Source: Populus alba (Eukaryota; Streptophyta; Magnoliopsida; Malpighiales; Salicaceae). From it: a stretch of DNA of 64,000 nucleotides. The stretch spans positions 47,648,697 through 47,712,696 of the forward strand of contig NC_133284.1 of the NCBI RefSeq assembly GCF_005239225.2, written 5' to 3'. Under the pieces are notes generated by a model. It searched no databases. It had not been told where the DNA came from and saw only the letters and a program-made list of their open reading frames with translations. The position numbers were made by a program, and so were the translations under genes. This document shows positions 1 through 64,000 of this stretch, one piece after another (the first letter of the stretch is position 1; each line of letters opens with the position of its first letter).

Positions 1-370
1 AAAGTTTATCTAGCTTTTTTGAAAATCTCTTCTTGTTTATATCTATTAGTTATTGGGTTAGGTTTGGTCCGTCTATGATGGATGAGTCTAGTCCAAGTTA
101 TTAAAGGAGTTACTAAAAGAAGTAACTGCCTCCTCTTATCATATATAAAGGGACATAACCTATATGGAAAGGTTAAGTTTTTCATTTGTTGAATAATCAT
201 TCTCTCTTTCTCTTCTCTCATCTTGGACACTGCATTACTTTGACAAGATTTATAAATACGTTCGTACTGTGGAATATCACTTTGGTTCTAGCAATTGAAG
301 GGCACTGAAGTAACAGATTCAGGGATAAGAAAGTGAATTCTCACAAGTAAGTTTTTCTTTCCGTTCTACA
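1..370 (+). repeat. Probable 5' LTR tail of the copia element
   Basis: This AT-rich stretch lies immediately upstream of a PBS-like sequence and ends in CA at 369-370. The start lies outside the window and no second LTR is available for comparison, so the assignment rests only on its position before the PBS and the pol relic. Confidence 0.45.
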
Positions 371-372
371 TT

Positions 373-388
373 ACTATTAGAGCCATAG
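373..388 (+). promoter_or_regulatory. Degenerate initiator-tRNA-Met primer-binding site
   Basis: ACTATTAGAGCCATAG lies three bases after the inferred LTR end. It resembles the TGGTATCAGAGCCA consensus used by plant copia elements to prime minus-strand DNA synthesis, with mismatches. Confidence 0.45.
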
Positions 389-689
389 TTTTTAATATTA
401 TTTTTATGCAGTATATTTGTTATTACATGAATGTTAGATGTAAATTTTGTATTAGAAGAATACTTCCATTGAGAATTTTAAGTTTACAAAATTTTATACA
501 ATAATTTAATTATGATTTTGTCTTTTCTATAATTAATTGGAAAAGACTTTCTACATGGTAGTTGTATAATTCAATTATCAACTCATCATGTGAATTGATA
601 ATGGAAATGGAGATTGGAAATTGCCATTTCCATTTCCATTTTCAATTTACTATGATGAACTCTATGCTTAAGAAGTTCAACGAAATCTT

Positions 690-3440
690 GTGTTTGTTCT
701 TGCTTTACTCCAATTGGGCTTTAATATTGCGTTTGTTGGTTGTTATGTAAAAATACATCTGGATAATATTTTTTATGGTTCTGGTTTTGTATTAAATGGT
801 TTTATGATGTTAAACATCGTTAATGTATCTGTTAATTATGATGCTTTAATTTATGTTGTTCAAAATTCCAGCACTATTAATGATAGTAATATCATAACTT
901 GGCATGCTAGATTAGGACACATTGGGCAAGATTGATTACATAGATTAGTAAGAGCATGTCTTTTAGGATAACTCACCAAAGAAGAGTTGTCCATTTGTGA
1001 GCATCGTCTTGTTAGAAAAACAATTAGATTATCATTTGGCAAAGCTAAAAGAGCTAGTAGTCCATTACAGCTTATTCATTAAGACATTTATGGCCCAATA
1101 AATGTGAAGGCAAGACATAGAGGAAATTATTTTATCACATTTATAGATGATTTTACATGGTTTGATTATGTTTATTGATCTCATATAAGTCTGAAGCATT
1201 AGATTGCTTCATTCGATACACAAATCTGGTGGAGAATAAACTAAGCACCAAGATCAAAGCTTTAAGAACTGATCAACGACGTGAATATCTGTCTGGGCAA
1301 TATAAAATTTTTTGTGATGAAAGCTAGATATCTAACTATTCCTTATACTCCAAAATAAAATGATGTAGCAGAAAGGTGGAATAGAACCCTATTTGACATG
1401 GTTAGGTCAATAATGGTGCAAACTAACTTACCAATTTCTTTATGGGGAGATGCATTGTTAACTGCTGTTTACATACTTAATTGTGTGCTCTCTAAATCTC
1501 TCTCATCCACCTCTTTATATTATTTCCATCCATAGGGGTGTGTAACTTATATTAACAATACTTCTAATGAATATGGGAAACTTGATCCTAGAGGGAAGAA
1601 GTGTATCTTTATATGATATTTTGAACATTCTAAATGATTTGTATTTATTGGTAAAAAAGCAAATGAAAAAGTGACAAAGATTGAATTGTGTAATGTTGTA
1701 TTTTTAGAAAAGATTTTTCCAAAGATAGATGAGGTTAAAAAAGATTTTTAATTATATGAAATGAAAAATCTAGATTATAGTGCAATAAGCCATTCAACAG
1801 AGGATTTAGATGAAACTTTTAATCCTCCTAAAAATAGTGAGAGTGATATTTTATCTATTCCTACTCTTATGGAGCAAGATTCTAAGCAATCTCAACCTTG
1901 AAAAAGCATTCATGAACCAATTCCTCGTTGTCGATTTGAGATTGAAGGGGAAGTGTTCATGATTGCTCCACAAGATGATGAAGAGCCTAAAACATTCAGT
2001 CATGATCTATTTGGTCCTAAAGAAAAAGAATTAATTAAAGCTATAGAAGAAGAAATGGAGTCGATGAAAATTAATCGAGTCTGGGACTTGGTTGATTTAC
2101 CGTTAGGATGAAGATCCATTGGAAATAAATGGGTTCTTAAAATAAAATGTAATGCGGATGGGTCAATAAAACGTTATAAGGCTCAACTAGTAGCGAAAAA
2201 CTATACTCAAGAAGAGGGAATTGATTATAAAGATACATTCTCACCAGTTATGAGGATTACTTAAGTTCACCTCATTTTAGCTATAGTCGCACATATGGAC
2301 TTAGAGTTATACCAAATGGATGTTAGAACTGCATTTCTTAATGGAGATCTAAATGAGGAGATCTATATGGATCAGCTTTTAAGATTCGAGACTAAAGGAC
2401 AAAAGCACAAAGTTTGCAAGCTTAAAAGATCCATATATGGTCTTAAGCAAGCCTCTTGATAATGGAATGTCAAGTTTCATCAAGCTATCATTAAAGATGG
2501 TTTTACAATGATAGAAGAAGATCATTGTGTGTATTTAAAATGTTCTAACAATAGTTTTATAATATTGTCCTTATATGTTGACGACATCTTAATAAATGAA
2601 AATAATAAAGAGATGATTGATACTACTAAAAAGTGATTATAATCAAACTTTGAAATGAAAGACATGGTTGAGGCCATCTATGTTCTTAGTGTGAAAATCA
2701 TAAAAGATCATGCTAAAAGGTTTTTGGGTTTAACTCAAAAGACTTACATCAAAAAGATATTAAATCGCTATCACATGCAAGATAGCAAACCATTGGACAC
2801 CTTTGTTGATAAAAGTTTGAGCCTAAGCTGTGATGTGTCCCAAGACTCTAAAAGAAAATGAGAAAATGTTCAAAGTAACCTTATGCCAATGTTGTCTGTA
2901 GTTTGATGTATGCAATGATGTATACATGTCTCGATATATGTTATGTTGTTGGATTGGTTAGCCGATATCAATCAAACCCTGATCAGAAATACTGAATGGC
3001 AGTAAAAAGAATCATATGAAGGCTTACAATGATTGAATAATGAAAAAATGTCATTAGCATATCATGTTATTCATTATTTGTTTTATAGAATATATTGTAA
3101 GTATCATATAATACAATTTATTAAAGTATGTCGATAGAATTAGATTGGCTCACTCACATGAGCAATCACCTCTAACACTTGTAAGGTGAGTAGAGATGAG
3201 ACTATTTGAGTTTTAATGCTCAATAAGCGACTTGGGTGTAGTTGGAGCAATTTTAACTTAAAATGATTATTAACATGTCACCTTGGTTGGGACCAAGATG
3301 AGGTTCGTAAATAAAAGAATCAACATGAATGAATTCCCACAATTTATATGTATATTATGATTGAAGCCGAGTATGCAATTATTCATTTGCCACTAATGAA
3401 AAATAAGCAAATGAGAATTTTTTATTTAAAGTCTATGTTT
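690..3440 (+). pseudogene. Ty1/copia pol relic (pre-integrase, integrase, RT, RNase H)
   Basis: Read across three frames, it gives a gag-pre-integrase signature (WHARLGHIG near 897-926), then integrase fragments (a GNYFITFIDDFTW-like segment near 1110-1160 and a VAERWNRTL-like segment near 1360-1400). The RT follows with NKWVLKIK near 2126, a YVDD box near 2573-2589 and SIYGLKQAS near 2430. The RNase H tail (YTCLDICYVVGLVSRY near 2920; IEAEYA near 3361) comes last. This order is diagnostic of copia rather than gypsy. Numerous in-frame stops (for example inside the RT at about 2108, 2263 and 2458) make it non-functional. Any ORF of 60-80 residues within this span is only a fragment of the relic. 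Confidence 0.85.
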
Positions 3441-3671
3441 TTAGCAACAAGACTAAGACTCGTATGGTGTATTTCCTCTAACAAGAAGAGCAACAACATA
3501 CACTCTTTGTCTTAAGAAAAGAAAGTGTAAGCTCCATTATAGCATGTATTTCATACTACATGTGTTAGCGACCATTACAGGAATAAAGAATGAATCCTTG
3601 CTTCTTTATTTTGTAAATCCTGAAGATCATATCTAAGATCTCAAAATCTTACCCTTTGTGACTTTTAACTA

Positions 3672-6600
3672 TGTCGCACCCTCGCAGCAGAGCGTGGCGT
3701 CGCGACAACCATTCGATTGAATTTCGGGGTCTTTTGTTTTATTATGAATAAGGGAGTCACCACCTAGTATTTTGGTCACTAGGAACCCTAACTGGTCTTT
3801 CAGAGGTTCTAAGGCAAGGGATTGGTTACGTAAAGGGAAGGTATTAGCACCCCTAGTACGCCCTACCTAAGGTAAGCTGCTTGGTGTTTGGTTTGCTCTA
3901 TAATTGCTATGGTGTTGGTGTTTTCTGATCCCATCAGTTTTCCTAGGTTTGATTCAAATAAAATTTAATAGGATAGAAATCCAAGGAGATTCCATGTGCT
4001 TTGAAAGCTCATTTTTCTCTTAGTATTTCAAGAGTTTGCGACTCGTAAATCGCAAAGAGGAGGGACAAAAAATTTAGAAATCTAGGGTGCTAAAAAAAAA
4101 CCTATATTTTTTAGTATTTTATATTCTCACGGCTCATAAACCGTGGAGCAAAAACAAATAAATTGAAATGTCCTCGATTATAATCAAGGCTTTTTTCAAG
4201 GATGTGTGCGGATTTATTACTCCCAATAATATTTTGGATATTCGTTCTTTAAGGATTTCTTTATCCAAACATTAGCGGTGAATAATAGATGAATCGCCCC
4301 CAAAATAGGATTTTTATATTTTTTGGAATATTGGCCAATACCCTTTGGAGTTTTACAAACATGTTGTAAAATCCTAAAATGCAAGAAAAACAATATTTAA
4401 TAGTGTTTACAAAAATCCATGCGAAAACACCTTTGTCGAAACTTCAAATTTTTTTTTTTATATATATATAAAAAAGGAATTCAAAATATGTTAAGGTATT
4501 GGCGGTATGCAACACACAAGAAAATTTTTAAATTATTTTCTTTTATCGAAAACACATAGCATCACAATTAAATGTAAACACCAAAATGAAAAGTAGCAAG
4601 CCATCATTCATATTACAAGAACTATAAGAAACTTAAAAAATTCGTAACAAAAATCATTCAACCAAATCAACTTAAAATTCTATACATTGGAAAGGACTAA
4701 GCACGTATGGATGAGGGAGCCAAAGTTTTGAAACTGAAATTTTTAAATCGAAATCCTACTACATATGACCATAACTCATGACCTATTTTCTTTTTAACAA
4801 TCCAAGAGAAAAAAAAAGTAAACTGCCATGCTAGTTTCATACAAAAAAAAAAAAGAGCTTGGGACGACATGCTTTCATAACACATATATATCATAGACTA
4901 GATACCAAATCAAGACCTGGCCGGCTATTTCAATAAAATGGAAGGACACGAACAGAAAAGGGAGCTACTAATGAAGAAAACAAACAGCCCCATTCCCCGG
5001 TTCCTTAATTCTGTCATGCTAGTTTCATACAAAAAAAAAAAAAAGAAAGAAAAGCTTGGGACAAGCATGCTCTTATAACACATATATATCATAGACTATG
5101 AAACCAAAGCAAGACCTGGCCGGCTATTTTAATAAAAAATGGAAGGACACAAACAGAAAAAGGAGCTGCTGATGAAGAAAACAACAGCCCCCTTCCCTGG
5201 TTCCTTAACTTTGAAAACGGTAGAAGACAGGAGATAAAAAAAGAAACACCAAAGGCTAGCCAAAGCTTAACATAATCAACTATCCAAAACTCAAAATCAC
5301 GGCAGGAACAATATAAAGCAAACGGGTATTATACAATCTAAAATGTGGCACGAATGTGCAAAAAAAAAAAAAAAAACAAAAGAGATACAAAAGACTTAAA
5401 GGCAGCAAAGGAGGAGAAAATTAGGACTTACCTGCAGGTCTCGCTGAAATGGTTTACTGCAACAACTGCAGGTCTCTTGCAATGGTTTGCTACAACAACT
5501 GGAATAAAACAACAAGCACACGTTGCTGTCAAGGTTTAAAACAAACCCCCCTCTCCGTCTTGTCTTTTTTTCTCTCATGGTGACACTAGAATGCAAGCAA
5601 GAAATTCCCTCTATTCTGCGTTTTTTTTACTCTTTCTCTCTTGCGTTTTTTCCTTTATTTTTCTACTCTCTTTCTGCTATTTTTGCTCTCTTTCGGCTCT
5701 CTTTTTGGCTTCACAGTAACGAACAAAAACTCCTTCTGTTCTCTACATTTTTACTCCCTGCCTCTCTTGCATTTTTCTCTTCTGTCTTTGGCTGTTTTTC
5801 CTGCTCTTTTCTCTCCGTTTTCTCTTCTTTTTGTGCTATTTTTTTGTTGCCATCTTCTCCCTTTTTTTTAGGTCAGCAGAGGCATAGTATATATGGTCTA
5901 TACACAGCTCTTATTAGGAAAGATTCAATGCATTAATCTAGGATGCAAATCCCAGCTGATTTGCAGCCAAATAATACAAATGAGGAAACTACAATATTCT
6001 CATTGATTATGTGCTGATTCTAGTGATTTCTTTCCAACATTAACACATCATCCCAGCCATCTATGTTAGGGATAAAATCCCAGCCATTAGATGATGGTGA
6101 GATTATTCTCTTTATGGCATTTTGCATCTGTCAAAGGCTGCTGTCTCCTATGAATTATAGCTGCACAAAAAACGTGATTTTCCTCATTCGGTGTGGTAGA
6201 AATCCCGTCATTTATGATGATCTAGCTCCCTCTCCAGCTTCCAATATCCTTCTTCAATTAAAATCCTCATTTTAGCACTTTTCGATTCAGTCCTTGGTCC
6301 AAAAAAAATCCTTCGAATCAGTCCCGCAAACTTAGGCTATATCCTTCCCGCGGCAGAATTTTCTGCCTTCACGTTAGATATTCAAATGGAAATATCTTGA
6401 GCTTCTGGTATCAAAATCAAGTGATTCAAAAGCACAAATTCATCTACATGTATAGGACTACAACTTTGATGAAGGAGTCGGAGTGAGATAAAATCCTTTT
6501 ATAGAATAGAATCTAGCAGTAATTTGGTTGGTCAAAAGGGTTCTCCGAATCTAACTCAAAAACTGAAGAATGCCGAGAGTCCTGATATGACTAAGAGTAT

Positions 6601-7375
6601 GAACTAAGAACAAAAATAATAAAAACTAGGCCAAAAATAGAGTTTTTTTAGTGCAGACTCGGGTCAATATCCTTCTCGGGGCAGAATTCTCTGCCTTCAT
6701 GTTAGATATTCAAATGAGAACATCTTGAGCCTTTGATGTCGAAATCAAGTGATTCAAAAGCTCAAATTCATCTACGCGTCTAGGATTACAAATTTGATGA
6801 AGGAGTCGAAGTGAGATAAAATCTTTTTACAGAACATAAACTGGCAATAATCTAGTTGGTCAAAAAGGTGCTTGATCTGACAATACTAAGCATCCAAATC
6901 TGACTGAGAATCTGCCCTAAGAACAATGATCCCTAGGACCTAATATAGGTGTATGTCAATTTTTCAACATGTAATGAGTGACATAATATACCTAGGATGA
7001 TCAGATATCGTACGAAACTGAGTCAGAATCAGAGCCTAAGTTGGAACAAAAAATTGCCACAGCAGTAGAACCATTTTTTTTAGTGCAAATTCTGAGGGAT
7101 ATATTCAACCTTAAAGACCAGATAAAAAATGAAAGAATTTAGCATTATGAAGAATCCTGATCAACCTAAGAAAAACCTGATGATTTTTGGTAGCAAAGGG
7201 GAAGGATAAAAACAAAAACAAAAAATAGCTTAAACAAGGTTTTTTTTTTTTTTTAAAAAAATATTTATTTTTGTGCTTTTGTCAATTTTCTAGCGAACAT
7301 GAGCTAAACTCCTATACTCTGTTCAAAAGAGGTATACACCCTCTCCAGCACGTGGGGGTCCGAAATTGAGTAACA
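3672..7375 (-). repeat. 3' LTR of the Ogre/Tat-type element (about 3.7 kb)
   Basis: On the minus strand it begins TGTTACTCAATTTCGG directly after a purine tract and ends at TGTCGCACC of the plus strand (CA on the minus strand). Its left 2.04 kb (3672-5713) is a close direct repeat of 23854-25864. The remaining 1.66 kb (5714-7375) has no partner because the other LTR is truncated. It contains two shorter internal repeats (for example 4830-4950 versus 5020-5140), simple A and T tracts and pyrimidine-rich stretches. Small ORFs inside it (5345-5539, 5523-5936) look like chance frames. Confidence 0.75.
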
Positions 7376-7396
7376 ATAGATGCCCCCTCTTTACAA
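7376..7396 (-). promoter_or_regulatory. Polypurine tract of the Ogre/Tat-type element
   Basis: The minus strand reads AAAGAGGGGGCATC immediately before the inferred TGTTAC start of the 3' LTR. That is the expected place and composition for the plus-strand primer. It also fixes the element's orientation. Confidence 0.6.
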
Positions 7397-7539
7397 TGCT
7401 TACGAAGCAAAACTTGTCAAGTGCTTTGCGTAGTAAGTGTTGAAAAGATAAATTGTCTGATCAAGCTAAAAACTCAGTGCTTTTCTTAAACAATGGTCTC
7501 CCTATCAGGTGATCTGCCTATCTTAAAATTTCTAGAAAA

Positions 7540-8515
7540 CACTCTATGCTTTTCTAAAAATGGTCTCAATAATGGGTGATTTGCCTATCTTAAAATTCTT
7601 AGAAAACTCCATGATTTTCTAAGGAACAATTTCAATATCAGGCAACCGTTTCCTCTTAAAATTCTTAGAAAATTCCACACTTTTCTAAAAAATGGTCTCA
7701 ATATTGGGTGACCGGCCCATCTTAAAATTCTTAGAAAACTCCATGCTTTTCTAAGAAATGGTCTCAATATTAAGTGACCGGCCCATCTTAAAATTCTTAG
7801 AAAACTCCACGCTTTTCTAAGAAAAGTTTCAATATCAGGTAACCGGCCCATTTTAAAATTCTTAGAAAACTCCACGCTTTTCTAAGAAACAGTTTCAATA
7901 TCAGGTAACCGGCCCCTTTTAAAATTCTTAGAAAACTCCACGCTTTTCTAAGAAATGGTCTCAAAATCGGGTGACCGGCCCATCTTAAAATTCTTAGAAA
8001 ACTCCACGCTTTTCTAAGAAACAGTTTCAATATCGGGTCACTGGCCCATCTTAAAATTCTTAGAAAACTCCACGCTTTTTTAAAAAATGGTTTCAATATC
8101 AGGTCACCGGCCCCTCTTAAAATTCTTAAAAAACTCCACGCTTTTCTAAGAAATGGTCTCAATATTGGGTGACCGGCCCATCTTAAAATTCTTAGAAAAC
8201 TCTATGCTTTTCTAAGAAATGGTCTCAATATTAAGTGACCGGCCCATCTTAAAATTCTTAGAAAACTCCACGCTTTTCTAAGGAATAATCTCAATATTGG
8301 GTGACTGGCCCATCTTAAAATTCTTAGAAAACTCCATGCTTTTCTAAGAAACGGTTTCAATATCAGGTGATCGGCCCCCTCTTAAAATTCTTAGAAAACT
8401 CCACGCTTTTCTAAGAAATGGTCTCATTATCGGGTGACTGACCCATCTAAAAATTCTTAGAAAACTCCACGCTTTTCTAAGAAATGGTCTCAATATCGGG
8501 TGACCTACCCATCTC
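7540..8515. repeat. 66-bp tandem hairpin array, about 15 units
   Basis: The period is 66 bp (for example TGGTCTC at 7693 and again at 7759). Each unit contains the inverted repeat CTTAGAAAA / TTTTCTAAG around an 8-base loop, plus a variable GTGACCGGCCCAT-like segment. Because 66 is a multiple of 3, the minus strand stays open over long stretches as a 22-residue repeat (7585-7875, 7797-8162). I treat that as a consequence of the period, not as a gene. It lies in the 3' untranslated part of the Ogre-type element, a usual place for tandem arrays in that lineage. Confidence 0.9.
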
Positions 8516-9399
8516 AAACTTCAAAAGAAAACATCTTACCTTGAGGAAATGAAACAGTGCTGGTTCATGATTCATATTCTTTTCCATAGCTCTGTTGATT
8601 TGAGATTCTATCTCTTAGTGATTCCCAAAAACTTGGAACTAATTTGGGCTTTCATCCCACCTTTCCTGCCAGGTTAGTGTTATGACAAATAGCATGCATG
8701 TTTTTGTTACTTGTCTTGGAAACATAGGTCCTCTTTTTGTTGTAAACTTTTTCGAGCTCTTGTTTCCATTTGTTTGTCCAACCTTTTCTCTTGAACTAGA
8801 ATGTGCTCCACACACTATACTTCATATCCTCTTGGTGAAGAGATCTTTGGTTCCTTATGGGGCCCTTTCTTGCTCCATTGAGTATTGTCCTTTATTATTA
8901 TTTTTGACAAGAAAACTCAAAAGTTTTGGTTTTGTTTATGAAAATTGAAACTTTCAATGCAATTAGCAATTCTCATAAAAGATGCTTTTTTAGAAGTTTT
9001 TATTATGATACCCCTTTGGGCTTTGGTTCACTATGGACCACTATGTGCACTTCGTGCACTTCTTGCCCCTTAGTGTGGTGTGCAAAAATATGTCAAGTTT
9101 AGATTTGATTTGGTTCTCTCCAATTGATGGAGTCATCTCTTTAGTCATGCGTAAAAAAAATAGTTCTTTTAAGTAAAAGATTTGAAATGCTATGAGATCA
9201 TATGTTTTATGAAAAAAAGGTTATTTACAAAGAGAATTCATGGCTGAACTTTATTTTATTGACTGGGAAGCATAGTATTTCTTTATAGAGTCAACATTCA
9301 TAGGTTTAACTAGATTTTCTCCATCCATTCTAGATAACAATAAAGCTTCTCCCGAGAATGCTTTCTTTACCATCAAAGGGCCCTCATTGTTTGGCGTCC
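8516..9399 (-). other. 3' non-coding internal region of the Ogre/Tat-type element
   Basis: This sequence lies between the integrase C-terminus and the 66-bp array. I found no domain in any frame. The plus-strand ORF at 8682-8948 shows no recognisable motif. Confidence 0.5.
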
Positions 9400-9715
9400 A
9401 TTTACTCTAATCTTCTCCTGGTAAAAGACAACATTTTCTTCAATACAAGATCTCCTTCATGGAATCCTCAAGGTCGAATCTTCTTGTCATATGATTTGGC
9501 CATCCTTCTTTGATAAAGTTGATGATGACAGATTGCGGCTATCCTCTTTTCACTTATCAAATTCAGCTGTTCATATCTAACCTTTTCCCATTCTACCTCT
9601 TCTAGCTCAAAGTTTATCAATACTCTTAATGAGGGGATTTCCACTTTTAAAAGTATCATCGCCTCCATTCCATATACCAACATATACGAGGTGGCTCCTA
9701 TTAAGTTTCGGACTA
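9400..9715 (-). pseudogene. Ogre/Tat integrase, C-terminal part (split by insertion)
   Basis: On the minus strand this encodes the end of the integrase. It starts with GATSYMLVYGMEAM-like coding, then IPSLRVL, RYEQLNLISEKR and a YQRRMAKSYDKKIRP segment typical of the integrase tail in this lineage. The frame is open at 9468-9683. It continues the fragment at 18953-19260: the Athila-type element is inserted between the two, and removing it with one GACTA copy restores continuity of the domain order. The host element is defective anyway because of stops in its other fragment. Confidence 0.8.
9711..9715 (+). repeat. Target-site duplication GACTA, left copy
   Basis: GACTA directly precedes the TG of the left LTR and is repeated directly after the CA of the right LTR at 18948-18952. 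This marks a genuine integrase-mediated insertion into the Ogre-type integrase. Confidence 0.95.
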
Positions 9716-11279
9716 TGATTAGTACTTAAAAGTGCATGTTTATCAAGGTTTTATATCATCATTTTGCACTTGAAGTATCAATAACTCCTTAACTAAAGCA
9801 TGTTTTATAATAACAAGTTTGATATTATAAGATACCTTAATTTATGGTAAATGCTCATTTTAAATGCAGGACTAGCACATAAATAAAAGGATTGATTGAT
9901 GAGTTTAAGCATTGAAAGTTAAAGGACAAAGAGATGGCCAAACTTAGAAAAGAGATGTCGGTGCAGTCCAAACCGGAACATTGCTCGGTAATTGGATCAT
10001 ATCTGGAGCTCTAGATTTCGGATTTAGATCCACTTTATATGGATGGAAAGGTAAGACAAAAGCCTACAACTTTCATGAGGAGCCCAAGATTTGAAAAGGT
10101 CGTTTTGAAGTCCAAATTGAAGGAACAACGAAGAAGTCCGAAGCTGTCCTGCAGCCCAAACACTATTTAGTGTTCAGCCCATATCTTGAGTTCTAGAAGT
10201 CCAAATGACCTCATCTTTTTTTTGTTGGAAAGCTGAGACAATTTCCTAGAACATTCTTGAGGATTCTGGGCAAATTATGATGTTAGCAATGACGTCTTGA
10301 TCAGACAAGAAGATAAGGATTGTTATCTAGTCAAGATGTGGCCACCCACTCATCAATTAGTCAACAAATCAATAGTTCCAAATTTTGGCCTATAAAAGGA
10401 GGCACTTACCATGTATTGAGGCATCTTGGTTTCCAGATCAAGATCATGCTCTTGCTTTCTCTCTTTGTATTGCTTATGTCTTGCTTTCATTAATATCAAG
10501 TTTATGCACTTCATTTCCTTTCCTTTACTTAGTTAACTTCTTTCTCATTTATGTTCTTATCTTGTTCATCTATGTTTCTTTCTTTCATTATTTTTAGCTA
10601 AGTTAATTATGTCAAGGTGAAAAGGGTACACTAATGGTGTAAGAATAAGTATAATATAAACTTAACATGGACCTTAACGTTGGATACTAACATGTTTTAT
10701 ATTTGTTATCTTGTTCACTTTTAATACTTTGCTTGTTAAATGGTTAATCTAGATTTATGTTGTATAATAATTGGTACAACAAATACTTGGTACTTTCATA
10801 GCCCATACTGTATGGTATAACCGACACCTGAGCTATGAAAGGGACTTGATTTGTTGTTAACATAAGTTATAATCATGAACGCCTGCCAACATTTACAAGT
10901 ATTAGCTTTATTCGAATAAGATAACTAATGTAATCATGTTAACAATTTATAATCTGATTGGAACCTCCTTTATTTGTGGTTACCAATTGAGTAATAAGAG
11001 TTTATATTATACTTGTTTGAAGTACCATTAGTGGATCCTCTAACCTTGACATTCGTTTTTATCATTGTTTAATCCTTACATTAATCTTCCAACTCAAAGT
11101 TCTCATTAATTTCTTCCTTCTCTTCTTTATTATTGTTGTTGTTGTTGTTGTTGTTGTTGTCTTGTTATTTATAATTTATACAATTAACCTCTCTGTGGTT
11201 CGACCCCGGTCTTGCCGGGTTATTTATTACTTCGACACTCCTGCACTTGGGAAGAGACATCAAGCTTTTGGTCGTGTCA
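9716..11279 (+). repeat. 5' LTR of Athila-type copy 1
   Basis: 1,564 bp, from TGATTAGTACTT to GGTCGTGTCA. It carries a strong TATA box (TATAAAA, 10391-10397) and a (GTT)n microsatellite near 11129-11158. Near the 3' end a GC hairpin (11205-11219) sits beside a GGTTCGACC sequence. A small ORF at 10385-10597 starts just upstream of the TATA box and is not considered a gene. Confidence 0.95.
10391..10397 (+). promoter_or_regulatory. LTR TATA box, copy 1
   Basis: TATAAAA in the context GGCCTATAAAAGGAGG is a canonical Pol II core promoter. It is conserved in every LTR of the family in the window, including the 3' LTR at 18061. Transcription would start some 30 bases downstream and run through gag. 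Confidence 0.8.
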
Positions 11280-11285
11280 AGTTTT

Positions 11286-11303
11286 TGGCGCCGTTGCCGG
11301 GGA
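11286..11303 (+). promoter_or_regulatory. tRNA-Asp primer-binding site, copy 1
   Basis: TGGCGCCGTTGCCGGGGA begins six bases after the LTR. It is the exact complement expected for the 3' end of plant tRNA-Asp(GTC) including CCA, the primer used by Athila-lineage elements. Confidence 0.93.
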
Positions 11304-11510
11304 GGTAAATTCTTGTATAAATTATAATATTTAATTTATTTTCTCTTTTCACTTTTCATTTTATCTATTTTTGTTTCCTTTGTTTTGTTTTGTTTCTTTT
11401 TCTTCTATTTTCTTTTCTTGCTTTTATTCTCTTCTTACACGTGCATGAGAGTTTGGTCACGTACATTAAGTGGTAGACTTTGTAGGGTATCCTCATCATT
11501 TTTAGAAAAT

Positions 11511-14495
11511 ATGGCCGAAGAAGATAATCAATCACTTCATAATGAGAATAATGAGAATAACCATATGAGAACACTTAGAGACCACATGAATCCCACAAGA
11601 ACAAGTGCACCCTCATGCATAGTTTTCCCTCCTGATGCATCTCATTTTAATTTTAAGCCAGACATTATTCAACTTTTACCATCTTTTCATGGCTTAGACT
11701 TAGAAAATCCATACTTGCATTTAAGGGAATTTGAGGAGGTCTGTAATACCTATAATGACTCAAATTGTAGCATGAACACCATTCGATTAAAGCTTTTTCC
11801 TTTTTCATTAAAAGATAAAGCTAAAACATGGCTACAAAATTTGAGACCGGGATCCATTCGTGCTTGGGATGAAATGCAACAACAATTTTTAAAGAAGTTT
11901 TTTCCATCTCACAGAACAAACTCTTTCAAAAGACAAATCATCACTTTCTCTCAAAAACCAGGAGAAACATTTTACCAATGTTGGGATAGGTATCGAGATT
12001 TGCTTAATACTTGCCCACATCATGGTTTTGAAACATGGAGATTGGTTTCACATTTTTATGAAGGTTTAACACCTAGAGATAGGCAAATGGTTGAATTGAT
12101 GTGCAATGGAACTTTCGAAGATAAAGACCCTAATGAAGCAATGGAGTACCTAGACTTGCTAGCCGAAAATGCTCAAAATTGGGACACCACAGGTACTTAT
12201 GAGGCACCAGGTAAAACTCAACCTCATACATCTAGTGGGGGTATGCACAACCTTAGGGAAGATCATGACCTCCAAGCCAAGTTTGCATCTTTAGCTAGAA
12301 AAGTCGAGGCACTAGAATTAAAAAAGAGTGGTCAATTAAAATCTGTTCAAGACATTGTGTGTCAAATCTGTGAAACAAATGAGCATGCAACCAATGATTG
12401 TCCAACTTTGCCTTCTTTCAAGGAATGCCTCCATGAACAAGCCCATGCTTTAAACAGTTTCCAAAGACCCAACCATAACCCATACTCACAAACATATAAC
12501 CCTGGTTGGAGAAATCACCCAAATTTTAGTTGGAAGAGTGATAGCAACAATGCACAAACTTCACAACCACCATTTCAAGCACACCATAATTTCCAAAATT
12601 CTCATGGATATGCACCTCCTTATGCTCCACCTCCTAGAAGAAATTTTGAGGAAACATTGCATGCATTCATTGAAAAGCAGGAGACAATCAACACTCAACT
12701 TGCTCAAAGCATGACTGATTTTAAAGATGCTCTTGCAAAATTAACAACTGCTCTCAGTTTCCAAGAGAAAGGTAAGTTTCCTTCTCAACCACAGCAAAAT
12801 CCAAAGGGGCAATACAATGCAAATGCAAGTGGTTCTGGAAGCCAACACATGGATCAAGTCAAATCAGTCATCACTCTTTGTAGTGGTAAGGTTATTGAAA
12901 AACCCATTCTTGAACCTTGTGAGAAAGATGATGAGTCTATCTCTGAGGGTAAGGAAGGGGTTGAACCTGAACATTGCAAAGAGAAGGCTGATTCCCCGCC
13001 AGCACTTCCATTTCCTCATGCCATGACCAAACAAAGGAAAGTCAATCACAACTCTGAAATCTTTGAAACTTTCAAACAGGTAAGGATCAATATACCTTTG
13101 TTGGATGCTATTAAACAGGTTCCTTCCTATGCTAAAATTTTGAAAGATCTGTGCACTGTGAAGAGAAAATTGAATGTGAAAAAGAAAGCATTTTTAGCCG
13201 AACAAGTAAGTGCCATTCTTCAGAACAATAATGCTTTGAAATATAAAGACCCTGGTTGTCCTACAATTTCTTGCTTTATTGGAGAACATAAAATTGAAAG
13301 AGCCTTACTTGATCTTGGAGCTAGTGTGAATTTACTTCCATATTCAGTTTTTCAGAGTCTCAATCTAGGTGAGTTAAAACCAACCTCTGTAACTCTTTTA
13401 CTCGCCGATAGATCTGTAAAAGTGCCTAGAGGAATAATTGAAGATGTGTTGGTACAAGTTGACAAATTCATTTATCCTGTGGATTTTGTTGTCTTGGACA
13501 CGCAACCTGTTGAAGCATGTAATTCAATTCCTGTCATTTTAGGACGTCCATTTCTTGCCACTTCTAATGCATTGATTAATTGTAGGAATGGACTGATGAA
13601 GCTATCATTTGGAAACATGACATTGGAGATGAATATTTTCAACATTTGCAAGCAACCTGGAGATGATAATGATTTACAAGAAGTAGATCTTATTGAAGAA
13701 TTAGTTCATGATCAACTTGAATCTACTTTGAGTAAAATTGAGTTGGATGAATCTGAAGATTTGCAAATGATTTATTCTCAGGAAGAAATCACGGATGAAA
13801 AAGGCACAAAAAATATTGATGTTGATCTTGTGTCAAAAGTGACAACAAATTTGACATTTGACATCCCACCAATTGATGATTACTTTCATGAAGAATCCTT
13901 ACTTTCTCTCAGTTCAATGCCTTGGTTTGCTAAAAATATCAATTTTCTTGCAACAGGAGATTTGCCAGCTCACTGGAGTACCGAAGACAAAGGAAAGTTT
14001 TTGAACGAAGTGAAGAACTTTTACTTAGATGACCCTTACTTATTCAAAAATTGTCCTGATCAAATATTTCAAAAATGCATTCCCGACAATCAGGTAAGTA
14101 ATGTCATTAAACTTTGTCATTCTGAAGCATGTGGGAGTCAATTCTCATCAAGAGAGACAACTGTAAAAATCTTACAAAATGGATTTTATTGGCCCACCAT
14201 GTTCAAGGACACACATGCATTATGCAAAACTTGTGAAAATTGTCAAAAAGTTGATACTGGTCAAAACGTTTTGCTTTATAATTCTCGACTCCATTTATTT
14301 CCTGAAAAAATAAGATCACGATGGAGAGGTCCATTTATTTTGAAACATGCGTATCCTTATGGGGCCCTTGATATTGAGAATTCAAAGAATGACAATGTTT
14401 TGAAGGTAAATGAACATCGTTTAAAAGCTTACTTTGATGAGTTTCCTAGTGAAAATGAATCCATTGGTTTGAATAATCTTATTGATAAAGGTTGA
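11511..14495 (+). CDS. Gag-protease polyprotein with deleted pol (994 aa)
   Basis: The frame is open from 11385. I prefer ATG 11511 (MAEEDNQS), though the 42 upstream codons could be used. Gag follows: an Athila-type core with FHGLDLENPYLHLREFEEV near 11685-11740 and a CCHC knuckle C-x2-C-x4-H-x4-C near 12360-12400. A retropepsin-like domain carries DLGAS at about 13312 (D-L-G instead of D-S/T-G, usual in this lineage) and ILGRPFLATS near 13537. The frame then jumps from residues just before RT (about 13790) to the linker before the integrase zinc finger (about 13800), and again from CENCQK (about 14250) to the integrase C-terminal domain. RT, RNase H and the DDE core are therefore absent, yet no stop occurs. 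In the retained integrase finger a His found in copy 2 is Gln (GSQFSS). The post-protease part is clearly more divergent from copy 2 than gag is. Confidence 0.88.
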   Translation: MAEEDNQSLHNENNENNHMRTLRDHMNPTRTSAPSCIVFPPDASHFNFKPDIIQLLPSFHGLDLENPYLHLREFEEVCNTYNDSNCSMNTIRLKLFPFSLKDKAKTWLQNLRPGSIRAWDEMQQQFLKKFFPSHRTNSFKRQIITFSQKPGETFYQCWDRYRDLLNTCPHHGFETWRLVSHFYEGLTPRDRQMVELMCNGTFEDKDPNEAMEYLDLLAENAQNWDTTGTYEAPGKTQPHTSSGGMHNLREDHDLQAKFASLARKVEALELKKSGQLKSVQDIVCQICETNEHATNDCPTLPSFKECLHEQAHALNSFQRPNHNPYSQTYNPGWRNHPNFSWKSDSNNAQTSQPPFQAHHNFQNSHGYAPPYAPPPRRNFEETLHAFIEKQETINTQLAQSMTDFKDALAKLTTALSFQEKGKFPSQPQQNPKGQYNANASGSGSQHMDQVKSVITLCSGKVIEKPILEPCEKDDESISEGKEGVEPEHCKEKADSPPALPFPHAMTKQRKVNHNSEIFETFKQVRINIPLLDAIKQVPSYAKILKDLCTVKRKLNVKKKAFLAEQVSAILQNNNALKYKDPGCPTISCFIGEHKIERALLDLGASVNLLPYSVFQSLNLGELKPTSVTLLLADRSVKVPRGIIEDVLVQVDKFIYPVDFVVLDTQPVEACNSIPVILGRPFLATSNALINCRNGLMKLSFGNMTLEMNIFNICKQPGDDNDLQEVDLIEELVHDQLESTLSKIELDESEDLQMIYSQEEITDEKGTKNIDVDLVSKVTTNLTFDIPPIDDYFHEESLLSLSSMPWFAKNINFLATGDLPAHWSTEDKGKFLNEVKNFYLDDPYLFKNCPDQIFQKCIPDNQVSNVIKLCHSEACGSQFSSRETTVKILQNGFYWPTMFKDTHALCKTCENCQKVDTGQNVLLYNSRLHLFPEKIRSRWRGPFILKHAYPYGALDIENSKNDNVLKVNEHRLKAYFDEFPSENESIGLNNLIDKG

Positions 14496-14702
14496 TTATT
14501 TTGTTTTTCTCACATTTTTTTTGCTTTTTAGTGTGACTTTTGTTTTGCTAGTCTCTCACCCCGGTCAAATGGCGGATAACGGTACTCCGTGACTCTTAAG
14601 TCGGTTCTTTCAGTTTCCCAAATAACTGATATTTGTATATATTTGTACAATTCTCTGCTCTTTCTCCCTTCTTTGAAAATTTTCCCCAATTCTAATTTTA
14701 AA
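14496..14702 (+). other. Spacer between pol remnant and the NABP-like ORF
   Basis: Short non-coding interval with pyrimidine-rich tracts and a TATATTTG-like sequence near 14635-14645. Its first part, around CTCTCACCCCGGTCAAATGG, is conserved in the other copies (inverted near 43962-43981 and 55265-55284). It could hold an internal promoter or a translation re-initiation signal for the accessory genes; neither can be shown from sequence. Confidence 0.35.
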
Positions 14703-15251
14703 ATGGACACCACTCTTGAAAAGTTGAAAAGGTATTTTCCCGCTCTGCCTCAGAATGCGATTACAAAAATTTACCGTGCTAGGTGTGAAAGATTACGGTT
14801 GTTAATGAATCATGGAATTCCTGAAGATATTCGCTGGCTAATTGAAGCAAAGGTCCGATTATCAGGTAAGTCCTCCAATTCTTTCATTTCACACATGCCT
14901 GGAACAAGTAAAAGCACTTTTGCAAAGAAACGTCGTGCAAAACGACTGAAAGTCTGTCATCGATGTGCCAGATGGACTTGTAATACGACATGTCGTTCTT
15001 TAGGAATGGTATCTGTAAACCGTGAAGATAAGATACAATTCATTAAGGATGGCCTGAGTAAGGGGTCTTTAGATAATCTTTTGTTGACCCTTGAGACGCA
15101 TCCTAGTGGAGATGTGCATCGTGTAATTCATGATTTATGGCCACAATTCCATAAAGAACATGATCGACTTAGTCTTGGGAATCTGACTAAAAAAGACCCT
15201 GTTTGCCAGTTTTTAAGAAAACTGGATGGGAAGCCTATCCCCGACCCATAG
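14703..15251 (+). CDS. Cysteine-rich basic NABP-like protein (182 aa), virus-like accessory gene
   Basis: I chose ATG 14703 (MDTTLEKL) because the sequence from this codon is conserved in copies 2 and 3 and it has a good context (A at -3, G at +4), although the frame opens upstream at 14589. Residues 1-50 are a predicted helical segment. A G-S/T-S-K stretch (67-71) leads into a K/R cluster (74-83), directly followed by four cysteines at 85, 88, 93 and 97 (C-x2-C-x4-C-x3-C, beginning CHRC), then a hydrophobic FIKDGL segment (113-118). The order basic cluster, CHRC, second Cys pair, FI-x-x-G matches the small nucleic-acid-binding proteins of carlaviruses and relatives (Carla_C4-type), some of which act as silencing suppressors. 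That family assignment is inference. It sits between pol and LOG, the env-like position. Copies 2 and 3 carry truncated versions lacking the last ~37 residues. Confidence 0.6.
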   Translation: MDTTLEKLKRYFPALPQNAITKIYRARCERLRLLMNHGIPEDIRWLIEAKVRLSGKSSNSFISHMPGTSKSTFAKKRRAKRLKVCHRCARWTCNTTCRSLGMVSVNREDKIQFIKDGLSKGSLDNLLLTLETHPSGDVHRVIHDLWPQFHKEHDRLSLGNLTKKDPVCQFLRKLDGKPIPDP

Positions 15252-15352
15252 AGGGCGTTTAAGCCATTCTTGGACGTAAAACCAAGGGAAGATGTGAGCC
15301 ACAATCACAACTACCTGTACATACATGCTTTTTCAAAATAAATAATTAATAA

Positions 15353-15373
15353 AGAGAGAGAGAGAGAGAGAGT
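15353..15373 (+). repeat. (AG)n microsatellite upstream of LOG
   Basis: About ten AG dinucleotides precede the LOG leader. The same place in the minus-strand copies holds a shorter CT run (near 43293-43306 and 54597-54607). GA repeats are common in plant promoters and 5' leaders, so this could be part of the captured host leader. Confidence 0.7.
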
Positions 15374-15432
15374 TTGTGAGACTACAGCTGGCCTACATAT
15401 AGGTGGTATGATTGCATTTTCACTTTTTCATC

Positions 15433-15439
15433 TATAAAT
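15433..15439 (+). promoter_or_regulatory. Possible captured LOG core promoter (TATAAAT)
   Basis: TATAAAT lies 65 bases before the LOG ATG, followed by a pyrimidine-rich leader (CTTCTCTTCCTTCCCTTC) of the kind found in plant 5' UTRs. If real, the captured segment brought its own promoter, and LOG would not depend on the LTR. Sequence conservation in copies 2 and 3 shows only that the segment is old. Confidence 0.4.
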
Positions 15440-15504
15440 TCTTCTCTTCCTTCCCTTCATTTCTACTCATCCCATATATTCATCAAATATAGAAGTGTGT
15501 AGAA

Positions 15505-16158
15505 ATGGCAGGTTCCTTAAGTCATCATATAAGAAATATTTGTGTTTTCGGTGGATCCAGTTCTGGGAAAGAAAAAGAGTTTTTAGAATCAGCAAATCAT
15601 CTTGGTCGGGTACTAGCTGAAAGAAAGATTCATTTAGTGTATGGGGGAGGCAGCCTTGGGTTAATGGGAGGTGTGTCAATGGCTGCATTTTTAGGAGGCA
15701 GTCAAGTTTTGGGGGTTGTCCCCAAAGCTTTAGCAACTGGGGACATCATTGGAAAAACAATTGGAGAGGAACTACAGGTCCCAACAATGTCTGACCGACT
15801 GAATACCATGTTTAACCATGCTGATGCCTTCATTGCCTTACCAGGTGGTCTGGGCACATTGGAAGAGATCTTTCATATTTCATCTTGGGCCCAACTGCAC
15901 ATTCACCATAAACCTATAGGTTTGTTAAATGTTAATGGTTTTTATGATAAGTTGCTGTCTTTCCTTGATCAAGCTGTGGAACAGGAATTTCTAACATCTT
16001 CGGCACGACGAATCATAATCTCTGCTGCTACTGCTGAACAATTGATTGACCAACTACAATCTTTCATCCCTGTCATTGATCCCTGCATGAGTCGTCTAGA
16101 TTGGTCAACTAAGGAAAGCCGTAAAAAGCTTAGATTAGATTTGAGCCTTCATCTGTGA
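15505..16158 (+). CDS. LOG-family cytokinin-activating phosphoribohydrolase captured by the retrotransposon
   Basis: This is an intact 217-aa intronless ORF with a favourable start context (G at +4). LOG enzymes hydrolyse cytokinin riboside 5'-monophosphates to active free-base cytokinins plus ribose 5-phosphate in the cytosol. Visible features are an N-terminal NICVFGGSS Rossmann strand-loop (11-19), VYGGGSLGLMG (45-55), Arg98 in SDRLNTM, and the family signature PGGLGTLEE (113-121, PGGxGTxxE). A KPIGLLN strand and an RRIIISAATAEQLIDQL helix (168-184) follow. Length is normal for plant LOG proteins. Host LOG genes normally have several introns, so the uninterrupted frame indicates capture through RNA. 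It lies 253 bp after the NABP-like ORF, before the structured 3' region. Whether it is expressed or active is unknown. The motif and length leave little doubt about the family; which LOG member was the donor I cannot say. Confidence 0.93.
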   Translation: MAGSLSHHIRNICVFGGSSSGKEKEFLESANHLGRVLAERKIHLVYGGGSLGLMGGVSMAAFLGGSQVLGVVPKALATGDIIGKTIGEELQVPTMSDRLNTMFNHADAFIALPGGLGTLEEIFHISSWAQLHIHHKPIGLLNVNGFYDKLLSFLDQAVEQEFLTSSARRIIISAATAEQLIDQLQSFIPVIDPCMSRLDWSTKESRKKLRLDLSLHL

Positions 16159-16800
16159 AACCTTGTGTCTTTTGGTTTTATTAATAGCATATTATTTTGT
16201 TTTGTTACTTCTTATGTTTGTTTAAGTGTGTTTCAGGTTTGTCATTGTTCGCTGTTTCAGGTGATGTCTTTTATACTCTATCTTTCTACCTTCGAACATT
16301 GAGGACAATGTCTCGTTTTGGTTGGGGGGAGAGGGTAGTAGTTAAAAAAAAAAAAAATACTAACTTGCTAACTGTTTTTGCTATTATTAAAACCATTTGA
16401 CAAAATTGTTATTAGGATGGCAGAGTATGGAATCAATTTTATTGACTCTAGAGACGCATCTTAGTAAGTTTCATTACCAAGGTCTATCATAATACTTCTT
16501 GAAATATTCAGGTTTACAAAACTCTCACATTGTTATCACTTGATTCTGCTCCTATACTCATTTAACAAGTATTATTAAACCTTCATTTTCACACACACAC
16601 TTTAACATATGATTGTGGGTTGCACATTGGATTATTACATTAATTATGTTCTTTTGTTGAAGGTAACAACTAAGGGAAAAAGATAGTATATAATTTGCAA
16701 AGAAAAAAAAAGAGAAAAAAAAAAAAAGAAGAAGATAGTATTGATGATAATAAAACGTGGATAAGTTTGGTTTCGTAGCCTCCCTAACCTAAGCAATTAA

Positions 16801-17040
16801 GCCCGAAGGGGTGTTTTAACACCTAATACCCTAAAGTCAACTGACTTGGGAGCTATTGGCCCAAAGCTTGTTACATGGCTTAAGGAGAAAAGCTTAAGGG
16901 AATCAAACATTGCACTATCTACGTATCAGTATCTGCAACCCGAGTTGTTAAGCTCGTAGGGGTGTCTCAACACCTAATGCCCTAAGACCAACTGGTCTGG
17001 GAGTCATTAGCCTAAAACTCGTTACATGGGTTAAAGATAC
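16801..17040 (+). repeat. Two tandem hairpin modules with compensatory changes
   Basis: Two diverged ~100-bp modules lie 151 bp apart. Each has a first hairpin (GGTGTTTTAACACC, 16810-16823; GGTGTCTCAACACC, 16961-16974). Eleven bases later comes a second (AAGTCAACTGACTT, 16834-16847; AGACCAACTGGTCT, 16985-16998), extended by CCC/GGG and an outer CTAATR/YATTRG stem. Three stem positions differ between modules and all are compensated. The same pair is present inverted in the other copies (for example 41662-41675 and 41813-41826). Confidence 0.75.
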
Positions 17041-17370
17041 ATTGTGTTTTAAGTTGTATGTGTATATAAATAAAAAAAGAAAAAAAAAAAGAAGAAAAAA
17101 AATCTCAACCCAAGGAAGTTCACCTTAAACATTTGAACATAATATTGTTTTCTTCCAACAAAAGCCCCATCATCTATGTTTTCATTGAGCACACAAAAAG
17201 AAGGTTTATTAATATCTTGTTTACGAAGTATGAAGCAGGAATATAAATTTAATGAGAGTTTGTTTATCTGGATAGATTAATGGAAGTTGAATGATGAATG
17301 CCTTGCTTTGTGGAACTTGCAAATTTTTTCTCTATTTTAACGCTTTAGATTACTAGGGACTAGTAATAAG

Positions 17371-17384
17371 CTGGTTGAGGGGTG
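17371..17384 (+). promoter_or_regulatory. Polypurine tract, copy 1
   Basis: The G-rich CTGGTTGAGGGGTG sits directly before the 3' LTR TGATTAG start. In copies 2 to 4 the equivalent minus-strand sequence is GGTTGGGGGACG. It is the expected plus-strand primer site, though short. Confidence 0.6.
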
Positions 17385-18947
17385 TGATTAGTACTTAAAA
17401 GTGCATGTTTATCAAGGTTTTATATCATCATTTTGCACTTGAAGTATCAATAACTCCTTAACTAAAGCATGTTTTATAATAACAAGTTTGATATTATAAG
17501 ATACCTTAATTTATGGTAAATGCTCATTTTAAATGCAGGACTAGCACATAAATAAAAGGATTGATTGATGAGTTTAAGCATTGAAAGTTAAAGGACAAAG
17601 AGATGGCCAAACTTAGAAAAGAGATGTCGGTGCAGTCCAAACCGGAACATTGCTCGGTAATTGGATCATATCTGGAGCTCTAGATTTCGGATTTAGATCC
17701 ACTTTATATGGATGGAAAGGTAAGACAAAAGCCTACAACTTTCATGAGGAGCCCAAGATTTGAAAAGGTCGTTTTGAAGTCCAAATTGAAGGAACAACGA
17801 AGAAGTCCGAAGCTGTCCTGCAGCCCAAACACTATTTAGTGTTCAGCCCATATCTTGAGTTCTAGAAGTCCAAATGACCTCATCTTTTTTTTTGTTGGAA
17901 AGCTGAGACAATTTCCTAGAACATTCTTGAGGATTCTGGGCAAATTATGATGTTATCAATGACGTCTTGATCAGACAAGAAGATAAGGATTGTTATCTAG
18001 TCAAGATGTGGCCACCCACTCATCAATTAGTCAACAAATCAATAGTTCCAAATTTTGGCCTATAAAAGGAGGCACTTACCATGTATTGAGGCATCTTGGT
18101 TTCCAGATCAAGATCATGCTCTTGCTTTCTCTCTTTGTATTGCTTATGTCTTGCTTTCATTAATATCAAGTTTATGCACTTCATTTCCTTTTCCTTTACT
18201 TAGTTAACTTCTTTCTCATTTATGTTCTTATCTTGTTCATCTATGTTTCTTTCTTTCATTATTTTTAGCTAAGTTAATTATGTCAAGGTGAAAAGGGTAC
18301 ACTAATGGTGTAAGAATAAGTATAATATAAACTTAACATGGACCTTAACGTTGGATACTAACATGTTTTATATTTGTTATCTTGTTCACTTTTAATACTT
18401 TGCTTGTTAAATGGTTAATCTAGATTTATGTTGTATAATAATTGGTACAACAAATACTTGGTACTTTCATAGCCCATACTGTATGGTATAACCGACACCT
18501 GAGCTATGAAAGGGACTTGATTTGTTGTTAACATAAGTTATAATCATGAACGCCTGCCAACATTTACAAGTATTAGCTTTATTCGAATAAGATAACTAAT
18601 GTAATCATGTTAACAATTTATAATCTGATTGGAACCTCCTTTATTTGTGGTTACCAATTGAGTAATAAGAGTTTATATTATACTTGTTTGAAGTACCATT
18701 AGTGGATCCTCTAACCTTGACATTCGTTTTTATCATTGTTTAATCCTTACATTAATCTTCCAACTCAAAGTTCTCATTAATTTCTTCCTTCTCTTCTTTA
18801 TTATTGTTGTTGTTGTTGTTGTTGTTGTCTTGTTATTTATAATTTATACAATTAACCTCTCTGTGGTTCGACCCCGGTCTTGCCGGGTTATTTATTACTT
18901 CGACACTCCTGCACTTGGGAAGAGACATCAAGCTTTTGGTCGTGTCA
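17385..18947 (+). repeat. 3' LTR of Athila-type copy 1
   Basis: 1,563 bp, almost identical to 9716-11279: one substitution at 17956, one extra T in each of two T runs or pyrimidine runs, and one GTT unit fewer. The TATA box is at 18061-18067. It is followed by GACTA (18948-18952). Confidence 0.95.
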
Positions 18948-18952
18948 GACTA
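18948..18952 (+). repeat. Target-site duplication GACTA, right copy
   Basis: Matches 9711-9715 exactly and abuts the CA terminus of the right LTR. Confidence 0.95.
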
Positions 18953-19260
18953 CGGTGCAGAACGCGTGAAGGGCTAATGGCAACATCTCATGTCAATCCT
19001 TATAAGTGTAACATCTTCTGAATAATCTTCTTGATATTTTCTTTAGCAACTTCTATCGCATTATTCATCTTCGGCATGTATGGCGAGGAATTAAAATACT
19101 TGATTTTTCCATTTAGCGTAGAGTTCTATTATCATCCTACTATTGAAGTTCTGGGCATTATTAATTTTTCTAGTGGACCATATCGACAGATCAAATATCT
19201 TTTCATAAATTTCTTCACCACTTTTTTTTTCACGTCATCCAAACATCTTAACAAAGTTTC
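18953..19260 (-). pseudogene. Ogre/Tat integrase, core part (split by insertion)
   Basis: The minus strand, read with frameshifts, gives INNAQNFNSRM, a K-W-K segment, IEVAKENIKKIIQKM and a LIRIDMRCCH-like tail. These correspond to the integrase core just upstream of the LVYGMEA motif, which is found on the other side of the inserted element (9400-9715). Stops are present, so this host element was already decayed when it was hit. Confidence 0.65.
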
Positions 19261-19448
19261 GTCAGATGATTTCTTATACAAGTTTCCCCATCAAGATAGA
19301 AATCCATTGCCAAACTCCTCAAAGTCTTCTTGTTGATTGTGGATGCTCCCATGGGATATGTTTGGTTTTGGATGAAATTCTTGATATCATAGTACCGAGG
19401 GTTTCCATCTATTTCCCTTTCGACTGAGTAACAATGAGCTGAGTTATT

Positions 19449-19870
19449 TCATATATTAATGTGTGTCAGATGTACCTTGTGCCCAAAGTCTAATCTAGCC
19501 ATAGAAGCTGGTGTGACCAAAACATCAGAATGGTTTCCTTCTCTTCCTAGATGGGTGAACTTTATTTCCTCAAATTCTCTAGCCAAATTAGACAGGTATT
19601 CTTGGTAAGGTCTCAACTTCTCATCCTTGGTTTGCCCTTTTCGTTTTACTTGGCAAATAATCAAAATCGAGTCTCCAATACACATCTATCTTTCTAATGT
19701 TTAGCTCCAATGCAACCTCTAAAATCGAGAATGCAAGCTTTATACTCAGTTGTGTTGTTAGTGCACCCAAATTGCGACTTAAATAAAACCGGATACTGTT
19801 TCTTATTAGGAAAGATTAGCACTACCCCCACACTATTACCACAACACCATCAAAGTACATAATCCACCAA
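19449..19870 (-). pseudogene. Ogre/Tat RNase H relic
   Basis: The open frame 19449-19685 encodes GDSILIICQV, TKDEKLRPYQEYL and EIKFTHLGREGN. This is the RNase H C-terminal segment characteristic of Tat-lineage pol. Upstream on the same strand a WWIMYFDGVVVIVWG-like stretch (about 19830-19870) resembles the RNase H start. Stops between the pieces make it a relic. Confidence 0.75.
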
Positions 19871-20179
19871 TCTGATTTCTCTTCCTTGACTGAAAGCACA
19901 TCTTTATCAGAAAAATCAAATTTTAACGGCTCATAATCTTTGCACAACATGGTTAGCTAAGTGATCAGCGATGACATTCATGGCTTTCCTTGTCATATAT
20001 ATACTATATCGTACTTAGCTAGTAGAACTTGTCATTTTACAATTCAGCTTGATAGATAAGGGTGGGTTCAGTAGGTACTGCTTGATTTTCACGAAAGCTT
20101 CTTAACACTCTTATTCCAAATTCCAAGATTCTTCTTCCTTAACAATTGAAGATGAGGTCATAAGTTGTGGTTAATTGAA

Positions 20180-20960
20180 ATATAAACCGAGCAATGTAAT
20201 TTAACCTTTCCAAGAACCTCCTTACATCCTTTCTTAGTCTTGGGAGTTGACATAGATTGAATAACCTTTACTTAAACAGGGTCCACTTCTATCCCTTTGC
20301 CACTCATCATAAATCCCAAGAACTTCCTAGATTTCACCCCGAATGAACACCTTGCATGGTTAAGCCTCAACTTTGTACTTCCTTAGTTTTTTCAAATAAT
20401 TCCTTCAATATTTGGACATGATTCTCTCCCTCTCTAGATCATGTCATCCACGTATACTTTAATCTCTTTTTGCATCATGTTGTGAAATAGGGCCACCATG
20501 GCCCTTTGGTAGGTGGCCCCGATATTTTTTTTTTACCTAAATATCATGACTTTGTAGCAAAAGGTTCCCTATAGTGTTACAATGGTTGTCTTCTCATTAT
20601 CCTATGGAGCTACAAGTTGTATTGTGTGATAAAGGAAAATTGTCTTTAGGGCTAGTCCTAAAGTCCACACAAACTCTGATTTCATCTTCCTCTTTGGGTA
20701 CTACCACTATGTTGGACACACATTGAGGATACTTGACTACTTTCTAGAAAACCAACATCCCACTGCTTTTCAAATTCTATCTTTACCTTGATCAAGGCAT
20801 CTTGATGAGTTCTTCCCACCTTTTGCTTAACCGGTTTGCATCTTTCTAATAGTAGTACCCTATCCCCAGACATATCTATATAATCTTGGTATAATGCAAT
20901 CAAATCTTCTCACTTTAGGAGTGATCACAATCCTTATCCTTAGTTTTTTCTTATAACTTT
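20180..20960 (-). pseudogene. Ogre/Tat reverse transcriptase relic
   Basis: The minus strand encodes KPVKQKVGRTHQDALIKVK (about 20800-20850), VVVPKEEDEIRVCVDFR (about 20650-20700) and the catalytic box VYVDDM near 20437-20456, followed by a stop. These are successive RT motifs of Ty3/gypsy elements. Several stops and frameshifts are present. Confidence 0.8.
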
Positions 20961-21010
20961 TCATTACCCACATCTATTGTTTCAAATTCCTCTCTAGCGG
21001 GTTTCCAAGC

Positions 21011-21640
21011 TTATTCATAATGTCCTATTAATTTTGTGAATTTCCTAATGTTATTTTCATCTAATTCTTCCTCTTCTACATCTACTATGTATTCTTTAAA
21101 ATCCAGCCATTCATTCTCAGTGTAAAGTGTAGATGTTGTTATGGAAGATCCACTTTGAAAACGGAAAGTGATGTGTAAAAACACCAAGATGAACTTTTGA
21201 AAATGCATGATCTCATTAAAGGGAAAAATTTGTTTCAAAACATTTGCTTGAGAAAACCAATTAGGTGCACAACATCATTCCAAACTCCTTCAAGCTCTCT
21301 TTGGTACTAAGCTTCTGGTTGTGACCTTTCTTCGTTTTCCATCCTTTTTCTTTGTCGAGTGTTGTGTATTCTAGAAGGGGGACCTATGTTTCTTAATCTG
21401 GAGATGCGTGCATAGATGTATGAGAAAATGCATGGTTGTGATAAGAATGCTTTGTATATTGGGTATGGATGCAGCCTTTTTGTGAACGAATAATAGCCAC
21501 CACCTTATAAACATAGGTTCTCTTGTCACATTGCTAGGAGTACTGCCTTTCAAGTCATTTGCTTGAATCATATTCACCAAGAGACAAATTTTGCATAAGA
21601 AGATTGGTTAACGCTCTTTTCATTAATGCTTGATAAGTTT
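21011..21640 (-). pseudogene. Ogre/Tat region between ORF1 and RT, gag not recognisable
   Basis: An acidic segment (NEWLDFKEYIVDVEEEELDE, within 21011-21238) resembles the linker before RT in this lineage. The ORF at 21371-21580 has no motif I recognise. Only about 0.7 kb separates ORF1 from RT, too little for a gag and protease, so these were probably deleted. Confidence 0.45.
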
Positions 21641-21647
21641 ATTACAT

Positions 21648-23340
21648 TTAGAAATACCATATTTTAATCCCTTTTCTTAACAAACTCTCTGACCAAAGGT
21701 AAAAAGGCAAAGCCGCGGTTCTCAATCTTTCCTTAACAAATTTTTCTTGGTAATATTCTGCACTTCCTTGGCAATCGTTAAAGTCAATCTCCATTGCTTC
21801 AAGTTCAGAGCAACTTTGCATCCAATTGAAACTCATCCTTCCTAGCCCCTTCTCATTTTCTTCCCTAGCAATCTTCTCCTCATCTAGCTTTAACTCAAGC
21901 TTTGTTATTCGCACATCTCTAAATTGTATTTGCTCATCTAGAAATGCTCTCCTTTTATCTTCTTTTAGCATCATTTGTTTCAACATTGTATTGTCTTTTC
22001 TACTTTAGCTCAACTCTATCCGAAGTTTTTCCACTTGTCATCTTAACTCCTCTTCATTATTGACCCTTTTGCTCTTAAAAGGCTTTTCTATAGTTTGGGG
22101 AGATTTGGCCTCTACACAAGGCATGGCTGAAGTAGTTAAGTCTCTCCATCTTGCATATCCTTCACTTGCACTTGGATCCTTTAAACCTTCTATCTCAACC
22201 AAAACCAGATGCCTCCAATCTTGTTAGATGATCTCCAAAACTTCTTGTGCAATGAGATCTTTAAACAAACCAAAGAATTAAGCAATTCCTATAGTCCTTG
22301 GAATAAACTGCATGCCCCCAAGTTGCCTTACCATTGGGGCAGGAGCATAACTCACATAACCTGCAATCCCTACCAATGGCACCCAACGTCTTTGTCCACA
22401 ACTCATTAGGACTTCCATTGTCGTTACCCATGGGGCTCTCCACCTAAAATCACTATTAGGCAAACCTTTTAATTTGTCAACCCAACCTTGGTTGTCTAGA
22501 TATCCCCATTCTTCTTCTTTTACTAACTTCAGGGGTCTTTGGGTGAACCACCAAAAATTATTAAAGACAGGCTTTTTTTATTTCGATATGGCTAACCATC
22601 CAGATATACAACAATTGCGTGCAACATCTCATTGCTTCTTTTCCGGTCCTCCTACAATGGTTAAGTGTCAAGATGGTTTCGGCTAAAATAATAGCCACTA
22701 GATTGATTTGTGTATTCTCATACTCTACATAAGCAACAATGACCTCCAAACTCACTACACCCGTCAGGCTTGGGAGCAACACAGGGCCAAAAATGCCCAA
22801 GGCAATCAATCTCTTTTTTTTTTTTTTCTAATCCTGACTTCTTTTCCAGTTCAATTTCTAGTATCCTCCATTTTAGACTGGTTGCATTCTTTTCCTAAAT
22901 TGGCGATTCTGAGCAGTTTTGATAGTTCGGGGATGATCTTGCCAGATCTCAAAGGAAAATAAATCATATACAGATTGTTTGGAAACTCAGTCAACATTTC
23001 ATATTCCTCCATAGTGGGACATAGGTATATGCTTCTAAAAGAAAAAAAACACCGGTAGTCTGGATCCAAAAATGAACTAAGGCTCGCACAGCTGGGCTTA
23101 AAACTTCTACCCTTGTAATTTCCACCAAACATCTGTATTTCCTAAAAAATGCATCTTTATCTACATTCTGAAAATGAGTCGTTAACTTGTTCACCTCATT
23201 CAAAATGTAATTCAGGTTCTTGATTGGTGACATCTTCTTAGAATTGCTTCTAAGGCAGTCTCCTTCAGTCAATTGTGACAATTCAGAATTTTTCCCATAA
23301 TTTATGATGGAAAGATTTAGTGATGGTGGCCATTTCATTC
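21648..23340 (-). pseudogene. Ogre/Tat ORF1 relic
   Basis: The segments on the minus strand are, in order: a helical N-terminal part and an ALVHFWIQTTGVFF / DPDYRCFFSFRSIYL / PTMEEYEMLTEFP stretch (about 22950-23130), which matches the plant-mobile-domain-like (DUF7745-type) ORF1 of Ogre elements. WVPLVGIAGYVSYAPAPM follows (about 22320-22380), then a charged coiled-coil-like C-terminal part (21648-21986). Several stops and frame changes make it non-functional. ORF1 upstream of pol distinguishes Ogre from other Tat elements. Confidence 0.65.
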
Positions 23341-23828
23341 ACAAGTCCTGGAATTCAAGATGCTTTGGGGTTAGACTTGTTTTGATGCAAAAGATATCAT
23401 GGAGCATACAACCTAAGGATAGGTTCTAGTTCCTTTACATGAGACATAGGGCAGATTTACTACTTGGTCTCTAAAAAAGGGTCTCTTGTTGTCCCAGTAA
23501 TCGCCCTCGCAAAGGCAATATGGGGGTTCAACAGATAATAGGATGGCATATGTACCAATTACTATCAGTCTAAACACTCAGCAAAGAGTTGGGGTTTACA
23601 TTAACTTAAACCTTGACTCAAGTCATAAGGCAAGTTGCTAGTTCCCCACTTAACTTAAAGTTAAATCTGTGTGCCCTAAAAAAGATAATAATAATAAAGT
23701 GATGCATGATTATACCATGTATGACAGAATGTAAAGATGCATGCTAAAGCTTTTAAATAAAGTATCATTCATATAAGAAAACAAACAACACATAGCATAA
23801 TAAAAAAATAATTACCAAGCTTAGTCTT

Positions 23829-23853
23829 AGGGTCCCCAGTGGAGTCACCATCT
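23829..23853 (-). promoter_or_regulatory. Ogre/Tat primer-binding site (tRNA-Arg type)
   Basis: The minus strand downstream of the 5' LTR reads TGGTGACTCCACTGGGGACC. It resembles the TGGCGACTCCACTGGGGAC form found in Ogre-lineage elements and complementary to a tRNA-Arg. It fixes the 5' LTR as the right-hand one. Confidence 0.7.
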
Positions 23854-24592
23854 TGTCGTACCCTCGCGGCGGAGCGTGGCGTCGCAACGACCATTCGATT
23901 GAATTTCAGGGTCTTTTGTTTTATTGTGAATAAGGGAGTTGCCACCTAGTATTTTGGTCACTAGGAACCCTAACTGGTCTTTCAGAGGTTCTAAGGCAAG
24001 GGATTGGTTGCATAAAAGAAAGGTATTAGCACCCCTAGTACGCCCTACCTAAGGTAAGCTGCTTAGTATTTGGTTTGCTCTATAATTGCTATGGTGTTGG
24101 TGTTTTCTAATCCCATCAGTTTTCCTAGGTTTGATTCAAATAAAATTTAATAGGATATAAATCCAAGGAAATTCAAATAGTTTGCGACTCGTAAATCGCA
24201 AGGATGAGGGACAAAAAATTTAGAAATCTAGGGCGCTAAAAAAAACCTATATTTTTTAGTATTTTATACTCTCACGGCTCGTAAACCATGGAGAAAAAAC
24301 AAATAAAATGAAATGTCCTCGATTATAATCAAGGCTTTTTTTTCAAGGATGTGTGCGGATTTATTACTCCCAATAATATTTTAGATATTCGTCCTTTAAG
24401 GATTTCTTTATCCAAACATTAGTGGTGAATAATAGATGAATTCCCCCCAAAATAGGATTTTTATATTTTTTGGAATATTGGCCAATACCCTTTGGAGTTT
24501 TACAAACATGTTGTAAAATCCTAAAATGCAAGAAAAACAATTTTTTTTGTGTTTACGAAAATCCATGCGAAAACACCTTTGTCGAAACTTCA

Positions 24593-24640
<48 letters not shown>

Positions 24641-25864
24641 CAAAACATGTTAGGGTATTGGCCGTATGCAACACACAAGAAAATTTTTAAATTATTTTTT
24701 TTTTATCGAAAACACATAGCATCACAATTAAATGTAAACACCAAAATGGAAAGTAGCAAGCCATCATTCATATTACAAGAACTACAAGAAACTTAAAAAA
24801 TTCGTAACAAAAATCATTCAACCAAATCAACTTAAAATTCTATACATTGGAAAGGACGAAGCACGTATGGATGAGGGAGCCAAAGTTTTGAAACTGAAAT
24901 TTTTAAATCGAAATCCTACTACATATGACCATGACTCATGACCTATTTTCTTTTTAACAATCCAAGAGAAAAAAAGAAGTAAACTGTCATGCTAGTTTCA
25001 TACAAAAAAAAGAGAGCTTGGGACGACATGCTTTCATAACACATATATATCATAGACTAGAAACCAAAGCAAGACTTGGCCGGCTATTTCAATAAAATGG
25101 AAGGACACGAACAGAAAAAGGAGCTGCTGATGAAGAAAACAAACAGCCCCATTCCCTGGTTCCTTAATTCTGTCATGCTAGTTTCATACAAAAAAAAAAG
25201 AAAAGCTTGGGACAAGCATGCTCTTATAACACATATATATCATAGACTATAAAACCAAAGCAAGACCTGGCCGGCTATTTCAATAAAAAATGGAAGGACA
25301 CAAACAGAAAAAGGAGCTGCTGATGAAGAAAACAACAGCCCCCTTCCCCGGTTCCTTAACTTTGAAAACGGTAGAAGACAGGAGATAAAAAAAGAAACAC
25401 CAATGGCTAGCCAAAGCTTAACATAATCAACTATCCAAAACTCAAAATCACGGCAGGAACAATATAAAGCAAACGGGTATTATACAATCTAAAATGTGGC
25501 ACGAATGTGCAAAAAAAAAAAAAAAAACAAAAGAGATACAAAAGACTTAAAGGCAGCAAAGGAGGAGAAAATTAGGACTTACCTGCAGGTCTCGGTGAAA
25601 TGGTTTACTGCAACAAATGCAGGTCTCCTGCAATGGTTTGCTGCAACAACTGGAATAAAACAACAAGCACACGTTGCTGTCAAGGTTTAAAACAAAACCC
25701 CCTCTCCATGTTGTCTTTTTTTATCTCACGGTGACACCAGAATGCAAGCAAGAAATTCCCTCTATTCTGCGTTTTTTTACTCTGCCTTTCTTACGTTTTT
25801 TCCTTTATTTTTCTGCTCTCTTTCAACTATTTTTTGCTCTCTTTCGGCTCTCTTTTTGGCTTCA
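23854..25864 (-). repeat. 5' LTR of the Ogre/Tat-type element, truncated
   Basis: Direct repeat of 3672-5713, starting TGTCGTACCCTCGCGG on the plus strand. The match stops at GGCTTCA (25864), so about 1.66 kb of the LTR's minus-strand 5' part is missing. It contains an (AT)n tract at about 24598-24636 that is much shorter in the partner LTR. Divergence from the partner is visible in every line, so this insertion is older than the Athila-type copy. Confidence 0.8.
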
Positions 25865-26108
25865 TACAATTTTATTAGTGTAATTTGTTCTTGATTAATC
25901 TCCATATTAAAAAAAGAAGAAGAAGAAGAAGAAGAAAGGATTAGCTTTATTTTTGTATTGTGATTTTACTTGCAAAAACCATTTGTGATCTCAATGTTGC
26001 ATGCATTTATGTCATGATCATCTAATGTCCATGCTTAAGTTTACATTTACCGTAAACTCAACCCATAGTGATACTCTTATGACAATTTAAAGGGAACTAC
26101 AAACTTAG

Positions 26109-26607
26109 GTGATCAGCATGTTTAAAAGAATTGATCCCCAAGAGTGTTTTCAAATAAGGCACTCAAAGACCAGTAAATATCACAAGAATAATCATTATAG
26201 ACAAGTTCAGTCTGAGCGCCGTCAGTATGATTATCATTTAGGTTACTTTAAACACGATGACTTTGATGAGCGAGTCTTAAGTCCTAACAAAATAGAAGCC
26301 CCCACTTTTGATGGTCGTCATGACCCTTAGATATTTGATATGTGGATTCGTGATATGGATAGATTCTTTGAATGGCATAACTTGTCTGATAATAGGAAAG
26401 TTAGATTTGCTAAGATGAAATTCATTGATGAAGCCAAAATTTATTAGATAGATGTTGAGGATTGTTTAGAGATAAGAGGTAAACCTCCTATAACTAGTTG
26501 GATCAAAATGAAACAAAAACTTCAGGAGAAGTACCTACCCCAGTCTTATAGGAATAAACTCTTAGACCAATGGAACAATCTAAGTCAAGGGAATAAGTCT
26601 ATTAATG
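26109..26607 (+). pseudogene. Gypsy gag, 5' part (interrupted)
   Basis: It encodes LSPNKIEAPTFDGRHDP, WIRDMDRFFEWHNLSDNRKVRFAKMKF, PPITSWIKMKQKLQEKYLPQ and LLDQWNNLSQGNKSIN, all typical of the Ty3/gypsy retrotransposon gag core. There are stops after DGRHDP and after EAKIY. The sequence TCTATTAATG at its end continues at 29566 as AGTATATAACG, so the split is a clean insertion. Confidence 0.8.
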
Positions 26608-29558
26608 TGAAGCCCGAGAAAAAAAAAACTATACAAAGAGGGGGAGGTTTATAATAATTCCAAATGTTGTTACAATATAAAATAAAGCAATAATAATAAT
26701 AATAATAAAAAATAATACTGAAAAAAAAGGGTGAAAAGATGGGGCCAAAATGGAATTAAGAAGAGATGGGACTATAAATACCCATCCCTTCTCTCATCCA
26801 TGGCCGGCTGATAATAAAAATATGGAGGGGGGAGAATTTCAATTTTTTCTTTCATCAAAACTTGGAGTAAACACCTAAAATTAGTAAACCCAAATAAGCC
26901 TTGGAATTATAAAGTGGAGGAACACAATCGGGTGGAAGAATTAACAAGAAGAAAAGTGAAGAATTGGTGAAGAAAAGAGGGGGAAGAGTAGCTGACAACA
27001 TACAAGGAGAAGAAGGCTAAGATTCTTCTAAAATTTGTGAAGTAAATTTTAGATTCCATCCAAGTAAGGAGTTCTAATTCCAATTTCTATGAAATCAACT
27101 TCAATTTGATTAGAAGTTTATGCCTTTCTTGAATTGGGAATTAGGTTTCTTTAACATAAAATGTTGGGAAAATGCAGAAATGAGTGAGGTTAAATGGATT
27201 AGATTAATCTAAGTGCCTTAAAGAAGAAGAAGAAATGAGTGCATAAAAGAGAGGAAGGGAACTCTCGGTTCCCTTGGCCACGTTCTCTGCTGGATACAGC
27301 AGAGAGGGAATGAGAACTTATGATGTGTTTAATTAATTAATTTGGCACCAGTGACCTTAGGAGGACATAAAAGGATACGGGAATGCCATGAATAAAGGGA
27401 AGGCATGGTTGTGACTGATGAGGAAGCAGGGATTTAAGATGAAATGGAGATACCTTCTTCCTTAGCAAAACAGGACAGGTTCGTTGCCCTGTTTCCTGGG
27501 GGGATTTTGGACCTGAAAACTACAAAATTTAGGGAGGGTCCCCTCAAAGAAGTGTAGCTAGGAGTGTTAGCTTTCCAACGAATCTGACCTCGCCTAATTT
27601 GGAGTCCTAGAACTCCAGGTACAAATAAAAAACTAAGGAGAGGTCGAGTTGCCACCCCTGTTGGCAGATTCAGCCAAGTTGATAAAACGGTGAAATTTAG
27701 CCATATCAAGTGTAGAATTTGTGTTCTTGCCTTTCATAAAGTGTGTCTTGATCTTCAAAAAAGAATAAACCGTAATCAAAAATTGAATTTATGATGTCCA
27801 CTTGGACTACTAATGAGCTAAAAAGTTAAAGGATAATAGTGAGGAATGTATGTGATGAGAAAGAAAAGATTTGGTAAAAGAGAAATGAATATTATTTTCA
27901 ATGTTGATGTTGCGTGTGATATGTGGATTAATATGGGATAATGATAGGTGTTTGTGGTTTCAGGAGGAACCGCAGGAGGAGTACAACAACCACAGGGGAA
28001 TGCAAGTCGAGCGTCCACAACAGATAGGTACTCGGTACCTATATCTCCTCTAGTTAATAATTATTTTAACTAACTTTTGAACTATAAAAATTTGGTGCTT
28101 ATTGGTGAAAAAAAAAAGGGAAAGGAAAGGTTAAATGATGAAAAATAAAATGGAACGGAGAACTAGATTTAATTTGTGGGCTCTTTTGGAGGAAATAGAT
28201 CGTAACAAGGAATTTTGGTAATGATTGTTTCTTGAATTTGATTTGTTGTCCCTGATATGGGAGGCTAATGATGTTAACCAAGCTGGATAACATCGGCATT
28301 ACTGGTACGTGAGAGGAAAAATATAAACTTGATTAACTATTCGGTTTCAGAATAGTTAATGATATCGGCACGTGATGTCGATATCGGCAAAATTTATAAA
28401 ATTGATTAACTATTCGGTTTCAGAATAGTTAATGATATCGGCACGTGACGTCGATATCGGCAAAATTTATAAACTTGATTAACTATTCGGTTTCAGAATA
28501 GTTAATGATATCGGCACGTGATGTCGATATCGGCAAAATTTATAAAATTGATTAACTATTCGGTTTCAGAATAGTTAATGATATCGGCACGTGACGTCGA
28601 TATCGGCAAAATTTATAAACTTGATTTGCTTTCCGAGGTGAAAGCTAATGATGTCAAGAATTTTGACATCGGCATACCTGAGAACCTCCCAAGGTAATAT
28701 GGAACAATGATTAACTATTTTAGTTTTAAAAATAGTTAATGACACAAACGTTTACATTTGTGTCGGCATTTTCATGAAACTAATTAGTTGTTCCAAGACG
28801 GGCAACTAAAGACACTAATGGAGGTCATTGGTGTCAGCAATAGTCCTTCTGATGAGGGGGGGGGGGGAGAAGTAGTTAACAGAAAAAAAAAAAAAAAAAA
28901 GAGAGAGAAGAAGAATAAAGAATTCTTATATAACCATAAAAGGGGGCTTGTGGTTGTATTTATAATTTCATATGATTTAAGTAGATATATATGCTGTTTA
29001 ATTTTATTCTGTAAATTGCTTGTATTTTAATCATTTGTTTTTAATTATATGGAAAATTTATATTTTTGCAGGTCCCTCCCATTCACGTCAGGAATAGATT
29101 TAAAGTTCTTTGATCCCTTTCCGTATAAGTTAGGAACTTAGGGATTTGTGGTGTAATTTTGTCATGCAGTAAGCATGTAGCCTATATGGAATACTCTATT
29201 CGTAATATTTTGTTTCTGAAATATTAAATGTATCAACCTATGCTTGGGATATTAGAATGTACTAGACTATGTTAGAATATTAAACTATGTTGTGTATATA
29301 TATATTTATATGAAATTTCGTGTTGAAATTGGCTCTTTTAATTATTAACTTGTGTATGTGATGTAAGATGGAGTTTGGGAATGAATATGGTCCTGAGCAT
29401 AATCTAGAATGAGTTATGTAGTTAATTGTGCTAAACATGGATGTGATTGTGGATGAGATGTGATTCAAAATGTGTGCAGGTACATTGTCGTTAACTTGGG
29501 ATCTCCTGGTATAGAGGAGACTAACGAATAAACTAATAGAAAAATTAGGGTTGTTACA
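26608..29558 (-). mobile_element. 2.95-kb LTR-like insertion (probable solo LTR) in gag
   Basis: It is bounded by ATTAATG on both sides (26601-26607 and 29559-29565). On the minus strand it begins TGTAACAACCCTAATTTTTC and ends GGGCTTCA, so it has TG/CA termini. The apparent 7-bp duplication may be a 5-6 bp duplication plus chance matches. No gag or pol domain is found inside, which suits a long solo LTR or a non-coding element. It holds a hairpin-rich array (28240-28850), a 10-G run near 28857 and A-rich tracts. ORFs inside (27434-27709, 27818-28018, 28788-29030) show no motifs. Confidence 0.65.
28331..28622. repeat. 4 x 73-bp tandem repeat with paired hairpins
   Basis: Units start at 28331, 28404, 28477 and 28550. 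Units 1 and 3 share one set of variants and units 2 and 4 another (GTGATG versus GTGACG; AAACTT versus AAAATT before the unit), so the array grew by duplicating a 146-bp dimer. Each unit contains ATTAACTATTC / GAATAGTTAAT and GATATCG / CGATATC inverted repeats and a CACGTG. Confidence 0.9.
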
Positions 29559-29565
29559 ATTAATG

Positions 29566-30560
29566 AGTATATAACGCAGTTTAACGATTACATGATTAGA
29601 TGTGCCATAAAAGAGAATGAAACCATGATTTTGCGTAGATTTTGTAAAGGCTTAAATGATGATCTTAGAAGAGAAGTTGTATTTCAAGGTATATCTACCC
29701 TTAACCAAGCTTATACCTTAGTTCAAGATTACAAGTTGGTCACTAAGAATCAGAGGATGAATCGTCAGGGCTCTTATAGTATCCCTATTAGGTCCCAATT
29801 TAGAAGTAGTGATTCTTTGTTAGGTGCTCCACCCCACAGACCTAATCCTAGTAGCGCCCAACTTTATAAGAAAGATAGGGGCAAACGAGTTGTTAATGAA
29901 GTGTCTAAGGTGAGTTCAAAGGTTAAGTGTATTAATTGTTTAGGTTTTGGTCATATCTCTTTAGATTGCACCTCGAAACCCTTAGTCATCCAAAAACATA
30001 AGGATATAGGTAAAGAAGAATATTGTAGTGTTGAAGTGCCTAATCTTGAGGATTTTAGTGACCTAGATGATGAGGATGTGCAAGATGAGGGACTTAACAC
30101 AATAAGCCCACATGAGCTTGATCTTGAGGTTAAAAAAGAGTATTATATGTCTGCTTTAATGGTGGAGGAAATTTTAGGAAACTCTTTAGTGGAACCTCCT
30201 ATAGAGATAAGTATGGTCTTAAAAGAGTCTCGTGATATTAGTCCTCATGAATTACCTGATTCCTCATCCCACATGCTTAATGTCCAGCACTTCATAAGTT
30301 TAGAGCAACATGTTGAGCTTTTTGACCTCTTACCACATGCACGTGATGAGAAAGATGAAGATAATCCTAGGTTACTTGATTGTGTCCATACCATATCTAC
30401 ACAGGTTTCAGACAATGCTTGTCTCATTCCACACCCTCAATCATTTAGTGTTCATAGTTACAAACCTGAGGAGCCGATAAAATACCTTCATATATCTCCT
30501 CACGATAGGATGTCTAAGTTAGCTAAGTCGTTACCATGTAGGGTTCATAATTTGCATATT
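29566..30560 (+). pseudogene. Gypsy gag, 3' part with zinc knuckle
   Basis: It continues gag with EYITQFNDYMIRCAIKENE and RRFCKGLNDDLRREVV, followed by the CCHC knuckle VKCINCLGFGHISLDC near 29925-29970. An acidic tail follows (EDFSDLDDEDVQDEG). The frame (open 29592-30743) runs on without a stop into a region of unclear origin, with HISPHEL / DISPHELPDSSS repeats, and then the integrase tail. ATG 29592 is an internal Met, not a true start. Confidence 0.75.
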
Positions 30561-30890
30561 GAGATCATGAAACCAATTCAAGCAAGTAATGAACAATACA
30601 AATTTCGAGCTGATTTACTTAAATATCATGATGCACTGAATGTTGAAGATTATTTCATGATACAGATTAGACCTGAACGGTGTCCTTTGGAAACCGATTA
30701 TAAATTGCAAGTAGTGCTAGACCATTCAAAGTGTTGCAAATGATTAAATCAAATAATTATGTCATTAAATTGCCATTAAACTTTGATATTAGCTCTCTTT
30801 TGAACATGAAAGACCTTAGTATTTATAAAATACAACATATCCATGATGCTCATTTTGATACCCCTACCTTATTATCCATATCTTTGGCAT
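30560..30890 (+). pseudogene. Integrase C-terminal tail fused to gag
   Basis: QASNEQYKFRADLLKYHDAL, VEDYFMIQIRPERCP and, after a frameshift near 30735, VLQMIKSNNYVIKLPLNFDISSLLNMKDLSIY. This succession corresponds to the end of Ty3/gypsy integrases. Since RT, RNase H and the integrase core are missing, the element is a deletion derivative. Confidence 0.7.
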
Positions 30891-31531
30891 AAAAGAAGCA
30901 TATTAATGCTACTTTGAATGCACAAGTTGTTTTTACTAGGGATGGTGAACTTCAGCAAATCCTAGTATATGGGCTCGACAACTAGATTCAGACTATACTT
31001 GGATTATCAGAGAGACATCACAACAGCTTGATCATTATCTTTGAGAGCATTATCGGAGCTACCTTGATCTATACTCGACGGGGTCGAGTTCTTCCAACCC
31101 TGGGAGAGTTGATGGGGACATCGAACCGGAAACATTATTTACGCACGCGTATGATCATAGACGGAGGAGGATAGTCCAAACCATTGAGAAATTGGGCTTT
31201 AACTTATGTTTTTTGGTTTAATTTATATGAACTTTTAAATGAGTTTTATTAATTTGTCTTTATTTGTTGGGCTTGATATAATTATTGTTAAGTATTTTAT
31301 TTAGTGGGCTATAAACCCAATCGCTTATTCTAGTTAGGGTTTTAGTATTAATACCCTACTTTTCTAAATTTTAAGGAACTTTTGATGATTAATGAAAAAT
31401 TGTAGAATTTGCATATCTCCAATCCCCTTTCTTTCTCTTCTTTAGCTTCGTTTTTTCTATAAAGCTTCTTTTTTAAAAAAAAAATTCTTGTTATTCATTG
31501 TTCTGCATCAGTTTTGTCCGCATTTTTAGTG

Positions 31532-32854
31532 TTACTTGACTCTTTCATCATAACCTGTGTGCTGCACAACGTCATCTAGGCATCTGCTGATTAGTTCTGA
31601 CAGATAATCAAAGGCCAGTTCCATTGTGGTTGCTGCATTTCTGCCCTCGTTGAAATCCTCGCCAATCCACCAATGAACTAATTGCCCAGCGCCTGTCTCA
31701 GAATCCTCCGGATACAGCGAAAAGCACAACAGATATTGCTTCAGACAAATGGGGAAGCACATCACAGCTCAGATGTAAAGAAGCCATGACAGAATTTTCG
31801 TATGGTGTATTTTTCCTCACCTCTTCCAAATCAGAATGCTGTTTTGCTTCCTCATTTGATGAAAAGCAATTTTGCTGAATGATGCTAAACTTTCTTCTTC
31901 ATTGAGAGTTCTCGGCTGATGAATCCGTGCTTTCTCAACTCCCATTTCTGTTCCGAAACTTTCTATTTGTGTAGTGATTATTATGCAACTACTCCATCCC
32001 TCCCTCTTTGGTAGCCCTGCACACGTTCTGTCTCACCAGCCTTCGGCACTGCATCGTCCATTACAGCCAGGCAGTTCTTATTCTCAAGCAGTCGCTCAAT
32101 CTTTGGCAGCGTTTGAGCCATATCCAGTCCATTGACATACTGATCCAATTGTTTCAACGTTGTCTTCATGATCTCTATCTCACTGACAATTTGAGATATT
32201 GAGACCCAAACCCTCTTCACAAAGCGATCAACTAATTGTTTACTGTTAATTAAAAATCTTCTGTGATATGGTGGTTTTTCCTGAAACCCCTATCCCAACA
32301 ATCCCAATTCGGTGCAATATCCTGTTTTCAGGAAGAATCCAGCCTATTATCTTTTTGTATCATCTATCAAAGTATCAAACCATGGCAGTTTCAAGATCAA
32401 TTCACGTGAATGCTTGCTGTTCAATTGTCTTGAAATAAGCTTTCAAGATCTTTTGCGTCTTCTTAATGCTGTCGTTGATTTCTTTCAACCTCTTTCCTGT
32501 CTGATACTGGAAGATCAATTAACGTGGGGTGAAGTTGCCGCAGTACTGAAAACCCTCTTTCCTATATTCATCTCTGAGCAAGCTTTAAGTCGATGTGTCC
32601 TCCGCATCATAAACCAGCTCTCGCAGCGTGATTAAGGTTGTTTTCACAGTTTCCTCCTTTCTTTTGAGCTTTCAAGCATCAGCAAGAAAGGATTTCATCA
32701 GATCAAGCTGCGTCTTCATATCTTTGAACTGACATTGAAATTCAAGAGCATATTCGCCTGGCTTCTTAACAACTTGAACTAATTGGTCTGCAAGAGCCTC
32801 AATCATAGCCCCTGCCATGTCACAACCTGCAATGGAATTGTCCGGGGGTGGCAT
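31532..32854 (-). pseudogene. CC-NBS-LRR (NLR) resistance gene relic
   Basis: NLRs are intracellular immune receptors. Reading right to left on the minus strand: an Rx-N-like coiled coil (32672-32854, LADQLVQVVKK, DMKTQLDLMKSFLADA), then LRELVYDAEDT (about 32585-32620). The P-loop GIVGIGVSGKTT is near 32280-32310 (GMGGxGKTT in intact genes). RVWVSISQIV and ENKNCLAVMDD follow (kinase-2; about 32060-32215), then an RNBS-D-like CLLCFSLYPED and WIGEDF (31600-31730). Stops and frameshifts separate the blocks, the RNBS-B/GLPL part is shortened and no LRR remains, since the gypsy remnant begins at about 31505. It is a host-gene relic, not expressed as a full protein. Confidence 0.8.
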
Positions 32855-32859
32855 GCTGG

Positions 32860-35800
32860 AATTATTCCTGAGTTATAAGTTATATTAATGTTTGGTTCTT
32901 GACTGCTAAACTTCTATCAGGTTCAAATCAATATCATGTGTTGCTCATACTGCTGACACCGATTTCTTTTGTGTTCAGGCAGAGAGACAGAGGAAAGACA
33001 AGTGAAAAAATGTTTGTAGAAGCCAAGGGGATAAAAGTAATGCAGGGATGAACTTAGAATAAGTTCTAAGTTCTCTGCTCTGATGAAGGACTGAACAATG
33101 ATCTCCATTGAACACGTCTAAAAAACTCTAGAAAAAAGAAAAAAAAAAACAAAAAAAATGATCCTCTCTGAATTAAAATAAATATATTAATACAATTTAA
33201 CATGACTGTTGGCACAAATTCAAATTACAAGCTCCAAATGATTCTGAAAAATTTCTTTATCATAGGAGGTATGGTAATTTTCAATTTAAAACCATGCTTG
33301 TCATAAGCAAGCTGCCACTCAAAATATCAAACAGAAACAAAAAACAAAAAACCAAAATAAAAACAGTGCTATTGGTATAGAAATATTGGAAAGGAAAGGG
33401 CATGCTCAAATGCTGCTCCAGGTCCTTGTTGTAGTTACATGTAAACTTTAACAAGATAAATTAAATAAATTTTTACTACTTAAAAATACATGTAAAGAAA
33501 GCAATTTATTAAACAGATAGTTTGGCAACACTTGTTAAAGCAATTAGAGTCCCATTCATATAAAAACTTATTGTTGTACAAAATTAATTAATTATTTTTA
33601 AAATTTTATCACTCGTCTTTAAGTGAAAATAAATTAATTACAATTAGTCTTATAGAATTTCAACAATATCACCTTATTTAATCACACTACTAAAAAATAT
33701 TCATGAACTTAAAAGAAAAATGACTGAAGCTTCAACATAATAGAACCTAAGTTATATAAAAAGAAAAACAAAGAAAAAATCAATGTATAAACCTAAAGAA
33801 TGCTTGTAATCTGGAGAAATCAAGGTGAAAAAGAGTTAAAATTCTTGCTATAACACTTTTACTTCAGTCCTTTTTACAGTGGATTTGTTAAAGAAAATAA
33901 TGTAGAATTAATTCAAGCCATTTATTACCCTTAATCATGTATCATAAAATAAAATTAACCTTACAATTTTTTACTTTAAAATATGATGTTTTTAATAGTT
34001 TTTTATGGTAACCTAAATCTTGTTCCATATCGAGTTGAGCAAACTTATTTGTACCTTAAATCCAAAACCCGCTTCACCTAAAACCTTTTTCCTTTAAAAA
34101 TCTTGGTGCCCTACAAGTTTATATTTTTAACTTTTAACTTTTTACTATATAAATTATAAGAAAATATTATATCTTTTTATATAGAATAAAGAGTTTTGGT
34201 TTCACAAAACTTATTAATTAAGAGTTTTTTAAAATCAATTTTTCATTCATCCTAATTTATGTTAATAGTCCATGTTAATGTAGTTTTGTTAAAGACTAAT
34301 TTTTAATATAATTTCATAAAAATAAATGAACTCTATTTTTAATATATCCTTAATATATCTATTAACCATATTTTTAAAATAAATTTCTAACACCCACCTC
34401 TTTAGTGGAAACACAATCAAATGATGTTAGCTAGCCCACGCTGTAAAACCAATTTGATTTTCTTTTCCATACTCTCATTTATGGCTATTTTTGTTTATTA
34501 ACATTTTTTTAAAAACCAAATATTGGTGAAACAACACGACTGAAAAAAGAATTGATAAAATAACATAGTTTGTAAATATTGTAATTAAAAAATATGATAT
34601 TTATAGCTTGTTATTATTTAAAATATCAATATTTATATATATAAAAAAAATTATTGAATGTGAAGAAGAGAGGAAAGGTTAGAATAAGAAGAGTAAGAAG
34701 ACAAATTTATATTTACTTCTTTTAAAGATAGGAAAATAATAATTAAAAAGAGGATAACATGGATTAGTACAATAGATCCAAGTGCCGTATAGTAGTTTGG
34801 CTTGGCAAATAAGATTAAAACAATCTTATTTAGGGAATTAGAATTTAAGAACAACCTGCTTTGAAAACAAACTAGAGATTTATCTTACAAGTATGCCCAA
34901 TCGACTCTTAAAATTTTGTTACAAAGAGGTTATTTTCTCTAAATTTTATATTTTAAATATGAATGACCCAACTTTGTTTAGATCACAAAAATAGACCTAA
35001 TTTGGGATTCCATATTTTTCTACAAAAATATTACTTACTGATGAAGTCGAGAAAATCACCAAAAGCTGGACTTTTCATGGTCTCTGGGCCAAGGCATATA
35101 AGTTGATCTTTCGAGTTTGGACTTGGATATTTTTGAAAAAATAAGTTCTTCATAGAACAAGAAACTCCAGTATTTAAGTCAATAATAATAATAAAAAAAA
35201 AATATACAAGAAAAATGAGTCCTGCACTATAAGAGAAAGTTTTGCATCATGAGACAGAGACTTGCAATGTAAGTCAAAACTAAGAGAAGATGTAAAGAAT
35301 TATTGAGTAAAAATTTGTGACCTCTGAAGCTTGTCATGTTTAACCGATGATAAAAATATTTATAAACCTTATTCTATTGGCTTATCTTGAATATTAAAAG
35401 TGGTGTTAGAATTAATTAATAAAAAAAATTAGTGTTTATTAATGGTTTTAGTGTCTGATGTTGTTATTAATGGAGAGATTGGTGACTAACAATATTGATG
35501 ATGAAAAGCTATTGATGAGAAAAAAATGTGTCTGATTTGCTTTGTATAGAACATGAAGCATGTTCACACAATGCTCACTAGTGAAATATATGTCACTCAA
35601 CCTGTATAAAAGTTCGTACCTTGCAGAGATTCTATTAGTTAAAAAGCAAGGGAAAAGTATGTTTGTATTAAGGGTGTACGGCGCCGTTTTTTGACTATAT
35701 GAGTATGAGTTCAATATGTGAATTGGATAGGGTGAAACAAAAAATAAGAGAGAAGAAAAAAATCTAGTTAGGTATGAGTTCAATATGACTTTAAGTTTCT

Positions 35801-36247
35801 AGATAATTCTTTGTGATCACCAAAAACAAAATATATGTGTGATAATGCCTTTTGTAAGAATAATGTCTTTTGTAAGAGTTAATGATTAATTAATATAATT
35901 CATTATTGAATTGTTGAGGGAAAAGAAAAATGATATGAAAAAAAAAAAAGGGATTGAAGATTTAATTAGGGTTTGAAACCAAAAAAACCCAATCGAACCA
36001 AACCAAACTGATAGGGTAATGTAAATAGAAAAAAGAATGATAATTTCTAGTTCTAGCACCCATCCATAACCGCCCTCTACTCAGAGCTCATATAAACACA
36101 CTCCTAGGTCCCAGACTCCCTCACGTCATACCTAGAGGCTAGGTCATCATCTTCTCATCATCTTTAATCTTTAATCTTCTTTCTTTAATCTTGATCTCCA
36201 GAAGATCTAACAAATCAGCCACCCCTCCCAAAGTCTTCATCTTCATT
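32860..36247. other. AT-rich intergenic region, nothing recognised
   Basis: No ORF with a recognisable domain, no LTR pair and no RNA gene seen on either strand. Short ORFs (32923-33108, 34651-34854, 35448-35783) lack motifs. The last part (36060-36247) is less AT-rich, with CATATAAACACACTCC near 36090 and a CT-rich tract ending at 36252, and might be a promoter and 5' leader of an unrecognised transcript. Confidence 0.4.
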
Positions 36248-36252
36248 CTTCA
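36248..36252 (+). repeat. Target-site duplication CTTCA, left copy
   Basis: Directly precedes TGTCACAGG and is repeated at 38999-39003 after TTATGACA. Confidence 0.85.
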
Positions 36253-38998
36253 TGTCACAGGTTCACGCAACGATGTCGTCTGGCGATGGTGGAGGCTTTT
36301 GTCATTCCTCTTGTGTGAGGTGTTGTGTGTTGGGAAGGATTTTTGGATTTAATCATAAAATTATGATTAATATTTAGGAGTCGTCACCTAGTATAATGGT
36401 CACTAGAAACCTATGGTCTATGAGAGTCTGTGTAAGGGACTGGTTGTGCAAGAGAAAGATACATCACCCCTAGTATATCCTACTTAAGGTAAGTTGCATT
36501 GTTGTTTGATTGTTTTTTCTAAGTCGGGTTTTTATTCGTTGGTCTTTTCTAAGGTTCAAGGAAGATCTCTCTTCATGAGAAAATCTTTACCTTATTGAGT
36601 TAAATCCTAACTGTTCTAAAGTTTGAATTTTAACATCGCATTTATTTACATCTTATATCTTTAATACCTGAGGATGTACTTTACTGTGTAATTTTACACC
36701 CCATAAATATTAAAGTCCACATTTAGACCTAAAAAAAAATTGAAAAAGTTTTTTGATATTTTGACTAAACCCTAATGGATGATCATAAATTGGTTATGAT
36801 ATCTTTTTTTTTTTTTTTGGATTTTCAAAACATGATAAAGATGCAATTTTTAATGAAAATATGCTTGGAAGATTTTTAGGATTTGGCCGTATGCATGAAA
36901 GCAAATTTTTTTTTTTTTTAATTTTTAAGATTTTTTGAATTTTTTTTTGAAAATATTTCAGAAAAAACCAGATTGTTTAATATCAGATTTGTATCTTACA
37001 GTGTAAGTATACATCCCAATATTAAGCAAGATTGGTAGAAAAACATTTGATAAAATCACAAATATTTTAAAATGCTCCTTGAAAATTTTTGGATTTATTT
37101 TTTTTTGTTTTTAAATAATAATAATAATATATTACTAAATATGTGGGCTGGGCCAGCCCAGATAGCTGGGTCAAACTCAGCCCAAAACAAAGTTAGGCGA
37201 ATTTCGGCCCCAAATGGTAGGCCCAATCTCAACCTAATTTAATCTTCTTCTTCTTTTTGAGTTGGGCCATGACTAGTCCGGCCCAAACCATATGTTAATC
37301 AATTAGTCATTGCATGCAAAAATAAATTCTGCATGCAGTAGCCATAACAAGGAAGAAAAAGGTGAAGCAGGGAGGAGAAAGTTGCCTTGCATGGGGGTCT
37401 TCGGCGTGATAAGGTGGTTCGGTTAGTGGCTTAAGCAACGCCAGCTGAGGGAATGGTGGTCGGATTCAACTAATGGAGGAAGAAGAAAAAGGTTTGCAGA
37501 AGACAGAGAAAGGCCGGAATGAGAAGAGAGAGAGCCTTGGTGGTCGATTGGTGGTTGTGTTGGCTTCATGTGGTGTAGCTGATGGCTGAAAGATTGGTGG
37601 CGGCCTTGTTCGGTAGTTGGAACGGTGGAGAGAGAGAAAGGGAGAGAATAAATTGTAGAAATTAGGGTTGGAGAGATTGGTTTTTGGCCGATTTTGTACC
37701 CGATTTTCCCCTCCCTCAGGCCATGAAATCCATCTCTATTTATAGGCGATGGAAGAGGGCAATATTGTCTACACTAGAAAAAAATTTCAGCCCTTGATTC
37801 AGTTCAAAATGATTCTAACCGTTGGTTCAAAGTGGGCATCCTGAGTTATCAAATCTACAGGAAAATGCTGACTGAGTTGGCCTTTTTAGGTCAACGCTGA
37901 TGGATTGTCATTCAGCCTGAACGGGCTATATGGGGCTATAGATAAATTGCAGATGATCATTTACGTGCAAGATTTGTTAGATTTGATGGAGAAATGAAGC
38001 ATTAAATACACCTGAAAAGTAGTTACTTGGGTAGCATTTTCAGGCAAAATCTGGAAAGACAATAAACAATGATCATACAACGCATCATCTAGTCCTTTAT
38101 ATATATATATTGTTCTATTGAAAGTGTAAATCTGGGGCTCAAACAATAATTCAACAGGGGCTTAATTGCATTAAATAAAAAGTTTAGGGACAAATAGGAG
38201 TTCTATTGAAAGCAATTGAAAGCTGGAGGACTAAATTCAAAACAACAACACCACTTTGGATTGAATTAGGGATTTTACCTGATGAATTATTGTTTGAGCC
38301 CCGGATTTACGCTTCTTTTTTAATATGGTCCTTGGTCGAATTTATTCAATTTAACCCCTGGTTTTTGTCAATTAAGCCCCTATAGTTTGGCGCATTTTGC
38401 AGAATGGTCATTAGCTGCGGATTTTGTCAATTTAGCCCCTAATTGACCCAAAAAATTTAATTTTCTTGCGATTTTGCCCTTGATTCAATCAATTAACTTG
38501 GTAAAAATTCAATTTGATCTCTTAAAATTCCAATCTTCTCAATTAAGCCCAAATCAAGCTCCCAAACTTAATTTTTCACCAATTAAGCCCAAAATAAATT
38601 AATTTGACCAATTTAAAGTATAATTAAGTCCTTATAATTAATTATATCCTTCAATTAGACCTAAATTAATTCTTCAACATAATTAAAATTCAATTTGGCT
38701 CATGATTAAATCAAATTGTCATATTAAAAATTTAATTATATCCTTGAACTTAATTGTTATGCAAATTATCCAATAATCATTTAATTTGACCTTGAATTTG
38801 CCTTTTCTCTCTATTTTGGGGCATAATGGGGTACAATTAGGTCTTTTAATTTTCTTCAAAAATTACAGCTTGATTTTTTTATATTTTTGTAGTCCTCCTT
38901 GATCTGTTTTCTCCACATTACTAGTCTTTATTTTATTATTTTATTTTTATTTTTTAAAAAATGAATTTTGAAGAATAACCTAAAATTGGGTTATGACA
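36253..38998 (-). repeat. Solo LTR (2,746 bp) related to Ogre/Tat LTRs
   Basis: Starts TGTCACAGG and ends GGTTATGACA, with perfect TGTCA/TGACA ends and a 5-bp CTTCA duplication. A segment near 36370-36500 (GTCACCTAGTATAATGGTCACTAG, then CCCTAGTATATCCTACTTAAGGTAAG) is a diverged match to the Ogre-type LTR near 3745-3890, which supports the LTR assignment. On the minus strand it begins TGTCATAACCCAATTTTAGG. No internal domains remain, as expected after LTR-LTR recombination. The short ATG-initiated frame at 36272 is not a gene. Confidence 0.85.
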
Positions 38999-39003
38999 CT
39001 TCA
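38999..39003 (+). repeat. Target-site duplication CTTCA, right copy
   Basis: Matches 36248-36252. Confidence 0.85.
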
Positions 39004-40118
39004 ATCTGCATCTTCACATCTAGCAAACCAGTCGCCTCCCTCTCCCACCCAACCTTCAATCTTGTCACACCAGAGAGGTTATTAAACTAAAAACTAAACA
39101 TAATGTGTGCATTCAGTCTATGCTTTTGATTCATGTTTTCATTCTTTATATTTTTTCCTATCGTTTATGTGTCTGTCATCATTCTTAACTTCTTGTTGTT
39201 TGTTGTTTAGGTAGATTGTGTAGCACCCTCAGGCCTCAACAATAGTCTAATCACCTTTTTTTATAGTAAGATTTCTCTCACTATTATTTATTTCTTTAAC
39301 ATACATTTATGATTTCTAGATGGATGGAAAAAACAGTATTTTTTTTCTTTGAAACCATTGTTGTCTTCAATTTAAGTGGTTCATTTACTAAGGAATTAAA
39401 CTTTATATTATTAGGTTTAGAACCCAATTTATTGATTTGAAGTTCAATGTTACCCTGAAACTAGTTTTGGATATTGATGGCATTTTTAATTGAGCCTAAC
39501 TCATAAGGATATAGTAACCAATATTTTCCGAGGTTACTTGAGAAGCAAAGGGAAGTTTGTGAGAATAGAAATTTGGGTCTTTCTCTACCATTGTTATTGA
39601 TGTTATTGTTTCTAAAGTAATAATGCTTCATAAAATCATATGCTAATAACAAATAATTTTATTTACCAATGAGATTAATGATTAAGTTACATTACAAGTT
39701 TGAGATTTATTAATTTATTTTGAATGCATGAAATGTCAATATGTTGTCTCTCTTTATTCCTTCCCTTGTGATGTATACTTGTTGAAGAATGAACTATGCT
39801 AGTTTAGCTTAGATTGAGAAATTGGAATTACAAAGAACAAAAGATTTAAATACAAATAAAAGAGGTTTTTCCTTTATATTGAATTTTTAGAAGGAAAAAA
39901 AGCCTTCTTATTGTTTTTAAAATGTTTTAATCAGAAAATTCTAGAAATTTTAATCTTGCCAATCATGTAATATGATGGGTTTTTCAATGTTGAATTGAAT
40001 TATAGGTGGGTTGTATGGTCGATTTTCCTATATGCCTAGTAGTCAATTTGATATTGTGTTGGCTTCCTTCTTTTAGTTTGTAATTCATGACGTAACTAGG
40101 ATGTCTTATCAATTTATA
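39004..40118. other. Unassigned flank, duplicated at 59.9-61.1 kb
   Basis: A CT-rich stretch (TCGCCTCCCTCTCCCACCC) continues the tract before the solo LTR, then AT-rich DNA with no coding signal. The whole segment 38532-40118 recurs at 59487-61080 with few differences. Confidence 0.6.
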
Positions 40119-41503
40119 TGACAAGACCAAAAGCTTGATGTCTTTTCCCAAGTGCAGGAGTGTCGAAGTAATAAATAACCCGGCAAGACCGGGGTCGAAC
40201 CACAGAGAGGTTAATTGTATAAATTATAAATAACAATACAACAACAACAACAATAACAATAACAATAATAATAATTATAATACTCAGTACGTGGCGTTGT
40301 TACACCTGAGAATGATCCAAAAGATCGGGTCACAGGTTTTCAGTCTATATACTGAGTTTATGAAAAGATCAAAGGGATATATTACATAATGTAAATAACA
40401 ACAACAATAATAATAAAAATAATAGTAGTAGTAGTAGTAGTAGTAATAGAAGTAGATGAAGAAATTAATGAGAACTTTGAGTTGGAAGATTAATGTAAGG
40501 ATTAAACAATGATAAAAACGAATGTCAAGGTTAGAGGATCCACTAATGGTACTTCAAACAAGTATAATATAAACTCTTATTACTCAATTGGAAACCACAC
40601 ATAAAGGAGGTTCAAATCAGATTATAAATTGTTAACATGATTACATTAGATGAAGAAATTAATACTTGTAAATGTTGGCAGACATTCATGATTTTAACTT
40701 ATGTTAACAACAAATCAACTCCCTTTCATAGCTCAGGTGTCGGTTATACCATACAGTATGGGCTATGAAAGTACCAAGTATTTGTTGTACCAAGTGTTAT
40801 ACAACATAAATCTAGATTAACCATTTAACAAGCAAAGTATTAAAAGTGAACAAGATAACAAATATAAAACATGTTAGTATCCAACGTTAAGGTCCATGTT
40901 AAGTTTATATTATACTTATTCTTACACCATTAGTGTACCCTTTTCACCTTGACATAATTAACTTAGCTAAACATAATGAAAGAAAGAAACATAAATAGAC
41001 AAGATAAGAACATAAATGAGAAAGAAGTTAACTAAGTAAAAGAAAGGAAATGAAGTGCATAAACTTGATATTAATGAAAGAAAAACATAAGCAATACAAA
41101 GAGAGAAAGCAAGAGCATGATCTTGATCTGGAAACCAAGATGCCTCAATACATGGTAAGTGCCTCCTTTTATAGGCCAAAATTTGGAACTATTGATTTGT
41201 TAATTAATTGATGAGTGGGTGGCCACATCTTGACTTTGTGACAATCCTTATCTTCTTGTCTGAACAAGACGTCATTGCTAACATCATAATTTGCCTAGAA
41301 TCCTCAGGAATGTTCTAGGAAATTGTCTCAGCTTTCCAACAAAAAAAAGATGAGGTCATTTGGACTTCTAGAACTCAAGATATGGGCTAAACACTAAATA
41401 GTGTCTGGGCTGTAGGACAGCTTCGTATTTCTTCGTTGTTCCTTCAGTTTGGACTTCAAAACGGCCTTTTTAAATCTTGGGCTCCTCATGAAAGTTGTAG
41501 GTG
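40119..41503 (-). repeat. 3' LTR of copy 2, truncated by internal deletion
   Basis: It starts TGACAAGACC (TGACACGACC in the others). After CATGAAAGTTGTAGG it jumps to TGAACTTCCTTAGG, which in the other copies lies about 0.6 kb further on, so the end of the LTR, the PPT and adjacent internal sequence were deleted at an AGG microhomology. The TATA box (TTTTATA on plus) is at 41167-41173. Confidence 0.8.
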
Positions 41504-42511
41504 AACTTCCTTAGGTTGGGATTATTATTATTATTACTCTTTTTTTTCTCTTTTTTTTCTCTTTTTTTTCTCTTTTTTTTTTAATTTTATTTATATACAC
41601 ATACAACTTAAAACATAATGTATATTTAACCCATGTAACGAGTTTTAGGCTAATGACTCCCAGACCAGTTGGTCTTAGGGCATTAGGTGTTGAGACACCC
41701 CTACGAGCTTAACAACTCGGGTTGTAGATACTGATACGTAGATAGTGCAATGTTTGATTCCTTTAAGCTTTTCTCCTTAACCCATGTAACATGCTTTGGG
41801 CCAATAACTCCCAAGTCAATTGACTTTAGGGTATTAGGTGTTAAAACACCCCTTCGGGCTTAATTGCTTAGGTTAGGGAGGCTACGAAACCAAACTTATC
41901 TACGTTTTTATTATCATCAATATTATCATCTTTTTTTTTTTTTTTTGCAAATTATATACTAACCCTTACCCTTAGTTGTTACCTTCAACAAAAGAACATA
42001 AATAATGTAATAATCCAATGTGCAACCCACAATCATATGTTAAAGTGTGTGTGAAAATGAAGGTTTAATAATACTTGTTAAATGAGTATATGAGCAGAAT
42101 CAAGTGATAACAATGCGAGAGTTTGTAAACCTGAATATTTCAAGAAGTATTCTAATAGGCCTTGTTATGAATATTGCAAATAACCATTAGAAAATTTTTT
42201 ACTAAGATGCGTCTCAAGAATAATTCCTCTTTACTCTGCCATCCTAGTAATAACAGTTTTGCCAAATGGTTTTTTTAAAAACAAAAACAGTTAGTTGGTT
42301 AGTTTTCTTTTTTTTTTTCTTTTTTAATCTACTACCCTCTCCCCCCAACCAAAACGAGACATTGTCCTCAATGTCCTAAGGTAGAAAGATAGAGTATAGA
42401 AGACATCACCTGAAACAACGAACAATGATAAACCTGAAACACACTTAAACAAATATAAGAAGTAACAAAACAAAATAATATGCTATTAATAAAGCCAAAA
42501 GACACAAGGTT
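41504..42511 (-). other. 3' internal non-coding region of copy 2
   Basis: Contains the two hairpin modules, inverted: AGACCAGTTGGTCT at 41662-41675 and AAGTCAATTGACTT at 41813-41826. A C-rich run (near 42340-42350) opposite the G-rich run of copy 1 and A/T tracts are also present. No gene seen. Confidence 0.65.
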
Positions 42512-43165
42512 TCACAGATGAAGGCTCAAATCTAATCTAAGCTTTTTACGGCTTTCCTTAGCTGACCAATCTAGGCGACTCATGCAAGGATCAATGACAG
42601 GGATGAAAGATTGTAGTTGGTCAATCAATTGTTCAGCAGTAGCAACAGAGATTATGATTTGTCATGCCGAAGATGTTAGAAATTCCTGTTCCACAGCTTG
42701 ATCAAGGAAAGATAGCAACTTATCATAAAAACCATTAACATTTAACAAACCTATAGGTTTATGGTGAATGTGCAGTTGGGCCCAAGATAAAATATGAAAG
42801 ATCTCTTTCAATGTGCCCAGACCACCTGGTAAGGCAATGAAGGCATCAGCATGGTTAAACGTGGTATTCAGTCGGTCAGACATTGTTGGGACCTGTAGTT
42901 CCTCTCCAATTGTTTTTCCAATGATGTCCCCATTTGCTAAAGCTTTGGGGACAACCCCCAAAACTTGACTGCCTCCTAAAAATGCAGCCATTGAAACACC
43001 TCTCATTAACCCAAGGCTGCCTCCCCCATACACTAAATGAATCTTTCTCTCAGCTAGTACCTGACCAAGATGATTTGCTGATTCTAAAAACTCTTTTTCT
43101 TTCCCAGGACTGGATCCACCGAAAACACAAATATTTTTTATGTGATGACTTGAGGAACCTGCCAT
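42512..43165 (-). pseudogene. LOG pseudogene, copy 2
   Basis: The same 218-codon span as the intact gene. The frame is open from ATG 43165 to a TGA at 42662-42664, where Arg168 (CGA) has become TGA; the next Arg codon is CAA. Both are CpG-type transitions. The original stop lies at 42512-42514 and the remaining sequence is still alignable. Up to the stop it differs from copy 1 at about nine residues (L5S, R10K, S20P, R35Q, G55R, T78N, M102T, E120K, S126L). The PGGxGTxxE motif is retained, but the C-terminal helices would be lost. Confidence 0.9.
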
Positions 43166-43392
43166 TTCTACACACTTCTATATTTGATGAATGTATAGGA
43201 TGAGTAGAAATTAAGGGAAGGAAGAGAAGAATTTATAGATGAAAAAGTGAAAATGCAATCATACCACCTATATGTAGGCCAGCTGTAGTCTCACACTCTC
43301 TCTCTGTATTTATTTATTTTGACAAAGCATGTATGTACAGGTAGTTGTGATTGTGGCTCACATCTTCCCTTGGTTTTACGTCCAAGAACGGC

Positions 43393-43827
43393 TTAAGCAT
43401 GTATTACACGATGCACATCTTCACTAGGATGCGTCTCAAGGGTCAATAAAAGATTATCTAAAAACCCTTTACTCAGGCCATCCTTAATGAATTGTATTTT
43501 ATCTTCATGGTTTACAGATACCATTCCTAAAGAACGACATGTCGCATTACAAGTCCATCTGGCACATCTGTGACAGACTTTCAGTCGTTTTGCACGACGT
43601 TTCTTTGCAAAAGTGCTTTTACTTGTTCCAGGCATGTGTGAAATGAAAGAATTGGAAGACTCACCTGATAATCGGACCTTTGCTTCAATCAGCCAACGAA
43701 TATCTTCAGGAATTCCATGGTTCATTAACAACCTCAATCTTTCACACCTAGCACGGTAAATTTTTGTAATCGCATTCTGAGGCAGAGCGGGAAAATACTT
43801 TTTCAATTTTTCAAGAGTGGTGTCCAT
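43393..43827 (-). pseudogene. NABP-like ORF, 3'-truncated, copy 2
   Basis: It begins MDTTLEKLKK at 43827 and keeps the basic cluster and the four cysteines (CHRCARWTCNATC), then ends at VIHA after about 145 codons. A deletion of roughly 135 bp relative to copy 1 removed the C-terminal part. Because the deleted part lies outside the basic and cysteine core, a shorter protein could still be functional. It is called a pseudogene with reservation. Confidence 0.5.
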
Positions 43828-44037
43828 CTTCAAATGAGAATTGGATGGGAGATTCAAAGAAAGAAGAAAGAGCAGAGAATTGCACAATTATATACACAGA
43901 TATCAGTTATCATGGGAAACTGAAATAACCGACTTAAGAGTCACGGAGTACCGTTATCCGCCATTTGACCGGGGTGAGAGAAACTAGAAAAACAAAAGAT
44001 ACACCAAAACAAACACAAAACAATGTGAGAAAAAGAA

Positions 44038-47000
44038 TCAATCTTTGTATACAGGATCACTCAATTCAGTAGAGTCATTTTCAACTGAAAAATTGTCAAA
44101 ATAAACTTTCAACCGATGCCCATTTACCTTGAAAACATTGCCATTCTTTGGATTCTCGATATCACAGGCCCCATATGGATACACATGTTTCACAATAAAA
44201 GGACCGCTCCATCTTGATCTTAGTTTTCCAGGAAATAAATGGAGTCGAGAATTATAAAACAAGACTTTTTGACCAACATTGAATGTTTTTCTCAGTATTT
44301 TCTTGTCATGAAACTCTTTGAGTCTTGCTTTATGAATTCTTGAATTTTCATATACATCATTTCTAATTTCCTCAAGCTCATTTATTTGCAATTTTCGCAG
44401 CTGACTAGCATCATCAATGTTTGAATTGAAAGCTTTAATAGCCCAATAAGCTTTATGTTCAATTTTCACAGGCAAGTGACAAGGTTTTCCATAGACTAGT
44501 CTATAAGGTGACATACCTAATGATGTTTTATATGCAGTTCGATAAGCCCAAAGTGCATCATTAAGTCTTAAAGACCAGTCTTTCCGATTAGGGTTCACCG
44601 TTTTCTCCAAGATCTGTTTGATCTCCCTATTAGCAAGCTCTACTTGTCCACTTGTCTGAGGGTGATAAGGGGTGGCAACTTTGTGTGTGATTCCATATTT
44701 CTTCATTAAAGAAGCAAATGGCTTGTTGCAGAAATGTGTTCCACCATCACTTATTATGGCTCGAGGAATTCCAAATCGACTCAAAATATTGTCTTTCAAA
44801 AACTTTATCACTGTTTTGTGATCATTGTTTCGACTTGGAATTGCCTCTATCCATTTTGAAACATAATCTACTGCGACTAATATGTACACGAAACCAAATG
44901 ATGGAGGAAATGGACCCATGAAATCTATACCCCAACAATCAAAGATCTCAATGACAAGAATAGGATTTAAAGGCATCATGTGATGTTTTGAAATAGATCC
45001 CAATTTTTGACAATTTTCACAAGTCTTGCAGAATGCATGTGAGTCTTTGAACATGGTGGGCCAATAAAATCCACTTTGTAAGATTTTTGCAGTTGTCTTT
45101 CTTGATGAGAAATGACCCCCACATGCCTCAGAATGACAAAATTTAATGACACTACTTACCTCATTGTCAGGAATGCATCTTCGAAATATTTGATCAGGAC
45201 AATATTTGAATAAATAAGGGTCATCCCAATAAAAGTTCTTCACTTCGTTCAAGAACTTTCTTTTGTCTTGGGTACTCCAATGAGCTGGCAATTGTCCTGA
45301 AATAAAAAAATTAACAATATTAGCAAACCAAGGCATCGTAGAAACGGAAAATAAAGATTCATCGGGAAAGTAGTCATCGATTGGTGTGATGTCAGATTTC
45401 GAATCTGTTGTCAATCTTGACAAATGATCTGCAACAACATTTTCGGTGCCTTTCTTGTCTTTGATTGTGATATCAAATTCTTGAAGTAACAAAATCCACC
45501 GCACCAATCTAGCCTTAGAATCTTTCTTAGAAAGAAGATATTTCAATGCTGCATGATCACTAAAAACAACAACAGGTGAGCCAACAAGATAAGATCTGAA
45601 TTTATCACAAGCAAATACTACTGCAAGTAATTCTTTTTCAGTGGTGGTGTAATTCATTTGAGCATTATTTAAAGTTTTACTTGCATAGTAAATCACATAA
45701 GGTTTCTTATCTTTTCTTTGTCCCAAGACAGCACCCACGGCATAATCACTAGCGTCACACATTATTTCAAAAGGTAATGACCAATCAGGAGGTTGAATGA
45801 CAGGAGCAGAAGTAAGCAAGTTTTTAAGTTTAACAAAGGCTTCTTCACAATGTTCAGTCCATTCAAAAATATTATCCTTTGTTAGAAGGTTACTCAAGGG
45901 CTTAGATATTACACTAAAATCTTTGATGAACCTTCTGTAAAAACCAGCATGTCCTAAGAATGATCTAACATCTTTAACAGATTTTGGTGTTGGTAAGTTG
46001 GCAATTAACTCGATTTTAGATTTGTCAACCTCAATTCCTTTCGATGAAACAATGTGACCAAGTACAATGCCGTTTGTTACCATAAAGTGACATTTTTCCC
46101 AATTCAATACAAGATTCTTCTCTTTACACCTGCTCAAAACCTTTTCTAAGTTAGTCAAACAATCATCAAATGAATCACCAAAAACAGAAAAATCATCCAT
46201 AAAAATTTCAAGAAAACGTTCAACCATATCACTGAATATGCTAAGCATGCATCTTTGAAACGTGGCTGGTGCATTACATAACCCAAAAGGCATCCTTCGA
46301 TATGCAAAAGTACCAAATGGACATGTGAAAGTAGTCTTCTCTTGATCTTCCAATGCAATTTCAATTTGATTGTAACCTGAATAGCCATCTAGGAAACAAT
46401 AAAATTCATGACCTGCAACTCTTTCTAGGATTTGGTCCATGAAAGGTAAAGGGAAATGATCTTTTCTAGTCATTGAATTAAGTTTCCTATAGTCAATGCA
46501 CATGCGCCAACCAGTAACAGTCCTAGTTGGAATTAACTCATTTTTCTCATTCGTTATCACAGTGACTCCAGACTTTTTGGGTACAACTTGGGTAGGACTT
46601 ACCCATTTGCTGTCAGAAATAGGATAAATGATTCCATTATCTAGAAGCTTAATGACTTCATTTTTCACTACTTCTTTCATATTAGGATTAAGCCTTCGTT
46701 GCATTTCTCTAGAGGGTTTAACATTTTCCTCCAAATAAATCCTATGTGTGCAAATCAAAGGGCTAATTCCTTTTATGTCAGCTATGGTCCATCCTAATGC
46801 ATTTTTGTGCATTTTCAAAATCTGTAATAACTTATCTTCTTGATGTGCATTAAGTTTGGAAGAGATTATTACCGGAAAAGTTTCATTTTCTCCCAAAAAT
46901 GAGTATTTGAGATTAAATGGTAACGGCTTCAATTCAGGTTTTGGTGGTTGAACACTTGAAGGTATGGGCTCAATTGATCGTGGTGGCAATTCTTCAATTT

Positions 47001-47130
47001 GTGGTCTCCAATTGCATGCCTTTGATTCTTCCTGAAAGTAGACCATTTGCAAATCATCAGATTCATCAATCTCAGTTTCACTAGAAGTGGTTTGAAATTG
47101 ATCATGAACTAATTTTTCAATAAAGTCCAC
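44038..47130 (-). CDS. RT-RNase H-integrase polyprotein (1,030 aa), copy 2
   Basis: Uninterrupted pol frame of a Ty3/gypsy element. [42 protein letters not shown] and the catalytic FMDD (46192-46203, about residue 310). RNase H begins [13 protein letters not shown] (about 455) with [12 protein letters not shown] linker ending [13 protein letters not shown] follows (about 560). Integrase zinc finger H-C...C-x2-C (about 660-706), core IDFMGPF (about 737), SDGGTHF (about 792) and [10 protein letters not shown] with D-x35-E (about 829), then the C-terminal domain to 1,030. All catalytic residues are present. It would normally be produced as the downstream part of gag-pol, so ATG 47130 is only the first Met after a stop at about 47158. 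As gag and protease are broken, it could act only if translated separately or in trans. Confidence 0.9.
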
Positions 47131-47159
47131 TTCCTGTAAATCATTATCATCTCCAGGTT

Positions 47160-49370
47160 ACTTGTAAATGTTGAAAATATTCATCTCCAATGTCATGTTT
47201 CCAAATGATAGTTTCATCAGTCCATTCCTACAATTAATCAATGCATTTATCGACTAAAATCTACAAAATCTACAGGGTAAATGAATTTATCGACTTGTAC
47301 TAACACATCTTCAACTATTCCTCTAGGCACTTTTACAGATCTATCAGCAAGTAAAAGAGTTATAGAGGTTGGTTTTAACTCACCTAGATTGAGACTTTGA
47401 AAGACTGAATATGGAAGTAAATTCACACTAGCTCCAAGATCAAGTAAGGCTCTTTCAATTTTATGTTCTCCAATAAAGCAAGAAATTGTAGGACAACCAG
47501 GGTCTTTATATTTCAAAGCATTATTGTTTTGAAGAATGGCACTTACTTGTTCGGCTAAAAAGGCTTTCTTTTTCACATTCAGTTTTCTCTTCACGGTGCA
47601 CAGATCTTTCAAAAATTTAGCATAGGAAGGAACCTGTTTAATAGCATCCAACAAAGGTATATTGATCCTTACCTGTTTGAAAGTTTCAAAGATTTCAGAG
47701 TTGTGATTGACTTTCCTTTGTTTGGTCATGGCATGAGGAAATGGAAGTGTTGGCGGGGAATAATCCTTCTCTTTGCAATGTTCAGGTTCAACCCATTCCT
47801 TACCCTCAGAGATAGACTCATCATCTTTCTCACAAGGTTCAAGAATGGGTTTTTCAATAACCTTACCACTACGAAGAGTGATGACTGATTTGACTTGATC
47901 CATGTGTTGGCTTCCAGAACTACTCGCATTTGCATTGTATTGCCCCTTTGGATTTTGTTGTGGTTGAGATGGAAACTTACCTTTCTCTTGGAAACTGAGA
48001 GCAGATGTTAATTTTGCAAGAGCATCTTTAAAATCTGTCATGCTTTGAGCAAGTTGAGTGTTGATTGTCTCCTGCTTTTCAATGAATGCATGCAATGTTT
48101 CCTCAAAATTTCTTCTAGGAGGTGGAGCATAAGGAGGTGCATATCCATGAGAATTTTGAAAATTATGGTGTGCTTGAAATGGTGGCTGTGAAGTTTGTGC
48201 ATTGTTGCTATCACTCTTCCAACTGAAATTTGGGTGATTTCTCCAACCAGGGTTATACGTTTGGGAGTATGGGTTATGGTTGGGTCTTTGAAAACTGTTT
48301 AAAGCATGGGCTTGTTCATGGAGGCATTCCTTAAAAGAAGGCAAAGTTGGATAATCATTTGTTGAGTGTTCATTGGTTTCACAGATTTGACACACAATGT
48401 CTTGAACAGATTTTAATTGACCACTTTTTTTCAATTCAAGTGCTTCGACTTTTCTAGCTAAAGATGCAAACTTAGCTTGAAGGTCATGATCTTCCCTAAA
48501 GTTGTGCATACCTCCACTAGATGTATGAGGTTGTGTTTTACTTGGTGCCTCATAAGTACCTGTGGTGTCCTAATTTTGAGCATTTTCGGCTAGCAAGTCT
48601 AGGTACTCCATTGCTTCATTAGGGTCTTTATCTTCGAAAGTTCCATTGCACATCAATTCAACCATTTGCCTATCTCTAGGTGTTAAACCTTCATAAAAAT
48701 GTGAAACCAATCTCCATGTTTCAAAACCATGATGTGGGCAAGTATTAAGCAAATCTCGATACCTATCCGAACATTGGTAAAATGTTTCTTCTGGTTTTTG
48801 AGTGAAAGTGATGATTTGTCTTTTGAAAGAATTTGTTCTGTGAGATGGAAAAAACTTCTTTAAAAATTGTTGTTGCATTTCATCTCAAGCACGAATGGAT
48901 CCTGGTCTCAAATTTTATAGCCATGTTTTAGCTTTATCTTTTAATGAAAAAGGAAAAAGCTTTAATCGAATGGTGTTCATGCTACAATTTGAGTCATTAT
49001 AGGTATTACAGACCTCCTCAAATTCCCTTAAATGCAAATATGGATTTTCTAGGTCTAAGCCATGAAAAGAAGGTAAAAGTTGAATAATGCCTGGCTTAAA
49101 ATTAAAATGAGATGCATCAGGAGGGAAAACTATGCATGAGGGTGCACTTGTTCTTGTGGGATTCATGTGGTCTCTAAGTGTTCTAATACGGTTATTCTCA
49201 TTATTCTCATTATGAAGCGATTGATTATCTTCTTCGGCCATATTTTCTGAAAATGATGAGGATACCCTACAAAGTCGACCACTTAATGTACGTGACCAAA
49301 CTCGCATGCACGTGTAAAAAAAGAATAAAAGGAAGAAAAGAAAATAGAAGAAAAAGAAACAAAACAACAC
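47160..49370 (-). pseudogene. Gag-protease, broken, copy 2
   Basis: Near-identical to the copy 1 gag but disabled. A stop follows DKAKTWL (about 48912; CAA in copy 1 is TAA). Another follows LLAENAQN (about 48570; TGG to TAG). The last knuckle Cys is Tyr (NDYPTL). After VDFV a deletion removes the ILGRPFLATS flap of the protease, giving VDFSR and a stop at 47247; a further stop lies in the tail. The protease DLGAS is still readable at about 47425. The first MAEED Met corresponds to about 49244. Confidence 0.88.
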
Positions 49371-49450
49371 AAAGAAAACAAAAGTTAGATAAAATGAAAA
49401 GTAAAAAGAGAAAATAAAATTAAATATTATAATTTATACAAGAATTTACC

Positions 49451-49468
49451 TCCCCGGCAACGGCGCCA
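49451..49468 (-). promoter_or_regulatory. tRNA-Asp primer-binding site, copy 2
   Basis: TCCCCGGCAACGGCGCCA on the plus strand is the exact complement of the copy 1 PBS. It lies six bases inside the LTR at 49475, and confirms minus-strand orientation. Confidence 0.92.
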
Positions 49469-49474
49469 AAAACT

Positions 49475-51264
49475 TGACACGACCAAAAGCTTGATGTCTT
49501 TTCCCAAGTGCAGGAGTGTCGAAGTAATAAATAACCCGGCAAGACCGGGGTCGAACCACAGAGAGGTTAATTGTATAAATTATAAATAACAATACAACAA
49601 CAACAACAACAATAACCATAACAATAACAATAACAATAACAATAACAATAACAATAATAATAATTATAATACTCAGTACGTGGCGTTGTTACACCTGAGA
49701 ACGATCCAAAAGATCAGGTCAACAGGTTTTCAGTCTATATACTGAGTTTATGAAAAAGATCAAAGGGATATATTACAGAATGTAAATAACAACAACAACA
49801 ATAATAATAAAAATAATAGTAAGTAAGTAGTGTAGTAGTAGTAATAGAAGTAGATGAAGAAATTAATGAGAACTTTGAGTTGGAAGATTAATGTAAGGAT
49901 TAAACAATGATAAAAACGAATGTCAAGGTTAGAGGATCCACTAATGGTACTTCAAACAAGTATAATATAAAACTCTTATTACTCAATTGGAAACCACACA
50001 TAAAGGAGGTTTCAATCAGATTATAAATTGTTAACATGATTACATTAGTTTATCTTATTCGAATAAAGCTAATACTTGTAAATGTTGGCAGGCATTCATG
50101 ATTATAACTTTATGTTAACAACAAAATCAAGTCCCTTTCATAGCTCAAGTGTCGGTTATAACCTTACAGTATGGGCTATGAAAGTACCAAGTATTTGTTG
50201 TACCAAGTGTTATACAACATAAATCTAGATTAACCATTTAACAAGCAAAGTATTTAAAAGTGAACAAGATAACAAATATAAAACATGTTAGTATCCAACG
50301 TTAAGGTCCATGTTAAGTTTATATTATACTTATTCTTTACACCATTAGTGTACCCTTTTCACCTTGACATAATTAACTTAGCTAAACATAATGAAAGAAA
50401 GAAACATAAATAGACAAGATAAGAATATAAATGAGAAAGAAGTTAACTAAGTAAAAGAAAGGAAATGAAGTGCATAAACTTGATATTAATGAAAGAAAAA
50501 CATAAGCAATACAAAGAGAGAAAGCAAGAGCATGATCTTGATCTGGAAACCAAGATGCCTCAATACATGGTAAGTGCCTCCTTTTATAGGCCAAAATTTG
50601 AAACTATTGATTTGTTAATTAATTGATGAGTGGGTGGCCACATCTTGACTTTGTGACAATCCTTATCTTCTTGTTTGAACAAGACGTCATTGCTAACATC
50701 ATAATTTGCCTAGAATCCTCAGGAATGTTCTAGGAAATTGTCTCAGCTTTCCAACAAAAAAAAAGATGAGGTCATTTGGACTTCTAGAACTCAAGATATG
50801 GGCTAAACACTAAATAGTGTCTGGGCTGTAGGACAGCTTCGTATTTCTTCGTTGTTCCTTCAGTTTGGACTTCAAAACGGCCTTTTTAAATCTTGGGCTC
50901 CTCATGAAAGTTGTAGGCCTTTGTCTTACCTTTCCATCCATATAAAATGGACTTAAATCCGAGATCTAGACCTCCAGATATGATCCAATTACCGAGCAAT
51001 GTTCCAGTTTGGACTGCACCGGCATCTCTTTTCTAAGTTTGGCCATCTCTTTGTCCTTTCACTTTCAATACTTAAACTCATCAATCAATCCTTTTATTTA
51101 TGTGATAGGCCTGCATTTAAGATGAGCATTTACCGTAAATTAAGGTATCTTATAGTATCAAACTTGTTATTATAAAACATGCTTTAGTTAAGGAGTTATT
51201 GATACTTCAAGTGCAAAATGATGATATAAAACCTTGATAAACATGCACTTTTAAGTACTAATCA
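49475..51264 (-). repeat. LTR shared by copies 2 and 3
   Basis: Full-length 1,790-bp LTR, from TGACACGACC to TAATCA. It is longer than the copy 1 LTRs because of an extra segment (about 49671-49790, ACTCAGTACGTGGCGTTG to the second AAC-repeat tract). The TATA box is at 50582-50588. To the left it is followed by a PBS and to the right by a PPT (CGTCCCCCAACC), so it serves as 5' LTR for copy 2 and 3' LTR for copy 3. Confidence 0.88.
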
Positions 51265-52558
51265 CGTCCCCCAACCAGCTTATTACTAGTCCCTAGTAAT
51301 CTAAAACGTTAAAATAGAGAAACAATTTGCAAGTATCACAAAGCAAGGCATTCATCATTCAACTTCTATTAATCTATCCAGATAAACAAACTCTCAGTAA
51401 ATTTATATTACTGCTTCATACTTCTTAAACAAGATATTAATAAACCTTTCTTTTTATGTGCCTCAATATATGAAAACATAGATGATGGGGCTTTTGTTGG
51501 AAGAAAACAATATTATGTTCAAATGTTTTAAGGTGAACTTCCTTGGGTTGGGATTTATATTATTATTACTCTTTTTTTTTTCTCTTTTTTTTTCTTTTTT
51601 TTCTCTTTTTTTTTTAATTTTATTTATATACACATACAACTTAAAAACATAATGTATATTTAACCCATGTAACGAGTTTTAGGCTAATGACTCCAGACCA
51701 GTTGGTCTTAGGGCATTAAGTGTTGAGACACCCCTACGAGCTTAACAACTCGGGTTGTAGATACTGATACGTAGATAGTGCAATGTTTGATTCCTTTAAG
51801 CTTTTCTCATTAAGCCAGGTAACAAGCTTTGGGCCAATAACTCCCCCAAGTCAATTGACTTTAGGGTATTAGGTGTTAAAAAAAACACCCCTTCGGGCTT
51901 AATTGCTTAGGTTAGGGAGGCTACGAAACCAAACTTATCTACGTTTTTATTATCATCAATATTATCATCTTTTTTTTTTTTTTTGCAAATTATATATTAA
52001 CCCTTACCCTTAGTTGTTACCTTCAACAAAAGAACATAAATAATGTAATAATCCAATGATGCAACCCACAATCATATGTTAAAGTGTGTGTGTGAAAATG
52101 AAGGTTTAATAATACTTGTTAAATGAGTATATGAGCAGAATCAAGTGATAACAATGCGAGAGTTTGTAAACCTGAATATTTCAAGAAGTATTCTAATAGG
52201 CCTTGTTATGAATATTGCAAATAACCATTAGAAAATTTTTTACTAAGATGCGTCTCAAGAATAATTCCTCTTTACTCTGCCATCCTAGTAATAACAGTTT
52301 TGCCAAATGGTTTTTTAAAGAAAAACAAAAAACAATTAGTTGGTTAGTTTCTTTTTTTTTTTTTCTTTTTTTAAACTACTACCCTCTCCCCCCAACCAAA
52401 ACGAGACATTGTCCTCAATGTCCTAAGATAGAAAGATAGAGTATAGAAGACATCACCTGAAACAACGAACAATGATAAACCTGAAACACACTTAAAGAAA
52501 TATAAGAAGTAACAAAACAAAATAATATGCTATTAATAAAGCCAAAAGACACAAGGTT

Positions 52559-52682
52559 TCACAGATGAAGGCTCAAATCTAATCTAAGCTTTTTACGGCT
52601 TTCCTTAGCTGACCAATCTAGGCGACTCATGCAAGGATCAATGGACAGGGATGAAAGATTGTAGTTGGTTAATCAAATTGTT
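52559..52682 (-). pseudogene. LOG 3' end fragment before the gap
   Basis: The last ~120 bases of the LOG pseudogene (stop complement at 52559-52561), up to the N run. The same sequence reappears after the gap at 53811 onwards. Confidence 0.8.
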
Positions 52683-53182
52683 NNNNNNNNNNNNNNNNNN
52701 NNNNNNNNNNNNNNNNNNNNNNNNNNNNNNNNNNNNNNNNNNNNNNNNNNNNNNNNNNNNNNNNNNNNNNNNNNNNNNNNNNNNNNNNNNNNNNNNNNNN
52801 NNNNNNNNNNNNNNNNNNNNNNNNNNNNNNNNNNNNNNNNNNNNNNNNNNNNNNNNNNNNNNNNNNNNNNNNNNNNNNNNNNNNNNNNNNNNNNNNNNNN
52901 NNNNNNNNNNNNNNNNNNNNNNNNNNNNNNNNNNNNNNNNNNNNNNNNNNNNNNNNNNNNNNNNNNNNNNNNNNNNNNNNNNNNNNNNNNNNNNNNNNNN
53001 NNNNNNNNNNNNNNNNNNNNNNNNNNNNNNNNNNNNNNNNNNNNNNNNNNNNNNNNNNNNNNNNNNNNNNNNNNNNNNNNNNNNNNNNNNNNNNNNNNNN
53101 NNNNNNNNNNNNNNNNNNNNNNNNNNNNNNNNNNNNNNNNNNNNNNNNNNNNNNNNNNNNNNNNNNNNNNNNNNNNNNNNNN
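52683..53182. other. Assembly gap (500 N)
   Basis: Exactly 500 N, a conventional placeholder size. The sequence resumed after it (53183) matches 51933 onwards rather than continuing 52682, so the true gap size is not known and may be zero or negative. Confidence 0.97.
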
Positions 53183-53810
53183 ACTTATCTACGTTTTTAT
53201 TATCATCAATATTATCATCTTTTTTTTTTTTTTTGCAAAATTATATATTAACCCTTACCCTTAGTTGTTACCTTCAACAAAAGAACATAAATAATGTAAT
53301 AATCCAATGTGCAACCCACAATCATATGTTAAAGTGTGTGTGAAAATGAAGTTTAATAATACTTGTTAAATGAGTCTATATGATGCAGAATCAAGTGATA
53401 ACAATGCGAGAGTTTGTAAACCTGAATATTTCAAGAAGTATTCTAATAGGCCTTGTTATGAATATTGCAAATAACCATTAGAAAATTTTTTTACTAAGAT
53501 GCGTCTCAAGAATAATTCCTCTTTACTCTGCCATCCTAGTTAATAACAGTTTTGCCAAATGGTTTTTTTTAAAAAACAAAAAACAATTAGTTGGTTAGTT
53601 TCTTTTTTTTTTTCTTTTTTTAAAACTACTACCCTCTCCCCCCAACCAAAACGAGACATTGTCCTCAATGTCCTAAGATAGAAAGATAGAGTATAGAAGA
53701 CATCACCTGAAACAACGAACAATGATAAACCTGAAACACACTTAAAGAAATATAAGAAGTAACAAAACAAAAAATATGACTATTAATAAAGCCAAAAGAC
53801 ACACAAGGTT

Positions 53811-54464
53811 TCACAGATGAAGGCTCAAATCTAATCTAAGCTTTTTACGGCTTTCCTTAGCTGACCAATCTAGGCGACTCATGCAAGGATCAATGACAGG
53901 GATGAAAGATTGTAGTTGGTTAATCAATTGTTCAACAGTAGCAGCAGAGATTATGATTTGTCATGCCGAAGATGTTAGAAATTCATGTTCCACAGCTTGA
54001 TCAAGGAAAGATAGCAACTTATCATAAAAACCATTAACATTTAACAAACCTATAGGTTTATGGTGAATGTGCAGTTGGGCCCAAGATGAAATATGAAAGA
54101 TCTCTTCCAATGTGCCCAGACCACCTGGTAAGGCAATGAAGGCATCAGCATGGTTAAACATGGTATTCAGTCGGTCAGACATTGTTGGGACCTGTAGTTC
54201 CTCTCCAATTGTTTTTCCAATGATGTAACTATTTGCTAAAGCTTTGGGGACAACCCCCAAAACTTGACTGCCTTCTAAAAATGCAGCCATTGAAACACCT
54301 CCCATTAACCCAAGGCTGCCTCCCCCATACACTAAATGAATCTTTCTCTCAGCTGGTACCTGACCAAGATGATTTGCTGATTCTAAAAACTCTTTTTCTT
54401 TCCCAGGACTGGATCCACCGAAAACACAAATATTTTTTATGTGATGACTTGAGGAACCTGCCAT
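53811..54464 (-). pseudogene. LOG pseudogene, copy 3
   Basis: The frame is open from ATG 54464 to the same TGA as copy 2 (Arg168, at 53961-53963). It carries S5, K10, P20, Q35 and N78 like copy 2, but retains M102, E120 and S126 of copy 1. It has its own changes L37P, G64E-type and G79S/D80Y. The shared stop shows that it descends from the same inactivated LOG as copy 2. Confidence 0.88.
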
Positions 54465-54724
54465 TTCTACACACTTCTATATTTGATGAATGTATGGGAT
54501 GAGTAGAAATTAAGGGAAGGAAGAGAAGAATTTATAGATGAAAAAGTGAAAAATGCAATCATACCACCTATATGTAGGCCAGCTGTAGTCTCACAACTCT
54601 CTCTCTGTATTATTTATTTTGACAAAGCATGTATGTACAGGTAGTTGTGATTGTGGCTCACATCTTCCCTTGGTTTTACGTCCAAGAACGGCTTAAAGCA
54701 TGTATTACACGATGCACATCTTCA

Positions 54725-55132
54725 CTAGGATGCGTTCTCAAGGGTCAATAAAAGATTATCTAAAAACCCTTTACTCAGGCCATCCTTAATGAATTGTATT
54801 TTATCTTCATGGTTTACAGATACCATTCCTAAAGAACGACATGTCGCATTACAAGTCCATCTGGCACATCTGTGACAGACTTTCAGTCGTTTTGCACGAC
54901 GTTTCTTTGCAAAAGTGCTTTTACTTGTTCCAGGCATGTGTGAAATGAAATAATTGGAAGACTCACCTGCTGATAATCGGACCTTTGCTTCAATCAGCCA
55001 ACGAATATCTTCAGGAATTCCATGGTTCATTAACAACCTCAATCTTTCACACCTAGCACGGTAAATTTTTGTAATCGCATTCTGAGGCAGAGCGGGAAAA
55101 TACTTTTTCAATTTTTCAAGAGTGGTGTCCAT
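54725..55132 (-). pseudogene. NABP-like ORF, frameshifted, copy 3
   Basis: Starts MDTTLEKLKK at 55132. It has one extra codon (AGESSNYF) from a CTG insertion and a one-base insertion near 54735 that changes the end to LENAS. The basic cluster and cysteines are unchanged. Confidence 0.6.
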
Positions 55133-55345
55133 CTTCAAATGAGAATTGGATGGGAGATTCAAAGAAAGAAGAAAGAGCAGAGAATTGCACAATTATATAC
55201 ACAGATATCAGTTATCATGGGAAACTGAAATAACCGACTTAAGAGTCACGGAAGTACCGTTATCCGCCATTTGACCGGGGTGAGAGAAACTAGAAAAACA
55301 AAAAGATACACCAAAACAAACACAAAAACAATGTGAGAAAAAGAA

Positions 55346-58300
55346 TCAATCTTTGTATACAGGATCACTCAATTCAGTAGAGTCATTTTCAACTGAAAAA
55401 TTGTCAAAATAAACTTTCAACCGATGCCCATTTACCTTGAAAACATTGCCATTCTTTGGATTCTCGATATCACAGGCCCCATATGGATACACATGTTTCA
55501 CAATAAAAGGACCGCTCCATCTTGATCTTAGTTTTCCAGGAAATAAATGGAGTCGAGAATTATAAAGCAAGACTTTTTGACCAACATTGAATGTTTTTCT
55601 CAGTATTTTCTTGTCATGAAACTCTTTGAGTCTTGCTTTATGAATTCTTGAATTTTCATATACATCATTTCTAATTTCCTCAAGCTCATTTATTTGCAAT
55701 TTTTCGCAGCTGACTAGCATCATCAATGTTTGAATTGAAAGCTTTAATAGCCCAATAAGCTTTTATGTTCAATTTTCACAGGCAAGTGACAAGGTTTTCC
55801 ATAGACTAGTCTATAAGGTGACATACCTAATGATGTTTTATATGCAGTTCGATAAGCCCAAAGTGCATCATTAAGTCTTAAAGACCAGTCTTTCCGATTA
55901 GGGTTCACCGTTTTCTCCAAGATCTGTTTGATCTCCCTATTAGCAAGCTCTACTTGTCCACTTGTCTGAGGGTGATAAGGGGTGGCAACTTTGTGTGTGT
56001 GATTCCATATTTCTTCATTAAAGAAGCAAATGGTTTGTTGCAGAAATGTGTTCCACCATCACTTATTATGGCTCGAGGAATTTCCAAATCGACTCAAAAT
56101 ATTGTCTTTCAAAAACTTTATCACTGTTTTGTGATCATTGTTTCGACTTGGAATTGCCTCTATCCATTTTGAAACATAATCTACTGCGACTAATATGTAC
56201 ACGAAACCAAATGATGGAGGAAATGGACCCATGAAATCTATACCCAACAATCAAAGATCTCAATGACAAGAATAGGATTTAAAGGCATCATGTGATGTTT
56301 TTGAAATAGATCCCAATTTTTTGACAATTTTCACAAGTCTTGCAGAATGCATGTGAGTCTTTGAACATGGTGGGCCAATAAAAATCCACTTTGTAAGATT
56401 TTTGCAGTTGTCTTTCTTGATGAGAAATGACCCCCACATGCCTCAGAATGACAAAATTTAATGACACTACTTACCTCATTGTCAGGAATGCATCTTCGAA
56501 ATATTTGATCAGGACAATATTTGAATAAATAAGGGTCATCCCAATAAAAGTTCTTCACTTCGTTCAAGAACTTTCTTTGTCTTGGGTACTCCAATGAGCT
56601 GGCAATTGTCCTGAAATAAAAAAAATTAACAATATTAGCAAACCAAGGCATCGTAGAAACGGAAAATAAAGATTCATCGGGAAAGTAGTCATCGATTGGT
56701 TGTGATGTCAGATTTCGAATCTGTTGGTCAATCTTGACAATGATCTGCAACAACATTTTCGGTGCCTTTCTTGTCTTTGATTGTGATATCAAATTCTTGA
56801 AGTAACAAAATCCACCGCACCAATCTAGCCTTAGAATTTTCTTTCTTAGAAAGAAGATATTTCAATGCTGCATGATGCACTAAAAAACAACAACAGGTGA
56901 GGCCAACAAGATAAGATCTGAATTTATCACAAGCAAATACTACTGCAAGTAATTCTTTTTCAGTGGTGGTGTAATTCATTTGAGCATTATTTAAAGTTTT
57001 ACTTGCATAGTAAATCACATAAGGTTTCTTATCTTTTCTTTGTCCCAAGACAGCACCCACGGCATAATCACTAGCGTCACACATTATTTCAAAAGGTAAT
57101 GACCAATCAGGAGGTTGAATGACAGGAGCAGAAAGTAAGCAAGTTTTTAAGTTTAACAAAGGCTTCTTCACAATGTTCAGTCCATTCAAAAATATTATCC
57201 TTTGTTAGAAGGTTACTCAAGGCTTAGATATTACACTAAAATCTTTGATGAACCTTCTGTAAAAACCAGCATGTCCTAAGAATGATCTAACATCTTTAAC
57301 AGATTTTGGTGTTGGTAAGTTGGCAATTAACTCGATTTTAGATTTGTCAACCTCAATTCCTTTCGATGAAAACAATGTGACCAAGTACAATGCCGTTTGT
57401 TACCATAAAGTGACATTTTTCCCAATTCAATACAAGATTCTTCTCTTTACACCTGCTCAAAACCTTTTCTAAGTTAGTCAAACAATCATCAAATGAATCA
57501 CCAAAAAACAGAAAAATCATCCATAAAAATTTCAAGAAAACGTTCAACCATATCACTGAATATGCTAAGCATGCATCTTTGAAACGTGGCTGGTGCATTA
57601 CATAACCCAAAAGGCATCCTTCGATATGCAAAAGTACCAAAATGGACATGTGAAAGTAGTCTTCTCTTGATCTTCCAATGCAATTTCAATTTTGATTGTA
57701 ACCTGAATAGCCATCTAGGAAACAATAAAATTCATGACCTGCAACTCTTTTCTAGGATTTGGTCCATGAAAGGTAAAGGGAAATGATCTTTTCTAGTCAT
57801 TGAATTAAGTTTCCTATAGTCAATGCACATGCGCCAACCAGTAACAGTCCTAGTTGGAATTAACTCATTTTTCTCATTCGTTATCACAGTGACTCCAGAC
57901 TTTTTGGGTACAACTTGGGTAGGACTTACCCATTTGCTGTCAGAAATAGGATAAATGATTCCATTATCTAGAAGCTTAATGACTTCATTTTTCACTACTT
58001 CTTTCATATTAGGATTAAGCCTTCGTTGCATTTCTCTAGAGGGTTTAACATTTTCCTCCAAATAAATCCTATGTGTGCAAATCAAAGGGCTAATTCCTTT
58101 TATGTCAGCTATGGTCCATCCTAATGCATTTTTGTGCATTTTCAAAATCTGTAATAACTTATCTTCTTGATGTGCATTAAGTTTGGAAAGAGATTATTAC
58201 CGGAAAAGTTTCATTTTCTCCCAAAAATGAGTATTTGAGATTAAATGGTAACGGCTTCAATTCAGGTTTTGGTGGTTGAACACTTGAAGGTATGGGCTCA

Positions 58301-58460
58301 ATTGATCGTGGTGGCAATTCTTCAATTTGTGGTCTCCAATTGCATGCCTTTGATTCTTCCTGAAAGTAGACCATTTGCAAATCATCAGATTCATCAATCT
58401 CAGTTTCACTAGAAGTGGTTTGAAATTGATCATGAACTAATTTTTCAATAAAGTCCACTT
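55346..58460 (-). pseudogene. RT-RNase H-integrase, broken, copy 3
   Basis: Aligns over its whole length to 44038-47130, but the frame is broken into about eight pieces (for example 58177-58458, 57732-58145, 57498-57725, 56728-57189, 56331-56792, 56059-56250, 55346-55726). Most breaks are single-base gains in homopolymers (GAATTTCC near 56080, ATTTTTCGC near 55700) or a GT gain (TTGTGTGTGTGATT near 55992). The pattern suits sequencing error at least as well as decay. Confidence 0.85.
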
Positions 58461-58574
58461 CCTGTAAATCATTATCATCTCCAGGTTACTTGTAAATGTT
58501 GAAAATATTCATCTCCAATGTCATGTTTCCAAATGATAGCTTCATCAGTCCATTCCTACAATTAATCAATGCAT

Positions 58575-59487
58575 TTATCGACTAAAATCTACAAAATCTA
58601 CAGGGTAAATGAATTTATCGACTTGTACTAACACATCTTCAACTATTCCTCTAGGCACTTTTACAGATCTATCAGCAAGTAAAAGAGTTATAGAGGTTGG
58701 TTTTAACTCACCTAGATTGAGACTTTGAAAGACTGAATATGGAAGTAAATTCACACTAGCTCCAAGATCAAGTAAGGCTCTTTCAATTTTATGTTCTCCA
58801 ATAAAGCAAGAAATTGTAGGACAACCAGGGTCTTTATATTTCAAAGCATTATTGTTTTGAAGAATGGCACTTACTTGTTCGGCTAAAAAGGCTTTCTTTT
58901 TCACATTCAGTTTTCTCTTCACGGTGCACAGATCTTTCAAAAATTTAGCATAGGAAGGAACCTGTTTAATAACATCCAACAAAGGTATATTGATCCTTAC
59001 CTGTTTGAAAGTTTCAAAGATTTCAGAGTTGTGATTGACTTTCCTTTGTTTGGTCATGGCATGAGGAAATGGAAGTGCTGGCGGGGAATAATCCTTCTCT
59101 TTGCAATGTTCAGGTTCAACCCATTCCTTACCCTCAGAGATAGACTCATCATCTTTCTCACAAGGTTCAAGAATGGGTTTTTCAATAACCTTACCACTAC
59201 GAAGAGTGATGACTGATTTGACTTGATCCATGTGTTGGCTTCCAGAACTACTCGCATTTGCATTGTATTGCCCCTTTGGATTTTGTTGTGGTTGAGATGG
59301 AAACTTACCTTTCTCTTGGAAACTGAGAGCAGATGTTAATTTTGCAAGAGCATCTTTAAAATCTGTCATGCTTTGAGCAAGTTGAGTGTTGATTGTCTCC
59401 TGCTTTTCAATGAATGCATGCAATGTTTCCTCAAAATTTCTTCTAGGAGGTGGAGCATAAGGAGGTGCATATCCATGAGAATTTTGA
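58575..59487 (-). pseudogene. Gag C-terminus and protease, truncated, copy 3
   Basis: Matches copy 2 from NSHGYAPPYAPPPRRN to VDFSR, including the protease flap deletion. The N-terminal half of gag is absent because the sequence switches at 59487 to the 38532-type flank. Confidence 0.85.
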
Positions 59488-61080
59488 ATCTTCTCAATTA
59501 AGCCCAAATCAAGCTCCCAAACTTAATTTTTCACCAATTAAGCCCAAAATAAATTAATTTGACCAATTTAAAGTATAATTAAGTCCTTATACTTAATTAT
59601 ATCCTTCAATTAGACCTAAATTAATTCTTCAACATAATTAAAATTCAATTTGGCTCATGATTAAATCAAATTGTCATATTAAAAATTTAATTATATCCTT
59701 GAACTTAATTGTTATGCAAATTATCCAATAATCATTTTAATTTGACCTTGAATTTGCCGTTTCTCTCTATTTTGGGGCATAATGGGGTACAATTAGGTCT
59801 TTAATTTTCTTCAAAAAATTACAGCTTGATTTTTTTATATTTTTGTAGTCCTCCTTGATCTGTTTTCTCCACATTACTAGTCTTTATTTTATTATTTTAT
59901 TTTTATTTTTTAAAAATGAATTTTGAAGAATAACCTAAAATTGGGTTATGACACTTCAATCTGCATCTTCACATGTAGCAAACCAGTCGCCTCCCTCTCC
60001 CACCCAACCTTCAATCTTGTCACACCAGAGAGGTTATTAAACTAAAAACTAAACATAATGTGTGCATTCAGTCTATGCTTTTGATTCATGTTTTTCATTC
60101 TTTATATTTTTTCCTATCGTTTATGTGTCTGTCATCATTCTTAACTTCTTGTTGTTTGTTGTTTAGGTAGATTGTGTAGCACCCTCAGGCCTCAACAATA
60201 GTCTAATCACCTTTTTTTTAGTAAGATTTCTCTCACTATTATTTATTTCTTTAACATACATTTATGATTTCTAGATGGATGGAAAAAACAGTATTTTTTT
60301 TCTTTGAAACCATTGTTGTCTTCAATTTAAGTGGTTCATTTACTAAGGAATTAAACTTTATATTAATTAGGTTTAGAAACCCAATTTATTGATTTGAAGT
60401 TCAATGTTACCCTGAAACTAGTTTTGGATATTGATGGCATTTTTAATTGAGCCTAACTCATAAGGATATAGTAACCAATATTTTCTGAGGTTACTTGAGA
60501 AGCAAAGGGAAGTTTGTGAGAATAGAAATTTGGGTCTTTCTCTACCATTGTTATTGGCTGTTATTGTTTCTAAAGTAATAATGCTTCATAAAATCATATG
60601 CTAATAACAAATAATTTTATTTACCAATGAGATTAATGATTAAGTTACATTACAAGTTTGAGATTTATTAATTTATTTTGAATGCATGAAATGTCAATAT
60701 GTTGTCTCTCTTTATTCCTTCCCTTGTGATGTATACTTGTTGAAGAATGAACTATGCTAGTTTAGCTTAGATTGAGAAATTGGAATTACAAAGAACAAAA
60801 GATTTTAAAATACAAATAAAAGAGGTTTTTCCTTTATATTGAATTTTTTAGAAGGAAAAAAAAGCCTTTTTATTGTTTTTAAAATGTTTTAATCAGAAAA
60901 TTCTAGAAATTTTAATCTTGCCAATCATGTAATATAATGGGTTTTTCAATGTTGAATTGAATTATAGGTGGGTTGTATGGTCGATTTTCCTATATGCCTA
61001 GTAGTCAATTTGATATTGTGTTGGCTTCCTTCTTTTAGTTTGTAATTCATGACGTAACTAGGATGTCTTATCAATTTATA
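59487..61080. repeat. Second copy of the 38532-40118 flank
   Basis: Includes the last ~470 bp of the solo LTR, its CTTCA, the CT-rich tract and the AT-rich flank, all in the same order and orientation as 38532-40118 with a few small indels and substitutions. It is joined to gag at a two-base AA overlap and leads into an LTR at the same junction (ATTTATA then TGACA). Confidence 0.92.
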
Positions 61081-62832
61081 TGACACGACCAAAAGCTTGA
61101 TGTCTTTTCTCAAGTGCAGGAGTGTCGAAGTAATAAATAACCCGGCAAGACCGGGGTCGAACCACAGAGAGGTTAATTGTATAAATTATAAATAACAATA
61201 CAACAACAACAACAATAACAATAACAATAACAATAATAATAATTATAATACTCAGTACGTGGCGTTGTTACACCTGGGAATGATCCAAAAGATCGGGTCA
61301 CAGGTTTTCAGTCTATATACTGAGTTTATGAAAAGATCAAAGGGATATATTACAGAATGTAAATAACAACAACAACAATAATAATAAAAATAACAGTAGT
61401 AGTAGTAGTAGTAGTAATAGAAGTAGATGAAGAAATTAATGAGAACTTTGAGTTGGAAGATTAATGTAAGGATTAAACAATGATAAAAACAAATGTCAAG
61501 GTTAGAGGATCCACTAATGGTACTTCAAACAAATATAATATAAACTCTTATTACTCAATTGGAAACCACACATAAAGGAGGTTCCAATCAGATTATAAAT
61601 TGTTAACATGATTACATTAGTTATCTTATTCGAATAAAGCTAATACTTGTAAATGTTGGCAGGCATTCATGATTATAACTTATGTTAACAACAAATCAAG
61701 TCCCTTTCATAGCTCAGGTGTCGGTTATACCATACAGTATGGGCTATGAAAGTACCAAGTATTTGTTGTACCAAGTGTTATACAACATAAATCTAGATTA
61801 ACCATTTAACAAGCAAAGTATTAAAAGTGAACAAGATAACAAATATAAAACATGTTAGTATCCAACGTTAAGGTCCATGTTAAGTTTATATATTATACTT
61901 ATTCTTACACCATTAGTGTACCCTTTTCACCTTGACATAATTAACTTAGCTAAACATAATGAAAGAAAGAAACATAAATAGACAAGATAAGAACATAAAT
62001 GAGAAAGAAGTTAACTAAGTAAAAAGAAAGGAAATGAAGTGCATAAACTTGATATTAATGAAAGAAAAACATAAGCAATACAAAGAGAGAAAGCAAGAGC
62101 ATGATCTTGATCTGGAAACCAAGATGCCTCAATACATGGTAAGTGCCTCCTTTTATAGGCCAAAATTTGGAACTATTGATTTGTTAATTAATTGATGAGT
62201 GGGTGGCCACATCTTGACTTTGTGACAATCCTTATCTTCTTGTCTGAACAAGACGTCATTGCTAACATCATAATTTGCCTAGAATCCTCAGGAATGTTCT
62301 AGGAAATTGTCTCAGCTTTCCAACAAAAAAAAGATGAGGTCATTTGGACTTCTAGAACTCAATATATGGGCTAAACACTAAATAGTGTCTGGGCTGTAGG
62401 ACAGCTTCGTATTTCTTCGTTGTTCCTTCAGTTTGGACTTCAAAACGGCCTTTTTAAATCTTGGGCTCCTCATGAAAGTTGTAGGCCTTTGTCTTACCTT
62501 TCCATCCATATAAAATAGACATAAATCCGAGATCTAGAGCTCCAGATATGATCCAATTACCGAGCAATGTTCCGGTTTGGACTACACCGGCATCTCTTTT
62601 CTAAGTTTGGCCATCTCTTTGTCCTTTCACTTTCAATACTTAAACTCATCAATCAATCCTTTTATTTATGTGATAGGCCTGCATTTAAGATGAGCATTTA
62701 CCATAAATTAAGGTATCTTATAGTATCAAACTTGTTATTATAAAACATGCTTTAGTTAAGGAGTTATTGATACTTCAAGTGCAAAATGATGATATAAAAC
62801 CTTGATAAACATGCACTTTTAAGTACTAATCA
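61081..62832 (-). repeat. LTR of Athila-type copy 4
   Basis: Full-length 1,752-bp LTR, TGACACGACC to TAATCA, of the longer subtype. The TATA box (TTTTATA) is at 62151-62157. The left junction is identical to that of copy 2 (40119). Confidence 0.92.
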
Positions 62833-64000
62833 CGTCCCCCAACCAGCTTATTACTAGTCCCTAGTAATCTAAAACGTTAAAATAGAGAAACAATTTGCAA
62901 GTATCACAAAGCAAGGCATTCATCATTCAACTTCTATTAATCTATCCAGATAAACAAACTCTCAGTAAATTTATATTACTGCTTCATACTTCTTAAACAA
63001 GATATTAATAAACCTTCTTTTTATGTGCTCAATATATGAAAACATAGATGATGGGGCTTTTGTTGGAAGAAAACAATATTATGTTCAAATGTTTAAGGTG
63101 AACTTCCTTGGGTTGGGATTATTATTATTATTACTCTTTTTTTTTTCTCTTTTTTTTTTCTTTTTTTTTTCTCTTTTTTTTTAATTTTATTTATATACAC
63201 ATACAACTTAAAACATAATGTATATTTAACCCATGTAACGAGTTTTAGGCTAATGACTCCCAGACCAGTTGGTCTTAGGGCATTAGGTGTTGAGACACCC
63301 CTACGAGCTTAACAACTCGGGTTGTAGATACTGATACGTAGATAGTGCAATGTTTGATTCCTTTAAGCTTTTCTCCTTAACCCATGTAACAAGCTTTGGG
63401 CCAATAACTCCCAAGTCAATTGAATTTAGGGTATTAGGTGTTAAAACACCCCTTCGGGCTTAATTGCTTAGGTTAGGGAGGCTACGAAACCAAACTTATC
63501 TACGTTTTTATTATCATCAATATTATCATCTTTTTTTTTTTTTTTTTTTGCAAATTATATACTAACCCTTACCCTTAGTTGTTACCTTCAACAAAAGAAC
63601 ATAAATAATGTAATAATCCAATGTGCAACCCACAATCATATGTTAAAGTGTGTGTGAAAATGAAGGTTTAATAATACTTGTTAAATGAGTATATGAGCAG
63701 AATCAAGTGATAACAATGCGAGAGTTTGTAAACCTGAATATTTCAAGAAGTATTCTAATAGGCCTTGTTATGAATATTGCAAATAACCATTAGAAAATTT
63801 TTTACTAAGATGCGTCTCAAGAATAATTCCTCTTTACTCTGCCATCCTAGTAATAACAGTTTTGCCAAATGGTTTTTTTAAAAACAAAAACAGTTAGTTG
63901 GTTAGTTTCTTTTTTTTTTCTTTTTTTAAACTACTACCCTCTCCCCCCAACCAAAACGAGACATTGTCCTCAATGTCCTAAGGTAGAAAGATAGAGTATA
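62833..64000 (-). mobile_element. 3' internal region of Athila-type copy 4, cut by window end
   Basis: PPT-like CGTCCCCCAACC, then the part deleted from copy 2, then both hairpin modules. The module with AAGTCA has TGAATT here, so one stem position is broken. It ends before LOG. Its LOG and pol genes must lie beyond the window if the copy is complete. Confidence 0.85.

Follow-up and report, generated by a model that had tools for sequence, protein, structure and literature searches.

LOG-family genes with a changed prenyl pocket and a carlavirus NABP-like neighbour in Athila-like retrotransposons of Populus alba

Two Athila-like elements with similarity to LOGL4 were reportedly described by Steinbauerova et al. 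in 2011. In the available text of PMC9289625, a YgdH/LOG domain is noted in gypsy consensus sequences of Citrus sinensis and Citrus clementina and, once a filter was lifted, in gypsy of P. trichocarpa, in line with the 2011 study. These elements resemble the one analysed below in carrying a LOG-family domain in Ty3/gypsy, Populus included, and the association of LOG with retrotransposons is already known (PMC9289625). Here, we studied a window, that is, the whole stretch of 64,000 nucleotides of the 416-Mb genome of Populus alba at C1:47648697-47712696. A first-pass annotation, made from the sequence alone, had suggested that a retrotransposon spreading its intact LOG gene would be a striking case of gene transduction. 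The presence of LOG as a family trait of the element stood, but "striking" had to be reduced because PMC9289625 had reported the association earlier. What we add is a rebuilt pocket, a constant partner ORF, a selection signal and a subfamily devoid of the integrase core.

Structure of the LOG element and of its relatives

Over 1561 compared sites, the two LTRs of the element carrying the intact LOG showed a single substitution, with 5 gap columns in addition, and GACTA was found at both ends, which bore out the first-pass view of a young element with near-identical LTRs and a perfect target duplication. The candidate primer-binding site presumably pairs with the 3' end of a plant tRNA-Asp. Primer sites of the tRNA-Asp type are linked to Athila. 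Target duplications of five bases are a general feature of the element survey in the available text of PMC6317226.

Table 1. Features of the window, numbered from its first nucleotide
Feature	Position	Strand	Evidence
Target-site duplication GACTA, left	9711-9715	.	perfect copy at right end
5' LTR of intact-LOG element	9716-11279	+	99.6% match to 17385-18947
Primer-binding-site candidate, directly after 5' LTR	11286-11303	+	sequence
gag-protease ORF fused in frame to integrase zinc-binding domain and pol tail	11385-14495	+	Pfam
Carlavirus-NABP-like zinc-finger ORF, 182 aa	14703-15251	+	PF05515, PF01623
Intact intronless LOG-family (TIGR00730) ORF, 217 aa	15505-16158	+	profile, sequence and structure matches
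3' LTR of intact-LOG element	17385-18947	+	pairs with 9716-11279
Target-site duplication GACTA, right	18948-18952	.	perfect copy at left end
LOG of copy 2, stop at codon 168 (R168*) and E120K	42512-43165	-	
pol of copy 2: RT, RNase H, integrase	44038-47130	-	Pfam
LOG of copy 3, same stop R168*; tandem duplicate of copy 2	53811-54464	-	

In the gag-protease ORF, Pfam (E up to 0.001) matched Retrotrans_gag, Asp_protease_2 and Integrase_H2C2 only, and the same search returned no RT, RNase H or integrase core anywhere in the intact-LOG element. Aligned with the pol of copy 2, this ORF showed two internal gaps, and the reading frame was open across both. Among the 57 loci carrying 1.5 kb upstream of LOG, a range that does not reach the RT gap, the integrase-core junction occurred with the same spacing at 21, the window's own included; the integrase core was present at 29, and 7 had neither. 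Because the junction is common to 21 of these loci, the window element is, judging from its sequence, a member of a subfamily predicted to be unable to make its own integrase.

The pol of copy 2 has the domain order RVT_1, RT_RNaseH, Integrase_H2C2, rve, that is, the gypsy order RT-RH-INT expected of Athila. No additional RNase H or chromodomain was found after these domains (Pfam, E up to 0.001), the additional RNase H being given as a mark of Tat in the available text of PMC6317226. Athila is probably the best lineage label for the intact-LOG Ty3/gypsy element, by domain order and content rather than by a tree. The first-pass annotation had placed LOG between pol and the 3' LTR; LOG does lie near the 3' end of the element, but the ORF next upstream of it is the NABP-like ORF and not pol.

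Outside the element, direct repeats at 3672-5713 and 23854-25864, 94-95% identical, flank it on both sides, and by these repeats it looks nested in another, older LTR element. Also present in the window are a tandem array of ~66-base units (7468-8536), a short tandem repeat of ~73-base units (28322-28626) and a 383-aa ORF (29592-30743) that Pfam left unmatched (E up to 0.001).

The LOG ORF itself was confirmed to be full length and intronless, with the PGGxGTxxE motif, as first annotated. It contains the Lysine_decarbox domain, this motif and the catalytic Arg and Glu of the LOG/TIGR00730 family, scored 132 bits with PF03641 and 171 bits with TIGR00730, and matched AtLOG3 (2a33) at 208 bits. 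Its AlphaFold model (pLDDT 82) superposed on 2a33 with TM scores of 0.75 (query length) and 0.93 (target length), at an rmsd of 1.3. A TATAAA is present 72 bases upstream of the start codon of the ORF. The lack of introns would fit retrotransposon gene transduction, as judged from the element ORF by itself. With the NCBIfam cytokinin-LOG model NF058542, the protein scored 114.9 bits against a cut-off of 300. Cellular LOGs of Arabidopsis (132.4), Populus (115.7) and Vitis (131.9) were used as controls, and since all three also scored under the cut-off, the model is no guide for the window LOG and its miss was dropped as an argument against a cytokinin LOG. Scanning bacterial genomes with LOG returned 3 bacterial LOGs, at 39-49%, and scanning IMG/VR returned no relative. 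Many close relatives occur in metagenome collections, some of them named TIGR00730 family, apparently in plant DNA.

The window holds two more LOG copies, in a tandem duplication of element and flank that covers 38532-64000 with a repeat distance of ~21 kb. Neighbouring copies there apparently use common LTRs, and a 500-base run of N lies at 52683-53182; the duplication may be real or an assembly effect. Three independent LOG copies in the window were therefore rejected: copies 2 and 3 share the stop R168* and are tandem duplicates, so the window contributes fewer independent cases. A further LOG, free of stops, is located just beyond the window (C1:47712813-47713463). A genome search with LOG yielded 1776 first-look candidates; of the best 150, which were scored, 138 were stop-free and 12 had stops, and six, the window's own included, had an identity that rounds to 100%. 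The P. alba genome contains at least 150 LOG copies. The first-pass annotation had inferred a family trait from three copies at the same element position, and this holds on genome-wide evidence (the 1776 candidates, and a neighbouring NABP-like ORF at 96 of 97 loci), although copies 2 and 3 count as one lineage.

The prenyl pocket and the NABP-like neighbour

In CgLOG, Arg99 and Glu122 are proposed to be catalytic, and Met96, His97, Lys100, Glu125 and Trp129 likely form the prenyl pocket (available text of PMC4979012). We counted the equivalent residues in 111 proteins, namely the window LOG and 110 of its 120 best relatives, 10 being left out by length. The catalytic Arg (Arg98 here) was kept in 104 and the catalytic Glu (Glu121 here) in 107, as were the pocket Met (110 of 111) and Trp (105 of 111). 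The three other pocket residues were replaced in every protein. In place of His97 we found Ser (87), Phe (19) or Tyr (5), in place of Lys100 Leu (73), Met (35), Ile (2) or His (1), and in place of Glu125 His (109), Tyr (1) or Arg (1). By comparison, none of 120 cellular LOG3-like proteins departed from the canonical catalytic and pocket residues. The window LOG thus lacks the His, Lys and Glu of the pocket of a cytokinin LOG in the strict sense, and retains its Met and Trp. Residues of the new pocket are themselves conserved (His124 in 109 of 111, Leu116 in 110 of 111), and Arg98, Glu120, Glu121 and His124 were present at 97 of 97 P. alba loci, these loci having been selected by LOG. Two Xanthoceras proteins retained the canonical MHxRK and Glu residues, which limits the observed pocket change to the poplar branch. 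On these residues, the substrate is predicted to have changed along with the pocket. The first-pass claim of a hormone-activating enzyme was weakened accordingly, because His97, Lys100 and Glu125 are replaced in 111 of 111, with the catalytic pair mostly retained.

The ORF upstream of LOG passed the cut-offs of both carlavirus NABP families, with 30.4 bits for PF05515 (cut-off 23) and 23.0 bits for PF01623 (cut-off 20.9). Within an alignment of 39 members, and at E up to 0.001, PF05515 was found in 35 and PF01623 in 31; an Acer relative (P0235) passed the cut-off of PF01623 and missed that of PF05515. As in carlavirus NABPs, a basic stretch precedes a C4 finger, here C85-x2-C88-x4-C93-x3-C97. 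This is not the virus spacing C-x2-C-x12-C-x4-C, and because of that difference we treat the ORF as a resemblance to viral NABP rather than as a captured viral gene. Its predicted structure was poor (pLDDT 55, pTM 0.28) and was set aside. Sequence searches of the PDB (E up to 1) and of phage records were both without a match, and an IMG/VR scan with the NABP-like alignment returned no relative.

The NABP-like ORF adjoined LOG at 96 of 97 LOG-selected genomic loci, a set in which two entries (L065 and L084) are one place and one (L004) is the window's own copy. A distance of 242 bases between the two ORFs was the most frequent (19 loci), and the twelve most frequent distances all fell within 242-269. 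The ORF was open at full length at 47 of the 97 loci. A search with E up to 1 matched 614 of its 666 candidates, with Populus, Xanthoceras and Acer among the 120 matches listed. The family is wide and also occurs in sequences of unnamed origin; the NABP-like ORF may be an accessory gene in its own right, also outside elements that bear LOG. In the literature searched, we found no paper linking LOG-bearing elements to a carlavirus-like ORF.

Tests for selection on both ORFs and ancestry of LOG

The DNA-level test included 92 copies of LOG, 5 of 96 loci being dropped for gaps in LOG, and 54 copies of the NABP-like ORF, 43 of 96 loci being dropped for gaps or for short or missing matches; 3 further genomic loci had been dropped earlier for gaps. 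On inner branches, the 92 LOG-selected copies showed 56 nonsynonymous (N) to 78 synonymous (S) changes, an omega of 0.30 (p 6e-12), a ratio biased downwards because the genomic copies were picked by similarity to the query LOG. Terminal branches had 171 N to 122 S, with an omega of 0.58. For the NABP-like ORF, the counts were 24 N to 50 S on inner branches (omega 0.18) and 113 N to 63 S on terminal ones (omega 0.66), and this signal is cleaner, as the loci were not selected by this ORF. Ten more distant poplar copies, hand-picked from L074-L100, all gave a dN/dS of 0.34-0.48 against the window LOG, at a dS of 0.10-0.17. The unselected pairs, copy 1 of the window against copies 2 and 3, gave 0.60 and 0.66, values at which neutrality was not rejected (p 0.27 and 0.42), and copies 2 and 3 differed in LOG by 12.5 N to 0.5 S. 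The first-pass annotation had proposed that LOG would be reduced to a passenger if no copy was under constraint; an inner-branch omega of ~0.3 speaks for constraint, though in a LOG-selected sample.

We then counted changes on the protein tree, in the same length-filtered set (10 of 120 proteins dropped), at sites conserved or variable in cellular LOGs. Terminal changes fell about evenly on the two classes (3.45 per conserved site vs 3.6 per variable site), and so did changes found in 2-3 tips (0.86 vs 0.85). Changes found in at least 4 tips avoided the conserved sites (24 of 137, vs 269 of 789 for terminal changes; p 9e-5); pooling all inner changes against terminal ones gave p 0.04. At 11 active-site positions, 48 changes were terminal, 8 occurred in 2-3 tips and 1 was deeper. 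Over all sequences, variability followed cellular conservation weakly (rho 0.16; 0.085 vs 0.100, p 0.07). Since terminal changes hit active-site positions freely, many single copies are decaying; from these patterns, single LOG copies appear to decay and the lineages that replicate appear to be constrained.

The element LOGs of poplar and Xanthoceras grouped in a single clade, separate from LOG3-like and LOG8 proteins, in two trees (support 99/96 and 96/96). In AU tests, placing Xanthoceras with the cellular proteins gave p 0.149 with LOG8 among them and p 0.003 without LOG8. A single capture as proven was rejected, as the former value allows separate captures in poplar and Xanthoceras. One old capture of LOG is favoured from the trees rather than shown, because the cellular sampling consisted of the LOG3-like and LOG8 groups and long branches meet. 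The Xanthoceras protein P0084 includes a 51-aa piece 51% identical to the gag-protease ORF of the window, which supports, without proving, the location of LOG inside such elements in Xanthoceras. Two entries named LOGL10, from P. trichocarpa (P0097) and P. nigra (P0118), also fell into the element LOG clade.

LOG is present both in elements with the integrase core and in the subfamily lacking it, and the two types were mixed on the best LOG tree. This tree implied 11 switches between pol types, of which well-supported branches force only 3 to 5; it was poorly resolved, stars marking 8 of its 54 inner branches. Between the two types, the pol tail diverges by ~16%. Median divergence of the integrase-core type from the window copy was 1.0% in the 3' flank, 1.5% in LOG, which was the selection key, 2.1% in the spacer and 3.3% in the NABP-like ORF, matches covering <80% being left out. 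A pol-tail divergence of ~16% against 1.0-3.3% on the LOG side would fit template switching between co-packaged RNAs.

Possible roles of LOG and comparison with known systems

We propose, with a confidence that is about evenly balanced, that a large Athila-like family of poplar carries LOG as an established accessory gene, selected for helping the element to spread and predicted to act on another nucleotide in place of the usual cytokinin precursor. A single capture of a cellular LOG would have preceded the spread of these elements or happened early in it. The element enzyme would still split the base from a nucleoside 5'-monophosphate, and its product, or the loss of the substrate, would shift the host cell in favour of the element. 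The NABP-like protein possibly acts alongside LOG as a nuclear regulator or silencing suppressor. Co-packaging and template switching would be the cause of the mixing of LOG between pol types.

That the element instead carries a true cytokinin-activating LOG, which frees active cytokinin and drives cell division, seems unlikely to us. The PGGxGTxxE motif and catalytic dyad are kept, the predicted fold is near that of AtLOG3, the two Xanthoceras proteins have canonical MHxRK and Glu, and NF058542 does not separate the window LOG (114.9) from cellular plant LOGs (115.7-132.4). The observation that weighs against it is the replacement of three of the five prenyl-pocket residues named in the available text of PMC4979012, found in all 111 poplar-type proteins and in none of the 120 cellular LOG3-like proteins. 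These conserved replacements (His124 in 109 of 111, Leu116 in 110 of 111) would also suit a protein that has kept the LOG fold for nucleotide binding or sensing, or for assembly with gag or with the NABP-like protein, but a pure binder would have no need of the catalytic Arg (kept in 104 of 111) and the catalytic Glu (107 of 111), and we regard this reading as very unlikely.

A captured LOG might also be a passenger, copied with the element and of no use to it. Such a passenger would explain the even spread of terminal changes (3.45 vs 3.6 per site) and of 2-3-tip changes over conserved and variable sites, the stop in copies 2 and 3, whose pairs with copy 1 are not significantly constrained, and the stops in 12 of 150 scored copies. 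Yet omega is ~0.3 on inner branches and dN/dS is 0.34-0.48 between poplar subfamilies, both measured on LOG-selected copies, and deep changes avoid conserved sites, the sole counter-evidence that does not depend on LOG-selected copies; we therefore consider a passenger quite unlikely. That some element copies have been domesticated as host genes, and that these make the clade look functional, is in our opinion highly improbable: the P. trichocarpa and P. nigra proteins P0097 and P0118 do bear gene-style names inside the element clade, but the omega test was run on P. alba loci, at which the NABP-like ORF adjoins LOG in 96 of 97.

Around a LOG that serves as accessory gene of the element, a bolder reading can be built, which we advance tentatively and with clearly less than even confidence. 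The two ORFs would form a two-gene cassette for host manipulation, made of a carlavirus-like nuclear zinc-finger protein and a hormone enzyme whose base pocket has been remade for a new nucleotide, both selected in autonomous and non-autonomous lineages in the manner of viral accessory genes. According to the available text of PMC8839810, carlavirus proteins of this kind are silencing suppressors, and one has a link with a cell-proliferation transcription factor. If true, the cassette would be kept much like the accessory genes of a virus. The extra ORFs of plant gypsy elements are mostly without known domains (available text of PMC9289625). In the element LOG, the enzyme fold is a named one, the catalytic dyad is defined and the base pocket is clearly changed; intact copies are many, and the neighbour resembles a viral regulator. 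With these features, the role of an accessory gene for its element becomes testable with one purified protein. In addition, annotations list members of the clade as LOG genes (LOGL10 of P. trichocarpa and P. nigra), and surveys of the LOG family could be inflated by element copies.

Compared with the plant LONELY GUY enzymes (AtLOG3, 2a33; AtLOG8, 1ydh), the element LOG has in common the fold, the PGGxGTxxE motif and the catalytic Arg and Glu; unlike them, it is intronless, resides on a mobile element and has His97, Lys100 and Glu125 replaced. Orchid gypsy elements with an AlkB-type m6A RNA demethylase, described in the available text of PMC9289625, likewise have an accessory enzyme domain fixed in a gypsy lineage, but the enzyme is another one and its activity was tested there, that of the poplar LOG being predicted. 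With the carlavirus NABPs (PF05515, PF01623) of the available text of PMC8839810, the element ORF shares a basic stretch followed by a four-cysteine finger; it differs by being borne on a retrotransposon and by its spacing, C-x2-C-x4-C-x3-C against C-x2-C-x12-C-x4-C in the virus described. As for the Citrus and P. trichocarpa gypsy elements with LOG, the available text of PMC9289625 mentions no change of the pocket, no NABP-like ORF as partner, no selection and no subfamily that is non-autonomous.
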